Below, in pieces: positions 1 through 64,000 of a stretch of 64,000 bases of DNA; position 1 is the first letter of the stretch, and every line of letters starts with the position of its first letter. The stretch lies in the NCBI GenBank assembly GCA_028284285.1, contig JANQSA010000081.1, forward strand, positions 1 through 64,000, written 5' to 3'. The translations under genes were made by a program, and so were the position numbers. The DNA is from Croceivirga sp. (GTDB lineage Bacteria > Bacteroidota > Bacteroidia > Flavobacteriales > Flavobacteriaceae). The notes beneath the pieces are model-generated. The model saw only the letters and a program-made list of their open reading frames with translations. It was not told the DNA's origin and did no database searches.

Positions 1-822
1 TCTAAAGGTGGCTGCAGGCTGACTATTGGAAAAGAAACCATAACTGCCGGTAATTGGCGATGGTGCATCAAAATCCACCACCAATACATCATCCACCCAT
101 ATTTTAGCATTATTACCGTTTACTTCCAATTTGACATGGTACCAGATGTGGTTTGCTCCTGGAGTGAAAATAGTGCTACTGGCATCCGCCAATCCCTGAA
201 CATAATGCCTGGGGTCAACTAGATTTCCGTCATCCCTTGTGATTTCATAAAGCCCTGAGGCAAAACCATGTGAAGGCATAAATTCATTGGTAGTGAATGA
301 TCTCACTAAACCTGAAAGGTTAAACAGGTAGGCGCCGATAGGGCCATTGGCCATACCAAAAGTAATTCCCATATCGTCATTATCCGTTCCCTCGGTACTG
401 GCCACTTCTACTTCAAGCGTATACCTGGAAGAATCAAAGGTGGGGTCAAAAAAACCAGCCATATAATCATTGTCCTGTCTCTTTATCTCCTTGGTTACAT
501 CATTAAAATCCCAAGTATCTTTGAGATAACCCCACCGGGTCCAGTTATTGAATATAGCGGCCGCGTCCTCGGCATTGGAGGATATGGTAGAACGTTCAAA
601 AGCCTGTACAAACAGTTTTTCTGCTGGAATACCTTTATTTTCTAATGCGGCACCCAAATCAGTTTCAAAATCGTCTATATTTTGGTCGGAAATACCAATG
701 GTCATCACCACATCAATGTTGGGACCTTGCTGGACCTCCATGTTCACATTTTGCGCACTAAGCAAATTGATGCATAGCACTCCTAAGAGAATGGAAATTC
801 CCTGAAACAAATTGCTATTCAT
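1..822 (-). CDS. Secreted protein with LamG/concanavalin-like region (C-terminus outside window)
   Basis: The frame is open from an ATG at 822 to the window edge, giving 274 residues without a stop. The first 24 residues form a signal peptide ending in SAQ, so the protein is exported. From about residue 95 the pattern is that of a concanavalin/LamG beta-sandwich: alternating beta strands, 'GFFDPTFDSSRYTLEVEV', 'HIWYHVKLEVNGNNAKIWVD' and 'GSYGFFS'. Such domains bind glycans or act as adhesion modules. The real length and any C-terminal sorting domain lie outside the window. The next gene on this strand, a DUF4347 protein, starts just upstream and may be co-transcribed. The exact ligand is unknown. 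Confidence 0.7.
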   Translation of the reverse strand, partial: MNSNLFQGISILLGVLCINLLSAQNVNMEVQQGPNIDVVMTIGISDQNIDDFETDLGAALENKGIPAEKLFVQAFERSTISSNAEDAAAIFNNWTRWGYLKDTWDFNDVTKEIKRQDNDYMAGFFDPTFDSSRYTLEVEVASTEGTDNDDMGITFGMANGPIGAYLFNLSGLVRSFTTNEFMPSHGFASGLYEITRDDGNLVDPRHYVQGLADASSTIFTPGANHIWYHVKLEVNGNNAKIWVDDVLVVDFDAPSPITGSYGFFSNSQPAATFR

Positions 823-840
823 GATAAAATTGGTTTGGGT

Positions 841-1473
841 TTAGTGAAAAATGGTGGTTGTAGGAATCACGCTGTTTGAACTGCTATAATCAAAGACGAA
901 ATCCTCATCATGTATGGAATCGCAATTTGTTGCGCTTAACACATTGAAATTCGTCTCGTCCGCCAATCTGCTTAAAAAAGCGAGGCCGTTTGTGTTGTTT
1001 GAAAGTGAGCAACTGTACACAAAAAAGTTCAGAACATCCCCATGCTCCTGACCATTGGAAAAATCGGTGAAAAGGTCTGCATATGCATCCAGTGTAGTAG
1101 TGTTGAATACATCATTGCCTAATTCAATGCCATCTTCATTAGTTCTGGAAAACAAGTGAACATTTCTAATGTTGGGGTTATTGCGCAGTGCATTTTTCAA
1201 CTTGGTCAACAACTCATCCAAGTAAGAGACTTCAAGTACTACCACATCAATAGGCAGTGAAGCTTTTAATGCTACTTTGCTTTTAAAGGAACTTCCAATG
1301 ATTACCAATTCCGTAGCTTGCATATTGGCCGTTACAGGTTCCCTTTGTTTATCATCCTGATGGGTATTGGCCATGTTGTTGGAGTGGCCTGAATAAAGAA
1401 ACACAAAGAATAGCACAACTACCAGTGTCATTCTATTCGTATTGAGGCTGTTAAATTCTAAAGGTTTTTTCAT
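841..1473 (-). CDS. DUF4347-like secreted protein, stand-alone
   Basis: A 210-residue protein with an N-terminal hydrophobic stretch (about residues 15-28), consistent with export. The body matches DUF4347 in layout: 'ELVIIGSSFKSKVAL' strand, 'DVVVLEVSYLDELLTKL' strand-helix, 'IRNVHLFSRTNEDGIELGN' and 'FFVYSCSLSNNTNGLAFLSRLA'. DUF4347 is known mainly as an N-terminal module of very large adhesins; here it is a whole short protein. It lies 18 bp upstream of the LamG-like gene on the same strand, so the two may form a surface pair in which the domains of one large adhesin are split. Function is not established for the family. Confidence 0.6.
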   Translation of the reverse strand: MKKPLEFNSLNTNRMTLVVVLFFVFLYSGHSNNMANTHQDDKQREPVTANMQATELVIIGSSFKSKVALKASLPIDVVVLEVSYLDELLTKLKNALRNNPNIRNVHLFSRTNEDGIELGNDVFNTTTLDAYADLFTDFSNGQEHGDVLNFFVYSCSLSNNTNGLAFLSRLADETNFNVLSATNCDSIHDEDFVFDYSSSNSVIPTTTIFH

Positions 1474-2041
1474 GTTGAGGTTTGATGGAGATTTTTAATT
1501 AAATGGTTAGAGGCTCCCGCAGAAATCCCAATGATGTAGCTTTCTTGAAAAGCATATCATTTGACTTTCTTCGGAATGGATAGGTTTTAAGGGTTCACGA
1601 TGCTATTATTCTATTCTCTACATATTGGAGAGGTGCAACGTCCTTAGTAGTCTTCTGAAAGTAGATTGGAATCATTTGTTATCAATTTAAATTTGTAGTA
1701 TTTTTCTTCCTGTTTGTATACGAAATTGATAACGGTGCTTTTTTGGATTGGTTCAAATTATTTCCAATCCACTTGATAAATGTCAATTAACAGCTCTACA
1801 AATTGGTTTTGATCAATTAAAAAAGCCTAAAAATGACCCATCAAAAGGGGCTGATAACGAGGATAGATTTCTACAGGGCGGAATTTTCCGGTCAAACTCT
1901 GCGTAGTAAACTGATTGATTACCTGAATCTTACGCAATAGTAATACTATCAGATCTGATGAAAAAAAATGACCCTAAGCACTATTTTGGGTATTGAAACT
2001 GGAAGGGTGTATTTCGAAAGTTGACCAAGGTGGTATGCTGC
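1474..2041. other. Intergenic region without recognised gene
   Basis: This 568-bp stretch separates the DUF4347 gene from the Crp-like gene, both on the minus strand. It is AT-rich and I see no ORF with coding character and no RNA gene. It presumably holds the promoter of the DUF4347/LamG pair, but I could not place a convincing -7 box. Confidence 0.5.
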
Positions 2042-2665
2042 TTATCCCTTTCCTTTTTTTTCTATCGATTCGGCGTGTTCTTTTATAATCCTTGAGAGCG
2101 TTTCCGGGCGCATGGCCAATAATGAAGACAGGTATTTATTTGGAATTCTGTTAATTAACTCAAGCTTATTGGTTTCCATAAAATAATTCCATCGCTTTAA
2201 AGCATTGGGTATTCTGGCCATAAAAGCCCTGTTTTCCGCATGAATGTAATACTCCACCATCAACTTGCGGTACAATTCCCCAAACTCAGAAAAGGTACGC
2301 ATACCATACTCCAAATCTTCCGCTTCCAAATACAAACAATCGGTATCTTCCAGACATTGAATATTTTCCTTTGCCGGTTGGTTGGTAAAAAAACCGGTAA
2401 TGGAAGTAAAAATCTCATTATCAGTACTTATCCAGGTTGTAACGTCCTTTCCGCTACTCAAAAAATACCCTCGAACAAGTCCCTTTTTTATCAAGTATAA
2501 TTTTGTACAGGTATCACCTTCCCTATACACCATATCCCCTTTGGAGAATTGGACACCTCTGACATGTTCGGCCAAAAAGCTCTTGACCTCAGTACTTATG
2601 GGAACAATGGAATTCAGATAGATTAATGCAAAGAAGTTTTTGTGGATCTTTTTGGTTGGTCTCAT
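2042..2665 (-). CDS. Crp/Fnr-family transcriptional regulator
   Basis: A 207-residue protein with a cyclic-nucleotide-binding-type beta roll at about residues 25-125 ('VQFSKGDMVYREGDTCTKLYLIKKGLVRGYF') and a C-terminal helix-turn-helix around residues 150-200 ('NRIPNKYLSSLLAMRPETLSRII'). The RPETLSR recognition helix is typical of Bacteroidota Crp-like regulators. No cysteine cluster of the FNR type is present, so it is unlikely to be an oxygen-sensing FNR. Whether it binds cAMP is unclear, since the phosphate-binding cassette is not well conserved. The stop at 2042 and the start at 2665 leave it monocistronic; its targets are not evident. Confidence 0.85.
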   Translation of the reverse strand: MRPTKKIHKNFFALIYLNSIVPISTEVKSFLAEHVRGVQFSKGDMVYREGDTCTKLYLIKKGLVRGYFLSSGKDVTTWISTDNEIFTSITGFFTNQPAKENIQCLEDTDCLYLEAEDLEYGMRTFSEFGELYRKLMVEYYIHAENRAFMARIPNALKRWNYFMETNKLELINRIPNKYLSSLLAMRPETLSRIIKEHAESIEKKGKG

Positions 2666-2806
2666 CTAGGATTTAAGGATAATAATAAGGCCAATTATAC
2701 AGCGCTAAATTTTGGTTTACTCGTTTGTTTAATGGTAGATGGATTCAATGCGTCTTATGGCACTCATCATCCTTTTTGTATGAAACTAATTTAGCAAATG
2801 CCAACA

Positions 2807-2831
2807 TAAAAAAACGGAACAAAAAACCGTT
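2807..2831 (-). terminator. Probable intrinsic terminator of the VanX-like operon
   Basis: On the minus strand AACGG and CCGTT form a short stem followed by a run of seven T residues. It lies 17 bp after the stop of the dipeptidase gene, the last gene of the operon running 4794 to 2848. Confidence 0.45.
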
Positions 2832-2847
2832 GGCGGGAAAATTTATT

Positions 2848-3561
2848 TTAGTCACAAGGCCACCTAAAATCCGCCACCTTGTCATTACTTCCTCCGGAAA
2901 GATTATAATGCCACCATTCCGTCCGTATACCCCAAAAACCATGTTTTTCCATAGTTCTTTTAAGCAAGCTCCGATTTTCCAGTACCTCCTGTGGTAAGTC
3001 CAGATGATCATGATGGGCTTTTTTACCAAAAAAATCAAAATCGGTTCCCATATCCAGTTCATTTCCATCAAAATCTACAAGGGTTATGTCTACGGCACCA
3101 CCTTTATTATGTATGGAACCTTTGACCGGATTAGCCACATATTGGGGGTTGGGTACCAATTTCCACATTTTGAATTGCACAAAATTCGGACGGTAACAAT
3201 CAAAAAACTTGATTTTGTATCCTTTATCCATAAACTCCGCATTGGCAGCAATCAAAGCTTTTGCCGTTTTCACACGGGTATAGCACTCAGGACAATCGTA
3301 CACTTTAGCCTTTAGAAAATTGTTAGTGGTGGCGTATCGCATGTCATACACAAAATCCGAGCTAAAATCAGCCAGACGTACAAAGGTGGTATCCGCAAGT
3401 CCGTCAAAAGATTTCAATTTAATGGCGTTCGGGACTTTTTTTTCAGGCACAGCGTTAACAACGGTATCCTTATCCTGAGAACGCTCAGGTTGCGCTTTGG
3501 ATGCCCTGGGTTGGCACCCTAAAAAAAGGGGAATTACTACTAAAAAAAAATATCGATGCAT
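2848..3561 (-). CDS. VanX-like D-alanyl-D-alanine dipeptidase lipoprotein (M15 family)
   Basis: Predicted zinc dipeptidase of peptidase family M15D that cleaves D-Ala-D-Ala. The start was placed at 3561 because the protein then begins with a lipoprotein signal (MHRYFFLVVIPLFLGC) and the ATG overlaps the TGA of the gene upstream; the frame extends nine codons further but without a signal. The body carries the M15 zinc motif SxHxxGxAxD ('GSIHNKGGAVDITLVD') and the distal 'EWWHYN' element holding the catalytic Glu and third zinc His. In Gram-negative bacteria such enzymes are usually linked to peptidoglycan turnover and D-Ala use, not to glycopeptide resistance. It is the last gene of a three-gene operon. 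Confidence 0.88.
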   Translation of the reverse strand: MHRYFFLVVIPLFLGCQPRASKAQPERSQDKDTVVNAVPEKKVPNAIKLKSFDGLADTTFVRLADFSSDFVYDMRYATTNNFLKAKVYDCPECYTRVKTAKALIAANAEFMDKGYKIKFFDCYRPNFVQFKMWKLVPNPQYVANPVKGSIHNKGGAVDITLVDFDGNELDMGTDFDFFGKKAHHDHLDLPQEVLENRSLLKRTMEKHGFWGIRTEWWHYNLSGGSNDKVADFRWPCD

Positions 3562-4271
3562 CACTTTCGTTTTTGTTTGGCCATCCACTCATACAACTGG
3601 TCTGTTGTGTATGCTCTTTCCCAGGAGTTATGCCCCACCCCATCATACCGGGAGTAGGTAACAGTATACCCTAATTGTTTCAATTTTTTGACCATTTCAT
3701 CCGACTCGGACACGGCAATTACCTCGTCCTCGGCACCGTGAAAAACCCAAATGGGCATTTCCTTGTCTAACCAATGGGCATAGGGCACGGGAGCCATTCC
3801 ACAAACCACAGCCAAAGCGGCAAATTTTTCAGGAAACTGTACCGCCATTTCCCAGGCCGCACTCCCTCCCCTACTCAAGCCAGTTAAATAGATGCGGTTT
3901 TTATCCACCCTGTTATCTTCAATGATAGCGTCCAATAGTTTATTGACTGCCCTAACATCCCACCACTTTTTTTCATACGGATTTTGCGGGGCCAGGACCA
4001 GAAAAGGAAACGGATACCCCTGGGCCATCATCCTGGGCGGGCCATTTCGTTTCAACTCTTGTAAATCCTTTCCGGATTCCCCTCCGCCATGTAAGAACAA
4101 AAGCAATCCAAATTCTTTCGTTTCATCAGAAAAATAGGTTTCGGGATACGATAAATAGTATTTCAGGTCTTCGGACAAACTAATGGAATGACTTCCCTCC
4201 ACCAAACGTACCTGAGATAGGCAAGAACTCATCAAAGCCAAAAAAAAGCATGAAAGAAGTCGTTTTATCAT
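3561..4271 (-). CDS. Secreted alpha/beta hydrolase (prolyl-oligopeptidase/esterase-like)
   Basis: A 236-residue protein with an N-terminal lipoprotein-type signal (hydrophobic core then 'LMSSC'). The alpha/beta-hydrolase core shows the oxyanion 'LFLHGGGESG', the nucleophile elbow 'GLSRGGSAA', the acid in 'VFHGAEDEVI' and the catalytic His in 'DGVGHNSW'. This small class is annotated as carboxylesterase, phospholipase or prolyl-oligopeptidase-like; the substrate cannot be told from sequence. It overlaps the dipeptidase start and lies 1 bp from the nucleotidase stop, so the three genes are surely co-transcribed. Confidence 0.85.
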   Translation of the reverse strand: MIKRLLSCFFLALMSSCLSQVRLVEGSHSISLSEDLKYYLSYPETYFSDETKEFGLLLFLHGGGESGKDLQELKRNGPPRMMAQGYPFPFLVLAPQNPYEKKWWDVRAVNKLLDAIIEDNRVDKNRIYLTGLSRGGSAAWEMAVQFPEKFAALAVVCGMAPVPYAHWLDKEMPIWVFHGAEDEVIAVSESDEMVKKLKQLGYTVTYSRYDGVGHNSWERAYTTDQLYEWMAKQKRK

Positions 4272-4272
4272 T

Positions 4273-4794
4273 TTATAAAAATAGCGAAGCTATTTCGTTC
4301 CATGAGGATACCCGCTCAAATCCGTTAGATTCCGTATTATGCGGGGAGGTGAACAACAACCCTCTTCCTTCAAACTTATTTAGATTATAACTTCTGTCGT
4401 CAATTAATACATCCCCCTTTAAAATGTGTTTATGCCCGCATAGGATACGATGTTGCCAGGGAATAAAAGGGAAGTTTTTGTCTAACCAATCCGATTTTTC
4501 CTTCAAGGAATAAGGAAACTGCATGGCCGCACTGGCTATGTAAATCTCGTATTTGGCAGAAAGTGCCTTTAACACTTCCTGGCTATCCGGAATTACCTTC
4601 AAATCCCTAAAAAAGCCAATCCTTCTGGCATGGCCTTTAACACTTTGCTGATGTGCTTCTGGAACGCACTGCCAAAACTCCTTGCCATCACATTGTGGCT
4701 TTGTATACACTGTTCCGAATTCGCCACTGTAAATATCTATATGGGCTTGGTAGGCATCTGCGATTACCTCATCCATATCCACAAAAATCGTCAT
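4273..4794 (-). CDS. 5'(3')-deoxyribonucleotidase-like HAD protein
   Basis: A 173-residue HAD-superfamily protein of the NT5C/YorS type, which dephosphorylates deoxyribonucleoside monophosphates. The nucleophile motif is 'IFVDMDEVIAD' (DxDxV) at the extreme N-terminus, motif II is likely 'IASAA', and the late acidic motif is 'GDVLIDDRSYN'. There is no signal peptide, so the enzyme is cytoplasmic, unlike its two exported operon partners. It is the first gene of the 4794-2848 operon. Confidence 0.85.
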   Translation of the reverse strand: MTIFVDMDEVIADAYQAHIDIYSGEFGTVYTKPQCDGKEFWQCVPEAHQQSVKGHARRIGFFRDLKVIPDSQEVLKALSAKYEIYIASAAMQFPYSLKEKSDWLDKNFPFIPWQHRILCGHKHILKGDVLIDDRSYNLNKFEGRGLLFTSPHNTESNGFERVSSWNEIASLFL

Positions 4795-4902
4795 TTTGTT
4801 ACTTTACTTTTCCAGATCACAAACCTATTCCAAAAATACGTTTTCCGGTATTGAACAAAGACTATAATAAAGTTTACTTAACGATTCGGGAATATTGACA
4901 AA

Positions 4903-4910
4903 TAGTTTTG
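4903..4910 (+). promoter_or_regulatory. Candidate -7 box (TAGTTTTG) for the 5'-nucleotidase gene
   Basis: TAGTTTTG fits the Bacteroidota -7 consensus TAnnTTTG and sits 44 bp before the ATG at 4955. No clear -33 TTTG was found at the usual distance. Confidence 0.4.
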
Positions 4911-4954
4911 TCCTTAGTTTTATCTGATTAAAATAATTCTAAATAACGTTGAAA

Positions 4955-6976
4955 ATGAAAAAAATTAACTACTACCTCACCTTTTTGGTGTTAATTTTTG
5001 TCTTTAGCTGTAAGCCGGATGATTTCCTGGGGAACGGCGATGATGATGACGGTGGCAATGGTGGCATGGACCCCAATGCCCAGGAAGCCTTGGCAGAGGC
5101 CGATTTTGTATTGCAGTTGTTGCACTATGCCGATATAGACGGCAATGAAGAAATTGCTTTGGACGTTGCTGACGAGTTCTCCGCCCTTGTAAACGGTTTT
5201 AAAAATGATCCGGATTGGGGCAGCCAATCTTTGATGGTTTCCTCAGGAGACATTATCATCCCCGGTCCCCGATTCTTTGCCGCAGAGCAGTCCGCTGTAC
5301 GCGGGGTAACCGGTAGTAATGAACCTGGCCACGCGGATATTGCCATTGCCAATGCGTTGGGTGTAGCGGCAATCGCTGTTGGTAATCATGAATTAGATGC
5401 AGGTCCGGGAGAGTTTGCGGATGCTATTCAGGCAGAAGCTGGTGGCGGTGCAGAATTCTCCGGCTCCGCATTTCCTTTTCTTTCCGTAAACATAGATTTT
5501 TCGGCGGACGATGACTTCAACGTGGGTAATGATGGAGATGATGTGAGTACTATGGGTACCCAGGTAGCTAAATATGCCACCACCATGGTCAACGGTGAAC
5601 GTATCGGTCTTGTAGGTGCCTCTACCCCTACTTTACCTAGTATCACCACCACAGGAAGTCTGGTGATTTCCGGGGAAGGGGGTAATGCCGTCCTGGCCGC
5701 TACCATTCAACCTGCAGTGGATGCACTTAAACATGCAGGAGTGAATAAGATTATACTTCTGGCCCATATGCAACAAATTGCTGTGGAAAAAGACTTGGCC
5801 ACTTTGTTGGATGGGGTGGACATCATTGTTTCCGGGGGTTCCAATACCCGAATGGGTGACAACACAGACACACTCTTTGAAGGCGATGACGCTTTTGATG
5901 AAACGTACCCTTTTGTAACTTCAGATGCAGGAGATAAGCCGGTACTAGTAGTTAACGTAGATGGCGACTTCAAGTATTTGGGTAGATTGGTAGTAGGTTT
6001 TGATGCACACGGAAATATTGACCTGGATACTTTGGATGAATATTTGAACGGATCTTATGCCTCCAATAGTGCTGTAGTAGCTGAAGTAGGCGGCACTTCT
6101 ATTGAAGGTGTCACCAGTGTGCAAAATGCTTTAAGTGCGGTTATTGAACAGCAGTTCAGCAATGTTGTCGGCTTCTCTGATGTTTATTTGGATGGGCGCA
6201 GAAGTCAGGTACGTACCCAGGAAACTAACTTAGGTAACCTGACCGCAGATGCGAATCTATGGTATGCTAATCTGCTTTCCGATGAACCTGTTCAGATTTC
6301 GCTAAAAAATGGAGGGGGCATTCGTACGGAGATCGGTTCTGCTGTACTACCGGCGGGATCCACAAATCCGGCCGATGTCGTATTTACTGCACCCGAAAAT
6401 ATTTCTGAAGGAAATCTGAAGGCAGTATTGCGTTTTGACAATGGCCTGGTACGGTTAACCGTAACGGCGGAAGAATTAAAGGATATTTTGGAACATGCTG
6501 TATCCGCCACGGAGGCCGGAGCCACCCCAGGTCAGTTCCCTCAAGTGGGCGGTATGAGTTTCACTTTCTCAACTTCCGGAACACCCAGAACGGCACCAGG
6601 CAATGGTACCCGGATTTCGGAGTTAACGGTTGGGGATGATGTGGTAGTCTCCGGTGGTGCCATTCAGGGCGATGCCTCCAGAACCTTTAATTTGGTTACT
6701 TTGAATTTCTTAGCCGGCGGTGGTGATTCCTATCCCTTTCCGGATTTGAGTAATCCCAACAGGATCAATTTTTATGAAGGATTAGGTTTTGGTGAAGAAA
6801 CGGACTTCCCGGATGGGAACCTGGAAAATGATCCCGGAGGTAACAACACGTTTAGCTATACCGGTGGTGAACAGGATGCCCTGGCAGAATTCCTGCTCAT
6901 GATGCATCCTTCCAACAATCCTTATAATGAAATGGAGACCCCGATCAGCGAAGATACCCGGATAGTGCAGCAATAA
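4955..6976 (+). CDS. 5'-nucleotidase/UshA-family metallophosphoesterase lipoprotein
   Basis: A 673-residue exported lipoprotein; start 4955 is the first ATG and gives MKKINYYLTFLVLIFVFSC with a clear lipobox, followed by an Asp/Gly-rich linker. The N-terminal metallophosphoesterase domain contains 'VGNHELDAG' and 'LLAHMQQIAVEKDLA'; the C-terminal 5'-nucleotidase domain has 'NLTADANLWYA', 'LKNGGGIRTEI' and 'GGDSYPF'. The first metal motif is unusual: where UshA-like enzymes have DxHG, this protein reads 'LLHYADIDGNEE', losing the metal-binding His. It may be a divergent nucleotidase or a phosphatase with a modified metal site. A strong terminator follows, so the gene is monocistronic. Confidence 0.85.
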   Translation: MKKINYYLTFLVLIFVFSCKPDDFLGNGDDDDGGNGGMDPNAQEALAEADFVLQLLHYADIDGNEEIALDVADEFSALVNGFKNDPDWGSQSLMVSSGDIIIPGPRFFAAEQSAVRGVTGSNEPGHADIAIANALGVAAIAVGNHELDAGPGEFADAIQAEAGGGAEFSGSAFPFLSVNIDFSADDDFNVGNDGDDVSTMGTQVAKYATTMVNGERIGLVGASTPTLPSITTTGSLVISGEGGNAVLAATIQPAVDALKHAGVNKIILLAHMQQIAVEKDLATLLDGVDIIVSGGSNTRMGDNTDTLFEGDDAFDETYPFVTSDAGDKPVLVVNVDGDFKYLGRLVVGFDAHGNIDLDTLDEYLNGSYASNSAVVAEVGGTSIEGVTSVQNALSAVIEQQFSNVVGFSDVYLDGRRSQVRTQETNLGNLTADANLWYANLLSDEPVQISLKNGGGIRTEIGSAVLPAGSTNPADVVFTAPENISEGNLKAVLRFDNGLVRLTVTAEELKDILEHAVSATEAGATPGQFPQVGGMSFTFSTSGTPRTAPGNGTRISELTVGDDVVVSGGAIQGDASRTFNLVTLNFLAGGGDSYPFPDLSNPNRINFYEGLGFGEETDFPDGNLENDPGGNNTFSYTGGEQDALAEFLLMMHPSNNPYNEMETPISEDTRIVQQ

Positions 6977-6998
6977 CGAGATATCTTATTACATCAGG

Positions 6999-7031
6999 AA
7001 TCCCCGCCAAAAGCGGGGATTTTTTCTTTTA
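6999..7031 (+). terminator. Strong intrinsic terminator
   Basis: A perfect 9-bp stem (AATCCCCGC / GCGGGGATT) with a five-base loop, followed at once by a T-rich tract, 22 bp after the 5'-nucleotidase stop. Confidence 0.9.
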
Positions 7032-7160
7032 TAAGGGTGAGCTTTCAATAGTTTCGGACTGTACCATTTCCCCATTACATTGAATTTTATAGTATCCCGG
7101 CACTGTGAAATAGTCTTAATACTGCGTTGGCCTGTCCTTTACCTTCCCGATACACCGGAT

Positions 7161-7168
7161 TAGTTTTG
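7161..7168 (+). promoter_or_regulatory. Candidate -7 box (TAGTTTTG) for the hydrolase at 7194
   Basis: The same TAGTTTTG box as before the 5'-nucleotidase gene, here 25 bp before the ATG. No convincing -33 element. Confidence 0.4.
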
Positions 7169-7193
7169 TAAAACACTATCAAATCAAAGCGTG

Positions 7194-8255
7194 ATGAACT
7201 GTAAAGCCATTTTTCTTGTCCTTTTGATTTTTCAAATTGCTTGCTCACAGGGTAAAAATAACCTGGAACCCGTGTATGTATGCCCTCCCTGTAATTTGCC
7301 TTGCGACACACTCACTTTTAATGCAGCGGGAAAATGTCCACATTGTAAAATGGAGCTTGTTAAAAAAAGGGAACTGACCCCGGAGCATCCGCTAAACTTA
7401 AATGAAGTTAAAATTCAAAACGGTAGTGGTACATTTTTGGTAGAAGGTGGAGTTAAGAAAGAAAAGTCCCTACTCATTCATTATTATAAGCCCGAAAGCT
7501 TTACCGCTACATCTCCCGTAATATTAGTAATTCCCGGAGCCGGCAGGAACGGAAACCAATACAGGGATGCCTGGATCAAAAAGGCAGAAAAGTACGGTGT
7601 CCTTGTACTTTCCCCGGAATATTCCGAAAAGTATTATCCTGAATTTTGGAGCTACAATTTAGCGGGCATGATCACTGATGTAAAACTGAACAAAGAAAGG
7701 ACGGCGATCACGGATTTTACTATTAATACCGCTCCCGAAACCTGGATTTTTAACGACTTTGATCGGATTTTCAATCTGGTTAAAAATGAGCTCAAATTAA
7801 AAAGGGACTCCTATGATTTATTTGGTCATTCCGCAGGCGGCCAAATCCTACACCGGCTCGCCATTTTTAAACCCAAAACTAAAGCGGACAGAATACTGGC
7901 TTCAAATTCCGGGTGGTATACCCTACCCACGGATACTGAAAATTTTCCCGTCGGACTTAAGGGAAGTAAAGTGTCTATAGAGGATGTAGATTTTGGTACA
8001 ACCCTGGTTATCTTTTTAGGCGAAGAAGATAATGCTAATGAAACACGGGGGGAGTTAACGCGTTCCCCGGAAATTGACAAACAGGGGTTACATCGGTTGG
8101 AAAGAGGAAAGTTTTTTTATGGTCTGGCCAAGGAAAAAGCCACTAAACGCAATGTAAGGTTTAATTGGAAACTGGAGGTTATTCCTAATGTAGGGCATGA
8201 CTACAGAAAAATGAGCGAAGCCGCGGCTGATTTTCTTTATGATGCCAGGGAGTAA
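7194..8255 (+). CDS. Exported alpha/beta hydrolase lipoprotein with N-terminal Cys-rich metal-binding-like segment
   Basis: A 353-residue protein. Start 7194 (ATG) gives a lipoprotein signal ending 'FQIAC'. Right after it, at about residues 28-55, is a Cys-rich segment: 'VCPPCNLPCD' then 'GKCPHCKMELV'. This resembles the heavy-metal-binding/zinc-ribbon segments found on copper and mercury proteins. The rest is an alpha/beta hydrolase with oxyanion 'VIPGAGRNGNQYRDAW', nucleophile 'GHSAGGQIL' and catalytic His in 'NVGHDYRKM'. The Cys-rich segment could bind a metal or pair the protein with a metal donor. The combination is unusual and the substrate is unknown. Confidence 0.75.
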   Translation: MNCKAIFLVLLIFQIACSQGKNNLEPVYVCPPCNLPCDTLTFNAAGKCPHCKMELVKKRELTPEHPLNLNEVKIQNGSGTFLVEGGVKKEKSLLIHYYKPESFTATSPVILVIPGAGRNGNQYRDAWIKKAEKYGVLVLSPEYSEKYYPEFWSYNLAGMITDVKLNKERTAITDFTINTAPETWIFNDFDRIFNLVKNELKLKRDSYDLFGHSAGGQILHRLAIFKPKTKADRILASNSGWYTLPTDTENFPVGLKGSKVSIEDVDFGTTLVIFLGEEDNANETRGELTRSPEIDKQGLHRLERGKFFYGLAKEKATKRNVRFNWKLEVIPNVGHDYRKMSEAAADFLYDARE

Positions 8256-8445
8256 TGATATAATATGTTATATCCATACCAGGTAGACACTTTGTGGTTA
8301 AGCTGTATAAGAACATATTGCCCTCCCTATGTTTTATAAGTCGTTATTGGTCCCTGAATCTATAAAACCGGAAATGCCTAAAACAACCTAATGCCCGAAG
8401 TGTAATGCGCAGAGGTTACCCATTTTTCCCAAGTATAAGGTACGT

Positions 8446-9180
8446 TTACTTTTCTTGTTCCTCAATGAAACCATACACCACTGAAATCAACTCTTCAAGT
8501 TGGTCTACGATGAAGCGCTCATCCAACAGGTTGCCGTCATGTACGGATGCCCGGGTAACATCGTTGGTCACCGCAAAAACCGGTATCCCGGCATTCAGAC
8601 CTGCTTTTATTCCGTTAACAGAGTCTTCAATCACCAAGCATTCGGAAGCTTCCAGGCCTAGTTTGGTCTTCGCCTTGACATAAATTTCCGAATTGGGTTT
8701 TCCTTTACTGACATCTTCACGGGTCAGAAACAGATCAAAACCTTCGTAAATCCCCATAAGGGTGGTAATCCTTTTCGCTTCCGGGAAATGGGACATGGTG
8801 GCCAGTACCGTTTTAAAGTTATCCCTTTGTAATCTTTTTAGGAGTCCAAGCGAAAACGGACAAAAATGTTGTGCCACCAAATGGTCGTTATCCAAAATAG
8901 CTCTATAAATTTCCAATCTTTTCTCAATCAGGGTCTCTTGAATGACCGAAAAATCGGTGGTCTTTAGATGTTTCTGTAAAGCTGTTTCAAAATGCACGGA
9001 TACCCCCTGAACCACCTCTTTTCTTGATAATCCCACAAACTGCCCAAAAGCCCTCAGTACATCTTCTTCTGCAACTTCTTTATTGGTAAGGCTATGAAGG
9101 GCCCTTGCATAAGAAGTAGCTTTTAGCACTTCGGTTTGAATCAGGGTACCATCGAGATCAAAAATCACCGCTTTTATCAT
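8446..9180 (-). CDS. HAD-family hydrolase (beta-phosphoglucomutase/phosphatase-like)
   Basis: A 244-residue HAD subfamily I enzyme. The start was placed at 9180 because the ATG is preceded by AAGGAAGGA and the protein then begins directly with the nucleophile strand 'MIKAVIFDLDGTLIQTE'; the frame extends 13 codons further. Cap-domain helices follow, then motif II 'TVLATMSH', Lys in 'SKGKPNSEIY' and motif IV 'CLVIEDSVNGIKAG'. Members act on sugar phosphates or short organic phosphates. It is divergently oriented to rpiA, which has a sugar-phosphate substrate, but no shared regulation is visible. Confidence 0.82.
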   Translation of the reverse strand: MIKAVIFDLDGTLIQTEVLKATSYARALHSLTNKEVAEEDVLRAFGQFVGLSRKEVVQGVSVHFETALQKHLKTTDFSVIQETLIEKRLEIYRAILDNDHLVAQHFCPFSLGLLKRLQRDNFKTVLATMSHFPEAKRITTLMGIYEGFDLFLTREDVSKGKPNSEIYVKAKTKLGLEASECLVIEDSVNGIKAGLNAGIPVFAVTNDVTRASVHDGNLLDERFIVDQLEELISVVYGFIEEQEK

Positions 9181-9271
9181 TCCTTCCTTTTTAGGTGAAC
9201 TAAAAATAAATGAATTCAACAGAGAAAATAGTATCCCTTACAGTGAATGCTGTTTTATAACAAAAAGATAA

Positions 9272-9300
9272 TTTGGGAAGTACCGATTTGGATATCTTTA
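9272..9300 (+). promoter_or_regulatory. Candidate promoter of rpiA
   Basis: TTTG at 9272-9275 and TATCTTTA at 9293-9300 (one mismatch to TAnnTTTG) are separated by 17 bp, matching the Bacteroidota -33/-7 architecture. The ATG is 22 bp downstream. Confidence 0.5.
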
Positions 9301-9321
9301 TCGTGGAAAGTACTACAGCGT

Positions 9322-10014
9322 ATGACAACGAACAATGTAGAGAAAGAAAAAGCACTGGCTGCCCAGGAATCCCTGACCTATATCAGGGATGGAATGATCA
9401 TAGGGCTGGGCACCGGATCTACTGCTGCTTATATGTTGCATGGATTAGGCCAAAAAATAGCTGCAGGGTTACATGTAAAAGGAGTGCCCTCATCGGATCA
9501 AACCGCCAAATTGGCTCAAGAATTAGGGATCCCCCTGACTACCCTGGACCAGTCGGGAACATTGGATCTCACCATAGACGGGGCCGATGAATTTGACCCG
9601 GACTTACAGCTCATCAAAGGAGGTGGCGGGGCCTTACTTCGGGAGAAAATTTTAGCTCATAATTCTAAAAGGAATATCATTATTGCGGATTCGGGCAAAA
9701 CCGTTCAACAACTTGGGGTATTTAAATTGCCTTTGGAGGTAATTCCTTTTGCGATGCAGCTTATCATGGGCGAATTAAGGGAAATGGAATTACAACCGGT
9801 TTTAAGACAATCCGAAAGAACGGTATTTCGAACTGATGAAAACAACTGTATTATTGACATCAACATTTTGGGGGTTGAGCGTTTACCAGAGCTAAACCGA
9901 ACCCTCCTGGCCATCCCGGGTATAGTAGAAACCGGTTTATTCCTGGAAACCACAGACATAGTAATTATGGGAAAGGGAGAAGAGATCATTACCCTGACAA
10001 CCAAACAAAAGTAA
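9322..10014 (+). CDS. rpiA: Ribose-5-phosphate isomerase A
   Basis: A 230-residue enzyme that interconverts ribose 5-phosphate and ribulose 5-phosphate in the non-oxidative pentose phosphate pathway. The diagnostic motifs are all present: 'GLGTGSTAAYML' (phosphate loop), 'GVPSSDQTAKLA', 'TIDGADEFD', 'KGGGGALLREKI' with the catalytic Glu, and 'IIADSGK'. The start at 9322 (MTTNNVEKEKA) was chosen because the 25 upstream in-frame codons have no family resemblance and overlap the candidate promoter. Length is normal for the family. It is monocistronic. Confidence 0.95.
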   Translation: MTTNNVEKEKALAAQESLTYIRDGMIIGLGTGSTAAYMLHGLGQKIAAGLHVKGVPSSDQTAKLAQELGIPLTTLDQSGTLDLTIDGADEFDPDLQLIKGGGGALLREKILAHNSKRNIIIADSGKTVQQLGVFKLPLEVIPFAMQLIMGELREMELQPVLRQSERTVFRTDENNCIIDINILGVERLPELNRTLLAIPGIVETGLFLETTDIVIMGKGEEIITLTTKQK

Positions 10015-10134
10015 AACCGTTCAGGCGACAAAGACGATCTAAATCACTGTTTTAAGCTATCCCTTTCTTAGAGAAGTAGCCTAAAAATACATTCCTTTAT
10101 TGCCATCCAGAGCAATACACTATTTCTTAGGAAC

Positions 10135-11313
10135 TTAGGTTTCTAAAGTTCCTCCTGTATTTTTCCTGAAAGCAAGTCTATAGTAGGCCATTTTTTTCCA
10201 AATATATTCTATTGGTCCCTGGTGGTTTTGCTTCAACCATACACAACTCATGAAGGACTGAACCATAAAAAATAACACGGCTATCATATAGGCTTCTGCT
10301 CTTGTCATCTTTTCATAAAGCCCGTTGCCATGAATGGCATTAAAAATTACAAAAAGGTAAAATAGGGACTGAAAAATATAATTGCTCAACGCGGCCCTTC
10401 CAACAAATTTGAACCAAAAGGTCATTCTTTTAAACAACAGAATTTCACTGGCCTTAACAAAGATGGCTATATACGCAAGGGTTTGAAACATCATTCCACC
10501 AATGACCACAAAGGGTAACCACACCAAAGCGATATTTAACTCAAGTTTTCCCGCATTTACCAAATGAAACAAATAACTGCAAAACAGTCCCAAAGTAAGA
10601 CCCACCAAGATAAAATTGTTAATCACTGGTCGCAGTTCCTTAGGGTTACGAAAAAAGTCAAGTTTGCCCAAACTAAACCCGACCAACATATTCCCGAAAG
10701 TAAAGACCAGAGTAATGGGCATGTCCTGTAGAAAATTTACCCATGGTGCAATACGAAAATTAATGATAAGGTACTCAGAATAGGTAGTGACCACCGGATG
10801 CTCCAATACCAAACCAGGATCGTAAAGATGATGTTGCCAGCCGAGTACGGCATTTCCAATGAAAAGGATTCCGGTCAAAAACAAACTGCAAACCACTGCC
10901 AGTACTATTAATTTCTTTACCGACCAATTTTTAACCAGTAGCAAAAAAATACCCCCTACGGCATAAGACATGATGATGTCTCCATTCCATACCCAAAAAC
11001 AATGGAATGCCCCAATTAAGAACAGTAGTCCCATTCTTTTTAGAAAATACCTTTGGAAATCTATCCCTTTTTGCCGCGCTCTTTTTAATTGAATATAAAA
11101 CCCGAACCCAAAGAGCATTGAGAATAGCGTAATGAATTTTCGGTTGATGAAAACATCGTAGAAAAAGCCCAAGGTTGCATTCAGTTCGTTGGTAGCTGCT
11201 GCCTGATGATCATAAGGCATATTAGCCATCAATACTCCAAAAAGGGCAAAACCCCTTAGCACATCTACCACCTGTATTCTCGAAGTATTGACAATGGGTT
11301 TAAAAGCTCTCAT
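10135..11313 (-). CDS. DUF418-domain integral membrane protein
   Basis: A 392-residue multi-pass membrane protein. It opens with the DUF418/YeiB signature 'RIQVVDVLRGFALFGVLMANMP' region and ends with the DUF418 domain proper ('FVGRAALSNYIFQSLFYLFV'). The ATG at 11313 is used; the two codons upstream start with TTG. About nine or ten hydrophobic segments are visible. The family is distantly related to acyltransferase-type membrane proteins, but no reaction is established. It stands alone between rpiA and the AraC-type genes. Confidence 0.85.
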   Translation of the reverse strand: MRAFKPIVNTSRIQVVDVLRGFALFGVLMANMPYDHQAAATNELNATLGFFYDVFINRKFITLFSMLFGFGFYIQLKRARQKGIDFQRYFLKRMGLLFLIGAFHCFWVWNGDIIMSYAVGGIFLLLVKNWSVKKLIVLAVVCSLFLTGILFIGNAVLGWQHHLYDPGLVLEHPVVTTYSEYLIINFRIAPWVNFLQDMPITLVFTFGNMLVGFSLGKLDFFRNPKELRPVINNFILVGLTLGLFCSYLFHLVNAGKLELNIALVWLPFVVIGGMMFQTLAYIAIFVKASEILLFKRMTFWFKFVGRAALSNYIFQSLFYLFVIFNAIHGNGLYEKMTRAEAYMIAVLFFMVQSFMSCVWLKQNHQGPIEYIWKKMAYYRLAFRKNTGGTLET

Positions 11314-11449
11314 AAACAAATAGCGCTGCTTAATGGTTTATGAACAAAACTCCAAAGTTTATATGGGCCGGTAAAAAGAAGCTTGTCTGGGATGCTGCAT
11401 TCAGGACAGCAACCTAAGTGCGAAGATGGTAAGACAATGGAAAAACGGC

Positions 11450-12574
11450 TTAATGTACCGGAAGATTACTTTTTCGGAATTCTCCCGGAGAACACCCCAA
11501 CTTGGTTTTGAAGGCTGCATAGAGCGCAGATCTTGATTTAAATCCGGATTCCAGTCCAATGCCCTCAATAGAGAGCTTGCTCTCTATATCTTTTTCTAGA
11601 AGTTCTTGTGCTTTCTGCACCCTAAAGCCATTGACCCATTCGTTAAAGTTTTTTCCAAGGTTTTGGTTCACACAATTGGATATCATTCTGGGCGACATGT
11701 TTATTTCCTGGGCAAAAGAATGAAGTGAAAGGTCTTGATTTAAAAAAAACTCATTCTCAACCATCAATGCTTCTATTTTAACGCTCTTTTCCTGCGAGCA
11801 TCCATCACTATCATTATTTGAATCATGCTTCAATATGCTTTCCGGTAATCTTTCAAACAAATTGGGCTGTACGTACGCTTTATAACTGAGGTAATAGAGA
11901 AATATGGCGACAAGACCAAAAATCCCTAAATCCAAATCCTCCGGATATGGTGCAACAGCGGCATATACAATTGCAATGCCCCAAAGCAGTATTGAGGGCA
12001 AAAGCAGGTATATCAGGTTTTTTAACCAATTGATTTGAAGTAAGTTATAATCTGAAAACTCATTTTGAACCAGTTTTCTATACTGTATGGTTTCCCTCCA
12101 TGAAATATAAAATGAATATGCGGTGATAAAAAAAGCATAGGATTTAACTCCAAAATGAAGCCAATACACCACAGAAAAACCAAAGGTTTGCGTCAAGGAA
12201 GACGACTTAAAGACAAACAGGTATATGTTGCAAAGTGTTATAAGGCTAACTAAAAGAGCCAGAAAATAGTTTATTTTGAAAAACAATTTGTACTTGTGGG
12301 AGTTCCCAAGTTTCTCCAGAACAAATCGTAGGAAAAAAAGAGGAATGAACAGAACCACATCAGGTAAAGCAAAATATTCCCTGGCAATATAGTTTCCAAT
12401 TTTACTAAAAGGCAGAATACCTGAATTTAGCGCTTCAATAACTACCATTAGTAGAAACAGCCCAAGATAGGTATTGGCAACACTTCTATGTTTTTTTGAA
12501 AAAATATAAATGAGCGCCAAAAAAAAGCCCTGTAAAAAAGCTGCCCGAACCACAAATTGTATAATAGCATCCAT
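11450..12574 (-). CDS. AraC-family regulator with N-terminal membrane domain (copy 2)
   Basis: A 374-residue protein with six or seven N-terminal membrane segments (about residues 5-230) and a cytoplasmic AraC-type double helix-turn-helix at about 270-370 ('LHSFAQEINMSPRMISNCVNQNLGKNFNEWVNGFR', then 'LSIEGIGLESGFKSRSALYAAFKTKLGCSPGEFRK'). This layout suggests a membrane-bound one-component regulator that senses an envelope or small-molecule signal. It is clearly paralogous to the next gene, 44 bp away, with the same length, domain order and many identical blocks, so the pair arose by tandem duplication. Targets are unknown. Confidence 0.85.
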   Translation of the reverse strand: MDAIIQFVVRAAFLQGFFLALIYIFSKKHRSVANTYLGLFLLMVVIEALNSGILPFSKIGNYIAREYFALPDVVLFIPLFFLRFVLEKLGNSHKYKLFFKINYFLALLVSLITLCNIYLFVFKSSSLTQTFGFSVVYWLHFGVKSYAFFITAYSFYISWRETIQYRKLVQNEFSDYNLLQINWLKNLIYLLLPSILLWGIAIVYAAVAPYPEDLDLGIFGLVAIFLYYLSYKAYVQPNLFERLPESILKHDSNNDSDGCSQEKSVKIEALMVENEFFLNQDLSLHSFAQEINMSPRMISNCVNQNLGKNFNEWVNGFRVQKAQELLEKDIESKLSIEGIGLESGFKSRSALYAAFKTKLGCSPGEFRKSNLPVH

Positions 12575-12618
12575 CTACCTACTTTGAACCATTACTCAAA
12601 TATATCCAATTCAAAAGT

Positions 12619-13764
12619 CTATTTACGAGAGGAGGTATCCCCTCCTTTTCGGAATTCTCCGGGAGAGCTACCGAGCTTGCTTTTGAACGCTGCATAAAGT
12701 GCCGACCTGGATTTAAAACCGGATTCCTGTCCAATGCCTTCTATTGAAAGTAAGTTTCCTTTATCATTTTCAAGAAGTTCCCGGGCTTTCTCCACCCTGA
12801 ATCCGTTGACCCATTCATTAAAGTTTTGTCCAAGGTTTTGGTTGATACATGTAGAAATTATCCTTGGTGATATTTCTACTGCCTGGGCAAAGGTGTGTAT
12901 CGTAAGACGATGATCCAAATAATATTGGTTCTCGACCATTAGATTTTGTAGTTGAGCGCTGGTCTCCTCATTGCAAGTGTAATTGTCTTTGGTTGGGTCT
13001 GAGGATCTTTCCTCGTTATCCAAAACGCTTTCGGGCATTTTATCAAAGAAATTGGGTTGTCCATACGCCTGATAACTTAGATAATAGAGGAAAATGGCAA
13101 CAAACAGGAGGATGAACACTACGAGATCAGGTTGTCCATCAGGCCATAACACAACGCGAAACAGTTCGGCTCCCCAGAATAAGGTGGCAGGGATCAACAT
13201 AAATACAAGCCACCACAGCCATTTAATTTGAAGCATTGCATAATCAGAGAATTCGTTCTGCACCAGGCGTCTGTATATACGGATCTCTTTAAAGATGGTA
13301 AAAAGGACAAACACGGTTATTAAAAACGCATACGATTGTAGCCATAAGTGGATATTGTCTACCAGGGAAAAATCCAGTTTTCGGACTATGGACGACGATT
13401 CGGAAACAAACAAATACAAATTATATACCGTAATGCCGCTGATCAATACGGCAAGGAAGTAATTCACTTTCAAAAACAAACGATACCTGCCGGTGTTTCC
13501 CAGCTTTTCCAGCACAAAGTGAAAAAACAATAAAGGGATAAATAGTTTTACTTCCGGGAGTGAAAAGTATTCCCCTATGCTATACGTTCCTATGCTGTCC
13601 AGGGGCAAATTCGCTTTCAACGCCTCCACAACCATTGCGATTAGGAACAACCCTAATAGAACATTTGCAAAACTTCGGTTACGCCCGGAAAAAATATAGA
13701 TCAGGGCCAGGAAAACCCCTTGCAGCAATGCGGCCCAAAGCACAAAATAGATCATGGAATTCAT
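12619..13764 (-). CDS. AraC-family regulator with N-terminal membrane domain (copy 1)
   Basis: A 381-residue paralogue of the neighbouring gene: multi-pass N-terminal membrane domain and a C-terminal AraC double HTH ('TFAQAVEISPRIISTCINQNLGQNFNEWVNGFR' and 'GFKSRSALYAAFKSKLGSSPGEFRK'). The DNA-binding parts of the two copies are nearly identical while the membrane parts differ more. This fits two sensors acting on the same or overlapping sites. It is first in a probable two-gene operon read on the minus strand and is divergent from the LytTR gene. Confidence 0.85.
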   Translation of the reverse strand: MNSMIYFVLWAALLQGVFLALIYIFSGRNRSFANVLLGLFLIAMVVEALKANLPLDSIGTYSIGEYFSLPEVKLFIPLLFFHFVLEKLGNTGRYRLFLKVNYFLAVLISGITVYNLYLFVSESSSIVRKLDFSLVDNIHLWLQSYAFLITVFVLFTIFKEIRIYRRLVQNEFSDYAMLQIKWLWWLVFMLIPATLFWGAELFRVVLWPDGQPDLVVFILLFVAIFLYYLSYQAYGQPNFFDKMPESVLDNEERSSDPTKDNYTCNEETSAQLQNLMVENQYYLDHRLTIHTFAQAVEISPRIISTCINQNLGQNFNEWVNGFRVEKARELLENDKGNLLSIEGIGQESGFKSRSALYAAFKSKLGSSPGEFRKGGDTSSRK

Positions 13765-13952
13765 TCTATTTGGGGATCTTAGGTCAAATATATTAATTGA
13801 AAGTTTCTCCCCGGATACCTATCAGATGAGAAGATTTGTAAGGAACTAGCAACACCCAAAGGAATTTGGAGATATACGACTTCGGGTGAGGCCAGAAAAG
13901 GAACCCTCTTTGAGGGTCTGTTTTTTGTCTCATAAAGGTCCTGGTACTTTAG

Positions 13953-13960
13953 TACTTTTG
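13953..13960 (+). promoter_or_regulatory. Candidate -7 box (TACTTTTG) of the LytTR gene
   Basis: TACTTTTG matches TAnnTTTG and lies 18 bp before the preferred ATG at 13979. That spacing supports this start over the upstream in-frame codons. Confidence 0.4.
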
Positions 13961-13978
13961 AATCTATTCCTGACTTCC

Positions 13979-14806
13979 ATGACCGCTAATTTTGAAGAAT
14001 CGGTTTCCAAAACCCATCACATAAAAGACAAATGGTTATTTGTTTTTGTATACCCGGTTTTTGGTCTTTTGGCGGTACACCTTGGGAATGACAATAGTTG
14101 GATACAACTTTTGGGCATGCCCAGTTATTATACGGATATTCTTTTTGCTCTGATTTGTGTGTATGGATGTGGTTTTTTTATTAAATGGACTTCTTTGAAG
14201 ATCAATAAAAGATTTGGCTGGCATGAAGAGTTCTTTAAAGCTTTGAAATATCAATCCGTCTTTGGTCTGTTTCTTCCTTCACTATTCATCGTCTTTGCCG
14301 AGCTGGTTTATTTACGGATCATCGGAATCCACATCAGGGAAAGCTCCATCTTCTATTTGGAATTTCCTTTGGCCATTTTGTTATGCTTGCTAATTAATGT
14401 TGCCTACATATTTATGTACTACCAGGCTTTTAGCACGGCCGCCCTAAAACAAAAAAATAGAATTGAAAAGAAAAGCCTTGTTGTCAGGGAGGGAAAAAGT
14501 GCTGTAAATGTCCCTATCAACGAAATTGCTTATTTCGCGAAGCGCAATAATCTGACTTTTTTGGTTACTAAAAGCGGAAGGGATTATCTATATGATTACC
14601 CGTTCAAAAGCATAAGTGAAAAATTACCCCCGGATACTTTTTTTCAATTAAACCGACAGATAATCAGTTCTCGGGAGAGTGTGGTTCGATGTACCAAAAT
14701 GGAAACCAGGCGGTTAAAAGTAGAACTATCCCCGTATACCGACGACGAGGTCTATGTAGCCAAAGTGAATGCCACCAGGTTTCTTAATTGGTTAGACCGA
14801 CGCTAA
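13979..14806 (+). CDS. Membrane-anchored LytTR-family transcriptional regulator
   Basis: A 275-residue protein. Start 13979 (MTANFEESVSK) is preferred; 31 in-frame codons upstream overlap the candidate -7 box. Four hydrophobic segments occupy about residues 18-145 ('WLFVFVYPVFGLLAVHLG', 'DILFALICVYGCGFFIKW', 'FGLFLPSLFIVFAELVY', 'FPLAILLCLLINVAYIFMYY'). The cytoplasmic LytTR DNA-binding domain spans about 170-270 ('VPINEIAYFAKRNNLTFLVT', 'FFQLNRQIISSRESV'). It has no receiver domain, so it is a one-component membrane regulator. A direct repeat of LytTR type starts at its stop codon, in front of the next two genes, which are the likely targets. Confidence 0.88.
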   Translation: MTANFEESVSKTHHIKDKWLFVFVYPVFGLLAVHLGNDNSWIQLLGMPSYYTDILFALICVYGCGFFIKWTSLKINKRFGWHEEFFKALKYQSVFGLFLPSLFIVFAELVYLRIIGIHIRESSIFYLEFPLAILLCLLINVAYIFMYYQAFSTAALKQKNRIEKKSLVVREGKSAVNVPINEIAYFAKRNNLTFLVTKSGRDYLYDYPFKSISEKLPPDTFFQLNRQIISSRESVVRCTKMETRRLKVELSPYTDDEVYVAKVNATRFLNWLDRR

Positions 14807-14838
14807 TTTGTCCGCTTTAATTCCTGATTTGTCCTGTT
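14803..14838 (+). promoter_or_regulatory. 21-bp-period direct repeat, candidate LytTR binding site
   Basis: Units CTAATTTGTCCGCTT (14803-14817) and CTGATTTGTCCTGTT (14824-14838) match at 12 of 15 positions, with a core ATTTGTCC identical in both, and are offset by exactly 21 bp. LytTR proteins typically bind two 9-bp direct repeats offset by 21 bp. The site is 47 bp before the -7 box of the next gene, a position suited to an activator. Confidence 0.55.
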
Positions 14839-14884
14839 CAACTTCTACGGGCTGAAATAGGCAGGACCGGTACTAACACAAAGC

Positions 14885-14892
14885 TACATTTG
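14885..14892 (+). promoter_or_regulatory. Candidate -7 box (TACATTTG)
   Basis: Perfect match to TAnnTTTG, 22 bp before the ATG at 14915. The LytTR-type repeat lies upstream. Confidence 0.45.
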
Positions 14893-14914
14893 TTAGCATC
14901 ATCAATCAAGAACA

Positions 14915-15499
14915 ATGAAAAGAATACAATTTGCCGTGTTTGGCAGCTTCCTTTTAATCGCCCATAGTATTTGGTCACAGCAGCCCGTAACACTATCCAT
15001 CTTTAATGAATCCACAGCGGTCTCTTTCCATGATCTGGTCAATACACCTGTCCACCCAGGTGTTCAGATCGGAACAGAATTCAATTGGAAAGAGAACAGA
15101 CACTTTAGGTTATATCCTTCCATTTCCATTGGCTATATGTTTCATCGTAAACTGTTTCAAGGATTGTTTGCCAATCTTGAATTGGGATTGGACTACAAGA
15201 CTTCTTTTGGACTTAATCTCAAAAGCAAAATAGGTCTTGGTTATTTACATACTTTCAGTACGCAGCAAGAATTTCAATTTGAAGGGGGTAAATACAGCAG
15301 CGGACGAGATAAGGGCAACTCCAGGCTAATGCCCTCTTTTACCTCCGGATTGGGATATAGGCTCAGTCCGGAAAGGAGTGAGTCATCGGAAATATTTGTG
15401 TTGTATCAGTCGTGGCTGGAATATCCGTATTCCCCTGGTTTTATTCCACTTATGGCACATACTAACCTTCATTTAGGATTTAAGTTTTATCCACTTTAA
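14915..15499 (+). CDS. Putative outer-membrane beta-barrel protein
   Basis: A 194-residue protein with a signal peptide ending 'IWSQQ' at about residue 23. The remainder alternates amphipathic beta strands with tight turns ('FRLYPSISIGYMF', 'LFANLELGLDYKTSFGLNLKSKIGLGYLHTF') and ends in an aromatic-rich strand 'NLHLGFKFYPL', the usual C-terminus of an outer-membrane barrel. I do not recognise a named family. It is followed 9 bp later by a serine hydrolase, so the two form an operon, probably controlled by the upstream LytTR regulator. Confidence 0.6.
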   Translation: MKRIQFAVFGSFLLIAHSIWSQQPVTLSIFNESTAVSFHDLVNTPVHPGVQIGTEFNWKENRHFRLYPSISIGYMFHRKLFQGLFANLELGLDYKTSFGLNLKSKIGLGYLHTFSTQQEFQFEGGKYSSGRDKGNSRLMPSFTSGLGYRLSPERSESSEIFVLYQSWLEYPYSPGFIPLMAHTNLHLGFKFYPL

Positions 15500-15511
15500 A
15501 AAGAGATAATG

Positions 15512-16711
15512 ATGAAAAGCGTGTTTCAAATCATAGCAGTAGTACTTATAGGTTCATGTACGGAAAAAGATCCCATTTTTAATGCTTCTTTTTATGAATG
15601 CAAATCGGAGATCATATCCAACAACCTTCAACACCCCCTGGCCAATACTATAAACGATTTGGCTAAAGACTTCATTGATAAAGGTGTTCCCGGAATCATG
15701 ATAAGTGTTCGAGATAAAGAAGGTCAATATACCACAAGTAACGGCAAAAGTGATTTAGCCAGCGATGTGGATTTGCAACCCTGTAATATAACAAGGGTAG
15801 GCAGCACCGTAAAGACATTCACTGCTGTTACCATTCTAAAACTTCAAGAAGATGGTCTTTTGAAACTGGATGATCCCGTTTCCAAATATCTTCCGAAATC
15901 GATATTTGGTGGAATTGCCAATGCAGAAAAATCAACTATACGGCAATTGCTAAATCATTCCAGCGGTATCTATAATTACATACAAGATGCCAATTTTCAA
16001 ACAGCTTCGCTAAATGATTTGATTAGGGAATGGTATCCGGAGGAACTTTTGGGGTATTCGCGCGGACGGGATGCTTATTTCTCCTCTGGGACGGATGTTA
16101 GATATTCTAATACCAATTACATTTTGTTAGGAATGATCATTGAAGAAGTAACAGGAAAGCCCTTCTACAAAGTTTTTGAAGAAAAGTTGTTCCACCCGTT
16201 ACAACTTACATTTACAAGCTTCGCAGCCGAAGATCCCGTACCTGACGGAATCATAAGAGGGTATGTAGACCTTTACAGTAATTTGAACCTGATCAATGCT
16301 ACGTACTATAGCGGCTGGGACTACTATTCCGCCGATGGCGGCCTCATCTCAAACACCGCAGACCTAAGCTGGTTCATGGAAAAACTGTTTAAAGGGGAAC
16401 TATTGACCAGCGCATCTATGTCCGAAATGACAACGTGGGTAGCGCCAAAAGATCAAAGTGCCGACGGTTTTGAAACGTTTTTTGGTCCTGGCATATTTCA
16501 GATAATGACAGATTTTGGTCCGGCATACCTCCATAGTGGAGATGCCATAGGCTATTTTGCCAGTATGGTGTATTTCCCTGATCAGGAAGTTTCCATATCG
16601 TGGGCCAGTAATGCCAACTACGGTAAAATAGATGACATTATTCAATCCAGGGAGACTATGGAACGAATATTCAAAAGTGTTTTGCAACCAAATCCATCCA
16701 TTATTAAGTGA
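15512..16711 (+). CDS. Class C beta-lactamase-family serine hydrolase lipoprotein
   Basis: A 399-residue penicillin-binding-protein/beta-lactamase class C fold enzyme, exported as a lipoprotein ('VVLIGSC'). The catalytic SxxK is in 'VGSTVKTFTAV', the YxN in 'DVRYSNTNYILLG', and the third motif in 'YLHSGDAIGYFA' (HSG in place of KTG). HSG/HxG versions are common in esterases and D-amino peptidases of this family, so antibiotic hydrolysis should not be assumed. It shares an operon with the beta-barrel gene just upstream. Confidence 0.85.
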   Translation: MKSVFQIIAVVLIGSCTEKDPIFNASFYECKSEIISNNLQHPLANTINDLAKDFIDKGVPGIMISVRDKEGQYTTSNGKSDLASDVDLQPCNITRVGSTVKTFTAVTILKLQEDGLLKLDDPVSKYLPKSIFGGIANAEKSTIRQLLNHSSGIYNYIQDANFQTASLNDLIREWYPEELLGYSRGRDAYFSSGTDVRYSNTNYILLGMIIEEVTGKPFYKVFEEKLFHPLQLTFTSFAAEDPVPDGIIRGYVDLYSNLNLINATYYSGWDYYSADGGLISNTADLSWFMEKLFKGELLTSASMSEMTTWVAPKDQSADGFETFFGPGIFQIMTDFGPAYLHSGDAIGYFASMVYFPDQEVSISWASNANYGKIDDIIQSRETMERIFKSVLQPNPSIIK

Positions 16712-17123
16712 TATCCAAACTGAATCCCTTTATCAAAAAGGATGTGGGATATCAGAAATTCCAGGGTTGAAAAGATTCCCGGTTGTCCTGAAAAGAGGTT
16801 ATCCTTTGGATGAACATTAAGGTCAAAAGCCTTATGGTAGCGTTCACAACATGGATTCTGCAATTCCCAACTTGTTTCTTTTTATCGACCTGTGAAGGGG
16901 CTAGGTTTGTGCTATTCAAAAAAATCAAAAAACGAAAGTCATGAAAACTGTGAAAACTGAAATATGAAACAAAAGAGTAGACCTGTAGGGTAGGGTATCA
17001 ATATGTCCTGGATACCGTATTCTGAACAACCGATGTTTTTATAAACGCTTTCTAAGCTGAAACTTTGTACAAAAATAAGGCCGACTGAAGTTGGCAGAGA
17101 AATAGCTAAAAATTGAAATTGAA
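16712..17123. other. Intergenic region without recognised gene
   Basis: About 410 bp with no ORF of coding character on either strand and no clear terminator hairpin. The A-rich end before 17124 presumably carries the promoter of the small lipoprotein gene. Confidence 0.5.
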
Positions 17124-17438
17124 ATGAGAAACAGAAGTAACATCTTGATTTTGGCATTGGTCCTGTTGTTTTCCGCATGTATCAATATTGATGATTCGGA
17201 GAACCTCTTTATGGTGAGAGCCACAGTTAAATGGCTTCCACCACCCAATGGTTGTGATGATTACATCATTGAAACGGAAAATGATAATGTGTTGTTCCCC
17301 CTGTCCCTGGATAAAGTGTTCCTCGAGGATGGGTTGGAGGTAAATATAATTTATGATCTGGTCGATGGTGTAACCCATACCTGTGGCCGTATTGGTGCAT
17401 TGCCCGCTATTGAATTACTGGAGATAGAAAAACAGTAA
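17124..17438 (+). CDS. Small putative lipoprotein, unknown family
   Basis: A 104-residue protein starting MRNRSNILILALVLLFSAC, a textbook lipoprotein signal and lipobox. The mature part is about 85 residues, acidic, with two cysteines ('NGCDDYII', 'HTCGRIG') that could form a disulfide in the periplasm. No family is recognised. It is followed by a 140-bp gap and the peroxiredoxin gene; co-transcription is uncertain. Confidence 0.55.
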   Translation: MRNRSNILILALVLLFSACINIDDSENLFMVRATVKWLPPPNGCDDYIIETENDNVLFPLSLDKVFLEDGLEVNIIYDLVDGVTHTCGRIGALPAIELLEIEKQ

Positions 17439-17580
17439 ACCTTCTAAATGAGTTGAAGTCAGACACTGTTTTAAGAAGCTGTTGGCCGAAAACCTTAGGG
17501 TGTATACCAATGAAGGTTGAGAACATTGAAAAAGCAGGAAATCCATTGAAAAACGAATAAATACCTAAAATCAATTAAAA

Positions 17581-18213
17581 ATGAACATAATTAGACTGGG
17601 GGATATCGCCCCGAATTTTACCGCAAAGAGTACTGAGGGAAGACTTGATTTTCACGAGTGGCTGGGAGACAGCTGGGGCATGTTGGTGTCCCACCCGGCG
17701 GATTTTACGCCGGTGTGTACCACAGAGCTGGGAACCATGGCCAACTACAAAGAGGAGTTCGATGAAAGAAATGTAAAAGTGGCGGCAATAAGTGTAGACC
17801 CCCTGGATTCCCATTTTGAGTGGATCAAGGACATAGAGGAAACGCAGAGTGCCCAGCTGGAATTTCCATTAATCGCTGACAACAAACGCGAAATATCCGA
17901 ACTGTACGGGATGATCCATCCCAACGACAATGCTACGATGACAGTCCGCTCGGTCTTCATCATTGCACCAGACAAAAAGGTGAAGCTCATTTTAACCTAT
18001 CCGGCTTCTACGGGAAGAAATTTTGAAGAACTGCTAAGGGTTATCGATTCACTACAGCTAACGCAATATGAGTCCCTGGCTACCCCGGCAAATTGGAAAA
18101 AAGGAGAGGACTGTGTTATTCTGCCATCAGTGAGCAATGAGGAAGCGGAAAAACTATTTCCCAAAGGATTTAAGGAAGTTAAACCCTATTTACGTTTAAC
18201 TCCACAGGTTTAA
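17581..18213 (+). CDS. 1-Cys peroxiredoxin (Prx6 type)
   Basis: A 210-residue cytoplasmic peroxidase that reduces hydrogen peroxide, organic hydroperoxides or peroxynitrite. The peroxidatic cysteine is Cys46 in 'HPADFTPVCTTELG', with the Prx6-type extended C-terminus ('YESLATPANWKKGEDCVILP', 'KGFKEVKPYLRLTPQ'). A second cysteine in 'GEDCVILP' is at the usual Prx6 position and is not a classical resolving Cys. Length and motifs fit the family fully. The upstream lipoprotein and downstream lipoprotein genes have no evident link to peroxide defence. Confidence 0.93.
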   Translation: MNIIRLGDIAPNFTAKSTEGRLDFHEWLGDSWGMLVSHPADFTPVCTTELGTMANYKEEFDERNVKVAAISVDPLDSHFEWIKDIEETQSAQLEFPLIADNKREISELYGMIHPNDNATMTVRSVFIIAPDKKVKLILTYPASTGRNFEELLRVIDSLQLTQYESLATPANWKKGEDCVILPSVSNEEAEKLFPKGFKEVKPYLRLTPQV

Positions 18214-18233
18214 TCATTAAAAAACAAAAAGAA

Positions 18234-18809
18234 ATGAAACTAAAAAGATTACTATTTGGATTAATAGGCCTCAGCTTGTTTTGGTCTTGCCAGGATGACG
18301 ATAATGGGACCCAGTTGCCACCGGAATTCTCTATAACAGCGAAGATCTCCAATGACATTGCTGAATATGAACAAACGGTTTTTGACGGTGGTAGTAATGG
18401 AAACGTGAACGTATTTAACCGATTGGACAAAAGTCTCTATTTACAGGTCTTCAAGAATGGCAACGATGACAGCGAAGGGTTTTGGACCATTAGGGTGAAT
18501 GGTGTGGACATTGAAGCGCTTACCCTACCCCATACCCTTACTGGTGCGGAAGGTAGCATCTCCTGGGTAGATGAAGCGTTGAAAAACCTTCAGCAACCGT
18601 GCCAGGAACCCGATGTACTTTGCTTTTATTCAGGGGTTGGTGTAGATGAAGTAGAAATCACCATAACCCGGATTGAAAACGATATCATTTCCGGAGAATT
18701 TAGCGGCAGGTTAAATCACATTAGGGTGAATCCTTCCGTAATTCGGGATACTGATGATTTTGTGGAGGTAACCGATGGTAGTTTTTCCATCAGGTTCCAG
18801 TCAATATAG
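18234..18809 (+). CDS. Putative lipoprotein, unknown function
   Basis: A 191-residue protein with a lipoprotein signal ('LIGLSLFWSC') followed by an acidic linker (QDDDNGTQ). The mature domain looks beta-rich, with 'FSITAKISNDIAEYEQTVFDGG', 'LYLQVFKNGND' and 'VEITITRIENDIISGEFSGRL'. This resembles the generic DUF-type lipoproteins common in Flavobacteriaceae, but no family could be named. Its start lies 20 bp after the peroxiredoxin stop, so the two may share a transcript. Confidence 0.55.
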   Translation: MKLKRLLFGLIGLSLFWSCQDDDNGTQLPPEFSITAKISNDIAEYEQTVFDGGSNGNVNVFNRLDKSLYLQVFKNGNDDSEGFWTIRVNGVDIEALTLPHTLTGAEGSISWVDEALKNLQQPCQEPDVLCFYSGVGVDEVEITITRIENDIISGEFSGRLNHIRVNPSVIRDTDDFVEVTDGSFSIRFQSI

Positions 18810-18910
18810 TTTTTTTAAAAATGAATGTTGAGCCTTGGTTCATTTGTACAACTAAGACTGAAGATGCCACGGTGCCAATAGTTAAGTAGCAGTTGTTTAG
18901 TTGTTTAACA

Positions 18911-18940
18911 GCCCAGGGGGATCGTTGGATCTCCCCGGGC
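18911..18940 (+). terminator. GC-rich hairpin, possible terminator
   Basis: GCCCAGGGGGA pairs imperfectly with TCTCCCCGGGC around an eight-base loop. The tail is only ATTT, so it is a weak intrinsic terminator at best. It separates the lipoprotein gene from the acetyltransferase gene. Confidence 0.4.
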
Positions 18941-19006
18941 ATTTGCAAAGAGGTGAAAAAGACCTCCTGTTCTCCTATTACGTGTTTTGAGCCAAACAAA
19001 TCAGAT

Positions 19007-19480
19007 ATGCTAGTAAAAAATGTACGATGTGACACTATTCGGATTGAAAAACGTACACCAAGCCTGGAAGAGTATCGGTTACTGAGAAGTCAATCCAACA
19101 GGGATACGGAAGAAGATCCGGATTTAAAAAATGCTTTGGAAAATGATTTGCATGGCATAATGGTTTTTGATGGCCCGAACATTATAGGAATAGGTTTGTT
19201 GGTGAGTCATGGGGCGCACTATTTCTATATCCAGGACATTACAGTTCATCCAAAACATCGCAAACAAGGTGTTGGAAGATTGATTATGGACCATATTGAG
19301 TACGATTTGGGATCAATGGCAGCACCGTACGCTTACGTTGGATTGATTGCGGCAAGGGGAACAAAAGAATTCTATAAAAAATTTGGATTTATAGAACGGA
19401 AAAGCCATTGCCAGGGAATGTTTAAAATCTTAACAGAAACCGAATTAAATGAAAAATGTGACGCTAATACAGCCGTTTAG
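19007..19480 (+). CDS. GNAT-family N-acetyltransferase
   Basis: A 157-residue GNAT protein; the ATG at 19007 (MLVKNVRCDTIRIE) is preferred because the open frame upstream runs through a GC-rich hairpin. The acetyl-CoA-binding motif A is 'YIQDITVHPKHRKQGVGRLIMDHI', and motif B includes 'KEFYKKFGFIERKSH'. The substrate is unknown; the protein resembles small-molecule acetyltransferases of the YhbS/AttT-like group. Its 3' end overlaps the next gene by 32 bp, so the two are translationally coupled. Confidence 0.82.
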   Translation: MLVKNVRCDTIRIEKRTPSLEEYRLLRSQSNRDTEEDPDLKNALENDLHGIMVFDGPNIIGIGLLVSHGAHYFYIQDITVHPKHRKQGVGRLIMDHIEYDLGSMAAPYAYVGLIAARGTKEFYKKFGFIERKSHCQGMFKILTETELNEKCDANTAV

Positions 19481-20552
19481 GTGGGGTACGTATTTTTTTG
19501 TATTGTTGACCGCCATTGCTTCAATGTCATGTTCATCAACAAAAAAAATAAAGACGAGCAATGGAATTTCCGAAATCAATTATCTGGATATTAACGGAAC
19601 GAAACAATATGTTCTTATTCGCGGAGAGAACAAGTACAACCCCATATTGCTCTTTCTTCATGGTGGCCCCGGCGCTTCTGCCACAGCTTTGTTGCGCAAG
19701 TATAATAGCGATTTGGAGAAGAGTTTTACCGTTGTGTATTGGGACCAAAGAAATGCGGGAAAATCATATCAAAAGGATTTTCCGCCGGACCAGATCAAGG
19801 TGGAATACTACCATCAAGATGTGGATTTTTTGGTAGCCTACCTGAGACAACGCTTTCAAAAGGATAAAATATTCCTGGTTGGTCATTCCTGGGGGGCTCG
19901 GCTGGGCATATATGCCATACAAAGAAATCCTGATTATTATATGGCCTACGTGGGCGTTGGTCAGGAGTTAGAAGCCTACAGGGGGGAATTACTTTCCTAT
20001 CAATACACTTTGGAAAAAGCAAAAGAGGCCAATCACAAAAAGGCCCTGAAAGACCTTAATGAAAGTGGACCACCTCAATCCGGAGATTTTAGCACCATGT
20101 ACACAAACGGCTTTTGGGGATTGGTAAAACAAAAGCACTGGCTCCTGAAACTGGGAGGTGAACGATACGCAAAAACCAACTATTCGGATTGGATTCGCCA
20201 CATTTGGTTTTCAAGGGAATACTCATTCTCCGATTTGATCAAGTATGGTAAGAGTTCAGGATTCTCTGCCGGGAACATTATCTATGACCCGGATTTTAAC
20301 AACTATAACATCCCGGAGGAATATCAGGAATTTGAAGTTCCCGTTTATTTCATTTCGGGCATCCATGATTACAATACGCCCTGGAAACTGGTGGAAGAAT
20401 ACCATGATGCCTTAAAGGCCCCCAAAAAAGAGTTTGTTAAATTTCAAAAGTCAGGACATAGCCCTTGCTTTGAGGAACCTCAGCGTTTTAACAAGGAAAT
20501 TGTACGGATTTTATCCGATGTAAAAAACGATTCGTATATACAGATAAAATAG
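19449..20552 (+). CDS. Alpha/beta hydrolase, proline iminopeptidase-like lipoprotein
   Basis: A 367-residue alpha/beta hydrolase. The N-terminus carries a hydrophobic segment and lipobox ('AIASMSCSS'), so it is likely exported. Family motifs are 'LLFLHGGPGASAT' (HGGPG oxyanion typical of proline iminopeptidases), 'VVYWDQRNAGKS', nucleophile 'VGHSWGARLG', acid in 'FISGIHDYNTPW' and His in 'KSGHSPCFEEPQRFN'. It may be an aminopeptidase or an esterase on small amides. It starts inside the preceding GNAT gene and lies 10 bp before another GNAT gene. Confidence 0.85.
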   Translation: MKNVTLIQPFRWGTYFFVLLTAIASMSCSSTKKIKTSNGISEINYLDINGTKQYVLIRGENKYNPILLFLHGGPGASATALLRKYNSDLEKSFTVVYWDQRNAGKSYQKDFPPDQIKVEYYHQDVDFLVAYLRQRFQKDKIFLVGHSWGARLGIYAIQRNPDYYMAYVGVGQELEAYRGELLSYQYTLEKAKEANHKKALKDLNESGPPQSGDFSTMYTNGFWGLVKQKHWLLKLGGERYAKTNYSDWIRHIWFSREYSFSDLIKYGKSSGFSAGNIIYDPDFNNYNIPEEYQEFEVPVYFISGIHDYNTPWKLVEEYHDALKAPKKEFVKFQKSGHSPCFEEPQRFNKEIVRILSDVKNDSYIQIK

Positions 20553-20562
20553 TCCATTTAAA

Positions 20563-21096
20563 ATGAAACAGTTTGATCTTGAAACAAAGCGACTCCAACT
20601 AATGCCCTTTATCCCGGAGGATGCGAAAGAATTTCAGCTTTTGAACAATGATACTTTTATAAGAAAATATCTCTGGGATGATGAAATCGTCGATGCTATC
20701 ACGGCCGATGACATCATGGACCAGAACATAGCGTATTTTGAAGAAAAACAATTTGGGCTATGGAAAATACGGCAGAAAGGAAGGAAAGCCATAATAGGTT
20801 ATGTAGGTTTATGGTATTTTTTTGATGAGCCACAACCTCAATTGATCTACGCTTTATTAAAGCCATTCACCCAGAAGGGATATGCGACAGAAGCAAGTTC
20901 AGCAGTTCTGAAGTATGCTTTTAAAGATCTGGGGCTCACGTATCTTATTGCCGCTACGGATGAACCGCATTTGGCTTCGCAGAAAGTGGCGCAACGTTTG
21001 GGGATGTCATTTGTAGAAAAAAGAATGGAAGACGACAGGCCCACCCTTTTTTACAGAATAGAAAAGCACGAACATGAATACCATACAACTATTTGA
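20563..21096 (+). CDS. GNAT-family N-acetyltransferase (RimJ-like)
   Basis: A 177-residue GNAT of the RimJ/RimL type that opens with the typical 'FDLETKRLQLMPFIPEDAKEF'. Motif A is 'LIYALLKPFTQKGYATEASSAVLKYAF', and the C-terminal 'ATDEPHLASQKVAQRLGMSFVEK' is characteristic of the subfamily. RimJ-like enzymes acetylate protein N-termini or small amines; the substrate is not determined. The gene overlaps the next one by 23 bp, continuing a run of tightly packed acetyltransferase-related genes. Confidence 0.85.
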   Translation: MKQFDLETKRLQLMPFIPEDAKEFQLLNNDTFIRKYLWDDEIVDAITADDIMDQNIAYFEEKQFGLWKIRQKGRKAIIGYVGLWYFFDEPQPQLIYALLKPFTQKGYATEASSAVLKYAFKDLGLTYLIAATDEPHLASQKVAQRLGMSFVEKRMEDDRPTLFYRIEKHEHEYHTTI

Positions 21097-21649
21097 AGAA
21101 TTGTATTATAAAGAGGAGGAATTGAATACTCAGGCACCGCCCTCCTACTGCTGTCTATCAACAGTTGGATTGGACGCTTATCCCAATTCCCGCTTCGTTG
21201 CCTTAAAAGCAATTGTAAATGGATCATTTGTGATTACCGGAACGCTGAACTCCAGAAAAGGCAAGGAACTTGAAAAAAACAGCAAAGCCGCCTTATCATT
21301 TTGGTGGACCGCAACCCAAGTACAAATTAGGATACAAGGGGACGTTTTGGAAATACCCAAAACAGAGGCTGAAGCCTATTTTGAGCTGAGAAGCAGGGAT
21401 GCAAAGATAGTTTCTTCCATTTTTGAACAGGGGAAACCCATTCAAAGTATAGTACATCTAAAAAAGCATTTTGAGGAACGGAAAAAGGAATTGGTAAATA
21501 CAGACATTGCATGTCCGGAAAACTGGGGTGGTATTGCCGTCCGTCCTTCAAGGATAGAGTTTATGAAGTTTAAAAAAAACAGATTACACGAACGGATGTT
21601 ACACTACAAAAAGGAAGACCATTGGGTAAAAGTCATACTGCAGCCCTAG
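21074..21649 (+). CDS. Pyridoxamine 5'-phosphate oxidase-family protein
   Basis: A 191-residue flavin-binding split-barrel protein with clear PNPOx features: 'NSRFVALKAIVNGSFVITG' (FMN phosphate site), 'NSRKGKELEKNSKAALSFWW', 'VQIRIQGDVLEI' and the C-terminal 'RPSRIEFMKFKKNRLHER'. It may be a genuine PdxH making pyridoxal 5'-phosphate, but the protein is shorter than most PdxH (about 210-220 residues) and the conserved C-terminal 'RLSP' is replaced by a divergent end. Its place among acetyltransferases suggests an accessory paralogue. It overlaps the upstream GNAT gene by 23 bp. Confidence 0.8.
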   Translation: MNTIQLFEELYYKEEELNTQAPPSYCCLSTVGLDAYPNSRFVALKAIVNGSFVITGTLNSRKGKELEKNSKAALSFWWTATQVQIRIQGDVLEIPKTEAEAYFELRSRDAKIVSSIFEQGKPIQSIVHLKKHFEERKKELVNTDIACPENWGGIAVRPSRIEFMKFKKNRLHERMLHYKKEDHWVKVILQP

Positions 21650-21673
21650 AACTTTTTAAACAAGAAGACCCCT

Positions 21674-22135
21674 ATGAACCAAAAGGAAGTTGAAATACGG
21701 AAACTCCAACCTACGGAAATTGAAAACTTCGTATCCCTCATACATCTTTTTGAAGAAGTATTTGGGATGAAAAATTTTGTCATTCCCAGTACCGATTATT
21801 TACAAAAGCTCCTGAAACAAGAAAATTTTCATGTCTTTGCCGCCTTCCAAACAGAAAAAGTTATTAGCGGATTAACCGCTTATGTCCTACCCCAGTATTA
21901 TTCCGAAAGACCGCTTGCCTATATTTTTGATCTGGCGGTTACTAAAAAGCTACAAAGACAGGGTATTGGAGGCAAATTAATAGCACAAACCAAGCGATTT
22001 TTCAAAGAACAAGGATATGAAGAAGTCTTTGTGCAGGCCGACGAAACCGAGCAGCATGTTCTTGATTTTTACCGCCAAACCCATCCTATGGGAGAAGAAA
22101 AAGTAATCCACTTTTACTACACTTTAAATCCCTAA
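21674..22135 (+). CDS. AAC(3)-I-like N-acetyltransferase
   Basis: A 153-residue GNAT with strong resemblance to the AAC(3)-I family of aminoglycoside 3-N-acetyltransferases. The family blocks are seen in order: 'HLFEEVFGM', 'PSTDYLQKLLKQENFHVFAA', 'VISGLTAYVLPQYYSERPLA', 'YIFDLAVTKKLQRQGIGGKL' and 'EEVFVQADETEQHVLDFYRQT'. Chromosomal AAC(3)-I-like genes are common in environmental Bacteroidota and do not always confer resistance. The gene lacks any adjacent mobile element, integron or attC site, so it is likely intrinsic. It lies 24 bp after the PNPOx gene. Confidence 0.78.
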   Translation: MNQKEVEIRKLQPTEIENFVSLIHLFEEVFGMKNFVIPSTDYLQKLLKQENFHVFAAFQTEKVISGLTAYVLPQYYSERPLAYIFDLAVTKKLQRQGIGGKLIAQTKRFFKEQGYEEVFVQADETEQHVLDFYRQTHPMGEEKVIHFYYTLNP

Positions 22136-22193
22136 GATGACCAAGCCTATCTTGAGCTCCAAAAAGTAAAAAACCTTTCAATCCTTACCTATT

Positions 22194-22688
22194 ATGAGAA
22201 TAAACTCTAACCTTTTAACAATTATAGCGGTTTTGGGTTTTGCGGCTTGTAACGGGCAGGACAGATCAAATCCCGAACTGCAAGAAATGGATTCCAAACA
22301 AAAACAAATAACAAATGATATGAATAGCTTTATCGCACTCTTTGAAATTCCAGCAACGGATATTTCAAGGGCCGTCAATTTTTATGAAACGATTTTGGGC
22401 ATCGAAATTGAGTAAATGGAAATCCCGGGAATGGAAATGGGGATATTTCCATACAAAGGACAAATAGTTACAGGGGTTATTATTAAAGGAGAAGGGTATA
22501 ATCCCTCACCCGACGGTGTGGGTATCTACCTTGATGGTGGGGACAATCTTCAAACTATTCTGGATAAGGTCGAGAAAAATGGTGGAAAAATTCTTGTATC
22601 AAAAACAGCCCATGCCGATGGAAACGGTTTTTTTGCCCTGTTCCTGGATACGGAAGGAAATAAGCTGGGCCTAAATTCGCCGAACTAA
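22194..22688 (+). pseudogene. VOC-family (glyoxalase-like) gene split by an in-frame stop
   Basis: Two fragments lie in one frame with no gap. Residues 1-73 carry a lipoprotein-like signal ('VLGFAAC') and the start of a VOC domain ('FEIPATDISRAVNFYETILGIEIE'). A TAA stop at 22413-22415 follows, and then comes the rest of the domain ('MEIPGMEMGIFPYKG' to 'ALFLDTEGNKLGLNSPN'). In VOC proteins this junction is continuous and a Lys codon (AAA) is one base from TAA. An ATG directly follows the stop, so a second polypeptide could be made. A sequencing error is also possible. VOC proteins include glyoxalases and small-molecule binding proteins. Confidence 0.75.
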
Positions 22689-22865
22689 ATGGGAGAAAAC
22701 GCCGTAATAATACCTATTTAGGTAAGGTATGGGACACTTTTTTTAATTGAGAAGGGGTTCTTTATAATGTACCATTAGGGTTGGAGGAGCGCAATAAATC
22801 ACAAAATATTCCTAAGAGCTGTATCAAGCAATTGTGATTATTAAGACCTTTAAAAAAACGAGTTG

Positions 22866-23408
22866 ATGAAAGTATTCGGTGCCCTCTTGTTTAGTGTGAT
22901 GCTCATTATGACTATGTCATCATGCGTTCAAGGAGATTCAAAAAGGCAGCCGCTGGAACCAGCAGAATCCGGATGGAAGTCAGTTTACAAACACGATGAA
23001 AAGGGGCAACCTATTGCGGGGGATATTGATTCTTTGATCCAGGGAATCAGGAATGGGTATGACGTGAGAATCGGTTGGGGCTGGGAAAGGCAATTGGGAG
23101 ACTCCGTTCTAAGACTGGAGCATGTCGCAACCCCTTTGTACTTAAGTGTAATTCAGGATAAAAATGTATCTGCCATAATTGATCCTCATCCGTTGCTGGA
23201 AAGTTATATCGCTATTGATAAGCAAACTTTTGGCGAAGGAGGCCATATCTGGCAATGCATCATGACCACCAGGGGAACATTTAATGCACAGGTGTACGAT
23301 CGCGTTACGGGACAGCTGATCAAAGATTGGCCACAGCGTCATAAAATGACCTGGTTCTTGGAATATCCACAGCGTGCACAAAAAGCAAACCCACCGTTGT
23401 ATCAATAA
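22866..23408 (+). CDS. Small secreted lipoprotein, tandem paralogue A
   Basis: A 180-residue lipoprotein ('LIMTMSSC' lipobox); the ATG at 22866 is chosen over the TTG one codon upstream. The mature part starts 'GWKSVYKHDEKGQPIAGDIDSLIQGIRNGYDVRIGW' and ends 'NAQVYDRVTGQLIKDWPQRHKMTWFLEY'. The next gene encodes a protein with the same plan, so they are tandem duplicates separated by one base. I cannot name the family; the repeated 'W..vY..D..G....G.ld.LI..Ir.G..VRI' block is the conserved core. Confidence 0.6.
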   Translation: MKVFGALLFSVMLIMTMSSCVQGDSKRQPLEPAESGWKSVYKHDEKGQPIAGDIDSLIQGIRNGYDVRIGWGWERQLGDSVLRLEHVATPLYLSVIQDKNVSAIIDPHPLLESYIAIDKQTFGEGGHIWQCIMTTRGTFNAQVYDRVTGQLIKDWPQRHKMTWFLEYPQRAQKANPPLYQ

Positions 23409-23409
23409 C

Positions 23410-23874
23410 ATGAAACTGTTTTTTTCCCTTTCTTTTTTACTGATTTCGCTAATTGGATTTTCGCAAGAGAATTGGACACTCATTTATGAAAATGATGCTG
23501 AGGGCAACACAGTGAGTGGCACCTTGGATGAACTCATATCCGTAATCCGGAAAGGAGAGACGGTCCGGATCTATTTCCAAATGGGAAGACAAAATGAATC
23601 CAATGTTTATGTGGAGCATACTGCCCAGGTACAGTATTTTACCATAATGAATTCCCCAAAGGGCCAGTGGGTAACTGCACAAATTGATCCCATTATCGGC
23701 CAAATCCCTGACTTTGAGAAGGAACAGGTATTGTTAAAAGAAAACCTGGAGTGGTCCCTTATTGCCGCTACAAATGGAAAAAATGATACCATGACCAGAA
23801 ATGTCATCACCGGAGAAATACTGGGTCACCAAATCCATAAATGGGGTACGAAATGGTACGTTGAAAAGAAGTAG
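23410..23874 (+). CDS. Small secreted protein, tandem paralogue B
   Basis: A 154-residue protein; the ATG at 23410 (MKLFFSLSFLLISLIGFSQ) gives a clean signal peptide, whereas the upstream in-frame codons overlap paralogue A. The core 'NWTLIYENDAEGNTVSGTLDELISVIRKGETVRIYF' aligns with paralogue A and the ends match too ('NVITGEILGHQIHKWGTKWYVEKK'). Unlike copy A it has no lipobox and should be released to the periplasm. The function is unknown; the two may sit in different envelope compartments. Confidence 0.6.
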   Translation: MKLFFSLSFLLISLIGFSQENWTLIYENDAEGNTVSGTLDELISVIRKGETVRIYFQMGRQNESNVYVEHTAQVQYFTIMNSPKGQWVTAQIDPIIGQIPDFEKEQVLLKENLEWSLIAATNGKNDTMTRNVITGEILGHQIHKWGTKWYVEKK

Positions 23875-24177
23875 AACAAGGCTCAGGTGTTCGTTACTAC
23901 GCCTTAATAAATGCCTTGTGTGAATAAGGGATAGCAGAGCCAATCCCACCTCCGTAACGAAATGGGTGTCTATAAACACTAATTTTCGAAACAAGTTTGG
24001 GCACTTTCCTTATACATCTTTATTTCCCTTTTTCTTTACCTTCTAGAATTCTTTAGTTAATCAATAAATTATTTTTTGGCCTGTATTATTTTACAAAAGT
24101 GATATCCCGTCTTAGATCCAACATTTGTAGCTCCTTTCAAAATACTGCTAACGAAAGTGTTAAAATGGAAATATATA
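23875..24177. other. Intergenic region without recognised gene
   Basis: About 300 AT-rich bp between the secreted paralogues and the dehalogenase-operon promoter. No ORF, RNA gene or terminator hairpin that I would defend. Confidence 0.45.
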
Positions 24178-24208
24178 TAGTACATATATGAACTAATTAG
24201 TATATTTG
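24178..24208 (+). promoter_or_regulatory. Promoter and MarR-type operator of the reductive dehalogenase operon
   Basis: The palindrome TAGTACATATATGAACTA (24178-24195) ends 5 bp before a perfect -7 box TATATTTG (24201-24208). The marR promoter has the same palindrome type at the same distance from its own -7 box. A repressor bound here would block RNA polymerase. The 5' leader to the ATG would be roughly 140 nt. Confidence 0.65.
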
Positions 24209-24330
24209 ATATGAAATCCAATTTTGGAATTTTCCAACGCAATGAAAACAGTTATCGTTAAAATAATTGATTTTATAGAATTTGATTCCCCTAGAGTGGG
24301 AATGCAAAGGGAATGATTTTGAATTTTTTT

Positions 24331-24353
24331 AACTATTTAGTTCACTAATGAAC
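24331..24353 (+). promoter_or_regulatory. Second MarR-type operator overlapping the translation start
   Basis: Contains GTTCA-CTAA-TGAAC (24340-24353) preceded by AACTATTTA. It matches the site behind marR (33967-33989) at 20 of 23 positions, and both follow a run of seven T. The upstream candidate ATG at 24348 falls inside the palindrome, which favours 24357 as the real start. Confidence 0.6.
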
Positions 24354-24356
24354 AAA

Positions 24357-25781
24357 ATGAAAACAAAAGGAAACCTGGAAAAGAAAAGTGGAGTAACACG
24401 GAGAAACTTCTTCAAAATTGGGGCCATCGGGACCGCTTTGGGCATAGCCGGTGCATCAAGGGCTGCAGAAAATGCCCTAACCGATACTTTGGATAAAGCC
24501 ACTGACAGTGCCGTGTTGAAGGAGTTGGATGAGGACCCGTTCGATTTCAAGCCAGGCTATGGGTATGAACGATTTGATGAGATCAATACGTTCCAGTCCA
24601 CCGGTCCTATGCGCAGGGATGAAAAAGTAATCCCAAAAATGATAAAGTTTATCTGGCCGGGTTTTGACAATGATCAGATAGGTTATCGTCAAGTAGACTG
24701 GGCACTTTCCAAAGCCGGCCAATCGCTTAAGTTCAAAATGAAATCCTTAGGCGGGAAGTGGGAACAAGAAAAGTTTGACTTTACCATTTTGGATATGAAA
24801 CCCTCCGATATGGAGGACGATAGCAAGGAAAAACCGGACATCCTCAAGATTTTAGAGGGCAACTACGTCTATCCCGAAAAGGCGCCTTTTAAAACGAAAC
24901 AGGAGGCAACGGATGCCATTAAACGGGCCGCAAGGCTTTACGGAGCCGATCTGGTTGGAATCACCAGGCGGGATGAACGCTTCGATTATCAGGCTTTCTT
25001 CGACCCCAATAACGGAAGGAGGGATTGGAAGGATATTCCCTTTGAGCCCAAAACCGTCATTGTCATGGCGTTTGAGATGGATTACGAGGCCATGACTGCC
25101 GCCCCGACCCATGTTGCAGACGGTGCGACAGGTGACGGCTATTCTAAAATGCACAAGACCTCTTATCAAATGATGGTCTTTTTAAAGTGTCTGGGCTATC
25201 AGGCCATTCCCTCCAATAACGATGTCGGGTTGAGCATTCCCTATGCCATTAAAGCGGGATTGGGCGAATTGGGAAGGCACGGATTGTTGATTACCTATCA
25301 ATATGGTCCCCGGATACGGCTGGCAAAGGTTTACACCGATTTTGACTTTGTGGAATATGATAAACCTGTGGAATTTGGTGTCCAGGAATTCTGTAAACGG
25401 TGTATGCGCTGTGCGGATGCCTGTCCCGCCAATGCCATTACCAAAGCTTTGGAACCGACCTACGAACCGGAATTTGAGGAGGAAGGGAATTGGTTTGTCA
25501 ACCCTGGAGTCAAAAAATACTACAATAACCATAAAAAGTGCTTTGATTTTTGGGTCGAAAACGGAAACGGCTGCAGTTCGTGCATTTCCGTTTGCCCTTA
25601 CAACAAGCCTGATTTCTGGCATCATAAGCTGGTGGATAAAATTTCGGCCATGCTGCCGGGCCCCGTTCACAGTTTTATGCGCGAGATGGACAAGATATTC
25701 GGGTATGGAAATACCTATGACGAAGAGGCCGTGAAAAAGTTCTGGTCCCGAAGAAATCGAAAATATCTGGGACACAAATGA
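24357..25781 (+). CDS. rdhA: Reductive dehalogenase-like protein, Tat-exported (RdhA family), copy 1
   Basis: A 474-residue protein with the full layout of RdhA, the corrinoid and iron-sulfur catalytic subunit that removes halogens reductively. A Tat signal with RR at 15-16 ('TRRNFFKIG') directs folded export. The central region 'IPYAIKAGLGELGRHGLLITYQYGPRIRLAKVYTDF' is the conserved RdhA/QueG-like corrinoid-binding block. Two cluster motifs follow: Cys346/349/352/356 (CxxCxxCxxxCP) and Cys395/406/409/413 (C-x10-CxxCxxxCP). No B12-binding DxHxxG motif is needed in this family. The halogenated substrate cannot be read from sequence, and a non-dehalogenating relative is possible. It is first in a ten-gene operon. 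Confidence 0.85.
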   Translation: MKTKGNLEKKSGVTRRNFFKIGAIGTALGIAGASRAAENALTDTLDKATDSAVLKELDEDPFDFKPGYGYERFDEINTFQSTGPMRRDEKVIPKMIKFIWPGFDNDQIGYRQVDWALSKAGQSLKFKMKSLGGKWEQEKFDFTILDMKPSDMEDDSKEKPDILKILEGNYVYPEKAPFKTKQEATDAIKRAARLYGADLVGITRRDERFDYQAFFDPNNGRRDWKDIPFEPKTVIVMAFEMDYEAMTAAPTHVADGATGDGYSKMHKTSYQMMVFLKCLGYQAIPSNNDVGLSIPYAIKAGLGELGRHGLLITYQYGPRIRLAKVYTDFDFVEYDKPVEFGVQEFCKRCMRCADACPANAITKALEPTYEPEFEEEGNWFVNPGVKKYYNNHKKCFDFWVENGNGCSSCISVCPYNKPDFWHHKLVDKISAMLPGPVHSFMREMDKIFGYGNTYDEEAVKKFWSRRNRKYLGHK

Positions 25782-26857
25782 AAATCAGAAAACACATAGC
25801 GTCCGTTCTCATCGTAATTGCGATACTGGGTCTTCCCGTATCGGTGCTCTTGAACCAGGTGGCCGGGAAATTCTTTTCTAAGGAGTTCACTTCCCAAATG
25901 CTTTACGAAAAAGTATTTAATACCCATGACCTGGCCTATTTGATGCGGGCCATCGCCAATGAACGTATCAAAGATGTGCAGGACCTGAAAACGGGGATGA
26001 TCATTGCCATATTTTCCAAAGCGGATTCCCGTAAATGGGAAGAGCTGTTGCAAACCCTTCTTCCCCAGGAACAGTTAAAACCGGTTGTGGACCATACCCT
26101 TGAGGGATTTTATGATTGGCAAGGCAATGCTGCCGATTACCCAGATATTCAACTACATACAGAGCCCTTTGTGAAGCACCTGTCGGCGAATACCGAGTTT
26201 TTGTTTCGTTGGGCACATTCCGTAACCAGACCACCACAGCTTAAACCAGACGAATTATCGAGATTGAAAGCCCAGGGTTTTGGGGACAGTATTCCGCCCT
26301 TGCTCTTAAGTGGGGTCCCGGATTCAATTTATGATGCCTTTGCCAAAAGAGGAGGGGAACTAATGGCCGGGCAATTGGCCAAAGCCAATGTTCCCAAGGT
26401 GATTGACCTCACCGGGATAATAAAAGAAAAAACGGAGGTGGAACAACTCCGTAATATCAAGGGTAAACTACAACTGTTACAGGGAGTTTCCCAATGGGCA
26501 TGGGGGTTCTTTGCCGCTCTGTTGGTCGCAGGCTTCTGGATGTATGGTTTTAGAAAAAAAGCATTTCCCGACTTGGTATCCCAGAGCTTTTTTGGATTGG
26601 CCATGGGAATGTTTGCAGTAGCCTGGTTGGCGGGGCATTACCTATTGGAAAATCTGGAACTGCGTATCCATGCCAATGCCGAGACCGCCCCAAGGCCCTT
26701 ACGGAATACACTTATTGAGTTGATAACCTATTATCTGGATCATGCCAGTGGTTTGATGTATACCATCGGTTGGGTTTTGATGGTCATAGCATTAGGAATA
26801 GTAGCAGTCAATGTAATAAAGGAACGCCGGTCCAAAGCGTTGCAAACCAAGACATAA
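25778..26857 (+). CDS. Membrane protein of the dehalogenase operon, unknown family
   Basis: A 359-residue protein overlapping the rdhA stop by 4 bp (ATGA). It has one N-terminal membrane segment (about 7-27), a mostly hydrophilic domain to about 230, and three C-terminal membrane segments ('WAWGFFAALLVAGFWMYG', 'FFGLAMGMFAVAWLAGHYLL', 'LMYTIGWVLMVIALGIVAV'). There are no cysteine clusters or haem motifs. It is not RdhB, which is about 90 residues and is encoded further on. Its position between two rdhA copies suggests a role in anchoring, maturation or quinone contact, but this is inference only. Confidence 0.6.
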   Translation: MKIRKHIASVLIVIAILGLPVSVLLNQVAGKFFSKEFTSQMLYEKVFNTHDLAYLMRAIANERIKDVQDLKTGMIIAIFSKADSRKWEELLQTLLPQEQLKPVVDHTLEGFYDWQGNAADYPDIQLHTEPFVKHLSANTEFLFRWAHSVTRPPQLKPDELSRLKAQGFGDSIPPLLLSGVPDSIYDAFAKRGGELMAGQLAKANVPKVIDLTGIIKEKTEVEQLRNIKGKLQLLQGVSQWAWGFFAALLVAGFWMYGFRKKAFPDLVSQSFFGLAMGMFAVAWLAGHYLLENLELRIHANAETAPRPLRNTLIELITYYLDHASGLMYTIGWVLMVIALGIVAVNVIKERRSKALQTKT

Positions 26858-26890
26858 AACAGAGATATACCAATAAATAAACAAAGAGAG

Positions 26891-28288
26891 ATGGAAGCAA
26901 ACGAAGAAAAGGACAAGACAAACGATAAGAAGAAAGCGGCAAATGCCTTTAACAGGAGGGATTTCATAAAAATGGGAGCCGCAGTGACCGCAGTCGGGGC
27001 CGCTACTGTTACCGCTGCCCAGACCAAGGCTGTGGAAAAACTGGTGGAGAAGAACAAGGATGCCAATATCAAAACTACCACTGTAGATAAAGTCTTTGAA
27101 TTCGACGAAACCTATACCCCTTTCAACCAAAAGGATAACATATTCATGTCCACCATTACCGGGAGATTACCGGAATTACAGAAAAAAATGATGGGTTTTC
27201 ACGGACCTGGGGACATAGATCCGGAAACGCCCGGAATGGGAAGATTGGACTATGCCCTAAAGGAGGGGGCTTATGCCGGGGTGGAATACATGGCCCCCGG
27301 GACACCAGCTTCCATACCTAACACCGGGGTCAATTCCTGGAAACAAAAGACAAAAGAAGACAAACATCATCCCTTTGATTATCAATACCTCTTTGAAGAT
27401 CAATACAAATTCCAGGATAAAACGGAGGCTACCAACGCCATAAAAAAGGCGGCAAAACTATACGGGGCCAATTTGGTGGGCATCACCCCCAGAGACCCAA
27501 GATTTGACTATGCCAAATTTATAGACCCCCTGCACAAGAAAGAGTTTGGTTGGGAGGAATTTCCCTTTGAGCCAAAAAGTGTCATTGTTATGGCCTTTGA
27601 AATGGATTATGAGGCGTATTCCACGGCCCCTACCTATGTTTCTGAAGGTGGTACGGGTGATGCCTATTCCAGGATTACCAAGACTACACATCAGTTGGCC
27701 GTTTTTCTTAGAATATTGGGGTATAAGGCCGTTGCATCGTGCAATGACACCGGACTTAATGTGCCGTATGCCATTTCGGCCGGATTGGGAGAAGGTTCCC
27801 GGATGGGGCTTTTGATCACCCCAAAGTATGGACCAAGGGTCCGTATCGGGAAAATCTATACAGAATTTGACTTCTGTAATTACGATGAGCCGATAGCGTT
27901 TGGGGTTACCCAATTTTGCGAGAAGTGCAAGAAATGTGCCGATGCTTGTCCCGCCAATGCGATTTCCAGGGACGAAAAACGGTCTTTTTATCCAACTCAT
28001 GACAACAAGAACAAATTCTTTAATAATTCCGGGGTGAAGAAATGGTACCTGGATGCTGAAAAATGTTTCGGCTATTGGATGCAGATCAATGCGGGTTGTG
28101 GAGCCTGTATTTCCGCCTGTCCTTATAACAAACCTGATTTTTGGCACCACCGACTGGTGGATAGGCTTACGGCCGCATCGCCCGGACCCGTACACGATCT
28201 GATGCGTGAAATGGACGATATTTTCGGATATGGTAATACCCATGACGGAGAGGCCGTAGAAAAATTTTGGGCTAATAAAGGTGATTAG
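26891..28288 (+). CDS. rdhA: Reductive dehalogenase-like protein, Tat-exported (RdhA family), copy 2
   Basis: A 465-residue paralogue of the gene at 24357 with the same plan: Tat motif with RR at 22-23 ('FNRRDFIKMG'), the corrinoid-site block 'VPYAISAGLGEGSRMGLLITPKYGPRVRIGKIYTEF', and iron-sulfur motifs Cys343/346/349/353 and Cys392/403/406/410. The C-terminal 'CPYNKPDFWHHRLVDRL' to 'GYGNTHDGEAVEKFW' is almost identical between copies, while the region between the signal and the corrinoid block differs most. They may therefore form a heterodimer or take different substrates. It starts 33 bp after the membrane-protein gene. Confidence 0.85.
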   Translation: MEANEEKDKTNDKKKAANAFNRRDFIKMGAAVTAVGAATVTAAQTKAVEKLVEKNKDANIKTTTVDKVFEFDETYTPFNQKDNIFMSTITGRLPELQKKMMGFHGPGDIDPETPGMGRLDYALKEGAYAGVEYMAPGTPASIPNTGVNSWKQKTKEDKHHPFDYQYLFEDQYKFQDKTEATNAIKKAAKLYGANLVGITPRDPRFDYAKFIDPLHKKEFGWEEFPFEPKSVIVMAFEMDYEAYSTAPTYVSEGGTGDAYSRITKTTHQLAVFLRILGYKAVASCNDTGLNVPYAISAGLGEGSRMGLLITPKYGPRVRIGKIYTEFDFCNYDEPIAFGVTQFCEKCKKCADACPANAISRDEKRSFYPTHDNKNKFFNNSGVKKWYLDAEKCFGYWMQINAGCGACISACPYNKPDFWHHRLVDRLTAASPGPVHDLMREMDDIFGYGNTHDGEAVEKFWANKGD

Positions 28289-28315
28289 ATAAATGTAAAA
28301 CTTAATAAAAAGGTT

Positions 28316-28612
28316 ATGGATATTTTTAAAGGAGTAGAGATCATGTTCTTTTGGTTGGGTGTACTATCCACCCTGGCCGTGGTCCTGATGATCTATTTGA
28401 ACAAAACCTATGGTTTTGACTGGAAAACATGGACAATGACAGGTTTTGGGGCCTTCCTGTTCATCTTTTGCGTGGCATGGTCGGTAAGCTCGGTGCTCGA
28501 AGGTGAGCCACAAGCGGCTGCCCTGGGATTGGTATTTTTCGGTTCCCCGGCCATCATCCTTTTTTTGCTGGCGCGAAGGGGTATCGTGAAAAAACTAAAA
28601 AAAAGTGACTGA
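28316..28612 (+). CDS. rdhB: RdhB-like small membrane anchor
   Basis: A 98-residue protein with three membrane segments: 'MFFWLGVLSTLAVVLMIYL', 'WTMTGFGAFLFIFCVAWSVSSV' and 'AAALGLVFFGSPAIILFLLA'. The block 'AWSVSSVLEGEPQAAALGLVFFG' is the recognisable RdhB signature, with the EGEP motif in the external loop. RdhB proteins anchor the exported catalytic subunit to the outer face of the cytoplasmic membrane. Its place just behind the second rdhA fits that role. One RdhB may serve both catalytic subunits here. Confidence 0.75.
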   Translation: MDIFKGVEIMFFWLGVLSTLAVVLMIYLNKTYGFDWKTWTMTGFGAFLFIFCVAWSVSSVLEGEPQAAALGLVFFGSPAIILFLLARRGIVKKLKKSD

Positions 28613-28614
28613 TC

Positions 28615-29859
28615 ATGTGTCCGGTAAACTGCAAAGGTTGTGGTGTCGCGAGTTCGAACAAAAAGACGGTATCGCAAAGAAAGGAAAACAGGTTTAAAGC
28701 CTTTCTCCTTTGGTTTGGGGTACTCAGCCTTTTAGTAGCCTATATCTATGGGAAGGTGTCCAACCAACCTGATTACCCCCTACTCTTGGGCAAGACCCAT
28801 CCCGGATCTTCCATTACCAAAACAGGGGAGAATGTATTTGATATGTATATATCCGATACACTGCAATTAAAAATACAGACCGCTAAAAACCAGGGCTACG
28901 GAGGACCTTTGGAGGTAGGCGTGGTAATCAACAAGGATTCCACCATTAATGAGGTTATCGTTATTGAAGAAAAAGAGACCCGTTCATTTTTGAACAAATT
29001 GATCCAAAAAGATTTTTTTGAGCAATTCAAGGGAAGATCCTTGCTTTCTTCCTTTGCGATGGATTCAGATATTGATGCGATCGCCGGGGCTACAGTATCC
29101 TCTATCGGTTTTACGGGTGCGGTGCAGGAAGCCTCCCACTCCTACGCGGAAAAGGCCTATGGTGTGGCAGGGTTGACGAAGCCACAGGAATTCAAATTTG
29201 GTATGGGGGAAGCTTCGGTTCTTGGGCTTTTGGTCTGGTCCGTAGCCCTGTATTACAAGAAAAACAAGTGGTTGCAATATGCCATGCACCTGTCCGCATT
29301 AGTGCTTATCGGATTCTATCTCAACCTATCACTGTCCATCACCAATTTCGGGAGTGTTCTACAGGGGTATTTCCCGGACATACACGACTATTTGGTCTGG
29401 TATATTCTGGTGGTAGGGGTATTGCTTGCAGCGGTTGTCTTTGGAAAGAACATCTACTGTTATCGTATTTGTCCCTTCTATGCTGTACAGTGGTTGGCAA
29501 ACAAGATTTCCGGGATAAATCTTAAGATGCACTCCAAACAGGGAAAAATTGCCAGGTATATTACCGGAGTATTGCTTTGGCTCTCCCTGTTGGTGGGGTT
29601 CCTGACAGCAACGCCTTCCAGTGGATCTTACGAGCCCTTTGCCACCACGTTCTCTTTCGACGGCGAAGGAATCCAATGGTTCATTTTTCCGGCAATCTTT
29701 TTCTCGGCCTTTTTTATTAAGGATGTATTCTGCAGGTATTACTGTCCTGTAGGGAGCTTTTTGAAGTTTTTGATCATAAAGGTGCGAAAGCCCATTCTAA
29801 AACAACTTAAGTCATGGCAAAACGGAACCAGAACCAGAGCACAGCGAGCTATATCATAA
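28615..29859 (+). CDS. rdhC: RdhC/NosR-like FMN-binding and 4Fe-4S membrane protein
   Basis: A 414-residue membrane flavoprotein, likely the electron conduit to the exported dehalogenases. A first membrane segment (about 25-45) precedes an exported FMN-binding domain (about 60-195) with the covalent-flavin motif 'AGATVSS'. Four or five more segments follow, and two CxxxCP motifs ('YCYRICPFYAV', 'FCRYYCPVGS') face the cytoplasm as in NosR/NapH relatives. The extreme N-terminus has three cysteines (Cys2, Cys6, Cys9 in 'MCPVNCKGCG'), which is unusual for the family and may bind a metal. The gene follows rdhB after 2 bp. RdhC has also been proposed to act in maturation. Confidence 0.75.
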   Translation: MCPVNCKGCGVASSNKKTVSQRKENRFKAFLLWFGVLSLLVAYIYGKVSNQPDYPLLLGKTHPGSSITKTGENVFDMYISDTLQLKIQTAKNQGYGGPLEVGVVINKDSTINEVIVIEEKETRSFLNKLIQKDFFEQFKGRSLLSSFAMDSDIDAIAGATVSSIGFTGAVQEASHSYAEKAYGVAGLTKPQEFKFGMGEASVLGLLVWSVALYYKKNKWLQYAMHLSALVLIGFYLNLSLSITNFGSVLQGYFPDIHDYLVWYILVVGVLLAAVVFGKNIYCYRICPFYAVQWLANKISGINLKMHSKQGKIARYITGVLLWLSLLVGFLTATPSSGSYEPFATTFSFDGEGIQWFIFPAIFFSAFFIKDVFCRYYCPVGSFLKFLIIKVRKPILKQLKSWQNGTRTRAQRAIS

Positions 29860-29927
29860 CTGGGAGTATCTACGTAGTAATCCTGGTTTTTATTCTCACT
29901 TTTTTATACGAATCATTAAAATCTTAA
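29814..29927 (+). CDS. 37-residue membrane peptide inside the dehalogenase operon
   Basis: A small ORF that begins inside the end of the rdhC-like gene in another frame and stops 6 bp before the next gene. It encodes a short basic head (MAKRNQNQSTAS) and one membrane segment (about residues 13-33, 'YIITGSIYVVILVFILTFLY'). It fills what would otherwise be a 70-bp gap. A positive head and single helix are typical of small subunits of membrane redox complexes. There is no direct evidence for expression; the coding call rests on the membrane pattern and the tight fit to the operon. Confidence 0.55.
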   Translation: MAKRNQNQSTASYIITGSIYVVILVFILTFLYESLKS

Positions 29928-29933
29928 AACAAA

Positions 29934-30527
29934 ATGAAATTTTATAATATATCGAACAGCACAAAAAGGGATTTGTTATTGTTCTTTTTGATACTCCTCA
30001 TAGCCTGTGTACGGATATTAACGGTTGGAAATCCGGAGTTGAGTAGCTTGGCCAACTTCACTCCATTGGGCGCAATAGCCTTGTTTGGAGGGGCATACTT
30101 TTCCGGGGTAAGGGCCTATCTCATTCCATTGGGCACTATATTTTTGAGTGATCTGCTATTGAACCTTCTTTTTTTTGATTCCGGATATCCCCTGATTTAC
30201 GATGGAATGCTATGGGTATACCTGGCCTTTTCCCTAATGATATTGGTGGGCAGATGGCTTTCCAACAATCTGAGAATAAGGAACCTTATCCTATCTACAT
30301 TGGTCATCACCTTTATTCACTGGGTGGTAACGGATATCGGGGTATGGTTGACCGGAACGCTATACCCCATGACCCTAAAAGGGCTTTGGACCTGTTTGCT
30401 TGCCGCTATTCCCTTTGAAAAGAATTTCCTGATCGGGACTTTGGTGTATGGGATCCTACTCTTCGGAATATTTGAGTGGCTTCTGTTCACAAATCCTTCA
30501 TTGGTAAGAAGACGAATCGTAAATTAG
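29934..30527 (+). CDS. Multi-pass membrane protein, ECF-transporter S-component-like (DUF6580-like)
   Basis: A 197-residue protein with five or six membrane segments ('LLLFFLILLIACVRILTVG', 'TPLGAIALFGGAYFSG', 'YLIPLGTIFLSDLLLNLLFF', 'LWVYLAFSLMILVGRW', 'FLIGTLVYGILLFGIFEWLLF'). The opening 'NFTPLGAIALFGGAYF' and 'PLGTIFLSDLLLN' blocks resemble DUF6580/ECF substrate-binding S components, which capture vitamins such as cobalamin. Reductive dehalogenases need a corrinoid, so a corrinoid or cobalt-related uptake role is attractive. No ECF ATPases are nearby, and that role remains inference. Confidence 0.55.
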   Translation: MKFYNISNSTKRDLLLFFLILLIACVRILTVGNPELSSLANFTPLGAIALFGGAYFSGVRAYLIPLGTIFLSDLLLNLLFFDSGYPLIYDGMLWVYLAFSLMILVGRWLSNNLRIRNLILSTLVITFIHWVVTDIGVWLTGTLYPMTLKGLWTCLLAAIPFEKNFLIGTLVYGILLFGIFEWLLFTNPSLVRRRIVN

Positions 30528-30541
30528 TACTCTGAAAGACG

Positions 30542-32389
30542 ATGAAGACCGCCCTGGAACATATTATAATTTTATTTTCGGGAGATTCCGGGGATGGAAT
30601 GCAATTGACCGGGACACAGTTTTCAGATACTTCCGCCCGCATGGGCAATGATATTGCCACATTTCCGGACTATCCTTCGGAAATCAGGGCGCCATCAGGT
30701 TCTGTATATGGTGTTTCCGGGTTTCAGGTGCATATTGGGGCAAAAGAGATATTTACTCCCGGAGACCAGCCGGATGTATTGGTGGCTATGAATCCTGCCG
30801 CATTAAAGGTGAAATTACCCCTGTTAAAAAAAGGGGCAACCATTATTCTTAATGATGATGCCTTTGATCGCTCAGGATTTAAAAAGGCAGGGTATACGGA
30901 AACATCAATAGAGGACATTGAAGAATTAAGAAACTTTAAGTTGATCCATGCTCCCATTACTTCACAAACCGAAAGGGCTTTGGAGACTATTGATTTGGAT
31001 AACAAGTCTAAAAGGCGCTGCAAAAATTTTTATGCGCTGGGGCTCTGTTATTTCATATTCTCCAGGGACCCGGACCTCACCAAGGAGTGGATACGGGAAA
31101 AATTCAAGGATCAGGAGACCCTCGTCAAAGCAAATATTGCCGCTCTTGAGGCGGGATATCATTTCGGGGAGACCATTGAAGCCGCTATAGCCATTTACCA
31201 AATTCCCGAGGCGCCCCTGGAGAAGGGAACCTATCGGCAGATCAATGGCAATACAGGAATTGCCTGGGGGCTGATGCAAGCGGCAGAGGCTTCCGGTTTG
31301 AATCTGTTCGTGGGATCCTATCCCATTACTCCGGCAACGGATATTTTACAGGAGCTCTCTAAGCGGGAGGCGTTTGCGGTCCAAACCTTTCAGGCCGAAG
31401 ACGAGATTGCGGCCATCTGCGCGGCAATTGGCGCTTCGTTCTCAGGGGCATTGGCCGCTACCACAACCTCGGGACCTGGACTGGCGTTAAAGTCGGAGGC
31501 ATTGAACCTGGCCGTAATGTTGGAATTGCCGCTGGTGGTAATCAATGTACAGCGGGGAGGCCCTTCCACCGGATTACCCACAAAAACGGAGCAAGCGGAC
31601 TTGTTGCAGGTGTTTTATGGACGAAATGGTGAATCTCCCCTTATCGTTCTCGCAGCCTCAAGACCAGGTGATACCTTTGCCATGGCATTCGAGGCAGCGC
31701 GATTGAGCCTGGAACACATGACCCCGGTGGTGTTGCTCAGTGACGGATTTATTGCCAACGGCTCGGAACCCTGGCGTATTCCCGACCTGACCGAAGGATA
31801 CCGTCATATTTCCACTAATATGACCCAAACACCCAAAGAAGGCTTCAGGCCGTACAACAGAAATCTACAGTTGGTACGTCCATGGGCCATTCCGGGAACG
31901 GAAGCCATGCAACACCGCATCGGTGGGCTGGAAAAAGACTTTGATACCGGAGATGTGAGCTACGACCCGGAAAATCACGAGAAAATGGTGGAAGTCCGGG
32001 CCAAAAAGGTATCCCTGGTGTCATCCAATATACCGCAACAATTAGTAGAAGGCAAAGCGCAGGGGCAATTATTGGTCATTTCGTGGGGCGGTACTTACGG
32101 TGCAGTCCGAACCGCAGTAAAGCAACTCCAGGAACAAGGCTATGAAATCAGTTTGGCACACCTTACCTATCTTAATCCTTTTCCAGAGAATTTGGGGCAG
32201 TTGATCACAAACTTCAGGCAAGTCATCATACCGGAATTGAACAAAGGCCAATTGTTACGCATTATAAACGCCCAATTCCATTGCAGGGCCAAAGGATACC
32301 ATAAAGTTCAGGGGCAACCTTTTACCATTTCGGAACTTATTGCTGCTTTTAGGAAGGAACTAAAGCTTATGGACTATGCAAAGCAATAG
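30542..32389 (+). CDS. korA: 2-oxoacid:ferredoxin oxidoreductase, alpha subunit (gamma-alpha fusion)
   Basis: A 615-residue subunit of a 2-oxoacid:acceptor oxidoreductase that oxidises a 2-oxoacid (commonly 2-oxoglutarate) to its acyl-CoA and reduces ferredoxin. The N-terminal gamma domain (about 1-190) opens 'LFSGDSGDGMQLTGTQFS'. The alpha domain (about 215-420) contains 'YPITPATDILQELSK', 'QAEDEIAAICAAIGASFSG' and 'TSGPGLALKSEALNLAVM', and the C-terminal transketolase-type domain follows. It is translationally coupled to the beta subunit by a 14-bp overlap. Its presence in this operon suggests a supply of low-potential electrons for dehalogenation, although many Flavobacteria carry such enzymes elsewhere. 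Confidence 0.9.
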   Translation: MKTALEHIIILFSGDSGDGMQLTGTQFSDTSARMGNDIATFPDYPSEIRAPSGSVYGVSGFQVHIGAKEIFTPGDQPDVLVAMNPAALKVKLPLLKKGATIILNDDAFDRSGFKKAGYTETSIEDIEELRNFKLIHAPITSQTERALETIDLDNKSKRRCKNFYALGLCYFIFSRDPDLTKEWIREKFKDQETLVKANIAALEAGYHFGETIEAAIAIYQIPEAPLEKGTYRQINGNTGIAWGLMQAAEASGLNLFVGSYPITPATDILQELSKREAFAVQTFQAEDEIAAICAAIGASFSGALAATTTSGPGLALKSEALNLAVMLELPLVVINVQRGGPSTGLPTKTEQADLLQVFYGRNGESPLIVLAASRPGDTFAMAFEAARLSLEHMTPVVLLSDGFIANGSEPWRIPDLTEGYRHISTNMTQTPKEGFRPYNRNLQLVRPWAIPGTEAMQHRIGGLEKDFDTGDVSYDPENHEKMVEVRAKKVSLVSSNIPQQLVEGKAQGQLLVISWGGTYGAVRTAVKQLQEQGYEISLAHLTYLNPFPENLGQLITNFRQVIIPELNKGQLLRIINAQFHCRAKGYHKVQGQPFTISELIAAFRKELKLMDYAKQ

Positions 32390-33347
32390 TAAAAAACTAA
32401 ATGCAAAGGATTTTGCCACGGACCAGGCCGTCCGTTGGTGTCCCGGCTGTGGAGACTATGCCATATTGAACAGCGTAAAAAAGGTTTTGGCCACCCTGGG
32501 GAAGCGAAAGGAAGACGTGGTTTTCATATCCGGTATAGGATGTTCCTCGCGTTTTCCGTACTATGTGGATACCTATGGTATGCATTCCATACATGGCAGG
32601 GCGGTAGCCATTGCTACCGGCACCAAAATCCAGAACCCAGAACTAAGCGTTTGGGCGATAACCGGGGATGGAGATGGCCTTGCCATCGGGGGAAACCACT
32701 TCATACACGCTATACGACGCAATATCAACATTAATGTATTGATATTCAACAATGAGATCTACGGGTTGACCAAGGGGCAGTATTCCCCAACTTCAAAACT
32801 GGGGCAACGCACAAAGACCAGTCCTACCGGGACTATTGAGCAACCTTTTAATCCCGCCATGCTGGCCTTGGGAGCAGGGGCCTCTTTTTTTGCCCGGACC
32901 ACGGCATCAGACCCCAAACATTTGCAGGAGACTTTGCTGAGGGCAGAAGCCCACTGTGGAACCTCCGTGGTGGAAATCTATCAAAACTGTGTCATCTTTA
33001 ATGATGAGGCCTTTGAGGAATTTTTAGGAAAGGAAAACCGGGAGGATCATACCGTACTGTTGGAGCAAGGTAAACCATTGGTTTTTGGCAAAGGGTTGGA
33101 CAAAGCGGTTCAATGGGAAAACCATGAACTGTTCGTAAGCACGGAAGTGGATAGTGCCGTAATTCATGATGAACGAAACCTCACCCTTTCCTTTCTGTTG
33201 GCCAGAATGGAGACCGTGAAGCCTTTGGGCGTGTATCGTTGTGTACAAGAACCTGAGTATGCTTCTGGTATGAGCACCACAGAAACGAAATCCAGAAAGC
33301 AGGTTTCCGAACTTCTTCACTCCGGATCGACCTGGAAAATCGATTAA
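32376..33347 (+). CDS. korB: 2-oxoacid:ferredoxin oxidoreductase, beta subunit
   Basis: A 323-residue thiamine-diphosphate subunit. The cluster region 'RWCPGCGDYAILN' with 'ISGIGCSSRFPYY' supplies cysteines for the 4Fe-4S cluster. The TPP motif is 'ITGDGDGLAIGGNH', closed by 'FNNEIYGLTKGQYSPTS'. It starts inside korA and is the last gene of the operon. The 93 bp that follow carry the marR promoter and no strong terminator, so read-through into marR is possible. Confidence 0.92.
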   Translation: MQSNSKKLNAKDFATDQAVRWCPGCGDYAILNSVKKVLATLGKRKEDVVFISGIGCSSRFPYYVDTYGMHSIHGRAVAIATGTKIQNPELSVWAITGDGDGLAIGGNHFIHAIRRNININVLIFNNEIYGLTKGQYSPTSKLGQRTKTSPTGTIEQPFNPAMLALGAGASFFARTTASDPKHLQETLLRAEAHCGTSVVEIYQNCVIFNDEAFEEFLGKENREDHTVLLEQGKPLVFGKGLDKAVQWENHELFVSTEVDSAVIHDERNLTLSFLLARMETVKPLGVYRCVQEPEYASGMSTTETKSRKQVSELLHSGSTWKID

Positions 33348-33388
33348 ATTGTTTTACAGTATTAAATAAAAGTTAAACATCCATTTGG

Positions 33389-33421
33389 TTAGTACATTAA
33401 TGAACTAAATAAATATCTTTG
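33389..33421 (+). promoter_or_regulatory. marR promoter with overlapping operator (autoregulation)
   Basis: The palindrome TTAGTACATTAATGAACTAA (33389-33408, one mismatch) ends 5 bp before the perfect -7 box TATCTTTG (33414-33421). The ATG is 19 bp downstream. The spacing equals that at the dehalogenase promoter, pointing to one regulator for both. Confidence 0.65.
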
Positions 33422-33440
33422 GTACATATACAAGACGAAT

Positions 33441-33959
33441 ATGGGCTTCAAGAGAGAAGTAGCAGAAACAAAGGGACTGACCAAAACCACAGAGAAATTA
33501 CCTTTCTTTGTGGAAAAGAAAAAAATGAAGTTACCCTTGGAAATTGAATTAGGAAGAACGGTTAGTCGTTTCCACTGGACGTTGCAGAACAAAAGCAATA
33601 GACTTTTGAAGCCCCTCGGCATCACTACAGAACACATGCGTTTGCTAACCCTGATATCCTATAATGAAGGTTGCGACCAACAGTTCCTGGTGGAAGAAAC
33701 CTTGAAGGCTAAGAGCGGAATCACCGCGCTTTTGGATACCATGAGCAAAGCCGGACTTTTGGCCAGGGTACCCAGTCCAACAGATGGTAGAACCAATTTG
33801 ATCTACCTTACCGATAAGGGAAAAGAATTACAAAGGAAATCCATCAATGTGCTCATGGAGGCAGCGCAGCCCATCATAGGGGGCGAGGATCGGGAAGTCT
33901 TAAAAAAAGCGATTGAACAGATACAATTATTCACTGAGAGAATGTTGAAGGAAGTATAA
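33441..33959 (+). CDS. MarR-family transcriptional regulator
   Basis: A 172-residue winged-helix regulator. After a charged N-terminal extension of about 30 residues, the MarR domain shows 'LGRTVSRFHWTLQNKSNRLLKPLGITTEHMRLL', the recognition region 'LKAKSGITALLDTMSKAGLLAR' and the wing 'PSPTDGRTNLIYLTDKGKEL'. MarR proteins usually repress and are released by phenolic ligands; MarR-type regulators are known beside rdhA genes in Dehalococcoides. It sits between the dehalogenase operon and the efflux operon, and four matching palindromes flank these units, so it probably controls both and itself. Confidence 0.9.
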   Translation: MGFKREVAETKGLTKTTEKLPFFVEKKKMKLPLEIELGRTVSRFHWTLQNKSNRLLKPLGITTEHMRLLTLISYNEGCDQQFLVEETLKAKSGITALLDTMSKAGLLARVPSPTDGRTNLIYLTDKGKELQRKSINVLMEAAQPIIGGEDREVLKKAIEQIQLFTERMLKEV

Positions 33960-33966
33960 TTTTTTT

Positions 33967-33991
33967 AACTAAATAGTTCATTAATGAACTA
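33967..33991 (+). promoter_or_regulatory. MarR-type operator upstream of the efflux-linked genes
   Basis: A perfect 18-bp palindrome TAGTTCATTAATGAACTA (33974-33991), extended on the left by AACTAAA. It lies 8 bp after the marR stop and 14 bp before the next ATG. No -7 box is evident, so the site may act on read-through transcription. Confidence 0.65.
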
Positions 33992-34005
33992 AATAAATCA
34001 ATATT

Positions 34006-34476
34006 ATGCAAAACTATTTTAGTGCCATCGGAGAAAAGATAACGCTGGGAATGCCTGCCCCGGACGGTTATATAGAACATCTTGAGCAGGTAATCCATTT
34101 AAGAGCCTACCTAAAGACCGGAAAGATCCATTTCCTGCTGTTTTCCGGAGATATCCCAAACGGGGAAACCGTAGATTTTCTGAACGACGTTTATGACTTT
34201 ATCGATCATTGTTATAACGGTTTAATAACGCCTTCTATTGTCACCCAAAACACATCCAACGCTTTGTGGGGAGAAAGAAGTCGGTTATGGGATTGCAATA
34301 GTCTCTTACACCTTAAATATAATACTGAGGATGCGCCAAGTCTTTATTCCATAAGGCCGGATGGTAATATCGATTTCTTTAGCAAGGCATTTACCATAAC
34401 AGAGATGGACCGTTATCTGGAAATGCTATATCACTTCAACTATTATCAAACGCAATCTATCCTAATCGATTTGTAA
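34006..34476 (+). CDS. Stand-alone thioredoxin-like protein resembling aromatic hydroxylase C-terminal domain (1)
   Basis: A 156-residue cytoplasmic protein. The pattern 'LGMPAPDGYIEHLEQVIHLRAYLKTGKIHFLLFSGDIPN' at the start and 'SLYSIRPDGNIDFFSKAFTITEMDRYLEML' at the end matches the C-terminal thioredoxin-fold domain of FAD-dependent phenol/aromatic hydroxylases ('G..APD..L', 'LLLF', 'L.RPDG.I..R'). No FAD domain is present and no CxxC is seen, so this is a detached domain. It might bind aromatic ligands or scaffold another enzyme. It is coupled to the next gene by a 1-bp overlap. Confidence 0.6.
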   Translation: MQNYFSAIGEKITLGMPAPDGYIEHLEQVIHLRAYLKTGKIHFLLFSGDIPNGETVDFLNDVYDFIDHCYNGLITPSIVTQNTSNALWGERSRLWDCNSLLHLKYNTEDAPSLYSIRPDGNIDFFSKAFTITEMDRYLEMLYHFNYYQTQSILIDL

Positions 34477-34919
34477 TGAAAGCACCCGAGGAGAAGGCCA
34501 TGCCAACAGAAAGTCGTTCCAATGCCCGGGAGCAATACATGAAGGATTTTGTCCTGGAATTGAACCACTACCCTATTCCCCTCTTCAATGAGTTGAATGG
34601 GAAAGCGTTCAACCTGTTGTTGCTCACAGGCAAACATCCTTCTGTGAGGGTCTTACGCGGTATTGATGCCATCGAAGACATGGTCAAATCCACAAGATAT
34701 AACGTCAAGGTCCATGTCATTTCCTTCCAAACGCCACTGGATTTAAACAGGACAAGGGTTTTGGTGGACCGGGATAAGCAACTGCATCGACATTTTGAAG
34801 CGGATAGGGATACCATGATCCTTGTAAGACCGGATAAATCGGTCCTTGCGGTGGTCTCTCCTATCAGCCCTTCCATTCTAAAGACTTTGATAACCCAATT
34901 TTTAAAAATAAATGCATAA
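34476..34919 (+). CDS. Stand-alone thioredoxin-like protein resembling aromatic hydroxylase C-terminal domain (2)
   Basis: A 147-residue protein. 'FNLLLLTGKHPSVRVLRGID', then 'TRVLVDRDKQLHRHFEADRDTMILVRPDKSVLAVV' strongly recalls the hydroxylase C-terminal domain, in which 'D..G.LH.RYGA....LVRPDG.V' is diagnostic. It shares the fold type with the preceding gene but little identity. Two different detached domains side by side suggest a heterodimer. The genes lie between marR and the efflux pump under the same operator, which ties them to aromatic compounds. Confidence 0.6.
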   Translation: MKAPEEKAMPTESRSNAREQYMKDFVLELNHYPIPLFNELNGKAFNLLLLTGKHPSVRVLRGIDAIEDMVKSTRYNVKVHVISFQTPLDLNRTRVLVDRDKQLHRHFEADRDTMILVRPDKSVLAVVSPISPSILKTLITQFLKINA

Positions 34920-34921
34920 AA

Positions 34922-36040
34922 ATGAAAAGGAAAGCTATCACCCAATCCCTGTTGTTGATTGTATTGTCTTTGTTGTTCTGGCAATGCTCCAATGAAAAAA
35001 GCCAGTCGGCAAAGTCGCCCACCAAGGGTAAGGCCCTTGCTCTTAAAGCGTTTGAGACACGGAGGGTATCTACCACATCGGTTGAAAGGAATATCAGTCT
35101 TACGGGAAGAATCATTCCCCTGCAACGAATAGATGTCGTCTCTGAGGTACAGGGAAATGTAATGCCCACAAAAAAACAGTTCAAAGAAGGTATGCGTTTC
35201 CGTAAAGGGGAAACGCTGTTACGCTTGGAAGACACCAAATTCCGCTACAACCTTACCGCTCAAAAAAGTCAATTTCTCAGCGCCCTTATTTTGGCGATGT
35301 CAGATATTCAACTGGACTATCCCGAAGCGTTTGACACCTGGAATTCATTCTTGAAGAATGTTAAGGTAGAAGCGCCACTTCCTGACCTCCCGGAAATCCG
35401 AAACGAGCAACTGCGTTACTTTTTAGCCGGTAAAAACATCCTTAATCTTTACTATGGCATACAAAGTGGTGAGGAGACCCTTCGCGATTATCGCATAGTT
35501 GCTCCATTTAACGGTGCCCTGACCAAAGCTATGGTAAATGCCGGTGATTTGGTACGTCCCGGGGTAAAAGTAGGGGAGTTTATACAGACGGACACCTACG
35601 AGGTTAAAGCTGCCGTCGCGGCCTCCGACCTGCCAATGCTCAAGGTAGGCCATAAAGTACCGCTCTTTGCGAGGAATATCGACAAGGAAGTAACGGGTAC
35701 CATCACGCGTATTGGTCAATCCGTTGATGTTTCTACTCAGGCTGTAACTGTCTTTTTACAGGTTTCCGGTGCCGATCTGAAGGAGGGCATGTATCTGGAG
35801 GGGAGTGTGGATATTGGAAATTATAAGGATGCCTTTGAAATACCCAAGGAGATTCTTTCCAGGGATAACCATGTCCTTGTGATAAAGGATTCCACTGTAG
35901 TAGCCAAGCCGGTGAAGCTATTGCAGATGAACTCCAAAAATGCGGTAGTACAAGGATTGTCCAATGGCGACATGTTGATCATAGAGGAAGTAACCGACCC
36001 TATCCAGGGGGTAAGGGCCATCGCAAAGAATACGCCATGA
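34922..36040 (+). CDS. RND efflux periplasmic adaptor lipoprotein
   Basis: A 372-residue membrane-fusion (HlyD/AcrA-type) protein with a lipoprotein signal ('LLFWQC'). The lipoyl-like halves are 'RIDVVSEVQGNVMPTKKQFKEGMRFRKGETLLRLE' and 'APFNGALTKAMVNAGDLVRPGVKVGEFIQ', followed by beta-barrel and membrane-proximal domains ('GTITRIGQSVDVSTQAVTVFLQV', 'EGMYLEGSVDIG', 'IPKEIL'). The helical hairpin between the lipoyl halves is short. It bridges the inner-membrane pump and the TolC-like channel encoded next; ATG and stop overlap by 4 bp with the pump gene. Confidence 0.9.
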   Translation: MKRKAITQSLLLIVLSLLFWQCSNEKSQSAKSPTKGKALALKAFETRRVSTTSVERNISLTGRIIPLQRIDVVSEVQGNVMPTKKQFKEGMRFRKGETLLRLEDTKFRYNLTAQKSQFLSALILAMSDIQLDYPEAFDTWNSFLKNVKVEAPLPDLPEIRNEQLRYFLAGKNILNLYYGIQSGEETLRDYRIVAPFNGALTKAMVNAGDLVRPGVKVGEFIQTDTYEVKAAVAASDLPMLKVGHKVPLFARNIDKEVTGTITRIGQSVDVSTQAVTVFLQVSGADLKEGMYLEGSVDIGNYKDAFEIPKEILSRDNHVLVIKDSTVVAKPVKLLQMNSKNAVVQGLSNGDMLIIEEVTDPIQGVRAIAKNTP

Positions 36041-39000
36041 GAAATACGGTAAAATACTTTATCAAGCGGCCCACGCTTGTAAACTTGATGATGTTTCTGT
36101 TATTGGGACTCGGCTTTTTGAAATTGACCCAGACCCAAAATACCAACTTTCCCAAGCAAAAGGTGCGGTTTATTGATGTGTCCGTTGCCTTTCCCGGGGC
36201 CAGCCCGGCCGAGGTGGAAGAGGGTATTACCATTAAGATAGAAGACAATCTGGAGGGCATCGAAGGTATTGACCGGGTCATCTCGGCCTCTGAGGATAAC
36301 AAGGCTACAATAGAAGTAGAATTGACCGAAAAGACCGATGCGGATAAGATGTTAGTGGAGGTCAAAAATGCCATTGACAAGATCAACAACTTCCCTTCCG
36401 GGGTAGAGCCGGCCTCCGTAGTGAAGCGCGATCCGATGGACATCACGGTGAGTTTCGGGATCATGGCCGATGATACACCGCTTTCCACTATTAAGGATAT
36501 AGCCAAGGACATTGAGGACGATTTTCTGGCACAACCCGGAATATCCCAGGTGTTTATCGAGGGGGTCCCGGAAGAAGAAATTGAGATTCAACTCAGGGAA
36601 AATGATCTTCAACGGTATAACCTAACCATAGCCGAGGTCAGTAACGCGGTCAAGGCGGCCAATCTGGAATCCTTTGGCGGGACCATCGAGAACGAAAACG
36701 AAAACATCAATATCAAAGCGGATAGCAAGGGCTACTACGGCAAAGACCTATTGAACATTATTGTGGCCGCACTGCCCGACGGACAAACCGTGTATCTCAA
36801 GGATGTCGCTGATGTAAAGGACCGTTTCAAGGACAGTGCCACGGGAAGGTTTTTCAGGGGAAAGCCTATCATTACCATGAGTGTACACACCTTGAACAAC
36901 GAAGACATATTGGCCAATGCGGAGTTTATCAAGAATTACATAGCGGACTACAACGAAACCCACTCCGGGGTACAACTTAAGGTCCTGGAAGATGGCACCA
37001 TTAACCTAAAAAGCCGCATCGGGACCATGATAGAAAATGGTATCACCGGGATCATATTGGTACTCCTGGTTCTCGCCTTGTTCTTGGATCGGTACCTGGC
37101 ATTCTGGTTGGCGGTAAAGATTCCCATCGTTTTGTTGGGGATGTTCCTGCTCACGGATATCCAGGATATGACCATTAACATGGTGTCGCTGTTCGGTTTT
37201 ATTTTGGTCCTGGGAATACTGGTGGACGATGCCGTAGTTGTCGGAGAGAACATTTATCGGCATGCCAAGGAATTGGGGAAAACACCGCTTAAGGCGGCGG
37301 TGGATGGTACCATGGAAATGTTCTCCCCTGTTATCATCTCCCTGGCCACCACGGCTACCGCTTTTGCCATGTTCATGTTCCTGCCGCAACAGGTAGGGGA
37401 ATTCTTTGCAGAAATAGGATTTGTGGTCATCGCCGTGCTGATCATGGCCATCATAGAGACCTTCTTTATCCTCCCCGGGCACGTGGCGCATGCCAAGGGT
37501 ATCCGGGAAAATGTAAAGCTCACTAAGATTGAAAAAGTCTTTACCAATGCCATGAACTGGTTACGGAACAAGGCCTTCATGCCCCATTTTCAAAGAACGG
37601 TGATGCGAAGCAAATACACCCGTGCCATTACGGTAGTTGTCTTTATTGTGCTCCTGGCGGGCTCAATTGGCCTCGTGGGCTCGGGAGTCCAAGGATTTAC
37701 TTTCTTCCCGAACATTGATGATGATGCCGTATTTATTGAAATGGAACTACCTCCGGGAACACCTGTAGAGGTTACACGAAACAAACTTTCGGCCATTGAA
37801 GAGGCGGTTTGGCGGGTCAATGAGGACTATTCCAAAAGGAGATCCGATGGAAATGAGGTAGTCCAATATGTGGAATTGATAACAGGGCCTTTGGACAATC
37901 AGGGGGAATTAAAGATTACCTTTTTAAATGGTGAGGTCAGGGGTATCAGCTCCTTTGAGCTATCGCGGGCCTTTGCGGACGAGGCCCCACCTGTTCCCGA
38001 GGCTACGCGAATGATCTACGGCCTTGGGGCTACCTCCGCCCTGTTCGGCTTACCCGTGTCCTTCGCCCTTAAAAGTTATGACCTGGACGAAGTGCGCGGG
38101 GCAAAAGAAGCGCTAAAAGCTGGTATGCGAAAAATGGAGGATCTAAGGGACGTTTCGGATAATGACCTGGAAGGGATCCGCGAATATCGTATTAAACTGA
38201 AATCGAACGCTGACTTATTGGGACTTGATTTGAGCTATGTGATGAGCCAGGTACGTGCCGCATTCTTTGGGGTGGAAGCACAGAGCTTGCAACGTGGCGA
38301 CGAGGAGGTGGAGATTTGGGTAAGGTATCCGGAATCAGGAAGAAGAAACAAACAGCAATTGCTGGATATGCGCATCAATACCCCGGAAGGCAATGCCTAT
38401 AAATTAAGCGAGATTGCCTATGTGGAAGAGGGTACGGGCAACCTTACCATCAACCACCTGGATGGCCAACGTGAGATACGTGTGGAGGCCAATGTGGCCA
38501 ATATGAACGTTTCCGCTCCCCAAGCAATTGGGTTTATCGAAACAGCGCTATTGCCGGACATATTGGAGCAATACCCCTCGGTTACCTATTCTGTGGAGGG
38601 GCAAAGCAGGCAAGCCTTTAAATTGATCGATGCGATGAAGATCGTGGGGCCTATCATCCTGATATTGATTTTTGCGCTCATCGTATTCAACTGCAATTCG
38701 TTTTCACAGGCGACCATGATTTTCCTGTTGTTCCCCTTTGCCCTGACCGGGGTGATATTGGGACACTTTGTCCATGCAACGGCCCTGAACATTTTTAGTC
38801 TTATCGGAACCATTGCGCTAATTGGTGTTTTTGTAAACAACACCCTGGTCTATATATCCACATTGAACGATTTGTTGCAGGAAGGCAAGGGATTTATGGA
38901 ATCCGTAAAAGAGGCCGCTTATAGCAGGTTTAGACCCATTATCCTAACCACTATTACCACAGTGGCGGGACTCGGGCCACTGATATTTTCAAATAGCCTT

Positions 39001-39207
39001 AGTGCGCAGTTCTTAAAGGGGCCGGCCATTGCCATAGCCTATGGACTGCTGTTCGGAGTATTCAATGTGCTTTTCCTGATGCCCATTTTCCTGATCAGCC
39101 TGAACAGGCTGCGGCTTTGGGTCAACAGATTAATCACCAAAAATAAAAATGTCACCCCGGAAGCCCTGGAACCTGCAGTACGGTTGGTGAACAGTAAACT
39201 TGAGTAA
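36037..39207 (+). CDS. RND-family efflux permease (AcrB-like)
   Basis: A 1056-residue proton-driven inner-membrane transporter with the usual twelve membrane segments and two large periplasmic loops. Landmarks are the N-terminal 'FIKRPTLVNLMMFLLLGLG', the repeated 'VDVSVAFPGASPAEVEEGI', the TM4 proton relay 'VLGILVDDAVVVGENIYRHAKE' with paired Asp, and the C-terminal 'ALIGVFVNNTLVYISTLND' and 'AAYSRFRPIILTTITTVAGLGPL'. It belongs to the HAE-type drug and hydrophobe branch, not the heavy-metal branch, judging by loop pattern. The operon context suggests export of aromatic or halogenated compounds. Confidence 0.92.
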   Translation: MRNTVKYFIKRPTLVNLMMFLLLGLGFLKLTQTQNTNFPKQKVRFIDVSVAFPGASPAEVEEGITIKIEDNLEGIEGIDRVISASEDNKATIEVELTEKTDADKMLVEVKNAIDKINNFPSGVEPASVVKRDPMDITVSFGIMADDTPLSTIKDIAKDIEDDFLAQPGISQVFIEGVPEEEIEIQLRENDLQRYNLTIAEVSNAVKAANLESFGGTIENENENINIKADSKGYYGKDLLNIIVAALPDGQTVYLKDVADVKDRFKDSATGRFFRGKPIITMSVHTLNNEDILANAEFIKNYIADYNETHSGVQLKVLEDGTINLKSRIGTMIENGITGIILVLLVLALFLDRYLAFWLAVKIPIVLLGMFLLTDIQDMTINMVSLFGFILVLGILVDDAVVVGENIYRHAKELGKTPLKAAVDGTMEMFSPVIISLATTATAFAMFMFLPQQVGEFFAEIGFVVIAVLIMAIIETFFILPGHVAHAKGIRENVKLTKIEKVFTNAMNWLRNKAFMPHFQRTVMRSKYTRAITVVVFIVLLAGSIGLVGSGVQGFTFFPNIDDDAVFIEMELPPGTPVEVTRNKLSAIEEAVWRVNEDYSKRRSDGNEVVQYVELITGPLDNQGELKITFLNGEVRGISSFELSRAFADEAPPVPEATRMIYGLGATSALFGLPVSFALKSYDLDEVRGAKEALKAGMRKMEDLRDVSDNDLEGIREYRIKLKSNADLLGLDLSYVMSQVRAAFFGVEAQSLQRGDEEVEIWVRYPESGRRNKQQLLDMRINTPEGNAYKLSEIAYVEEGTGNLTINHLDGQREIRVEANVANMNVSAPQAIGFIETALLPDILEQYPSVTYSVEGQSRQAFKLIDAMKIVGPIILILIFALIVFNCNSFSQATMIFLLFPFALTGVILGHFVHATALNIFSLIGTIALIGVFVNNTLVYISTLNDLLQEGKGFMESVKEAAYSRFRPIILTTITTVAGLGPLIFSNSLSAQFLKGPAIAIAYGLLFGVFNVLFLMPIFLISLNRLRLWVNRLITKNKNVTPEALEPAVRLVNSKLE

Positions 39208-39209
39208 CT

Positions 39210-40535
39210 ATGCAATCAAAAATTGGAATTCTTGTATTTCTTTTTGCAGGCTTTTCGATGTCCTCACAGGAACTATTGACCTTGGACGAGGCCATATCGA
39301 CTACGCTTGGCAAGAACTATGATATTAAAATAGCCCGTTTGGATACGGTGGTTTCCAAAAACAACACTAGCTGGGGCAATGCGGGACTACTGCCCAACGT
39401 ATATGTGGATGGGGCCTATAATTACAGTGAAAATAATACGGATATTGATATTGCGCCCTTAGAGCCGGGAGGTGCCGCCAGCAACATCAACCTTGATGCG
39501 GCCGAGACCACTCGCGAGAATGCCTCCATAAACCTGGAGTATACCTTATTTGATGGTTTGGGGGGGTACCATAGACTGGAATTGTTACGATCGGTCAACG
39601 AAGCTACTGTTTTGCAAACCCGGTTATTGGTGGAAAACACCGTTCTCAATACGGTATTCCTTTATCTCAATGTGGCGACCCAACAGGCCAATCTTACCAT
39701 TTCCGAAGAACAATTGGCCATTAGTGCCGAGCAATTGCGAAGGGCAAAATCACAGCAACGTTTTGGAGCAGCAAATCAGACCCAGGTTTTGCAGGCAGAA
39801 GTGAATGTGAAGAACGATAGTGTTTCGCTACGCCAAAACAAATTGCGCTACCAAATTGCAAAAACAGATTTGAACGTCTTTATGGGACGGGATCCAAAGT
39901 TGGACTTCACCGTTTTGGAGACCGTGGAATTCTATCCCATGGTTGCCAAAGAAAAATTGGAACAAAAGGTTCTGGAGAATAACGCCAGGATACAAATTTC
40001 CCTTAGCGGGTTGGAAATTGCAGAAAGTGAACTTTCCGTGAACAAGGCCAATCGCTATCCCAAATTGTTTTTAAATGGAGGGTATAGCTATTTCAACGAA
40101 GAGAATGAAGCAGGCCTGCTACAGGCCACCCAACTGGATGGATGGAATGTTGGATTGGGGCTACGATTGAATGTTTTCGATGGCGGCAGGGTAAACCGGA
40201 GTATACAAAATGCCAAAATAGCCCTGGAACAGAACCAGATACAAACGGATAAGATAAAACTGGAGGTATTACGGGATTTTGAAAATAGCCATACGGAGTA
40301 TCTCCAATCCCTGGAAGATTTAAGGATTGAGCAGTCTAACCAGGTCACCTTTGAGCAGAATTTTGAGCGGAGTCAAATCGATTTTGATAATGGTCAGATA
40401 AGCAATACCCAATTACGGGATGCCCAGTTGGACCTTTCTGCAGCCAAACTCCGAATTGTTACAGCTACCTATAAGGTAAAGCAGTTTGAATCACAACTGT
40501 TGCAGCTTACAGGCGCCATGCTATCTGTGAATTGA
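39210..40535 (+). CDS. TolC-family outer-membrane efflux channel
   Basis: A 441-residue outer-membrane factor with a signal peptide ('AGFSMSSQ') and two internally repeated coiled-coil halves ('LTLDEAISTTLGKNYDIKIARLD', 'VSKNNTSWGNAGLLPNVYVDGAYNYSE', later 'ISLSGLEIAESELSVNKANRYPKLFLNGGYSYF' and 'LRDAQLDLSAAKLRIVTATYKVKQFESQLLQLTG'). It completes the three-part efflux system and is the last gene of the operon that begins behind marR. A 47-nt hairpin lies 130 bp downstream. Confidence 0.92.
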   Translation: MQSKIGILVFLFAGFSMSSQELLTLDEAISTTLGKNYDIKIARLDTVVSKNNTSWGNAGLLPNVYVDGAYNYSENNTDIDIAPLEPGGAASNINLDAAETTRENASINLEYTLFDGLGGYHRLELLRSVNEATVLQTRLLVENTVLNTVFLYLNVATQQANLTISEEQLAISAEQLRRAKSQQRFGAANQTQVLQAEVNVKNDSVSLRQNKLRYQIAKTDLNVFMGRDPKLDFTVLETVEFYPMVAKEKLEQKVLENNARIQISLSGLEIAESELSVNKANRYPKLFLNGGYSYFNEENEAGLLQATQLDGWNVGLGLRLNVFDGGRVNRSIQNAKIALEQNQIQTDKIKLEVLRDFENSHTEYLQSLEDLRIEQSNQVTFEQNFERSQIDFDNGQISNTQLRDAQLDLSAAKLRIVTATYKVKQFESQLLQLTGAMLSVN

Positions 40536-40664
40536 ATGCAATAGTGATGAAAATGATTGTTAAAGAAACTTTTACCGAGTGTACCCGGTCATTTTTCCTG
40601 ATCCAGGGGAACACACTTTTTTGTTCTTGAAAGTTTTGAGTTAGTGTTTTGTGGGTGTTCTCTA

Positions 40665-40711
40665 TAGCAGCCCAAATCCATGGCCACAGGCAATATGGAA
40701 AAGGGCTGCTA
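40665..40711 (+). terminator. Long nested hairpin after the efflux operon (terminator or leader RNA)
   Basis: TAGCAGCCC (40665-40673) pairs perfectly with GGGCTGCTA (40703-40711). Inside, CCAT pairs with ATGG and GCC with GGC around an ACA loop, giving three stacked stems. The tail is only TTTATT. It could terminate the efflux operon or be part of the 5' leader of the cyclase gene that follows. Confidence 0.5.
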
Positions 40712-40749
40712 TTTATTATCCAATGCACAATAGAAAAGAAAAAACAAAA

Positions 40750-41850
40750 ATGAAGGAAATGACATTGTCCAAAAAAATACAGCCACTATTGGAGTACCTG
40801 ATAATCCTGATATTCTTTATTGGGGGCTGTAACCTTTTTATTTACTTCAAGACAGCCGGATTGAACAGTGTATTCCTGGATTTGGGAAATAGGCCGTTTA
40901 ATCCTGTAGAAGCCCATATTAAGGCTACCATAGGCGGTCTGTTCTATGGATTGGTGCTTATCGGTTTTGAAACACTCATTTACCCAAAATTGGGGCACTA
41001 TTTAAAACGAAGGCAACGGCGCTTTTTTTGGTTGTTGTCCATACCATTGCTTATAGTAGGTTCTATTATTATCATCAATGCGGCCTACAGTCATTATGTG
41101 TTGGATAAATACTGGGAGGAATCAATGGCTATGGCATTGGCATTTGTAAAATCAAGCCTGTTTGTTTCTTTCCTGGTCTACGGCATCTTTATGAGCCTGG
41201 CTGTAAGTTTTGTGAGGCAACTACGGATCAATTTCGGGGAAACCGTCTTTTTGAACTATCTCTACGGGAAGTATTCCAACCCGCTGGTAGAGCGCCGCAC
41301 TTTCATGTTCCTCGATTTAAATAATTCCACCCACATCGCTGAATCCCTGGGCCATGTGAAATACAGCCGCTTTTTAAACAAGTGCTTTAATGATATTTTA
41401 AATGCACTGCAGACATTTCGTTTCGACCTGTACCAGTTTGTAGGGGACGAGATTGTGTTCACATGGGAAATACGGAAGGACGATGATGGAAAGGCCATTA
41501 AGATGTACAGGGCCATTCAAAAAGCTTTGGAACATAACCAGGGAGAATACGCCAGACTTTTTGGGTTTGCACCTGTATTTAAAGCTGCTGTTAGTTCGGG
41601 CAGTGTCACCGCTACCATTGTGGGAAAGCGTAAAAAATCCATTGCTTACCATGGAGATGTACTGAACACCACAGCACGTCTGCTTGGAATGTGCAAACCT
41701 TTAAAGAGTCCTTTGTTGTTTACGGATTTTTATCTCAAAAACCTTCGACCCCCCCTGTTTTTTGAACCCAAATTCCTGACGGAGCTGAAACTACAAGGCA
41801 AAAACAATAGCAGTAAGATTTACGCTCCTAAAAATATGATGATAGTATGA
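40750..41850 (+). CDS. Membrane-bound class III adenylate/guanylate cyclase
   Basis: A 366-residue protein; the ATG at 40750 (MKEMTLSKKIQPLLEYL) is preferred, but the frame stays open upstream and an ATG at 40723 is possible. Four membrane segments fill about residues 10-160. The cyclase domain (about 175-350) has the metal Asp residues in 'FMFLDLNNSTHIAE' and 'QFVGDEIVFTWE', and the transition-state Asn/Arg in 'GDVLNTTARL'. The product nucleotide cannot be assigned firmly. It overlaps the next gene by 4 bp (ATGA), linking a second messenger to lipid A modification. Confidence 0.85.
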   Translation: MKEMTLSKKIQPLLEYLIILIFFIGGCNLFIYFKTAGLNSVFLDLGNRPFNPVEAHIKATIGGLFYGLVLIGFETLIYPKLGHYLKRRQRRFFWLLSIPLLIVGSIIIINAAYSHYVLDKYWEESMAMALAFVKSSLFVSFLVYGIFMSLAVSFVRQLRINFGETVFLNYLYGKYSNPLVERRTFMFLDLNNSTHIAESLGHVKYSRFLNKCFNDILNALQTFRFDLYQFVGDEIVFTWEIRKDDDGKAIKMYRAIQKALEHNQGEYARLFGFAPVFKAAVSSGSVTATIVGKRKKSIAYHGDVLNTTARLLGMCKPLKSPLLFTDFYLKNLRPPLFFEPKFLTELKLQGKNNSSKIYAPKNMMIV

Positions 41851-42809
41851 AGTGGGTGTTGGTATTTACTGGATTGTGTATGTTCGGGATGCCCGGATTT
41901 TCCCAAAACAAGGATATGTATCGCTATGAGGTGGAATTGGGTACGGACAATGATTTTTTGATACTCTATACGGCAACAGATCGGTATTATACGTATGGTT
42001 TAAACGGAACTTTTAAATGGAGGTCGAATAAAGAGGATAAACAGGGCTTTTTAGGAAGACTGTTTCCCAATACAACTTCCTATTACGAATCTCTGGGAAT
42101 CAGTATCGAAGCATACACTCCGAATTACCTGCCCGACGGGAGTCCCGATCCGAATGATGATCGACCCTATTCCGGATGGTCCTATATCGATTATAAAATC
42201 ACCTATGAGCTGCAGGGTGCATTTATCCAGCTAGGCGCCGATGTAGGGATCATGGGGCCGGATTCCAAGGCCGGAGATGTACAAAACTGGTTCCATAGAA
42301 CGATTTCAAATGACCCCGAATTGAGCGGCTGGGAAGACCAGTTACCAAACCAAATAGGCATCAATATAAGGGCGGCAGCAGGGAATTCTTTTTTAAGCGC
42401 ACCATGGTTCGATGCCTTTTATACAATAGACGCTTCCATAGGTAATATCCTGATATATGCCCAACCCAAAATTGGATTACGTTTCGGTAAATTCGATCTG
42501 CTTTCGAAGTCCATTTCACAAAACCACCAATTACTGGGCACTACTAAAAAGGTGGAATACTTCTTTGAGCTGGGTGGGGGGTTTCGATTTTCGGCTTACA
42601 ATGCCACACTACAAGGAAACATTTTCGAGAACAGTTCCCTATTGAGTCAGGAAGAAATCAATAACGCCATATTTCATTCACAGATGGCCATCAATTTACT
42701 TTATAAGCGGTTTTCTGCCAAAGTGGTCTACCACCTTTCAACAGGAGAACTGAGTAGTGTGGATACACATCGTTATGCAGAATTAAAAGTGGGATACAGG
42801 TTTAATTAG
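41847..42809 (+). CDS. LpxR-like lipid A 3'-O-deacylase
   Basis: A 320-residue outer-membrane beta barrel with a signal peptide ('MPGFSQNKD'). LpxR enzymes remove the 3'-acyloxyacyl chain of lipid A from the outer leaflet. Family blocks present are 'ELGTDNDFLILYTATDRYYTYGL' (active-site Asn-Asp and Thr), 'DDRPYSGWSYID', 'DVGIMGPDSKAGDVQNWFHRTI' with the catalytic His, and 'GWEDQLPNQIGIN'. The final strand ends in 'ELKVGYRFN'. It is translationally coupled to the upstream cyclase and lies 9 bp before a TetR regulator. Confidence 0.85.
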   Translation: MKWVLVFTGLCMFGMPGFSQNKDMYRYEVELGTDNDFLILYTATDRYYTYGLNGTFKWRSNKEDKQGFLGRLFPNTTSYYESLGISIEAYTPNYLPDGSPDPNDDRPYSGWSYIDYKITYELQGAFIQLGADVGIMGPDSKAGDVQNWFHRTISNDPELSGWEDQLPNQIGINIRAAAGNSFLSAPWFDAFYTIDASIGNILIYAQPKIGLRFGKFDLLSKSISQNHQLLGTTKKVEYFFELGGGFRFSAYNATLQGNIFENSSLLSQEEINNAIFHSQMAINLLYKRFSAKVVYHLSTGELSSVDTHRYAELKVGYRFN

Positions 42810-42818
42810 CGGAGCACA

Positions 42819-43394
42819 ATGGATACGATCAAAGACAACATATTACAGGCTTCAGCAGTCATTTTACTGGAAAAGGACCAGGGACGCTATACTATGGATC
42901 ATTTGGCCGCGGATCTCAATCGAAGTAAAAAGACGATTTACAAATATTTTGATTCCAAGCAAGCGTTGATCCGAAGTGTCATCAAAATCGAAACCCAAAA
43001 AATAGAAAGGACTTTTCAGGATTTGGAAAAATCAAATAGGTCGGCGGAGGACCGTTTGATTGAAACAGTATATCTGATCGATGCGACGATCTCCAAAATC
43101 CAAAATTCCATTCTATACAAGCAGATGGGTGATCAGAACCTTTTTATCGAACACTACTTTGACTTGCGTGTCAGCATTTTTGAAACCTATTTGCAACGCT
43201 TCCTGCAGCCACTTGAGAAAAAGCTTTGTGTCCGTTTCAAGAGCAGCAGGATGATGACCCAATTTGTGATTGCGACTATAGAGGGGCATTATTTCTACAC
43301 TTTAAAGGACAGCAAACAGATTTCGGATAAGGATTTTACGGATGGCCTGGCTTTTTTGATACATAACACCCTGGTAAACACGGAAGCCTTATGA
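42819..43394 (+). CDS. TetR/AcrR-family regulator (first)
   Basis: A 191-residue TetR-type repressor with the N-terminal HTH 'RYTMDHLAADLNRSKKTIYKYFDSKQALIRSVI' (about residues 22-55) and an all-helical ligand-binding domain. The start follows the LpxR-like stop by 9 bp and the end overlaps the channel gene by 4 bp (ATGA). It probably controls this small operon (cyclase, LpxR-like, TetR, channel), but no operator was identified. Confidence 0.85.
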   Translation: MDTIKDNILQASAVILLEKDQGRYTMDHLAADLNRSKKTIYKYFDSKQALIRSVIKIETQKIERTFQDLEKSNRSAEDRLIETVYLIDATISKIQNSILYKQMGDQNLFIEHYFDLRVSIFETYLQRFLQPLEKKLCVRFKSSRMMTQFVIATIEGHYFYTLKDSKQISDKDFTDGLAFLIHNTLVNTEAL

Positions 43395-43723
43395 TATTAT
43401 ATGTGGTATATATATTCCGCTTTTTTCACTGGCAAAATTTTGGAAAGTTGTCGGCGATGACGCTCTTCTTCATTGTACTGGGAACCGTGGTATACCGATT
43501 TTTTGAGGGCTGGAGCTGGTTGGATTCCTTTTATTTCTCGGTGATCACCTTGACCACCGTAGGCTATGGTGAACTATTTCCAACCACAGCCTTTACCAAA
43601 ATATTTACAGCGTTTTACATATTGGCCGGCCTTGGGCTTATGTTGCATTTTGTAACTGCCTTTTTTGAGTATCGAAGGGGATTGTTGGATGAGTTTTCAA
43701 GAAGGAAATCACAAATAAAATAA
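43391..43723 (+). CDS. Two-transmembrane potassium channel
   Basis: A 110-residue ion channel with two membrane segments ('LSAMTLFFIVLGTVVYRFFEG' and 'IFTAFYILAGLGLMLHFVTAFF') around a pore helix with the K+ selectivity filter 'TLTTVGYGELFP'. There is no regulatory RCK domain, so it is a minimal pore that would assemble as a tetramer. It is translationally coupled to the upstream TetR gene. Confidence 0.85.
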   Translation: MILYVVYIFRFFHWQNFGKLSAMTLFFIVLGTVVYRFFEGWSWLDSFYFSVITLTTVGYGELFPTTAFTKIFTAFYILAGLGLMLHFVTAFFEYRRGLLDEFSRRKSQIK

Positions 43724-43762
43724 TAGCACATTAACATGAATTACGTAAACAAATCTATTACT

Positions 43763-44188
43763 ATGAAAAAGTCGATTATCGTTAGCATGATGCTTTTGTG
43801 CGCATCCATTTCAATCAGCGCCCAATCCTCAAATGTCACAGTGAACATTAAAGAAATTGAGAAAAAGAAAGGGGCCATTTACGTCATGTTGTATAACAAC
43901 GCGGAGGGTTTTCCGAAAGAAAAAGACAAAGCTTACAAGATTGGAAAAGTTACGGAATATGGAGATGAGGCTTCCTATACCTTTCAAGGCATCCCCCTGG
44001 GCAGCTATGCCCTAACCTTTTTTCAGGACGAGGATGGCAATGGGGAATTGAACACCAACTTTATCGGTATCCCCAAAGAACCTGTCGGAGCGTCAAACAT
44101 GACCAGGTTTGGAAAACCCAGTTACAACAAATGTGTATTTGTTCTTGAGGAAGAAGACGTGAAGATGGAGTTGAAATTCATTATGTAA
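43763..44188 (+). CDS. DUF2141-domain secreted protein
   Basis: A 141-residue protein; the ATG at 43763 gives a clean signal peptide (MKKSIIVSMMLLCASISISAQ), nine codons inside the longest frame. The DUF2141 pattern is complete: 'NVTVNIKEIEKKKGAIYVMLYN', 'YTFQGIPLGSYALTFFQDEDGNGELNTNFIGIPKEPVGASNM' and 'FVLEEEDVKMELKF'. The family has a beta-sandwich fold and no established function. It is followed by a porin-like gene and may share its transcript. Confidence 0.85.
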   Translation: MKKSIIVSMMLLCASISISAQSSNVTVNIKEIEKKKGAIYVMLYNNAEGFPKEKDKAYKIGKVTEYGDEASYTFQGIPLGSYALTFFQDEDGNGELNTNFIGIPKEPVGASNMTRFGKPSYNKCVFVLEEEDVKMELKFIM

Positions 44189-44225
44189 GTAAAATGCAAT
44201 ACGTTAAAAATCAATAAAAAACGTT

Positions 44226-44774
44226 ATGAAAATGAAAACTAGTTTAAAAAAGATGAACGGAAAAAATGGTTGGATTGTATTTCTTTTTGTAGTTCTGATC
44301 GGTATCGAACTACAAGCACAAGAGGAGCATAAAAAATCATTTTTAGGTGTAGGTCTCAACGGTGGGGTTACCGTTGGTGATTTTGAGGATAGCTATTCAA
44401 ATAATGTAGGAGTAGATCTTATTTATCTCTACAAGCTTTCCAACCGCTTTTATATTGGAGGTAGTACAGGGTTTGCGAACTATTTTGGGCACACCCTATC
44501 GCTTGATGGTTTTGGAGAAGTAGCACTTGACGACCTGCAGTTCATACCAGTTGCGGCAAGCCTTCGCGTATCTCCGGTTAAAAATCTAATGGGTGGTGTT
44601 GACGTCGGTTATGCCTTTGGCCTGAATGATGGGAACGACGGAGGGTTTTACGCCTCCCCCAGGATTACCTATCTCATTGATGAAAAGTGGCCCGTTTTTG
44701 CCGGATACCGGCTGATAGGCTTTGAAGATGAAAACCTGGGCGCAGTGCAATTTGGAATTGGGTTTATCTTCTAA
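44226..44774 (+). CDS. Outer-membrane beta-barrel (porin-like) protein
   Basis: A 182-residue protein with a signal peptide ending 'IELQAQ'. The mature part has about eight amphipathic strands ('FLGVGLNGGVTVGDF', 'RFYIGGSTGFANYFG', 'FIPVAASLRVSP', 'MGGVDVGYAFGL') and ends in 'AVQFGIGFIF', with the terminal Phe typical of barrels. It matches the small OmpA/OmpW-like barrels of Bacteroidota. No substrate can be inferred. Confidence 0.75.
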   Translation: MKMKTSLKKMNGKNGWIVFLFVVLIGIELQAQEEHKKSFLGVGLNGGVTVGDFEDSYSNNVGVDLIYLYKLSNRFYIGGSTGFANYFGHTLSLDGFGEVALDDLQFIPVAASLRVSPVKNLMGGVDVGYAFGLNDGNDGGFYASPRITYLIDEKWPVFAGYRLIGFEDENLGAVQFGIGFIF

Positions 44775-44818
44775 AAAGAGTATAAGAATCACCCTTTTGA
44801 AGTACAAAAGGTAGTTAA

Positions 44819-45679
44819 ATGAATAGAACACTTGATCTTTTAAAACGGGGATTACCCTTGGCCTTTTTGTACTTGCCTTTTATTTCGGTTGGACAGTTTC
44901 AACAAAAGAGTGATGTTGAAGGACAATCCTTATGGCAGAAATTTCAGTACGACATAGGGAATGTCTTTAAGGGCATGGGGCATGTATATAGCCGTCCATT
45001 CCATTGGGATGGTAATGATTTGGCCACCTTTGGCAGTGTTGCCGGTGGAACCTTTCTCCTCTCCTTAGTAGATGAAAGCGCCCAGGATTTCTTTGAAGGA
45101 CATGCTGATGATGTGCCACAGGCCATAAGAGACTATGGTTGGTATTATGGGAGTCCCCAAAACAACTATATGTTAACAGGTGTCGTGTATTTAACAGGAC
45201 TGCTTACCAAAAATGAGAAACTCAGAAGAACGGGCGTACTGCTCATTTCTTCCGCTTCGGCAGCCGGCCTGTTTCAACAAGCCGGCAAATATGCCTTTGG
45301 TAGGGCAAGACCGCGAAGTGGATTGGAATACGATCACTTTAGGCCGTTTAGTTTTGATAAGGATTTTCATTCTTTTCCATCCGGGCATACCGTATTGGCC
45401 TTTACCAATGCCTATGCCATTGCAAAACAATTCAAAAGTCCCTGGATAAAAGCGGGAATTTACACCATTGGATTAGTACCGGCAGTATCCAGAATGTGGG
45501 AACGAGCGCACTGGCTTTCGGATATTGCTTTTAGTATTGCCGTTAGCATATTCACGGTCGAGGCGGTAGATAAATACCTGGATGAAAAGTACAGTGAGAA
45601 ATACAATTCAAATCAGAAGAAATTGAACTGGAACTTAAGAGTTTCGCCGAATGGGATCGGAATGGCATTGACATTCTGA
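44819..45679 (+). CDS. PAP2-family phosphatase
   Basis: A 286-residue phosphatidic-acid-phosphatase-type enzyme with a signal peptide ('PFISVGQFQQ') and the three catalytic motifs: KX6RP in 'KYAFGRARP', PSGH in 'SFPSGHTVLAF' and SRX5HX3D in 'SRMWERAHWLSD'. It likely acts in the periplasm on lipid phosphates such as undecaprenyl pyrophosphate or on lipid A phosphates. The LpxR-like deacylase 2 kb upstream gives a possible common theme of envelope lipid remodelling. A TetR gene follows after 22 bp. Confidence 0.88.
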   Translation: MNRTLDLLKRGLPLAFLYLPFISVGQFQQKSDVEGQSLWQKFQYDIGNVFKGMGHVYSRPFHWDGNDLATFGSVAGGTFLLSLVDESAQDFFEGHADDVPQAIRDYGWYYGSPQNNYMLTGVVYLTGLLTKNEKLRRTGVLLISSASAAGLFQQAGKYAFGRARPRSGLEYDHFRPFSFDKDFHSFPSGHTVLAFTNAYAIAKQFKSPWIKAGIYTIGLVPAVSRMWERAHWLSDIAFSIAVSIFTVEAVDKYLDEKYSEKYNSNQKKLNWNLRVSPNGIGMALTF

Positions 45680-45701
45680 GCAAAACATAAAAAAACCAGA
45701 G

Positions 45702-46325
45702 ATGAGTGAAAGCACTAAAAAAAGGATCCTAAATGCTGCATTGAACATTTTTGCCGAACATGGGTTTTCCGGAGCTAGAATGCAGCAAATTGCAGATGAG
45801 GCTGACATTAACAAGGCCATGTTGCACTATTATTTTCATAGCAAAACATTGCTGTTTGAAGAAATTTTCAAAATGTGCTTAGGAAAGATCAACAGGCTTT
45901 ACCTGAACTGTTTTAGGAAAAAGACCCCTTTTGAGAAGAAAATTGAGGATTTGGCCGAGGCCTATCTTCGGTATTTGCAAAACAATCCAAAAGAAGCACA
46001 ATTGATCATCAATGGAATTGCCAAGAACCCCGGCTATTTTCGAAAACATATTGTTACCGTTTTCGAGGACGAAAAGTTCTTTGAGCTGAAATCATCAATT
46101 AATTCTGAATTTGCCGGTGGAAATATAAAGGATATTTCCCCCTACCATCTGCTGATATTGATGCTCCCAATGGCCATGTATCCCGTAATTACATCGAGTT
46201 TTTTGGGGGACATCCTGGATAAGAATTCACCCTGTTTTACGCAACTTATTCAAGCACAAAAAAACCATATGATTAATGTTACCCATCTCGTTGTTTCTTC
46301 TGAATCGGTTCTTCAACACGGATAA
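45702..46325 (+). CDS. TetR/AcrR-family regulator (second)
   Basis: A 207-residue TetR-type regulator with the HTH 'ARMQQIADEADINKAMLHYYFHSKTLLFEEIF' at about residues 26-58 and a helical C-terminal domain. It is unrelated in its ligand domain to the TetR protein at 42819. It lies directly behind the PAP2 gene and may regulate it. A terminator-like hairpin follows about 170 bp downstream. Confidence 0.85.
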   Translation: MSESTKKRILNAALNIFAEHGFSGARMQQIADEADINKAMLHYYFHSKTLLFEEIFKMCLGKINRLYLNCFRKKTPFEKKIEDLAEAYLRYLQNNPKEAQLIINGIAKNPGYFRKHIVTVFEDEKFFELKSSINSEFAGGNIKDISPYHLLILMLPMAMYPVITSSFLGDILDKNSPCFTQLIQAQKNHMINVTHLVVSSESVLQHG

Positions 46326-46496
46326 AGAGACAATGTGATTCCATCGTTCTTTGGTTTTTTACTGAATTTATCTAAGTTCATAACTTAGCTCAAAGCAAAA
46401 GCAACCTGCTCAACCAGCTGTTTTTTGAAAAGTTAGCATAGCTTTTTGATAACTTATTGACTGCGGAAAGCAGTTAATTTGACCAACCAATACAAA

Positions 46497-46521
46497 ATCG
46501 CTGTAATGCAGCGATCTTTTT
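46497..46521. terminator. Intrinsic terminator, usable in both directions
   Basis: ATCGCTG and CAGCGAT form a perfect 7-bp stem with a five-base loop; TTTTT follows on the plus strand and a T-rich tract on the minus strand. Confidence 0.65.
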
Positions 46522-46767
46522 GTGCTACGATTTTGTTTTTACCAAATGAGCCGAAAGATCACGCTTCCCAGGAAAAGAATAAGGGCACAAAATTCCTAAT
46601 TCACAAACAACAAATGCAACGGGATTAACCGTTACCGGTTTAACATTACTAACCAATAGAAGAATAACTATAGAGGGCAATCGAAATTAAACGGAAGTCC
46701 TTACTGACGCTTGGTTGGCGTACGGTAAATATTAACGTTCATATTTTAGAACTAAGGATTGCATTAG
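46522..46767. other. Intergenic region before the tRNA promoter
   Basis: About 245 bp without a recognisable gene. Together with 46326-46496 it makes a non-coding stretch of about 440 bp between the TetR gene and the tRNA transcription unit. Confidence 0.5.
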
Positions 46768-46775
46768 TATATTTG
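46768..46775 (+). promoter_or_regulatory. Candidate -7 box (TATATTTG) of the tRNA-Arg transcript
   Basis: Perfect match to TAnnTTTG, 105 bp before the mature tRNA. The transcript would carry an unusually long GC-rich leader. Confidence 0.5.
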
Positions 46776-46880
46776 CACCCGCCTGCGCAGATGCTGCGTC
46801 GGGCAGACCCTCAAAAAGGTCGCGTAGCTTCCGCCTCCGCATAGCTTCGGACGGACAGGCAGCTTCGCCACTCGACACAA
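46776..46880 (+). repeat. GC-rich tRNA leader with a partial tRNA 5'-end copy
   Basis: GGTCGCGTAGCT, the first 12 bases of the tRNA, occurs again at 46818-46829, 63 bp upstream of the mature 5' end. The rest of this stretch is rich in repeated GAAGCT-type and GCCTG-type words on the minus strand and clearly more GC-rich than its surroundings. It looks like a remnant of a duplicated tRNA start or an inserted repeat. Confidence 0.5.
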
Positions 46881-46954
46881 GGTCGCGTAGCTCAGCTGGA
46901 TAGAGCATCTGCCTTCTAAGCAGACGGTCGCAGGTTCGAATCCTGCCGCGATCA
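46881..46954 (+). tRNA. tRNA-Arg, anticodon TCT
   Basis: A full 74-nt cloverleaf without encoded CCA. The acceptor stem GGTCGCG/CGCGATC has one G-U pair and discriminator A. The D stem is GCTC/GAGC, the anticodon arm TCTGC-CTTCTAA-GCAGA has TCT in the loop (reads AGA), and the T arm is GCAGG-TTCGAAT-CCTGC. The tRNA 3' end is the likely attachment site of the element that follows. Confidence 0.97.
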
Positions 46955-46962
46955 CTCCCCCG

Positions 46963-46990
46963 AAAAGCCCCGTATTCACGGGGTTTTGTT
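46963..46990 (+). terminator. Terminator of the tRNA gene
   Basis: CCCCGT/ACGGGG stem with an ATTC loop, flanked by A and T runs, 9 bp after the tRNA. Confidence 0.85.
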
Positions 46991-47098
46991 GTTTTATTGC
47001 TTTTTCCCCATGCTTAAAAAAAAGGTGAATTATTTGCAAAAAAGCGTAAAATAACGCAATTTGGCACATAAAACTATGCAAAAAACATGCAATAAATA

Positions 47099-48391
47099 AT
47101 GTCAACTTCGGCTAAAATCATCTTGGATAAACGTTCCTGGTCAAAAAAAGCGAACGGGCATCCTATTTCGGTTGAAGTAACCAATAAGACAAATCGTTTG
47201 GTTTCCCAAAAGGTTTATGCGCTAGAATCGCAATGGAATGGGTATGAAGTTACAAGCGACCATCCAAACGCCTCGGAAATAAACCGATTTCTTACTGAAC
47301 GTAGGGCAAAGTTAATAAAGGAAGTTGACTATTGTAATAAACATAAACTGGATTTAGCTGCTTCCATCAAGATTATCAAAAATGGACTGGATGATAAAGA
47401 AATTCGTATTGCTCAATTAGAAAGGGAGCTTCGTGAATTGAAGGGAGACAACCAAACCATGCTTTTTAAGTTTTGGAAGGATTTTATCAAAGAAATGGCC
47501 AAAATAGAAAAAGATACAAAAGCATTGGAGGACACTTTGATACAGTTTCAAAATTATACCTTAAACCAGGATATCCCCATAAACAATATCAACTACGAAT
47601 TTTTAAAAGACTTTTCTACATATAAACTTTCCGGGGAATGTAATCAACCAGGACTTAATCATTATTTATCTATGCTTAGAAGAGTTTATAAGGCCGCCCA
47701 ATCACGTGAGAGCCTTAAAATCAAATCGTCCAACCCCTTCACAGGCTTTATTACCAATGATAAAAGATCCAAAGTGGTAGAAATGAGCCCGGAGGAAATG
47801 TTGGCCTGGGTGAAATATGAGCCCCACCCCTTTACCACTAAAAAATCAGCAATAAGCCAAAAACGCCGCCGAGACCTTTTTGTATTTCAATTTTTAATTG
47901 GCGGCCACGATTTTGCTGATATAGCTGTACTGGAATGGAAAAACATCCGAGGGGACCGTATCCGTTTTAAAAGGTATAAAAATAGAAGTCATAAAAGTGG
48001 CGGCCCTTTGGTGGATAATCTAATTCTCCCTTTAGCAAAACAGATAATTCAATTGCATGGCACAACAGATAGGGATCGGGTATTTGCTTTCATTCCGCAT
48101 CCAAGGGATAAACGTTCATATTTTCACTTTCAAAACAACACTCGTAGGTGCTTTAGGGCTATTTCCAACCAATTAGAATTACAGGATGTAGTGAAAACCA
48201 AAAGTCCACGCTATATTTTTAAGTCCTGGGCAGATGATTTGGAATTAGATCTTAGGTCTATTAACCAGGTTCAAGGAAGATCCCAAAAAACCTTACAGGG
48301 AGTTGCTGCCGATTATGGTGCACGATTACATAACTCAAAAGCAGACCATGTAATTAATAGTGTTACTTCCAGGATTGGTGAAAAGCCCTGA
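47099..48391 (+). CDS. Divergent tyrosine recombinase/integrase
   Basis: A 430-residue protein with the layout of a Bacteroidota phage-type integrase: N-terminal arm-binding part, a SAM-like core-binding domain (about 140-230) and a C-terminal catalytic-like domain (about 255-425). Fold landmarks 'FVFQFLIGGHDFADIAVLEWKNI', 'RIRFKRYKNRSHKSGGPLV' and 'INQVQGRSQKTLQGVAADYG' are visible. The Arg I position in 'GGHDFADI' appears as Asp, the HxxR region reads 'IFKSWADDL', and the GH of the third motif is GR. The Lys and the final Tyr remain. It is the first gene after the tRNA, so an integrase role is likely despite these changes. Confidence 0.75.
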   Translation: MSTSAKIILDKRSWSKKANGHPISVEVTNKTNRLVSQKVYALESQWNGYEVTSDHPNASEINRFLTERRAKLIKEVDYCNKHKLDLAASIKIIKNGLDDKEIRIAQLERELRELKGDNQTMLFKFWKDFIKEMAKIEKDTKALEDTLIQFQNYTLNQDIPINNINYEFLKDFSTYKLSGECNQPGLNHYLSMLRRVYKAAQSRESLKIKSSNPFTGFITNDKRSKVVEMSPEEMLAWVKYEPHPFTTKKSAISQKRRRDLFVFQFLIGGHDFADIAVLEWKNIRGDRIRFKRYKNRSHKSGGPLVDNLILPLAKQIIQLHGTTDRDRVFAFIPHPRDKRSYFHFQNNTRRCFRAISNQLELQDVVKTKSPRYIFKSWADDLELDLRSINQVQGRSQKTLQGVAADYGARLHNSKADHVINSVTSRIGEKP

Positions 48392-48622
48392 AAATTGCTC
48401 ATATTGTAGGAAAAACACAACAAGTTTGTGCAAAAACCATAGAAAATATGTGGTTTTCCTATAATGAAAATATGCTCAATCTGTAGTATATTGCACTTCC
48501 CCCATTAAAAAATTTGTGGTTTTTGTTTTTGAAAACTATTTGATAAAAAGGTTGCTAACTCTATAATACACAGCACTTTTCATAAATAATTTTGGATAGT
48601 TTAATTCTAAAATTATTTAAAA
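48392..48622 (+). promoter_or_regulatory. Intergenic region with -7 box for the small lipoprotein gene
   Basis: TAATTTTG at 48587-48594 matches TAnnTTTG and is 28 bp before the ATG at 48623. The remaining 190 bp are AT-rich and hold no gene. Confidence 0.45.
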
Positions 48623-48793
48623 ATGAAAAAAGGTGTTTTTTACGCAGTAGCAGCGATTGTATTCGTAGGAGCTTTAACCACGGCCTCATGCTCAAATGAT
48701 TCTAGTAATGAAGATCAATCGCTTTATGAAAATATTGACCCTGCGGCGGATGTTGATCCCACAAAAATCAAAAAACCCGGCGGAGGTAGCTGA
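48623..48793 (+). CDS. 56-residue lipoprotein of the element
   Basis: A short gene too small for routine ORF lists. It starts MKKGVFYAVAAIVFVGALTTASC, a good lipoprotein signal with lipobox TASC, then a Ser/Asn/Asp-rich linker and a Gly-rich end (KKPGGGS). It has its own -7 box. Small lipoproteins at this position, next to integrase and repressor, often act in superinfection immunity or exclusion in temperate phages; that is inference. The next gene overlaps its 3' end in another frame. Confidence 0.6.
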   Translation: MKKGVFYAVAAIVFVGALTTASCSNDSSNEDQSLYENIDPAADVDPTKIKKPGGGS

Positions 48794-49397
48794 TTTTGTA
48801 AAAAGAAGCTTTGGTTCATTCTTGGCCCTGCTATCTGGTTTGGTCATGTATGTGGACAAATTTGTAGAGTTTTGGGGTATCCAGGTTGATTATGAGTTTA
48901 AATACTATTATGACCTGGATACTTTTTTATGGACTGTAGGTCAAACGGTAGCGATGTTACTTTTGGTATTCTCCTATTTTTTCAAACCCTATAAATGGTC
49001 TTTGTTGGCTCCATTGACAGTTTTCAGTATTCAAATCATGTATGTGTGGAGGGACGAAATGTGGGTGCAAAAGGACTACTATCTTTACTACACTGTTGCT
49101 TTCATTATCTCTTTCCTCGCACTTGTATTTTTTATACGATGGGCTATTATAATATCTACAGTTTTAGTTACCAGAGTAAGAAGTAAAAAGATAAGATCCA
49201 TTATCGGGCTAATTGACGAAATCAAAAACGTGCACTATAAGAAGGTTCTCAATAATGCGTTGAAACCGAATTTGATCGACAATGCCATAGAAGAATTTAC
49301 ACAAGAAAAGAAGGATGAAAATTTAGAACAGATTACCAGGGATTATGAGGAATTTCAGGATACCTTACGCAAAGGAACTAAAGACATTTTGGATTAG
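48750..49397 (+). CDS. Membrane protein with cytoplasmic helical tail, unknown
   Basis: Start uncertain: 48750 is the last ATG before the first membrane segment, overlapping the lipoprotein gene by 44 bp. A GGAGG at 48782-48786 is not followed by a usable start codon in this frame. The protein (215 residues from 48750) has about four membrane segments ('FGSFLALLSGLVMYVDKFV', 'FLWTVGQTVAMLLLVFSYFF', 'SLLAPLTVFSIQIMYVW', 'VAFIISFLALVFFIRWAIII') and a charged helical tail of about 65 residues. It overlaps the next gene by 53 bp. No family is recognised; an exclusion role would fit the position. Confidence 0.6.
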   Translation: MLIPQKSKNPAEVADFVKRSFGSFLALLSGLVMYVDKFVEFWGIQVDYEFKYYYDLDTFLWTVGQTVAMLLLVFSYFFKPYKWSLLAPLTVFSIQIMYVWRDEMWVQKDYYLYYTVAFIISFLALVFFIRWAIIISTVLVTRVRSKKIRSIIGLIDEIKNVHYKKVLNNALKPNLIDNAIEEFTQEKKDENLEQITRDYEEFQDTLRKGTKDILD

Positions 49398-49653
49398 ATT
49401 TTTCAAAAAACGGGAAACCCTACAAAATCAACTAGACACTATAGTTGATAAAGATTTAATGGATGAATGTTTAGCCGATGTTCAAATGGCTTTGGAAAGG
49501 GAAATAAACAAAAGGAAGGTTTTAGATACCAGAAGGGAACTTGTGGAAAATAAAGGCAAATGGGTAGATTCAATATATCTTAAATTACAGGAGGGCAAGA
49601 AGCTAAGTCGTCAGGAACAAAAAAAACTAGAAAAGTACCAGATTACCCGTTGA
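49345..49653 (+). CDS. Small coiled-coil protein, unknown
   Basis: A 102-residue, strongly charged protein predicted to be mostly helical ('RETLQNQLDTIVDKDLMDECLADVQMALEREINKRKVLDTRREL'). It starts inside the preceding membrane-protein gene and converges with the repressor gene, overlapping its end by 11 bp. No family is recognised. The tight coupling suggests a cytoplasmic partner of the membrane protein. Confidence 0.5.
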   Translation: MRNFRIPYAKELKTFWIRFFKKRETLQNQLDTIVDKDLMDECLADVQMALEREINKRKVLDTRRELVENKGKWVDSIYLKLQEGKKLSRQEQKKLEKYQITR

Positions 49654-50230
49654 CCTTTTTGTCATTAAGAATATCCAAAATCTGCTTTAATTTACTCTCT
49701 GAAATCTTTTCCCTCACATCAAGCCATAATTCGTCCTTCTCATTCTCTCCTTCCAATTTGATTTGCTTAACATACATTCCATAGATTGGATGATCTTTTA
49801 AAGACTGATGGTTTTTGGTCAAAAACCCAGTTAAGATTGCGACAGATTCTTCGCTATCTAAGGCAGATTGTAGAATAGCAAAAAGCTTTTGGTTGCTAAT
49901 TTGCTTATAAGATTCAGATGAATCCTGGACAATTGATTCTCTGGATGAACCAACATAATTTTGATTTTTTCTTCGAAAATCTTCGAACTGCTTATAAGGA
50001 TCGTCGATTTTGTATATACACAGTTCGTCCAAAGACACCTCAAAGAATTCTGAAATCTTTATTAAAACATCCAATTTTGGTATTGAAACACCCCGTACCC
50101 AACTACTAATTGTTGATTTCCCACTTGATTCACTGTCAAAGCCTAACACTTTTCCCAAATCCTTGTAGCGTTTGTTGCGATTTGAAAGCAGATATTTCAG
50201 GTTATGTGCGAAAGTGTTAGTAAATGACAT
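49643..50230 (-). CDS. CI-like helix-turn-helix repressor
   Basis: A 195-residue protein with an N-terminal XRE-type HTH (about residues 8-75: 'HNLKYLLSNRNKRYKDLGKVLG', 'GKSTISSWVRGVSIPKLDVLIKISEFFEVSLDELC') and a long C-terminal part without a LexA/CI-type Ser-Lys protease motif. Such repressors are not inactivated by RecA-driven autocleavage, so induction may use another signal. It is the only minus-strand gene in this part of the element and is divergent from the Cro-like gene, the layout of a lysogeny switch. Confidence 0.82.
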   Translation of the reverse strand: MSFTNTFAHNLKYLLSNRNKRYKDLGKVLGFDSESSGKSTISSWVRGVSIPKLDVLIKISEFFEVSLDELCIYKIDDPYKQFEDFRRKNQNYVGSSRESIVQDSSESYKQISNQKLFAILQSALDSEESVAILTGFLTKNHQSLKDHPIYGMYVKQIKLEGENEKDELWLDVREKISESKLKQILDILNDKKVNG

Positions 50231-50306
50231 ATTTAATGTACTAATACATTTATTAAGTACCGAAGTTCATTATCTTTGAACCATTGCGTTACTACAATCG
50301 TACAAA
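50231..50306. promoter_or_regulatory. Divergent control region of the element (switch operators)
   Basis: Contains the perfect inverted repeat AATGTA-CTAA-TACATT (50235-50250), a TAnnTTTG-type -7 box TATCTTTG (50271-50278) for the rightward promoter, and a second inverted repeat GTTCA-N7-TGAAC (50265-50281) that overlaps this box. These are candidate binding sites for the two HTH proteins on either side. Confidence 0.6.
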
Positions 50307-50600
50307 ATGCCAATATACAAGAAAATAGAACAGCCAAAAAACTTTGTAAAGAGCAATTTAAAGATGCTGTTTTATTCTCATGATTTGTCTTACAAAGGAT
50401 TGGCTGAAAGTTTAGGAGTAACGGAAAATGCAATTAGACATTGGACTGATTATAGTACAATGCCTCCAATTACTAACATTCAAAAGTTAGCAGTGTTTTT
50501 TGGTCTTTCATTAGATGATTTTGTGCGAATCGACCTTGAAAGCATACCGGTTCATAAATTAAGAACAATGGTATCAATTCCTTACGAAAAAGTAGCCTAA
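50307..50600 (+). CDS. Cro-like helix-turn-helix protein
   Basis: A 97-residue DNA-binding protein with an XRE-type HTH ('LLFYSHDLSYKGLAESLGVTENAIRHWTDYSTMPPITNIQKLAVFFGLSLDDFV'). It is transcribed away from the repressor and is the first gene of the rightward operon, which is the position of Cro in temperate phages. The C-terminus is short and shows no ligand domain. Its stop overlaps the next start by one base. Confidence 0.78.
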   Translation: MPIYKKIEQPKNFVKSNLKMLFYSHDLSYKGLAESLGVTENAIRHWTDYSTMPPITNIQKLAVFFGLSLDDFVRIDLESIPVHKLRTMVSIPYEKVA

Positions 50601-50854
50601 TGAACACCATACCTGTAGACATGAATGTATTTCGGAAAATGTTGGCCAACCAGCGCCAGGACATCCGAAAAGGCATTTTAACTACTGCGGAGGTTTTGGA
50701 AGTATTGGGGATCAGCTCCCGGCATTTGGATTACCGAAAAGCGAAAAAAATAACCAAACTCATACCCAGCACCATGAAAGGGAAATGGATATGGAGTAGT
50801 GTTAAGAAGGAATTCAAAGATATTCATGGGGTTAAATATGAAGATGCGATATAA
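50600..50854 (+). CDS. Small DNA-binding protein (MerR/excisionase-like HTH)
   Basis: An 84-residue basic protein. The segment 'ILTTAEVLEVLGISSRHLDYRKAKKITKLIPSTMKGKWIWSSVKKEF' has the pattern of a winged HTH of the MerR/excisionase type. With an integrase in the element, an excisionase or early regulator is a reasonable role, but the sequence alone does not settle it. It is coupled to the Cro-like gene by a 1-bp overlap. Confidence 0.55.
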   Translation: MNTIPVDMNVFRKMLANQRQDIRKGILTTAEVLEVLGISSRHLDYRKAKKITKLIPSTMKGKWIWSSVKKEFKDIHGVKYEDAI

Positions 50855-51067
50855 ATGGAGGTATCAAGAGTAGTGGAATGCAGTGTGAGAAGGGGTTTGG
50901 GGCCTCAATGGGATGAAAAACTTATTCATGTTTTTCTGGATGATGTTGAGAATTGTGTTACGGATGTTGAAATAGAGGATATGGTAATATTTGATGCAAA
51001 AGACCAATTAAAACAACTTGGTTATTCAGAAAACGCCTACTCTATCATTGAAATTCATTCAGATTGA
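50855..51067 (+). CDS. Small acidic protein, unknown
   Basis: A 70-residue acidic protein ('WDEKLIHVFLDDVENCVTDVEIEDMVIFDAKDQLKQLGY') that starts directly after the previous stop. It looks like a small alpha/beta fold. No family is recognised. The zero spacing to its neighbours argues that it is a real early gene of the element. Confidence 0.5.
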   Translation: MEVSRVVECSVRRGLGPQWDEKLIHVFLDDVENCVTDVEIEDMVIFDAKDQLKQLGYSENAYSIIEIHSD

Positions 51068-51121
51068 GTAAAAAACACCGTTTCGCCACCAATAAAAAAG
51101 CGGAGGCACCACCCCCCGCTT

Positions 51122-51139
51122 CGCCAAATATAATACACC
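51122..51139 (+). repeat. Start-proximal motif, copy 1 of 6
   Basis: CGCCAAATATAATACACC. This copy runs directly into a strong hairpin and lies 57 bp before the first usable ATG (51196) and 102 bp before the preferred one (51241). Confidence 0.6.
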
Positions 51140-51180
51140 AGACCAATATCGCCCGAACGGGCGGTTTTGGTAAGGTCTGG
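51138..51180 (+). repeat. Strong hairpin in a leader region
   Basis: CCAGACC (51138-51144) pairs perfectly with GGTCTGG (51174-51180), and inside it CGCCC (51150-51154) pairs with GGGCG (51159-51163) around a GAAC loop. No T run follows, so it is not a standard terminator. It may be an RNA element or protein-binding site. Confidence 0.55.
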
Positions 51181-51240
51181 TAAAGGTAAAAAATAATGTG
51201 GTGGGCAGCAAAACAGAGTAGTAACCTTAAAATAGATTTT

Positions 51241-51723
51241 ATGACAAAAAGTGAAGCAATAGCTCAATTGAATATTGGTATTATTCAAGCTAAAGAAGAT
51301 CAAAACACAACATTTCCTATTCATGTTCCATTTGCTGAATCATTGGTCAATTTACTAGCCGCCGATCTTCCATCCACCCCCGAAAACGAACCTGAAAGCC
51401 CAACAAGCGGAGGGGATCCCGATTTTAATTTTGATCCAACAGAACAAACAACCGATTTGGATCCCTTATCACCGGAAGCCATTGCCAAAAACTTAGAACA
51501 CCGCCGGCAAAAAGCCAAAGCAGGGGTGGCCTTTGGTAAGCCAATCCCCCAGGTAAAAATCGAACCCGAAGATGTGGAAAAAGCCCTTAAAAATGTAAAA
51601 GGGGTAACGGTAGATTATATGGAACAATATGGATTTCTAACCCACGTGTACCAAAATGCGGCCAAGCGTTCAGGTACCGACATTTCCAAAATAAAGGAAG
51701 GGTTATCTATAAAATTTGAATAA
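51241..51723 (+). CDS. Unknown element protein with acidic Pro/Ser linker
   Basis: A 160-residue protein; the ATG at 51241 is preferred, with an alternative at 51196. The N-terminus is a short helix-strand unit, followed by an acidic Pro-rich linker (about residues 40-80, 'STPENEPESPTSGGDPD') and a basic helical C-terminal half ('EAIAKNLEHRRQKAKAGVAFGKP', 'YGFLTHVYQNAAKRSG'). The two-domain layout with an acidic linker resembles small single-strand-binding or scaffold proteins, but no family is recognised. Strong hairpins lie on both sides of the gene. Confidence 0.5.
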   Translation: MTKSEAIAQLNIGIIQAKEDQNTTFPIHVPFAESLVNLLAADLPSTPENEPESPTSGGDPDFNFDPTEQTTDLDPLSPEAIAKNLEHRRQKAKAGVAFGKPIPQVKIEPEDVEKALKNVKGVTVDYMEQYGFLTHVYQNAAKRSGTDISKIKEGLSIKFE

Positions 51724-51745
51724 AAGCCAAGCGGCAGAAATGCCA

Positions 51746-51798
51746 GGGTAAGTTAAGGGGGCAATTGGTTGCCATAGCTACGCCCCCTGGCTTTACCC
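51746..51798 (+). repeat. Two-level hairpin between genes
   Basis: GGGTAA (51746-51751) pairs with TTACCC (51793-51798), and inside it GGGGGC (51757-51762) pairs with GCCCCC (51782-51787). It is followed by a C-rich, not T-rich, stretch and then by motif copy 2, so it is unlikely to be a simple terminator. Confidence 0.55.
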
Positions 51799-51816
51799 CT
51801 CCCCCTCCCGCTAAAA

Positions 51817-51834
51817 CGCCAAATATATGACACC
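51817..51834 (+). repeat. Start-proximal motif, copy 2 of 6
   Basis: CGCCAAATATATGACACC; the ATG of the next gene (51827) lies inside the motif, so the conserved bases continue into the coding region. Confidence 0.6.
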
Positions 51835-52234
51835 AGATCAATTTTTAGACGTGGATAATTACGTCAAAAAACTAAAGGAGATTACATCCCAAAATGACGG
51901 GTGTTTATTCCTTATGGCCACCAACCCAACCGTTGGTGTGCTCCCGGACCATTTCGCCCTAATTGCTAAGGTGGGTAATTCGACTGAGATCGCACATCTG
52001 CTCATAAATGCTGCGGAACAGAAACCTGACTTCAAAACCACCTTAAAAAAAGTAGCCGAGCTCCTACCCAAAGATCTACAGCTAACCAAAAAAACGGAAA
52101 AGGAAATCCTATTGGAAGATCTTGCTACCCTCGGGCAAATGCGGCAACGATTTCCGGAAATATCCCAAACATTAAGGATGCTGCAGAACCATGTAAAGGA
52201 GAAAATAGGTAACAAATCCCTTAAAACAGCATGA
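51827..52234 (+). CDS. Unknown element protein
   Basis: A 135-residue protein, mixed alpha/beta at the N-terminus ('CLFLMATNPTVGVLPDHFALIAKVGNSTEIAHLLINAAEQ') and helical, charged at the C-terminus ('EILLEDLATLGQMRQRFPEISQTLRMLQNHVKEKIG'). No family is recognised. The ATG lies within a copy of the repeated CGCCAAATA motif, and its stop overlaps the next start, so it opens a run of coupled genes to 52823. Confidence 0.5.
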   Translation: MTPDQFLDVDNYVKKLKEITSQNDGCLFLMATNPTVGVLPDHFALIAKVGNSTEIAHLLINAAEQKPDFKTTLKKVAELLPKDLQLTKKTEKEILLEDLATLGQMRQRFPEISQTLRMLQNHVKEKIGNKSLKTA

Positions 52235-52638
52235 TGGCACTGGTCAAAAAGCAAACACCCAGGGGGTTAAAAGTGTTCATTGACGACATTCATGTTAAAA
52301 CTACCCCATCCCGATTTAAACAGGTGCTGGCCAAAAAATACATTCTCAACCCACGGCGAAAGCGATTGATTAAAGAAGAACGCTTTTTGTTGGAAGTTGC
52401 TTTATATGAACGGGAGTTAAAAAAATTCCAGCCTTTGGTCTATGAAAAAGTGAAAAAGAGTACCCCGATAAATGTGCGGCAGGTTTATCCCCCAACCGGG
52501 CCGCACTATTATCAATTAGCCTATAGTAACGACATCAAAATAAAATGCCCAAAGCGGGTTTTTGATGTGGGCTATAACACCCTTATCGCCCTGCACAAAC
52601 CCAGTGAAAACAGAACGATTCAAACTGCTATATCATGA
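52231..52638 (+). CDS. Unknown basic element protein
   Basis: A 135-residue, strongly basic protein ('RGLKVFIDDIHVKTTPSRFKQVLAKKYILNPRRKRLIKEERFLLEVALYERELKKF'). The charge suggests nucleic-acid or membrane contact. No family is recognised. Two ATG codons are possible at the start (52231 and 52234). It overlaps both neighbours by 4 bp, so it is translationally coupled. Confidence 0.5.
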   Translation: MMALVKKQTPRGLKVFIDDIHVKTTPSRFKQVLAKKYILNPRRKRLIKEERFLLEVALYERELKKFQPLVYEKVKKSTPINVRQVYPPTGPHYYQLAYSNDIKIKCPKRVFDVGYNTLIALHKPSENRTIQTAIS

Positions 52639-52823
52639 AACGGACCATTTATAAAAAATACACCCCTTCCGGGGTATCGATTGACCACAGGATAAGAACA
52701 GGCAAAACCTTCTTTTTTGACACCATTGAGGAAGCCAGGGAAAAAGCCCGCACAATGCGAAGCTACTATTACAACGTATTCAATTCCAGTAAAAGGCATA
52801 TTGGATACGCAGTACCGAAATAA
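52635..52823 (+). CDS. Small basic protein, unknown
   Basis: A 62-residue protein starting with a 4-bp overlap to the upstream gene. It is basic and aromatic-rich ('MKRTIYKKYTPSGVSIDHRIRTGKTFFFDTIEEAREKARTMRSYYYNVFN') and may be a small alpha/beta unit. No family is recognised. Confidence 0.5.
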   Translation: MKRTIYKKYTPSGVSIDHRIRTGKTFFFDTIEEAREKARTMRSYYYNVFNSSKRHIGYAVPK

Positions 52824-52830
52824 TTAAAAA

Positions 52831-52847
52831 CGCCAAATATGAACACA
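52831..52847 (+). repeat. Start-proximal motif, copy 3 of 6
   Basis: CGCCAAATATGAACACA; the ATG at 52839 lies inside the motif, as in copy 2. Confidence 0.55.
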
Positions 52848-53162
52848 ACATCAGCACCAACGTTGCAACAACTACAGCACAAAAGAAATCAGCCCAACGG
52901 AATGAAGGTTCCCAACCTACTACAAACCCCGGAAGAATTTCACGAATTATACTTGGAAATTTCCAGGTGTAGGTCTATTTCTTGTTTTACCCAGGGTATC
53001 CATAAGAACCGGATCATTTTACGCTTAACCCTGCGCACCGGGGAGATCTATAACCAAGTGGTAAGGGCGAGGATCAAAAGTCTGTTCGAAGGCCATAACT
53101 GTACCCTACAGATCCATGGCCGGGATATAGTGGTAACCCTAAAACGAAAAGATGTACGTTGA
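52839..53162 (+). CDS. Unknown element protein
   Basis: A 107-residue protein with a Gln/Thr-rich N-terminus and a beta-rich C-terminal half ('NRIILRLTLRTGEIYNQVVRARIKSLFEGHNCTLQIHGRDIVVTLKRKDVR'). The ending resembles, in pattern only, the small alpha-beta protein encoded at 53540, which also has 'V.GKDIVIS'. No family is recognised. It overlaps the next gene by 11 bp. Confidence 0.5.
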   Translation: MNTTSAPTLQQLQHKRNQPNGMKVPNLLQTPEEFHELYLEISRCRSISCFTQGIHKNRIILRLTLRTGEIYNQVVRARIKSLFEGHNCTLQIHGRDIVVTLKRKDVR

Positions 53163-53547
53163 TAAGACAATCGCCTGGGCTATAGTGGTTATTGTTTTTT
53201 TGGCCATGGTTGGATTCATCTTATACAACCTATGGTTGGAACGCCGTTGGAAAGCGATTGAAGCCTTTGAAGCATATTGTGAGCAGATCATAAAGAAAAA
53301 AACCACCTACCCCTATCCTGATATTTTGGGGGTTTCTGAGCACCGATACATTTCCCTGGAACTTGAAAAATACAGGAAGAAAAAACCTTCGCGTAGAACC
53401 CTTTTAAATAGTACAAAAAAACTCACGATTGAAAACTGGTTTTCCCAGGAAGATCAGCGCCATTTATTCGGCCGGTCATTATCCGAAATAACCCCTTCCC
53501 CCTCCAAAAAAGTAGTCGAATCAAATAAAAAAGTGAAAAATGGATAG
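53152..53547 (+). CDS. Single-pass membrane protein, unknown
   Basis: A 131-residue protein with one N-terminal membrane segment (about residues 7-28, 'IAWAIVVIVFLAMVGFILYNLW') and a basic cytoplasmic tail ending in a Lys-rich stretch. It is overlapped by neighbours on both sides. No family is recognised. Confidence 0.55.
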   Translation: MYVDKTIAWAIVVIVFLAMVGFILYNLWLERRWKAIEAFEAYCEQIIKKKTTYPYPDILGVSEHRYISLELEKYRKKKPSRRTLLNSTKKLTIENWFSQEDQRHLFGRSLSEITPSPSKKVVESNKKVKNG

Positions 53548-53809
53548 TCATTTAATAGGAATTACTACTCGATACGACAGGATTCCAATCCAAGAGCATG
53601 CCAAAATTATAGAGAACGCTTTAGCTGGGGTAAAACAGTTGGAAGGCTGTAAAAAAATCAAGGTTCAGGTAAACGGAAAGGACATTGTTATTTCAAACAT
53701 ATACAACGGGCTTGCAATAACAGGCATTTGTGCGGTTTTAGAAACTCTCGGATTGAGGTTGTCACCCAACTTTGAAAAGATGTTAATTATAGTATATCCA
53801 AACACTTAG
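53540..53809 (+). CDS. Small alpha/beta protein, unknown
   Basis: An 89-residue protein ('IQEHAKIIENALAGVKQLEGCKKIKVQVNGKDIVISNIYNGLAITGICAVLETLGL') with a regular helix-strand-strand-helix pattern. It starts inside the upstream gene and ends 3 bp before the large replication-like gene, so it is firmly part of the operon. No family is recognised. Confidence 0.5.
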   Translation: MDSHLIGITTRYDRIPIQEHAKIIENALAGVKQLEGCKKIKVQVNGKDIVISNIYNGLAITGICAVLETLGLRLSPNFEKMLIIVYPNT

Positions 53810-53812
53810 ATT

Positions 53813-55792
53813 ATGCCAAGTACAGCAAAAAGGAGCTATATCAGCAAAGCCATGGTGGATGTTATTAGCGACATCACCAAGGTAAATCCATCGGTTAAAG
53901 TGGTTCAATCCTACGAATGGAAACAGTATTTGAATTACCCCTTAAAAGCAGTATATCCGGTAATGGATAAGCCCGCATTGGATTTGTCCTACCAACGATA
54001 CAAGGCCTGGGAGAAACTCTACAACAACCGTGTTGCAGAGCAAAATGAGTTTGTGGAGCAGTACAACAAAAAAATTGACTTGGAAATTGAAAACTCCCCT
54101 AGCCCAGAGGCTTTTAAATCAGTTGCCAACAACTACCTTAAAAAATACCAGTCAATGGATGTCTGGGAGTACAATGAAATGGCTCAAAGGGAAAACCTGA
54201 TAAGTTTCAATTACAGGTTTAAATTACGCAGGGCCTACGCGCTGAAAGACGAGCATTATTTAGTATTTCAAATGTCACTTAGGGGTTACGGTTTTGATTT
54301 AAACGATTTTAGAAAAAACATGGTGACAATGGGCAAGAAAGACCCTACTACCATACCAAAACTAAATTTGAATACAAGCGATTTAATTAGGCTTTCCCAT
54401 CGCGGAGGAGGCAAAATGACCTCCAAAACCAGAAACACGCTTAGACGCCAAATTAAGCGCCTCGTAGAGGCTGGCGTATTCCAGGACAAAGCATTTAGAG
54501 GCCATTCCCGAGGGGTTAATTACTTCGTTAATCCCGCAATAATGGCTATTTCAGATGATTTTGACGGGAAAACAATCATCACTGATAATCAGATGGTTAA
54601 AATGTTAAATGATACATTTTGTATTGATATTAATACACTTACTTGCTCAATAATACCAAATAATGTAAAGGATGTTGATAACTCAACATCCCGGATAAGG
54701 AAAAAATCCGGCCCACAGGATCCCAACCAGCCAAAACCAGTTTCGGGATTTTTGCCTGACAGTCAACCTTCGGTTGGTTTTACTTGCACACCAAGCGGCA
54801 GCAATGAAAAAAATGAGGCTGGGCCGCGCGAAAATTTAACGGCGCCAATCCCGAAATCTAAGGATGGAGGCCTTGGTACCCCATCCCTAAAACCAGAAAT
54901 TGTCTCGGGAAATATCTCCACAGCTGACACCATCAAAACCAAGGATACCTCCGGAGGTACCCCATCCTCAAAAACAATTGATCATTCATCCCTGGATAAA
55001 GAGATAGCTGCAGATACCCCCGAAAGCAAGGATAATGCCGGCAGTTTAGCCCTGGAAAACAGTGATTTTTTGTTAAAAACCATACAAGAGGATTATGCAT
55101 TTGCCTGTGAGTTAGGAAATAGAGAGCATGTTAACAGCCAACCTATTAACCCCGAAAACCTGGTACTGGAAGTAACTTCCGGCAACCTTAACAATGCTGA
55201 ATTTGCAACGGTTTTATGCCAGGATCTTTTCCGGCAATTTAGCCGTTTGTATAACCACGCTTGTAGTGAAGGGTTTCCCTGGCATACACCATGGCATGAA
55301 AAGTACCAGGAATGGTTAAATGGCTGGGCTTTTGTACATAAAAACGGCTATGCGCTTACCAAAAAACTAGCCTATCGCAACTATTTACGCTTAAAATTTG
55401 CGCTACTCAGTGGCCGGCATGGGGTATTAAACAGGGTACGGCATGGCAATTTTGAATTAAAAGCAAATACAATCAAATGGTACCTCAATGCCTTCAACCC
55501 CAAACCAGGGAGTTTCTTGTATTGGTACCAGCGTACACTGGAAAAAGCCCCGAAGGTGGATGCCCACATCAATAAAATAATAGCCTCCATGAAAAAACGG
55601 GGTATGGATGCCAAGTTGTACCACCGTGATATGGTCCGGCTTAACCGGTATATGAAAAAATGGGAGAAACACCGGGACGATATCAAGCTATTCCGGCAAG
55701 TACAGGAAAACCTATGTAAAGAGGTTGTTCGCGACTTCCCCCATCATTTTCAAAAGTTTGTTGAAACCCGATTTATTAAAAAAACAGCATGA
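53813..55792 (+). CDS. Large element protein with winged-helix region, replication-protein candidate
   Basis: A 659-residue protein in three parts. The N-terminal 250 residues are helical and include a winged-helix pattern at about 190-245 ('DLIRLSHRGGGKMTSKTRNTLRRQIKRLVEAGVFQDKAFRGHSRGVNYFVNP'). A Ser/Thr/Pro/Lys-rich linker (about 300-415) holds imperfect repeats such as 'GGLGTPS', 'SGGTPSS' and 'ADTPESKDNAGS'. The C-terminal 240 residues are basic and aromatic-rich. It has no Walker, HUH or primase motif that I can see. As the largest protein among early genes it is a candidate initiator or replisome loader, but this is unproven. Part of its linker is duplicated, inverted, at 62591-62670. 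Confidence 0.55.
   Translation: MPSTAKRSYISKAMVDVISDITKVNPSVKVVQSYEWKQYLNYPLKAVYPVMDKPALDLSYQRYKAWEKLYNNRVAEQNEFVEQYNKKIDLEIENSPSPEAFKSVANNYLKKYQSMDVWEYNEMAQRENLISFNYRFKLRRAYALKDEHYLVFQMSLRGYGFDLNDFRKNMVTMGKKDPTTIPKLNLNTSDLIRLSHRGGGKMTSKTRNTLRRQIKRLVEAGVFQDKAFRGHSRGVNYFVNPAIMAISDDFDGKTIITDNQMVKMLNDTFCIDINTLTCSIIPNNVKDVDNSTSRIRKKSGPQDPNQPKPVSGFLPDSQPSVGFTCTPSGSNEKNEAGPRENLTAPIPKSKDGGLGTPSLKPEIVSGNISTADTIKTKDTSGGTPSSKTIDHSSLDKEIAADTPESKDNAGSLALENSDFLLKTIQEDYAFACELGNREHVNSQPINPENLVLEVTSGNLNNAEFATVLCQDLFRQFSRLYNHACSEGFPWHTPWHEKYQEWLNGWAFVHKNGYALTKKLAYRNYLRLKFALLSGRHGVLNRVRHGNFELKANTIKWYLNAFNPKPGSFLYWYQRTLEKAPKVDAHINKIIASMKKRGMDAKLYHRDMVRLNRYMKKWEKHRDDIKLFRQVQENLCKEVVRDFPHHFQKFVETRFIKKTA
54966..55045 (+). 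repeat. 80-bp inverted duplication, copy within the replication-like gene
   Basis: This 80-bp segment encodes residues 385-411 of the linker (SKTIDHSSLDKEIAADTPES and beyond). The reverse complement of 62591-62670 matches it at 76 of 80 positions by eye. Confidence 0.85.
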
Positions 55793-56124
55793 AAATTATT
55801 GAAGTTTTAGCTTATATCTGTGGCGGATTATTTGCCTTGTTATGTCTCTACACTTTTGTTGTGGAAAGGTTGTTAACCCGATTTATAGCCCGTCGCAAAA
55901 ACCAAAAAGAGGTAAACCAGAAAACGTTGAATTCCGATAGCCCAACCCGGTATTTCAAATTTCACTACGACGGCCCTATTTATTTTGAAGCACCGGCCCA
56001 ATTAAATGCAAATCGGCTGTTTAAAGGCTTTAAAAGACAACAGGACCAATTTTCAAAACTCTACAGAAACGCCAGGATGGAAAAGGAAAAGCAACGGCAA
56101 AGTAAAATCAAAAAACAATTGTAA
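55789..56124 (+). CDS. Single-pass membrane protein, unknown
   Basis: A 111-residue protein that overlaps the replication-like gene stop by 4 bp. It has one N-terminal membrane segment ('VLAYICGGLFALLCLYTFVV') and a basic tail ('RRKNQKEVNQ', 'RMEKEKQRQSKIKKQL'). In layout it resembles the membrane protein at 53152: segment first, basic tail after. No family is recognised. Confidence 0.55.
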   Translation: MKIIEVLAYICGGLFALLCLYTFVVERLLTRFIARRKNQKEVNQKTLNSDSPTRYFKFHYDGPIYFEAPAQLNANRLFKGFKRQQDQFSKLYRNARMEKEKQRQSKIKKQL

Positions 56125-56138
56125 GCATACACTTTTAA

Positions 56139-56155
56139 CGCCAAATACATACACC
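56139..56155 (+). repeat. Start-proximal motif, copy 4 of 6
   Basis: CGCCAAATACATACACC, ending 1 bp before the ATG at 56157. Confidence 0.6.
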
Positions 56156-56156
56156 A

Positions 56157-56753
56157 ATGAAAAAAGAGAACTCCCCTATTATTGAGGATACTGCAGCACA
56201 TCCATTGTACGATTACGACGGCCATATTAATTGTGCCAGTGGTAAAAAATTCAATTTGGTTAATCCCACCCCGGAAATGATTGATATTCACGATATCGCA
56301 CGGGGGCTTTCGTTTAACTCTCATTTTGGAGGGCAGACCCCGGAATTTTTTAGCATAGCGCAACATTCTCTCTTGGTTGTTGATTTGATGCCGGACCGGT
56401 TTCATTCTAAACCCAAATTAATGATGGCAGCTTTATTACATGATGCCCATGAGGCCTATTATGGAGATATGCTAAAACCTCTAAAAATGCTACTTCCGGA
56501 TTTTGAGAAATTGGAAAAAAAAGGTCAGGCAGCCGTTTTTAAAAAGTGGGACCTTCCTTTGGAATATTTATCTACCATTAAGCCATACGATAAAAAAGCA
56601 CAGGAAATTGAGTATGCTACTTTTTACAAAAAGAGCAATATCCTTCAATATTGGTCCCCAAGGGATAGCATGGGATTATTTATGAACAGATATTGGCATT
56701 TCTATAATGGGATGAAAACCGACACAATAGACAACGAATTCCCTCCATTTTAA
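56157..56753 (+). CDS. HD-domain phosphohydrolase (YfbR-like)
   Basis: A 198-residue metal-dependent HD protein. The metal ligands are visible as His in 'FSIAQHSLLVVDLM', HD in 'ALLHDAHEAYYGDMLKPLK' and a later Asp in 'KAQEIEYATF' region. The closest type is YfbR/phage HD proteins, which hydrolyse deoxynucleoside monophosphates or similar. Phages use such enzymes to reshape the nucleotide pool or to remove nucleotide signals made by host defences. It stands directly behind a copy of the repeated motif. Confidence 0.82.
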   Translation: MKKENSPIIEDTAAHPLYDYDGHINCASGKKFNLVNPTPEMIDIHDIARGLSFNSHFGGQTPEFFSIAQHSLLVVDLMPDRFHSKPKLMMAALLHDAHEAYYGDMLKPLKMLLPDFEKLEKKGQAAVFKKWDLPLEYLSTIKPYDKKAQEIEYATFYKKSNILQYWSPRDSMGLFMNRYWHFYNGMKTDTIDNEFPPF

Positions 56754-56763
56754 TAATTCTCAC

Positions 56764-57231
56764 ATGAAACTAGAACAGCAACTATTAACCCCTTACCTGG
56801 ACCATAGATTAAAGGTTTATTGTACCGTTGACCGTAGGGAAAGATTGATGAATTTAGGCCCGGGATCCTCACGTCATTGGATTGGAATTAAAGTCGTAAT
56901 TAATTATTACAAATCAGGGAATTTTATCCATATTCCTTTGCTTCGTCCAATTTCCCAACTAATGGAATCTATTGAACATGAAGGAAGGATATTCACTCCA
57001 ATAAACACTTTAACACTAAATATTGACGAATTCGTGGAGAATCCAGAAAAAGACTATCCAGGATCCGAAGGGTATCATTTTAGAATTCTCAATACTTGGT
57101 ATCGTTGGGACCAATTAGAGTACTGGAGAGTTCAGATTTTGCTTAGTTGGCATTTTGATCTTTTTGGACTTATCCCAGCAGGGCTGGAAAAGGCAATTCC
57201 ATTATCAAAAGAAGCGAAACATGAGCACTAG
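56764..57231 (+). CDS. Unknown element protein
   Basis: A 155-residue protein with a beta-rich N-terminus ('DHRLKVYCTVDRRERLMNLGPGSSRHWIGIKVVINYYKSG') and a Trp-rich C-terminal region ('ILNTWYRWDQLEYWRVQILLSWHFDLFGL'). No family is recognised. It starts 10 bp after the HD gene and overlaps the next gene by 11 bp. Confidence 0.5.
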   Translation: MKLEQQLLTPYLDHRLKVYCTVDRRERLMNLGPGSSRHWIGIKVVINYYKSGNFIHIPLLRPISQLMESIEHEGRIFTPINTLTLNIDEFVENPEKDYPGSEGYHFRILNTWYRWDQLEYWRVQILLSWHFDLFGLIPAGLEKAIPLSKEAKHEH

Positions 57232-57478
57232 AAATATTTACCGAAAATGGTACGATCCCGAGGAAGAAAAGGAATGTTTTTTAAAGATCCGGCCCGATGG
57301 GACTGCAATTGAAATAGCTTTTACCATTGAGAGAATATTTGGTGAAAAGGTAACGGTATTCAACACCTTTCCAACCAGCCCTCTAAATTTACAAGTGTTC
57401 AAAAAGCATAAGGAGGTATGTACCAAAGCCGAATGGCAGAAAGCGGTAAATCGGGTTGTTAAAAGGATGAATAAATAA
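57221..57478 (+). CDS. Small basic protein, unknown
   Basis: An 85-residue protein; the ATG at 57221 is chosen because it overlaps the previous stop in the usual way and the upstream extension has no ATG. It has an alpha/beta pattern ('CFLKIRPDGTAIEIAFTIERIFGEKVTVFN') and a basic helical end. No family is recognised. Confidence 0.5.
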   Translation: MSTRNIYRKWYDPEEEKECFLKIRPDGTAIEIAFTIERIFGEKVTVFNTFPTSPLNLQVFKKHKEVCTKAEWQKAVNRVVKRMNK

Positions 57479-57498
57479 GAAACTTTAAATATTAAATA

Positions 57499-57909
57499 AT
57501 GTCTTGGAAACCGAAATATTTTATTGTGTACCCACATAAGTCTGTGGACAATTTGCGGTGGGAATGCACTACGCATTATGCCTGTATGGCTCATATTCCC
57601 AACATGCTACGTGAACTACTTGGAGTGTCCACGGTTGGCCGAGAAATCAAGCTGATTTGGAACTTTCAACATCAAAGCGAAATGAAAGACAAATACAATA
57701 TCTCTTACCAGCAGTTAGAGGATTACATTAAATCTAATTGCTCTATGCTCTCCTTTACTGCAAAGGGAACAAGGAAAAGAGCAATCAAAGAATTGAAACG
57801 TTTAGGAGCAAAGGAGCTCTGTTTAGCGGACAGCTATCGGGACATGATGTTGATGCAGGCATTTTATAGAAACCACCAATCATTTCCACCAGACGCCACC
57901 GTAGTTTAA
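57499..57909 (+). CDS. Unknown element protein
   Basis: A 136-residue protein starting MSWKPKYFIVYPHKSVDNLRW. It is aromatic- and Lys-rich, and the C-terminal half is helical ('GTRKRAIKELKRLGAKELCLADSYRDMMLMQAFYRNHQ'). No family is recognised. Spacing of 20 bp to the previous gene suggests the same operon. Confidence 0.45.
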   Translation: MSWKPKYFIVYPHKSVDNLRWECTTHYACMAHIPNMLRELLGVSTVGREIKLIWNFQHQSEMKDKYNISYQQLEDYIKSNCSMLSFTAKGTRKRAIKELKRLGAKELCLADSYRDMMLMQAFYRNHQSFPPDATVV

Positions 57910-57954
57910 AAGATGACTTGAATAAGTTTTTATTTCAACAATTGCCTATTAATA

Positions 57955-58260
57955 ATGCCGAAACAACTATGTACCTGCGGGAACAACCGGAAGAACAACG
58001 AAAGTTGCAACAATTGTAGTCAGTATAAAATGGTTTTTCTTCTCCGGGACAAGCAAAGCCCCTTTAAAATTAGGGGTACTGCAGGTAAGGAAGTGAACCC
58101 GGCATTTTGGAGTTTTCTAAAAGAAGATAAACGACCCCGCTCTGTTATCATCAAAAATATGGTTAGCCGGGCAAAGCGGATGCCGCAATGGAATGCCAGT
58201 AATTATTTGATGATCTATGAGCGCAACGGGAACTTAATTGAAAAAGTACATATATGTTAA
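57955..58260 (+). CDS. Small protein with N-terminal zinc-ribbon-like cysteines
   Basis: A 101-residue protein with 'CTCGNNRKNNESCNNCSQY' at residues 6-24, a C-x-C ... C-xx-C arrangement that could bind one zinc ion. The rest is basic alpha/beta. A nucleic-acid-binding role is plausible but unproven. Its stop overlaps the next start. Confidence 0.5.
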   Translation: MPKQLCTCGNNRKNNESCNNCSQYKMVFLLRDKQSPFKIRGTAGKEVNPAFWSFLKEDKRPRSVIIKNMVSRAKRMPQWNASNYLMIYERNGNLIEKVHIC

Positions 58261-58646
58261 AAATTGAGATTACTATAAAACAAATGAGCACGGATTATTT
58301 CTTAATACTCTGTAGGGCCATGGAGCACTATGGGGGATTTTTGATAGAGCAGGCGTATTATGAGGGGTTTTTACTAGAACAATCCCACGAATATCGTTTG
58401 GGTTCTGAACGGAAAGACCATAGTATTTTAACAGAAGCCTACTTTAAATTGGAGCGGAAAATATCCAAAAAAAAGCTACTAGAGAGTTCGGAAACGAAGG
58501 CACGGCAAAACAAAAGCCTAAAATTACTGATACATACAGGTATGGTCATTTTGGATGCCATTAATGCCTATTGGCCACAAAGATCCTTTTCAGAAACCCC
58601 GGCTTTAGAGCATGTAAAAGAACAATTATCTAAACAATTATTATAA
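58254..58646 (+). CDS. Unknown element protein
   Basis: A 130-residue, largely helical protein with an odd internal near-repeat at the start ('GGFLIEQAYYEGFLLEQSHEY'). No family is recognised. It ends the gene block that precedes the methyltransferase; the next 50 bp carry copy 5 of the repeated motif. Confidence 0.45.
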   Translation: MLKIEITIKQMSTDYFLILCRAMEHYGGFLIEQAYYEGFLLEQSHEYRLGSERKDHSILTEAYFKLERKISKKKLLESSETKARQNKSLKLLIHTGMVILDAINAYWPQRSFSETPALEHVKEQLSKQLL

Positions 58647-58679
58647 TAATTAAGGCCTCACCAGCCGTTTAAAACAATT

Positions 58680-58697
58680 CGCCAAATAAAATACACC
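58680..58697 (+). repeat. Start-proximal motif, copy 5 of 6
   Basis: CGCCAAATAAAATACACC, ending 2 bp before the ATG of the methyltransferase gene (58700). Confidence 0.6.
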
Positions 58698-58699
58698 TT

Positions 58700-60601
58700 A
58701 TGACCATTTACTGGATAGATCTTTTTTGTGGTGCCGGAGGTACCAGCACCGGAATTCACTTAGCAGATGCAAATGCAAAAGTCATTGCCTGTGTAAATCA
58801 CGATGAAAATGCAATAGAATCCCACAAGGCAAACCACCCTGATTGTTTACATTTTACCGAGGACGTTCGCAGCTTAAAAGTAATTGAACGTTTAGCCGTC
58901 CTGGTGCGGAATATTCGAGAAAGCGACCCCCAGGCAATTATCAATATTTGGGCATCACTGGAATGTACCAACTATTCAAAAGCCAAAGGAGGACTACCCC
59001 GGGATGCTGATAGCCGTACACTGGCAGAAACTTTGTATCTGTACATTGAGGCCCTAAATCCCGATTGCATCTATGTCGAAAATGTTCGGGAGTTTATGTC
59101 CTGGGGGCCACTAGATAAAATTGGTAGACCCATTTCAAGAAATAATGGAAGGGACTATATTAAGTGGTCCAATACCATTAAAGAATATGGCTATAGCTAC
59201 GACTACCGACTATTAAACGCTGCGGATTTTGGAGCCTACACATCCCGACTTCGGTATTTTGGACAATTTGCAAAAAAGCCTTTCCCGCTTTCCTGGCCAG
59301 ATCCGACCCATGTAAAACAATTACCCAAAAATGAAGGGCTGTTTGCATCTACAAAAAAGAAATGGAAAGCGGTCAAAGAAGTGTTGGACCTGGAAGATGA
59401 AGGACACAGCATTTTTACCCGGAAAAAACCTTTGGTTGAAAATTCATTAAAACGAATTTATGCGGGATTGATCAAATTCGTCGCCGGTGGCGAGGAAGCA
59501 TTTACCAAAGTGTACAATAGCGGTAATGATAAGCAAAGAGTAAAATCAATCAACGAGCCGATCGGATCTCTCACCACCCAAAATAGTCATGCGGTAGTTT
59601 CCACCAAATTCTTAAAAAAGTATTTTTCAGGAAAACCACATGGAAAAGTAATCGGGGTAGATGGTCCGGCCGGCACAGTTACCACTGTAGGCAGCCAAGC
59701 CCTGGTAAGTGCTAATTTTTTCTATCATAATCATGGGGGAGCTCCCCAATCCAAAGTATGGGATATTGACCGGCCGACACGCACCATTACCACTACCCCA
59801 AACCAACGTATTGTTAAAACGGTATTCTTAAACAAATACTTTAGAACAGGCGGAGCATTATCCATTGATGAACCTGGTCCTACCCTTACAACCAAGGATA
59901 GGTTATCGAAAATTGAAACCCAGTTTTTAGCCAATCAGTATAATGGTGGCGGACAATTAACCTCTATTGACGGACCCGCCCCTACCATTACTACAAATCC
60001 TAAGTCAAAACTCACAAAAATTCAATTATTAGATCAGCAATACGGAAATTCTAAGCCTACTAATTTGGAAAACCCCATTGGATCGATTCCAACCAATCCG
60101 AAACATAATCTTATTACCGCCTACCCTTGGGTTTTGAATACCAATTACAACAATGTTGGCAGATCCGTTGAAGAACCTAACGCCACTATTACGGCATCCA
60201 GGCACTACCATTATTTAGTAAATCCACAATTTTCCTCAAAAGGTGCTGACATAGAACTACCGGCACCAACAATCATAGCACGTCAGGATAAAAAACCAAT
60301 GTATTTGGTACAATGTGATGTGTCAAGTGATTTTGCCGTCCCAGTATATGAAGATGATTCCCCTACTATGGTGAAAATTAAGGAGTTTATGGCTATTTAC
60401 GGGATAGCAGATATTAAAATGCGCATGCTGAATATCCCGGAATTATTACGAATCCAGGGCTTTCCAAAGGGGTATAAATTAAGAGGCACTAAGACCCAAC
60501 AAAAAAAGTATATCGGGAATGCTGTAGTACCGGTAATTGCACAAAAGCTAGTTGAAAGCAACTATTTAGCCTTAGAGAAATATAACCAGGCTGCGGCCTA
60601 A
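58700..60601 (+). CDS. C5 cytosine DNA methyltransferase with eight internal repeats
   Basis: A 633-residue DNA (cytosine-5) methyltransferase. Motif I is 'DLFCGAGGTSTG', the catalytic Cys is in 'SLECTNYSKAKGG' (phage-type PEC variant of PPC), motif VI is 'YVENVREF', motif VIII 'SRLRYFGQF' and motif X 'YIGNAVVPVIAQKL'. Residues about 285-545, between motifs VIII and IX, hold eight units of the form (I/V)D.P..T(I/V)TT....LV spaced 30-45 residues. Known relatives have two or three; this length is unusual. No restriction enzyme gene is next to it, so it probably protects the element's DNA from host restriction. Confidence 0.92.
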   Translation: MTIYWIDLFCGAGGTSTGIHLADANAKVIACVNHDENAIESHKANHPDCLHFTEDVRSLKVIERLAVLVRNIRESDPQAIINIWASLECTNYSKAKGGLPRDADSRTLAETLYLYIEALNPDCIYVENVREFMSWGPLDKIGRPISRNNGRDYIKWSNTIKEYGYSYDYRLLNAADFGAYTSRLRYFGQFAKKPFPLSWPDPTHVKQLPKNEGLFASTKKKWKAVKEVLDLEDEGHSIFTRKKPLVENSLKRIYAGLIKFVAGGEEAFTKVYNSGNDKQRVKSINEPIGSLTTQNSHAVVSTKFLKKYFSGKPHGKVIGVDGPAGTVTTVGSQALVSANFFYHNHGGAPQSKVWDIDRPTRTITTTPNQRIVKTVFLNKYFRTGGALSIDEPGPTLTTKDRLSKIETQFLANQYNGGGQLTSIDGPAPTITTNPKSKLTKIQLLDQQYGNSKPTNLENPIGSIPTNPKHNLITAYPWVLNTNYNNVGRSVEEPNATITASRHYHYLVNPQFSSKGADIELPAPTIIARQDKKPMYLVQCDVSSDFAVPVYEDDSPTMVKIKEFMAIYGIADIKMRMLNIPELLRIQGFPKGYKLRGTKTQQKKYIGNAVVPVIAQKLVESNYLALEKYNQAAA

Positions 60602-60615
60602 AAAACATATCAATT

Positions 60616-60915
60616 ATGGAAGAAAAACTAAAACTACACGCTATTGTTGAACTCTTTGGACATGCCCGGATCTCTGGTGAAGTTACCGAGCAAAATGTAG
60701 CCGGATCTGCTTTTGTTCGGGTAGATGTACCGGAAACAGAAAAACAGCCTTCTTTTACCCGGCCGTTTAATCCCCAGGCTATTTACGCCATTAATCCGGT
60801 AACAGAGGAAGTAATGTTACATGCAGCAAACCAAATTGAGGCAAAACCCATTGAGGCCTATGATGCCCGTAAAATGCTGGATAGATTGTTAGAATTAAAG
60901 GAAAATAACGATTGA
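60616..60915 (+). CDS. Unknown element protein (co-occurs with methyltransferase)
   Basis: A 99-residue acidic protein ('KLHAIVELFGHARISGEVTEQNVAGSAFVRVDVPE', 'PQAIYAINPVTEEVMLHAANQ') with a small beta-barrel look. I have seen this pattern in phage-like elements of Bacteroidota but cannot name a function. It lies 14 bp after the methyltransferase gene and 1 bp before the next gene. Confidence 0.55.
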   Translation: MEEKLKLHAIVELFGHARISGEVTEQNVAGSAFVRVDVPETEKQPSFTRPFNPQAIYAINPVTEEVMLHAANQIEAKPIEAYDARKMLDRLLELKENND

Positions 60916-60916
60916 T

Positions 60917-61216
60917 ATGGAGTTATCAAAGTTTGATTGGAAAACCTCTTATCACTCACCATTTGCGATAATTATAAGTGGCACTGGTCATAAAATGGTT
61001 TTTATCACAGAAAGGTCAAAAAAGGGATTGTTGGGACACACTTTTATCGCGCATTGGAAAAAAGTGTTGAAAGGAGATCATAGGGTTTACAAGACCAGAA
61101 GAATTGTTACTAATAAAAGTATAGTTCACGAGTTTAGAAGTTGGCCAAAGCCATCCACAGTAAAAAGAGTAATTGAAAAAAGCCTTAAAAGTGAAAGATT
61201 TACCCATAGCCAATGA
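60917..61216 (+). CDS. Small basic protein, unknown
   Basis: A 99-residue strongly basic protein ('MVFITERSKKGLLGHTFIAHWKKVLKGDHRVYKTRRIVTNKS'). No family is recognised. It starts directly after the previous gene. Confidence 0.45.
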   Translation: MELSKFDWKTSYHSPFAIIISGTGHKMVFITERSKKGLLGHTFIAHWKKVLKGDHRVYKTRRIVTNKSIVHEFRSWPKPSTVKRVIEKSLKSERFTHSQ

Positions 61217-61217
61217 C

Positions 61218-61604
61218 ATGCCTTATTGGAAAACCAGCCAATCCAGTATTGAACATTGGATTGAAAAAACGGAAAAGCTAATTGTTTCGGTGGGTGGTGT
61301 AATACACACCCGAATTTTTGGGATGAACCTGGGAAAAGAGGGTATTTTAATTGCCTTCAATATTGAAAAGGATTATTTCCGAATCTTTTGGCCGGTTTTG
61401 GAACCGGTTTACCAAAAGGATAAAGTTGCAGCACAACGCCAAGCAGTAACGATGCTTTTTTACGATACCAAAGCGCGGATAAACCGAATCCAGATTTTTG
61501 GCCCCCGGGTGGCCTTTAGTGATTATTTGCTTTTGGGCGGTAGAACCATAGCAGAAACTAAAGGCGAGCATTCCAGTATCGGGAACTTTTTGCAATTAGA
61601 ATAG
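61218..61604 (+). CDS. Unknown element protein
   Basis: A 128-residue protein; the ATG at 61218 is preferred because the longer frame starts with TTG inside the previous gene. The core is alpha/beta ('EKLIVSVGGVIHTRIFGMNLGKEGILIAFNIEKDYFRIFWPVLEPVY', 'TMLFYDTKARINRIQIFGPRVAFSDYLL'). No family is recognised. It is followed by two hairpins and motif copy 6. Confidence 0.5.
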   Translation: MPYWKTSQSSIEHWIEKTEKLIVSVGGVIHTRIFGMNLGKEGILIAFNIEKDYFRIFWPVLEPVYQKDKVAAQRQAVTMLFYDTKARINRIQIFGPRVAFSDYLLLGGRTIAETKGEHSSIGNFLQLE

Positions 61605-61614
61605 CTCCGGATCT

Positions 61615-61672
61615 TCTCCCCGTTTTTGGGGATGTGGTCCGTATCCCTGAAAACAGGGGTTTGGGACCTAAA
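61615..61672 (+). repeat. Double hairpin in an intergenic region
   Basis: First hairpin TCCCC-GTTTTT-GGGGA; then GGTCC pairs with GGACC enclosing CCCTG-AAAA-CAGGG. No T run follows the second. It sits between the end of one gene block and motif copy 6. Confidence 0.5.
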
Positions 61673-61685
61673 CTAAAATATTGAA

Positions 61686-61702
61686 CGCCAAATAAATACA
61701 CT
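61686..61702 (+). repeat. Start-proximal motif, copy 6 of 6
   Basis: CGCCAAATAAATACACT, ending 7 bp before the ATG at 61710. Confidence 0.55.
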
Positions 61703-61709
61703 ATTTAAA

Positions 61710-61889
61710 ATGAAAAAAGAAGATTTCAAAAGAACAAAACCCCCTACCCTATCTGAACTCTTAAAGTTAGACCAATTCAACCTTACCTTTTCCCAAAGAT
61801 GCGATTGTATTTCATTGTTTAATCATTTCGGGGAATCTGCGGCGATAGACCAGGCCAAAAAATTCCAAGAGAAAAACAAAGGGCTATGA
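61710..61889 (+). CDS. 59-residue protein, unknown
   Basis: A small gene whose TGA overlaps the ATG of the ASCH gene (ATGA). It encodes a helical protein ('PPTLSELLKLDQFNLTFSQRCDCISLFNHFGESAAIDQAKKFQEK'). The repeated motif in front and translational coupling behind support it as a real gene. No family is recognised. Confidence 0.6.
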   Translation: MKKEDFKRTKPPTLSELLKLDQFNLTFSQRCDCISLFNHFGESAAIDQAKKFQEKNKGL

Positions 61890-62566
61890 AGGGAATTTGC
61901 ATGATAGAACCCCTGACTAAGAAAACAGAAATAGGGGAAAAAACCGAAACCAGGAGAACTATACACATTACGCCAGATAGCGAATTTGAGCGTATCGAAG
62001 CACCAACGACCATAGTAAAAGACTATCGTACGAGCGTTGACCGAAGCAATGAGGGATTTATAACGAAACAATACCCTTTCGGCGCTGTTTTTGGGGGGCA
62101 ATTTGAGCATGAAAAAGTAGGATGGTTAGATGAATGGGTAATGATCCCCCGCTACAACATCGGTGAAGTGGTCTACATCAAAGAGCCTTACTGTTTTGAC
62201 GGTATGGGAAGTATCAAGTACCAATACCTGACACCTAAAGACGAACGGAAATTCTACAAATGGAAGAACAAACTATTTATGCCGGCCAAACATGCCAGAT
62301 TACATATCAAAATTTTGGATATCAGGGTGGAGCGGTTTAGTGATATTTCGGAAAGGTCGGTGAAAAATGAGGGGATAGATCGAACCTTTGAATTTCCTAA
62401 CCGAAAGAAAATTGCAAAAATATATATGGATATAGAGAAATTGCAAGAACAAACATATTGGTATCAACTTCGCTTTTTCAAACTAATCAAAGATCTTAAC
62501 CCCAAAACACCCCTTAATTCCTGGTGCTGGGTTTATCAATATGAGCTTATTCGTTACATACCTTGA
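61886..62566 (+). CDS. ASCH-domain protein
   Basis: A 226-residue protein of the phage ASCH type. Diagnostic parts are the N-terminal 'GICMIEPLTKKTEIGEKTETRRTI', the central 'YNIGEVVYIKEPYC' and 'LFMPAKHARLHIKILDIRVERFSDISERSVKNEGI', and the closing 'LNSWCWVYQYELIRY'. The ASCH fold relates to PUA and is thought to bind RNA or modified nucleotides; phage members are of unknown function. It is the last gene before the inverted-duplication region. Confidence 0.82.
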   Translation: MKGICMIEPLTKKTEIGEKTETRRTIHITPDSEFERIEAPTTIVKDYRTSVDRSNEGFITKQYPFGAVFGGQFEHEKVGWLDEWVMIPRYNIGEVVYIKEPYCFDGMGSIKYQYLTPKDERKFYKWKNKLFMPAKHARLHIKILDIRVERFSDISERSVKNEGIDRTFEFPNRKKIAKIYMDIEKLQEQTYWYQLRFFKLIKDLNPKTPLNSWCWVYQYELIRYIP

Positions 62567-62590
62567 ACTGCCCCAAGGAAATCGTATTGA

Positions 62591-62670
62591 ACTGCCGGCA
62601 TTATCTTTGTTTTCGGGGGTATCTGCAGCTATCCCTTTATCCAGGGATGTATGATCAATTGTTTTTGAGG
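62591..62670 (-). repeat. 80-bp inverted duplication, intergenic copy
   Basis: Reverse complement of this segment equals 54966-55045 with four visible differences. It lies in the gap between the ASCH gene and a small membrane-protein gene. A plus-strand transcript across it would be complementary to the replication-like mRNA. Confidence 0.85.
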
Positions 62671-62700
62671 AAATGTATATTTTTAAATATAATTCTATTG

Positions 62701-62817
62701 ATGGACCCAATTAAAAAGCAAAATAGATTCTTTTTGGTAACATTTGTTTCAGGATTACTTACAGGAGTAATTATAGGTATATTGTCTGTGCTACTTTATA
62801 TAGATCTATTTAATTAA
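62701..62817 (+). CDS. 38-residue membrane peptide
   Basis: The ATG at 62701 gives MDPIKKQNRFF followed by one membrane segment ('FLVTFVSGLLTGVIIGILSVLLYI'). The longer frame upstream runs through the duplicated segment and is not convincing. Its end overlaps the end of the convergent gene at 62810. Coding status is plausible, not proven. Confidence 0.45.
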   Translation: MDPIKKQNRFFLVTFVSGLLTGVIIGILSVLLYIDLFN

Positions 62818-63241
62818 CCGGCTCCCCAAGTTCCTTTAAAAAAGCCATTACTTCGTTACTTCGAAGCCATCGCATATATCTGGCCTGGTTTTGGTCAAGT
62901 TCCCGGTAAAATCCCACCACTTTAGCACTAACACTCCGAAAGGTGGGTACATCTAAGGCAGGTATCTTACGTAATAATTCCCTTTTACCAACCCTCCCTT
63001 TTGGAAAAACAACTTGCTTGCCATGCTTGTCCAGGGGCTCCCCTATTTCCTTTAAAAAGGCAATTACTTCATCACTTCGCAAGTAATTCACACGTTTGAT
63101 CTGCTGGTAATCTTCACCCCGGATGTCGGCCACAATGTGGTTAATTAATAATTGAAATTCCCGGTAATACAAAGGTTTTACTGCCTTTAGCAGCTTCTTT
63201 TTGGTACTTCGGTAACTGGTGTATTCTATGGCGTTTGACAT
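62810..63241 (-). CDS. Unknown element protein with internal repeat
   Basis: A 143-residue basic protein on the minus strand, convergent with the rest of the element. It has two copies of a motif of about 18 residues: 'LRSDEVIAFLKEIGEPLD' (about 54-71) and 'LRSNEVMAFLKELGEPVN' (C-terminus). The N-terminal half is helical and basic. The repeated unit looks like a helix-turn-helix-type or small helical hairpin, which suggests a DNA-binding or regulatory role. No family is recognised. Confidence 0.5.
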   Translation of the reverse strand: MSNAIEYTSYRSTKKKLLKAVKPLYYREFQLLINHIVADIRGEDYQQIKRVNYLRSDEVIAFLKEIGEPLDKHGKQVVFPKGRVGKRELLRKIPALDVPTFRSVSAKVVGFYRELDQNQARYMRWLRSNEVMAFLKELGEPVN

Positions 63242-63407
63242 TGATTTTGAAAGCCAAATCAGTGTTAAATCAAAGGTATAGAATAATTATATGAAATAAA
63301 AAGGGGACTTATTGGTCAAAAATGTAATAAGTCAAACATGGTTTTTGACAAAATTGTAAGGTTTGTAGTATCAATTTTGGTGAAATGGTAAAATCATTTT
63401 TAGAAAA

Positions 63408-63440
63408 GTCGGGATGTGGTAGGAACATCCCCGGCTTTTT
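63408..63440 (+). terminator. Hairpin with T run just before the transglutaminase-like gene
   Basis: GTCGGGATGT pairs with ACATCCCCGGC (one bulged C) around a seven-base loop, followed by TTTTT. Plus-strand orientation. It is 30 bp upstream of the next ATG, so it could end transcription from upstream or act as an attenuator. Confidence 0.7.
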
Positions 63441-63470
63441 AAATCACCGAACGATCATTGAGATATTGGA

Positions 63471-64000
63471 ATGGAAAGCATAAACGCAAGACTCCGCCGG
63501 CCTATACAATCGGGAAAGCAGTACGATAAGTACTTTATAAAAAGTAGCTGTGAGCGACATGTAATGCCTACAGGGGACACTTTTTTGACCCTTCGTAAAA
63601 TGGAACATTGGGCAAAAAAATATGCCCATCATGTCGAACGCCTGGCCAAAGCCAAGTTCAAAGGCCAATCCCTGGGGAACACCGCAAAAGCCATCCACCA
63701 TTTTTTGTACAACCATATACAGTATCAAATGGATGGCGAATTGCAGGTATTAAAAAGCCCGGGATGTGCATGGGCTACTAGAGATAAGGGTACCGACTGC
63801 AAAACCTACAGCATTTTCGCCAGCGCTATCCTGCAAAATTTGGGCATTCAGCATTATTTCAAAAAGCTAAAGCAACCCAACCCAAATTGGCCGTATCGCG
63901 GGATAGATCCTAATCTATGGAGCCATGTTTATGTGATAATTCCAAAGGACCAAAAAAAACTTACCGTTAACAGTCCATCCGATTATTACGTGATAGATGC
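63471..64000 (+). CDS. Transglutaminase-like cysteine protease-fold protein (C-terminus outside window)
   Basis: The frame is open from ATG 63471 to the window edge (176 residues). The transglutaminase-like core is recognisable: catalytic Cys in 'DKGTDCKTYSIFASAIL', His in 'NLWSHVYVIIP', and the following strand 'LTVNSPSDYYVID' carrying the third acidic residue. The preceding helix 'GQSLGNTAKAIHHFLYNHIQYQMD' is typical. Such proteins occur in phage-like elements of Bacteroidota near structural genes, perhaps as processing proteases; this is inference. The start follows a terminator-like hairpin by 30 bp, so a new transcription unit may begin here. Confidence 0.78.
   Translation, partial: MESINARLRRPIQSGKQYDKYFIKSSCERHVMPTGDTFLTLRKMEHWAKKYAHHVERLAKAKFKGQSLGNTAKAIHHFLYNHIQYQMDGELQVLKSPGCAWATRDKGTDCKTYSIFASAILQNLGIQHYFKKLKQPNPNWPYRGIDPNLWSHVYVIIPKDQKKLTVNSPSDYYVID

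Follow-up and report, generated by a model that had tools for sequence, protein, structure and literature searches.

Organization of the rdh-korAB operon

In the window, which is the whole 64,000-nucleotide stretch of Croceivirga DNA analysed, eight genes lie head to tail on the + strand across 24348–33347: rdhA1 (24348–25781), orf2 (25778–26857), rdhA2 (26891–28288), rdhB (28316–28612), rdhC (28615–29859), a gene for a DUF6580 (ECF-S-like) membrane protein (29934–30527), korA (30542–32389) and korB (32376–33347). The spacing of consecutive genes from rdhA1 to korB was −4, 33, 27, 2, 74, 14 and −14 bases, respectively, in agreement with the head-to-tail order with overlaps or short gaps given in the initial annotation, which however counted ten genes; the eighth of those that we found is orf2, whose 359-aa membrane protein it had left unnamed. 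The RdhB-like anchor, the RdhC-like FMN/CX3CP membrane protein and both KorAB subunits that it had listed were all present, and the lack of a ferredoxin gene inside the rdh-korAB operon was confirmed. A ferredoxin candidate, an open frame of 142 codons, lies on a different contig. The ECF-S-like gene named as part of the operon was also in place (PF20221, 161 bits), but its match was missing in the related Winogradskyella and Fulvivirga clusters and reduced to 32 residues in GF1, so that on this comparison the gene is apparently dispensable. Taken as a whole, the rdh gene set is a respiratory-type reductive dehalogenase module, a new version of a known type.

Identity of the two catalytic subunits

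Both RdhA1 (477 aa) and RdhA2 (465 aa) exceeded the cut-off of the reductive dehalogenase model TIGR02486 (209.1 and 210.1 bits, respectively; cut-off 160.35) and carry the RRxFxK, C-X2-C-X2-C-X3-CP and C-X2-C-X3-CP motifs alike. The Tat signal and two iron-sulfur motifs that had been ascribed to each protein thus stand at the level of motifs, whereas the Pfam TAT_signal cut-off was passed by RdhA2 only. Pfam found no reductase domain in either protein. The best PDB matches of RdhA1 and RdhA2 were to PceA (8q4h: 238.5 and 234.1 bits; 4uqu: 161.5 and 176.8 bits, respectively), and weaker ones were to 4ras, presumably NpRdhA (69.1 and 86.9 bits), and epoxyqueuosine reductase (31.1 and 28.7 bits). 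In the alignment both proteins keep Tyr246, Asn272 and Arg305 of PceA, which we take to be its catalytic residues; the presumed QueG row also has Tyr in the first of these columns (next to Asp), but the remaining columns hold Val and Phe. The QueG model gave 48.6 bits for RdhA1 and 41.6 bits for RdhA2 against a cut-off of 200, and a QueG identity was ruled out for both by these scores, far under the cut-off, together with the catalytic columns.

When placed in a tree with characterised enzymes, as had been proposed for RdhA, QueG and BhbA-type proteins, RdhA1 and RdhA2 fell on the respiratory side, apart from BhbA/NpRdhA on a 100/100 branch (26 rows; three long-branch rows, the presumed QueG, G158 and Dehalococcoides, were left out here and included in a separate tree). 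A catabolic NpRdhA/BhbA identity was ruled out by this tree and the catalytic residues; that type also has an extra reductase domain and no Tat motif, unlike both proteins here. A hybrid RDase with three N-terminal helices, which has neither rdhB nor a Tat motif, does not fit the Tat motif and the rdhB gene present here. A plasmid search returned only distant RdhA (10 records, ≤32.3% identical). RdhA1 and RdhA2 are 48% identical to each other, and their grouping as a single clade was missing from the best tree, yet not rejected (p-AU 0.089); the two probably have different substrates. As judged from dN/dS values of about 0.03, both genes are under strong purifying selection (0.026 for rdhA1 and 0.028 for rdhA2 against GF1; 0.061 for rdhA1 against G006, over 330 codons).

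Membrane subunits RdhB, Orf2 and RdhC

RdhB (98 aa) matches the PceB chain 8q4h_C (E = 1.7e-6) and has the EXE motif in the form EGEP. At a second rdh locus (G000, contig C70, and G005) a relative of Orf2 and RdhB make up one fused protein, and because of this fusion the helical Orf2 is probably an additional membrane (anchor) subunit. No family in Pfam or NCBIfam was over cut-off for Orf2, and it was found in none of eight other named rdh loci (L027–L034). Its five predicted models ranged in pLDDT from 56.4 to 83.2; the fold had no PDB match at E ≤0.001, and among the 198 matches found up to E = 10, the 50 listed resemble random hits between helices.

RdhC (414 aa) showed FMN_bind and Fer4_5 over the Pfam cut-off, and its FMN threonine (Thr160) and both CX3CP motifs were invariant in 6/6 sequences. 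It has the features by which RdhC/PceC are defined in the portion of PMC5928378 used here, namely an FMN domain with a conserved Thr, two CX3CP motifs and no C-terminal 4Fe-4S motifs. With the RnfG model RdhC scored 49.6 bits, short of the required 205. The predicted RdhC model (pLDDT 38.6) was unusable for judging the topology expected of RdhC/PceC, with six transmembrane helices and an outward-facing FMN domain, or the placement of the four cysteines. Three ApbE genes in the genome could serve to attach FMN.

Linkage and inheritance of korAB

KorA exceeded the TIGR03710 cut-off (632.6 bits; cut-off 482.75), and KorB was just below that of TIGR02177 (257.8 bits; cut-off 261.9) and passed that of PF02775 (TPP_enzyme_C). 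A search for the gene order in relatives had been proposed as a check, and the order recurs in other Bacteroidota: rdhA1, rdhA2, orf2, rdhB, rdhC and korAB are clustered in GF1, Winogradskyella PL24a and Fulvivirga PL25a, the last a member of a different taxonomic order. In all four clusters complete within the stretch covered, from three genera of two taxonomic orders, korA follows rdhC. In the Allomuricauda genome of L022 the KorA piece lies on a separate contig from rdh, and the two may or may not be linked there. The rdh-linked KorA form their own clade (100/100; stem of 1.14 changes per column), and KorA of the other sampled genomes of the family are at most 57% identical; on these two grounds we rejected the idea that korAB is the family's ordinary copy. 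Within the flanks covered, korAB was found beside neither the eight loci L027–L034 nor the second rdh locus.

Three of the eight genomes of the genus without rdhA1/rdhA2 (G005, G007 and G008) retain korAB of the same clade; for G007 and G008, a presumed QueG was all that the search with RdhA1 matched. In G008, 111 bases upstream of korA match window positions 29829–29939, which span the final 31 bases of rdhC, the intergenic gap and the first bases of the DUF6580 gene. Because of this rdhC 3′ remnant, at least one rdh-less member of the genus, G008, looks like a deletion in which rdh was lost beside korAB. For G005 and G007 the evidence for deletion is weaker, since the remnant is only a match to residues 102–197 of the DUF6580 protein. 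The KorA of the rdh-less genomes are scattered in the clade (G005 and G007 with GF1, 99/100; G008 nearest the window), which, together with the G008 remnant, makes insertion of rdh beside a pre-existing korAB less likely for the genus; such an insertion may have occurred in G005 and G007.

A palindrome common to the rdh-korAB and efflux operons

Downstream of korB, on the + strand, lies marR (33441–33959; PF12802, 44.9 bits, cut-off 27), encoding a predicted repressor of both operons, followed by an efflux operon that begins with two small uncharacterised genes (34006–34476 and 34476–34919) and continues with those for the membrane-fusion protein, AcrB-type pump and outer-membrane protein of an RND efflux pump (34922–40535; HlyD, ACR_tran and OEP over cut-off). 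Pfam gave nothing over cut-off for the two small genes; L049 had matches to both of them, L047 to the first, and L052 to the first and part of the second.

Four candidate MarR operators were found on the + strand, two of them before rdhA1: candidate 1, TAGTACATATATGAACTA (24178–24195), is located 5 bases before the promoter-like TATATTTG (24201–24208), and candidate 2, TAGTTCACTAATGAACAA (24338–24355), overlaps the rdhA1 start codon. Candidate 3, TAGTACATTAATGAACTA (33390–33407), precedes marR, and candidate 4, a perfect palindrome (33974–33991), precedes the efflux operon. Genome-wide (4.8 Mb), the palindrome gave these four sites and one weaker match, versus 0 for a reversed control pattern. 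Candidate 1 also occurs upstream of rdhA1 in L022, L023, L026 and L024 with 2–3 mismatches. The Winogradskyella cluster is likewise flanked by a MarR gene and an RND pump; in the stretch covered, the Fulvivirga cluster had no palindrome at ≤3 mismatches and no marR match. Neither marR nor the palindrome common to the downstream efflux operon was mentioned in the initial annotation.

The motif TAnnTTTG, which we take to be the Bacteroidota-type −7 consensus, is common by itself (25 occurrences on the window's + strand), but outside genes it was found only twice on the + strand of 23860–41000, as TATATTTG, the predicted rdh-korAB promoter, and as TATCTTTG (33414–33421, + strand), the predicted marR promoter. 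It was found neither after the palindrome preceding the efflux operon nor in the intergenic spaces of the rdhA1-to-korB run, the latter in support of the earlier view that korAB belongs to the same gene run as rdh. Since the same palindrome precedes rdhA1, marR and the efflux operon, one MarR probably controls both operons via these putative operators.

Proposed mechanism and alternative explanations

According to the part of PMC5928378 drawn on here, it is largely unresolved how organohalide-respiring bacteria move electrons from menaquinol, at −74 mV, to a corrinoid whose potential is about −350 to −370 mV. Since the small gene set described here combines RdhA, RdhB and RdhC with a co-inherited enzyme that would reduce ferredoxin, it offers one answer that can be tested. 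The explanation that we favour, with a probability of roughly 0.55, is a MarR-controlled respiratory-type RDase module inherited with its own low-potential electron source. It starts from the gene content, the catalytic residues, the order in three genera, the palindrome and promoter-like layout, the RdhB-Orf2 fusion and the purifying selection. Two Tat-exported RdhA would sit at the outer face of the inner membrane, anchored by RdhB and Orf2. MarR would leave the shared palindrome in response to a halogenated compound, which is probably a naturally occurring bromo- or chloro-aromatic, and the rdhA1-orf2-rdhA2-rdhBC-korAB and RND pump operons would be switched on together, the former removing the halogen and the latter lowering the intracellular dose. 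KorAB would oxidise 2-oxoglutarate or a similar 2-oxoacid and reduce a ferredoxin encoded elsewhere, and electrons would cross the membrane via RdhC, from the CX3CP motifs to an outward-facing FMN and on to RdhA, where they would reach its iron-sulfur clusters and corrinoid. It is plausible that KorAB feeds the dehalogenase module in this manner; against a link between KorAB and RdhC, however, RdhC is without the C-terminal 4Fe-4S domain for ferredoxin docking, unlike NosR. A second large 2-oxoacid oxidoreductase-like gene is found on contig C14, so KorAB need not be the sole ferredoxin reducer. Also counting against the favoured scheme, and above all against an exclusive link, are korAB kept without rdhA1/rdhA2 in three genomes of the genus, the rdh loci with no korAB in their covered flanks, the lack of a ferredoxin gene in the operon, and the Fulvivirga cluster without palindrome or marR match in the stretch covered. 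Two haem-copper oxidase genes of the genome passed their cut-off, so the host is probably not a strict anaerobe.

The module might instead serve mainly for detoxification, with MarR sensing halogenated phenol-like toxins and inducing dehalogenation at the outer face along with efflux, and no energy conserved. This reading, to which we give slightly less than even odds, is compatible with the MarR-controlled module described above and differs in physiological role only. It draws on the palindrome common to the rdh operon and the RND pump, on the MarR gene and RND pump beside the Winogradskyella cluster and on the haem-copper oxidase genes, which make another terminal acceptor likely, whereas it is opposed by RdhB, RdhC and Tat export, which typically make up a respiratory cluster as far as the parts of PMC7031245 and PMC6797604 consulted describe it. 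We consider it rather unlikely that a genuine dehalogenase module is fed by menaquinol through RdhC while KorAB is an independent enzyme of central metabolism, by chance linked to the module and inherited with it. Such a feed is the model proposed for PceC in the portions of PMC5928378 and PMC7031245 used, and it would fit the retention of korAB without rdhA1/rdhA2 in G005, G007 and G008 and the lack of linked korAB in 8/8 other bacterial rdh loci, if these are functional; but the rdh-linked KorA clade differs from the family's usual KorA, korA follows rdhC in every complete cluster, and the rdhC remnant in G008 speaks for rdh loss beside korAB there. That both RdhA act on non-organohalide substrates, like other corrinoid reductases, is very improbable: their low mutual identity and the wide spread of hybrid RDases of untested function (described in part of PMC6797604) would allow it, but the PceA Tyr/Asn/Arg set is kept, the QueG scores are far under 200 bits, and RdhB and RdhC are both present.

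Returning to the favoured module with its own electron source, a working KorAB-fed cassette would widen the range of respiratory-type dehalogenases to include flavobacteria that have oxidase genes, and would bring in Orf2 as a putative new subunit without a Pfam or NCBIfam family over cut-off. A bolder form, possible though doubtful, is that KorAB-ferredoxin-RdhC-RdhA is a quinone-independent line in which cytoplasmic 2-oxoacid oxidation drives extracytoplasmic dehalogenation, with RdhC as a one-protein Rnf and Orf2 as an obligatory partner of RdhB. If true, it would directly answer how a periplasmic RDase is supplied with low-potential electrons in a host with genes for oxygen respiration.

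Comparison with known systems

New here are the rdh-korAB linkage with its own KorA clade, the palindrome common to the rdh and efflux operons, and the Orf2-RdhB fusion. The module resembles PceABC of Desulfitobacterium/Dehalobacter in RdhA sequence, Tat motif, two FeS motifs, a separate RdhB with an EXE motif, and an RdhC with the FMN threonine and two CX3CP motifs; unlike PceABC, it has two RdhA per operon, Orf2, linked korAB and an efflux-shared palindrome, in a Bacteroidota host with haem-copper oxidase genes. The clusters of Marinilabiliales (Labilibaculum, Ancylomarina, Labilibacter), Desulfoluna and Parendozoicomonas share the rdhA-rdhB-rdhC order and an RdhA identity of about 42–49%, but have one RdhA in the stretch covered and neither Orf2 nor korAB. 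The catabolic RDases, records L103 and L104, which we take to be BhbA/NpRdhA, share the RdhA core but are 1013 and 1072 aa long; in place of Asn272 and Arg305 they carry Asp and Lys, and the tree sets them outside on a branch supported at 100/100. With Rnf the module has in common an FMN-binding domain (the RnfG FMN subunit), but here it is in a single protein and no other Rnf subunit is encoded in the operon. The Bacteroidetes hybrid RDases, which have transmembrane helices at the N terminus as described in part of PMC6797604, are likewise from marine Bacteroidetes hosts, whereas in the module described here a Tat motif is present and rdhB is a gene of its own.

Gene organization of the rdh–korAB operon

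Eight genes, rdhA1, orf2, rdhA2, rdhB, rdhC, a DUF6580 gene, korA and korB, were found in this order on the + strand at 24348–33347, where the initial annotation had counted ten, and the distances between successive genes from rdhA1 to korB are −4, 33, 27, 2, 74, 14 and −14 bases. Downstream of korB, marR starts at 33441 and is followed by an RND efflux operon (34006–40535), in which a small protein at 34476–34919 gave a weak, under-cut-off match to an aromatic-ring hydroxylase C-terminal domain (E 0.04). For two adjoining small exported-looking proteins at 22863–23874, Pfam gave no family, either at E 0.001 or above cut-off. Further downstream, a tyrosine-recombinase-like gene (47099–48391: Phage_int_SAM_5, Arm-DNA-bind_5) may mark a mobile region.

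Among the open-licence PMC papers listed, we found nothing tying KorAB to rdh genes and no report of reductive dehalogenases (RDases) in Muricauda/Allomuricauda or Winogradskyella, which is weak evidence of absence in both cases. Sections of two papers describe RDases of other Bacteroidota (PMC6797604, PMC12090745).

RdhA1 and RdhA2 resemble PceA

RdhA1 and RdhA2 scored 209.1 and 210.1 bits, respectively, against the curated reductive dehalogenase model (cut-off 160.35), and in both proteins the Tat motif and both FeS motifs were found as initially annotated. Among PDB chains, the best match was PceA 8q4h (238.5 and 234.1 bits for RdhA1 and RdhA2, respectively), the second was PceA 4uqu (161.5 and 176.8), and much lower scores were obtained for 4ras, which we take to be NpRdhA (69.1 and 86.9), and for epoxyqueuosine reductase (31.1 and 28.7). 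Alignment to 4uqu showed that Tyr246, Asn272 and Arg305 of PceA, presumably its catalytic residues, are retained in both RdhA1 and RdhA2, and that the Comamonas pBHB protein, presumably BhbA, and the NpRdhA-like protein have Asp at the second and Lys at the third position. Since the presumed QueG of the same genome also has Tyr in the first column (next to Asp; Val and Phe in the other two), the Tyr246 column alone does not discriminate. A tree separated the BhbA/NpRdhA pair from all other rows with support of 100/100 (26 rows, three long-branch rows being omitted here and present in a separate tree).

The dN/dS values of rdhA1 and rdhA2 against the genus genome GF1 were 0.026 and 0.028, at dS of 0.89 and 0.66, the lowest among the genes compared with the exception of acrB (0.021, 280 codons); against another genus genome, G006, rdhA1 gave 0.061 (330 codons). 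Within the genus, rdhA1 is present in three of 11 genomes (the own genome, GF1 and G006, whose contig terminates within rdhA1), and rdhA2 was seen in the own genome and GF1 only. RdhA2-like proteins were found in 2/397 family genomes sampled at E 1e-40 (the own genome and G158, of another genus) and in 1/395 genomes sampled from the phylum at E 1e-30 (the own genome). In G158, an RdhA-like protein is encoded at 8597–9790 of its locus; a Tat motif was looked for in it and not found, and the stretch searched contained neither an RdhC nor a KorA match.

Linkage of korAB to the rdh genes

When the gene order was looked for elsewhere, korAB was found after rdhC in GF1, Winogradskyella PL24a and Fulvivirga PL25a, as in the window, but the rdhA order did not hold in Fulvivirga, where rdhA2 precedes rdhA1 and orf2 follows rdhA1. 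No korAB was found in the flanks searched at eight other named rdh loci (L027–L034, with shorter flanks at L034 and L028), nor in the stretch searched at two rdhA3 loci. In the Allomuricauda genome of locus L022, a contig ends at a KorA piece (86%), which may or may not be linked to rdh.

KorA matches at E 1e-60 were obtained in 45 of 249 family genomes, own counted. In a tree of the window protein and 46 fetched rows (16 match places without a locus were left out), KorA of the window, the genus, Winogradskyella and Fulvivirga formed one clade with support of 100/100 and a stem of 1.14, to which other family KorA are at most 57% identical, and no additional KorA was found in the Winogradskyella and Fulvivirga genomes at E 1e-20. 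KorAB of this type was therefore probably inherited or transferred together with rdh. The linked KorA type occurs in 6/11 genus genomes. Counting against an exclusive link, G005, G007 and G008 keep such korAB without rdhA1 or rdhA2; the RdhA search in G007 and G008 gave a presumed QueG only. In G008, 111 bases upstream of korA are 86% identical to window 29829–29939 and the palindrome described below lies next to korB; this looks like a deletion scar. In G005 and G007, nothing more than a match to residues 102–197 of the DUF6580 protein is left. Since korAB persists in these three genomes, it seems to be useful also without RdhA1/RdhA2.

Compared with G006, the stretch at 29679–30527 is nearly identical (dS 0.11 for the 59 codons of the rdhC 3′ end, 0.08 for the DUF6580 gene), and dS of the neighbouring korA, korB and marR is 0.57–1.0; the stretch is probably a recent recombination patch.

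Orf2 and a second rdh locus

A second rdh locus of the own genome (contig 70, L053 7704–12382) carries a candidate tetR-like gene, rdhA3, an RdhB–Orf2 fusion and an rdhC-like gene, and a similar locus (L054) is present in G005, so that rdhA3 occurs in 2/11 genus genomes. Between rdhA3 and the rdhC-like gene, the two loci encode a protein of 474 or 478 aa, which was matched both by a profile of five unfused Orf2 (E 3.4e-23 and 8.7e-20) and by a profile of seven unfused RdhB (E 6.6e-11 and 3.1e-11). RdhB and an Orf2 relative therefore form a single chain there, which makes a partnership of Orf2 with RdhB probable. Orf2 was not found in any of the eight named loci L027–L034 (E up to 1). Its predicted model is helical (pLDDT 83.2) and matched no PDB fold at E 0.001 or better.

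A palindrome shared with marR and the efflux operon

With up to 3 mismatches allowed, the palindrome TAGTNCATTAATGAACTA matches at 24178, 24338, 33390 and 33974, giving 8 matches over both strands versus 0.25 expected, a number reached in 0 of 100 shuffles. A genome-wide search allowing up to 2 mismatches found it only at these four places and at one weaker place on contig 11, and the reversed control pattern had no genome match. The palindromes at 24178 and 33390 sit 5 bases before TATATTTG and 6 bases before TATCTTTG, respectively; between 23860 and 41000, no other TAnnTTTG motif lies in an intergenic stretch of the + strand. The motif as such is common (25 on the window + strand), and none follows the palindrome at 33974. 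By pattern matching alone, copies were also found in the Allomuricauda, GF1 and G006 loci and in L026, and with 2–3 mismatches in Winogradskyella, and none in Fulvivirga at up to 3 mismatches. Our reading is that MarR is predicted to repress the rdh–korAB operon, marR itself and the efflux operon jointly. MarR next to rdh is already known from passages of PMC7031245 and PMC12090745. At 2892–9512 of the Winogradskyella locus, an efflux pump of this kind lies upstream of the cluster in inverted orientation, accompanied by a second MarR gene of its own.

Electron supply in comparison with known systems

Both membrane components were borne out: RdhB matched the PceB chain 8q4h_C of the solved complex at E 1.7e-6, with EGE at the place of ERE, and FMN_bind and Fer4_5 were both over cut-off in RdhC, whose Thr160, C282/C286/P287 and C373/C377/P378 are unchanged in 6/6 sequences. 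The AlphaFold model of RdhC (pLDDT 38.6) is too poor for topology; by analogy with PceC, for which a section of PMC5928378 places the FMN domain outward, that of RdhC would also face outward.

The own genome contains three ApbE genes, two haem-copper oxidase genes over cut-off and a ferredoxin candidate on contig 61 (142-codon open frame). A second 2-oxoacid oxidoreductase-like protein, encoded on contig 14 (L007 1357–3963), spans at least 869 aa and includes a cysteine motif of the ferredoxin type; it is a possible further ferredoxin reducer. According to a part of PMC7031245, Desulfoluna debrominated 2,6-dibromophenol at 2% oxygen, not at 5%. In the system described here, electrons would pass from ferredoxin to RdhC; published models, as given in sections of PMC5928378 and, for Desulfoluna, PMC7031245, call the energetics unresolved and take menaquinol as the donor to RdhC.
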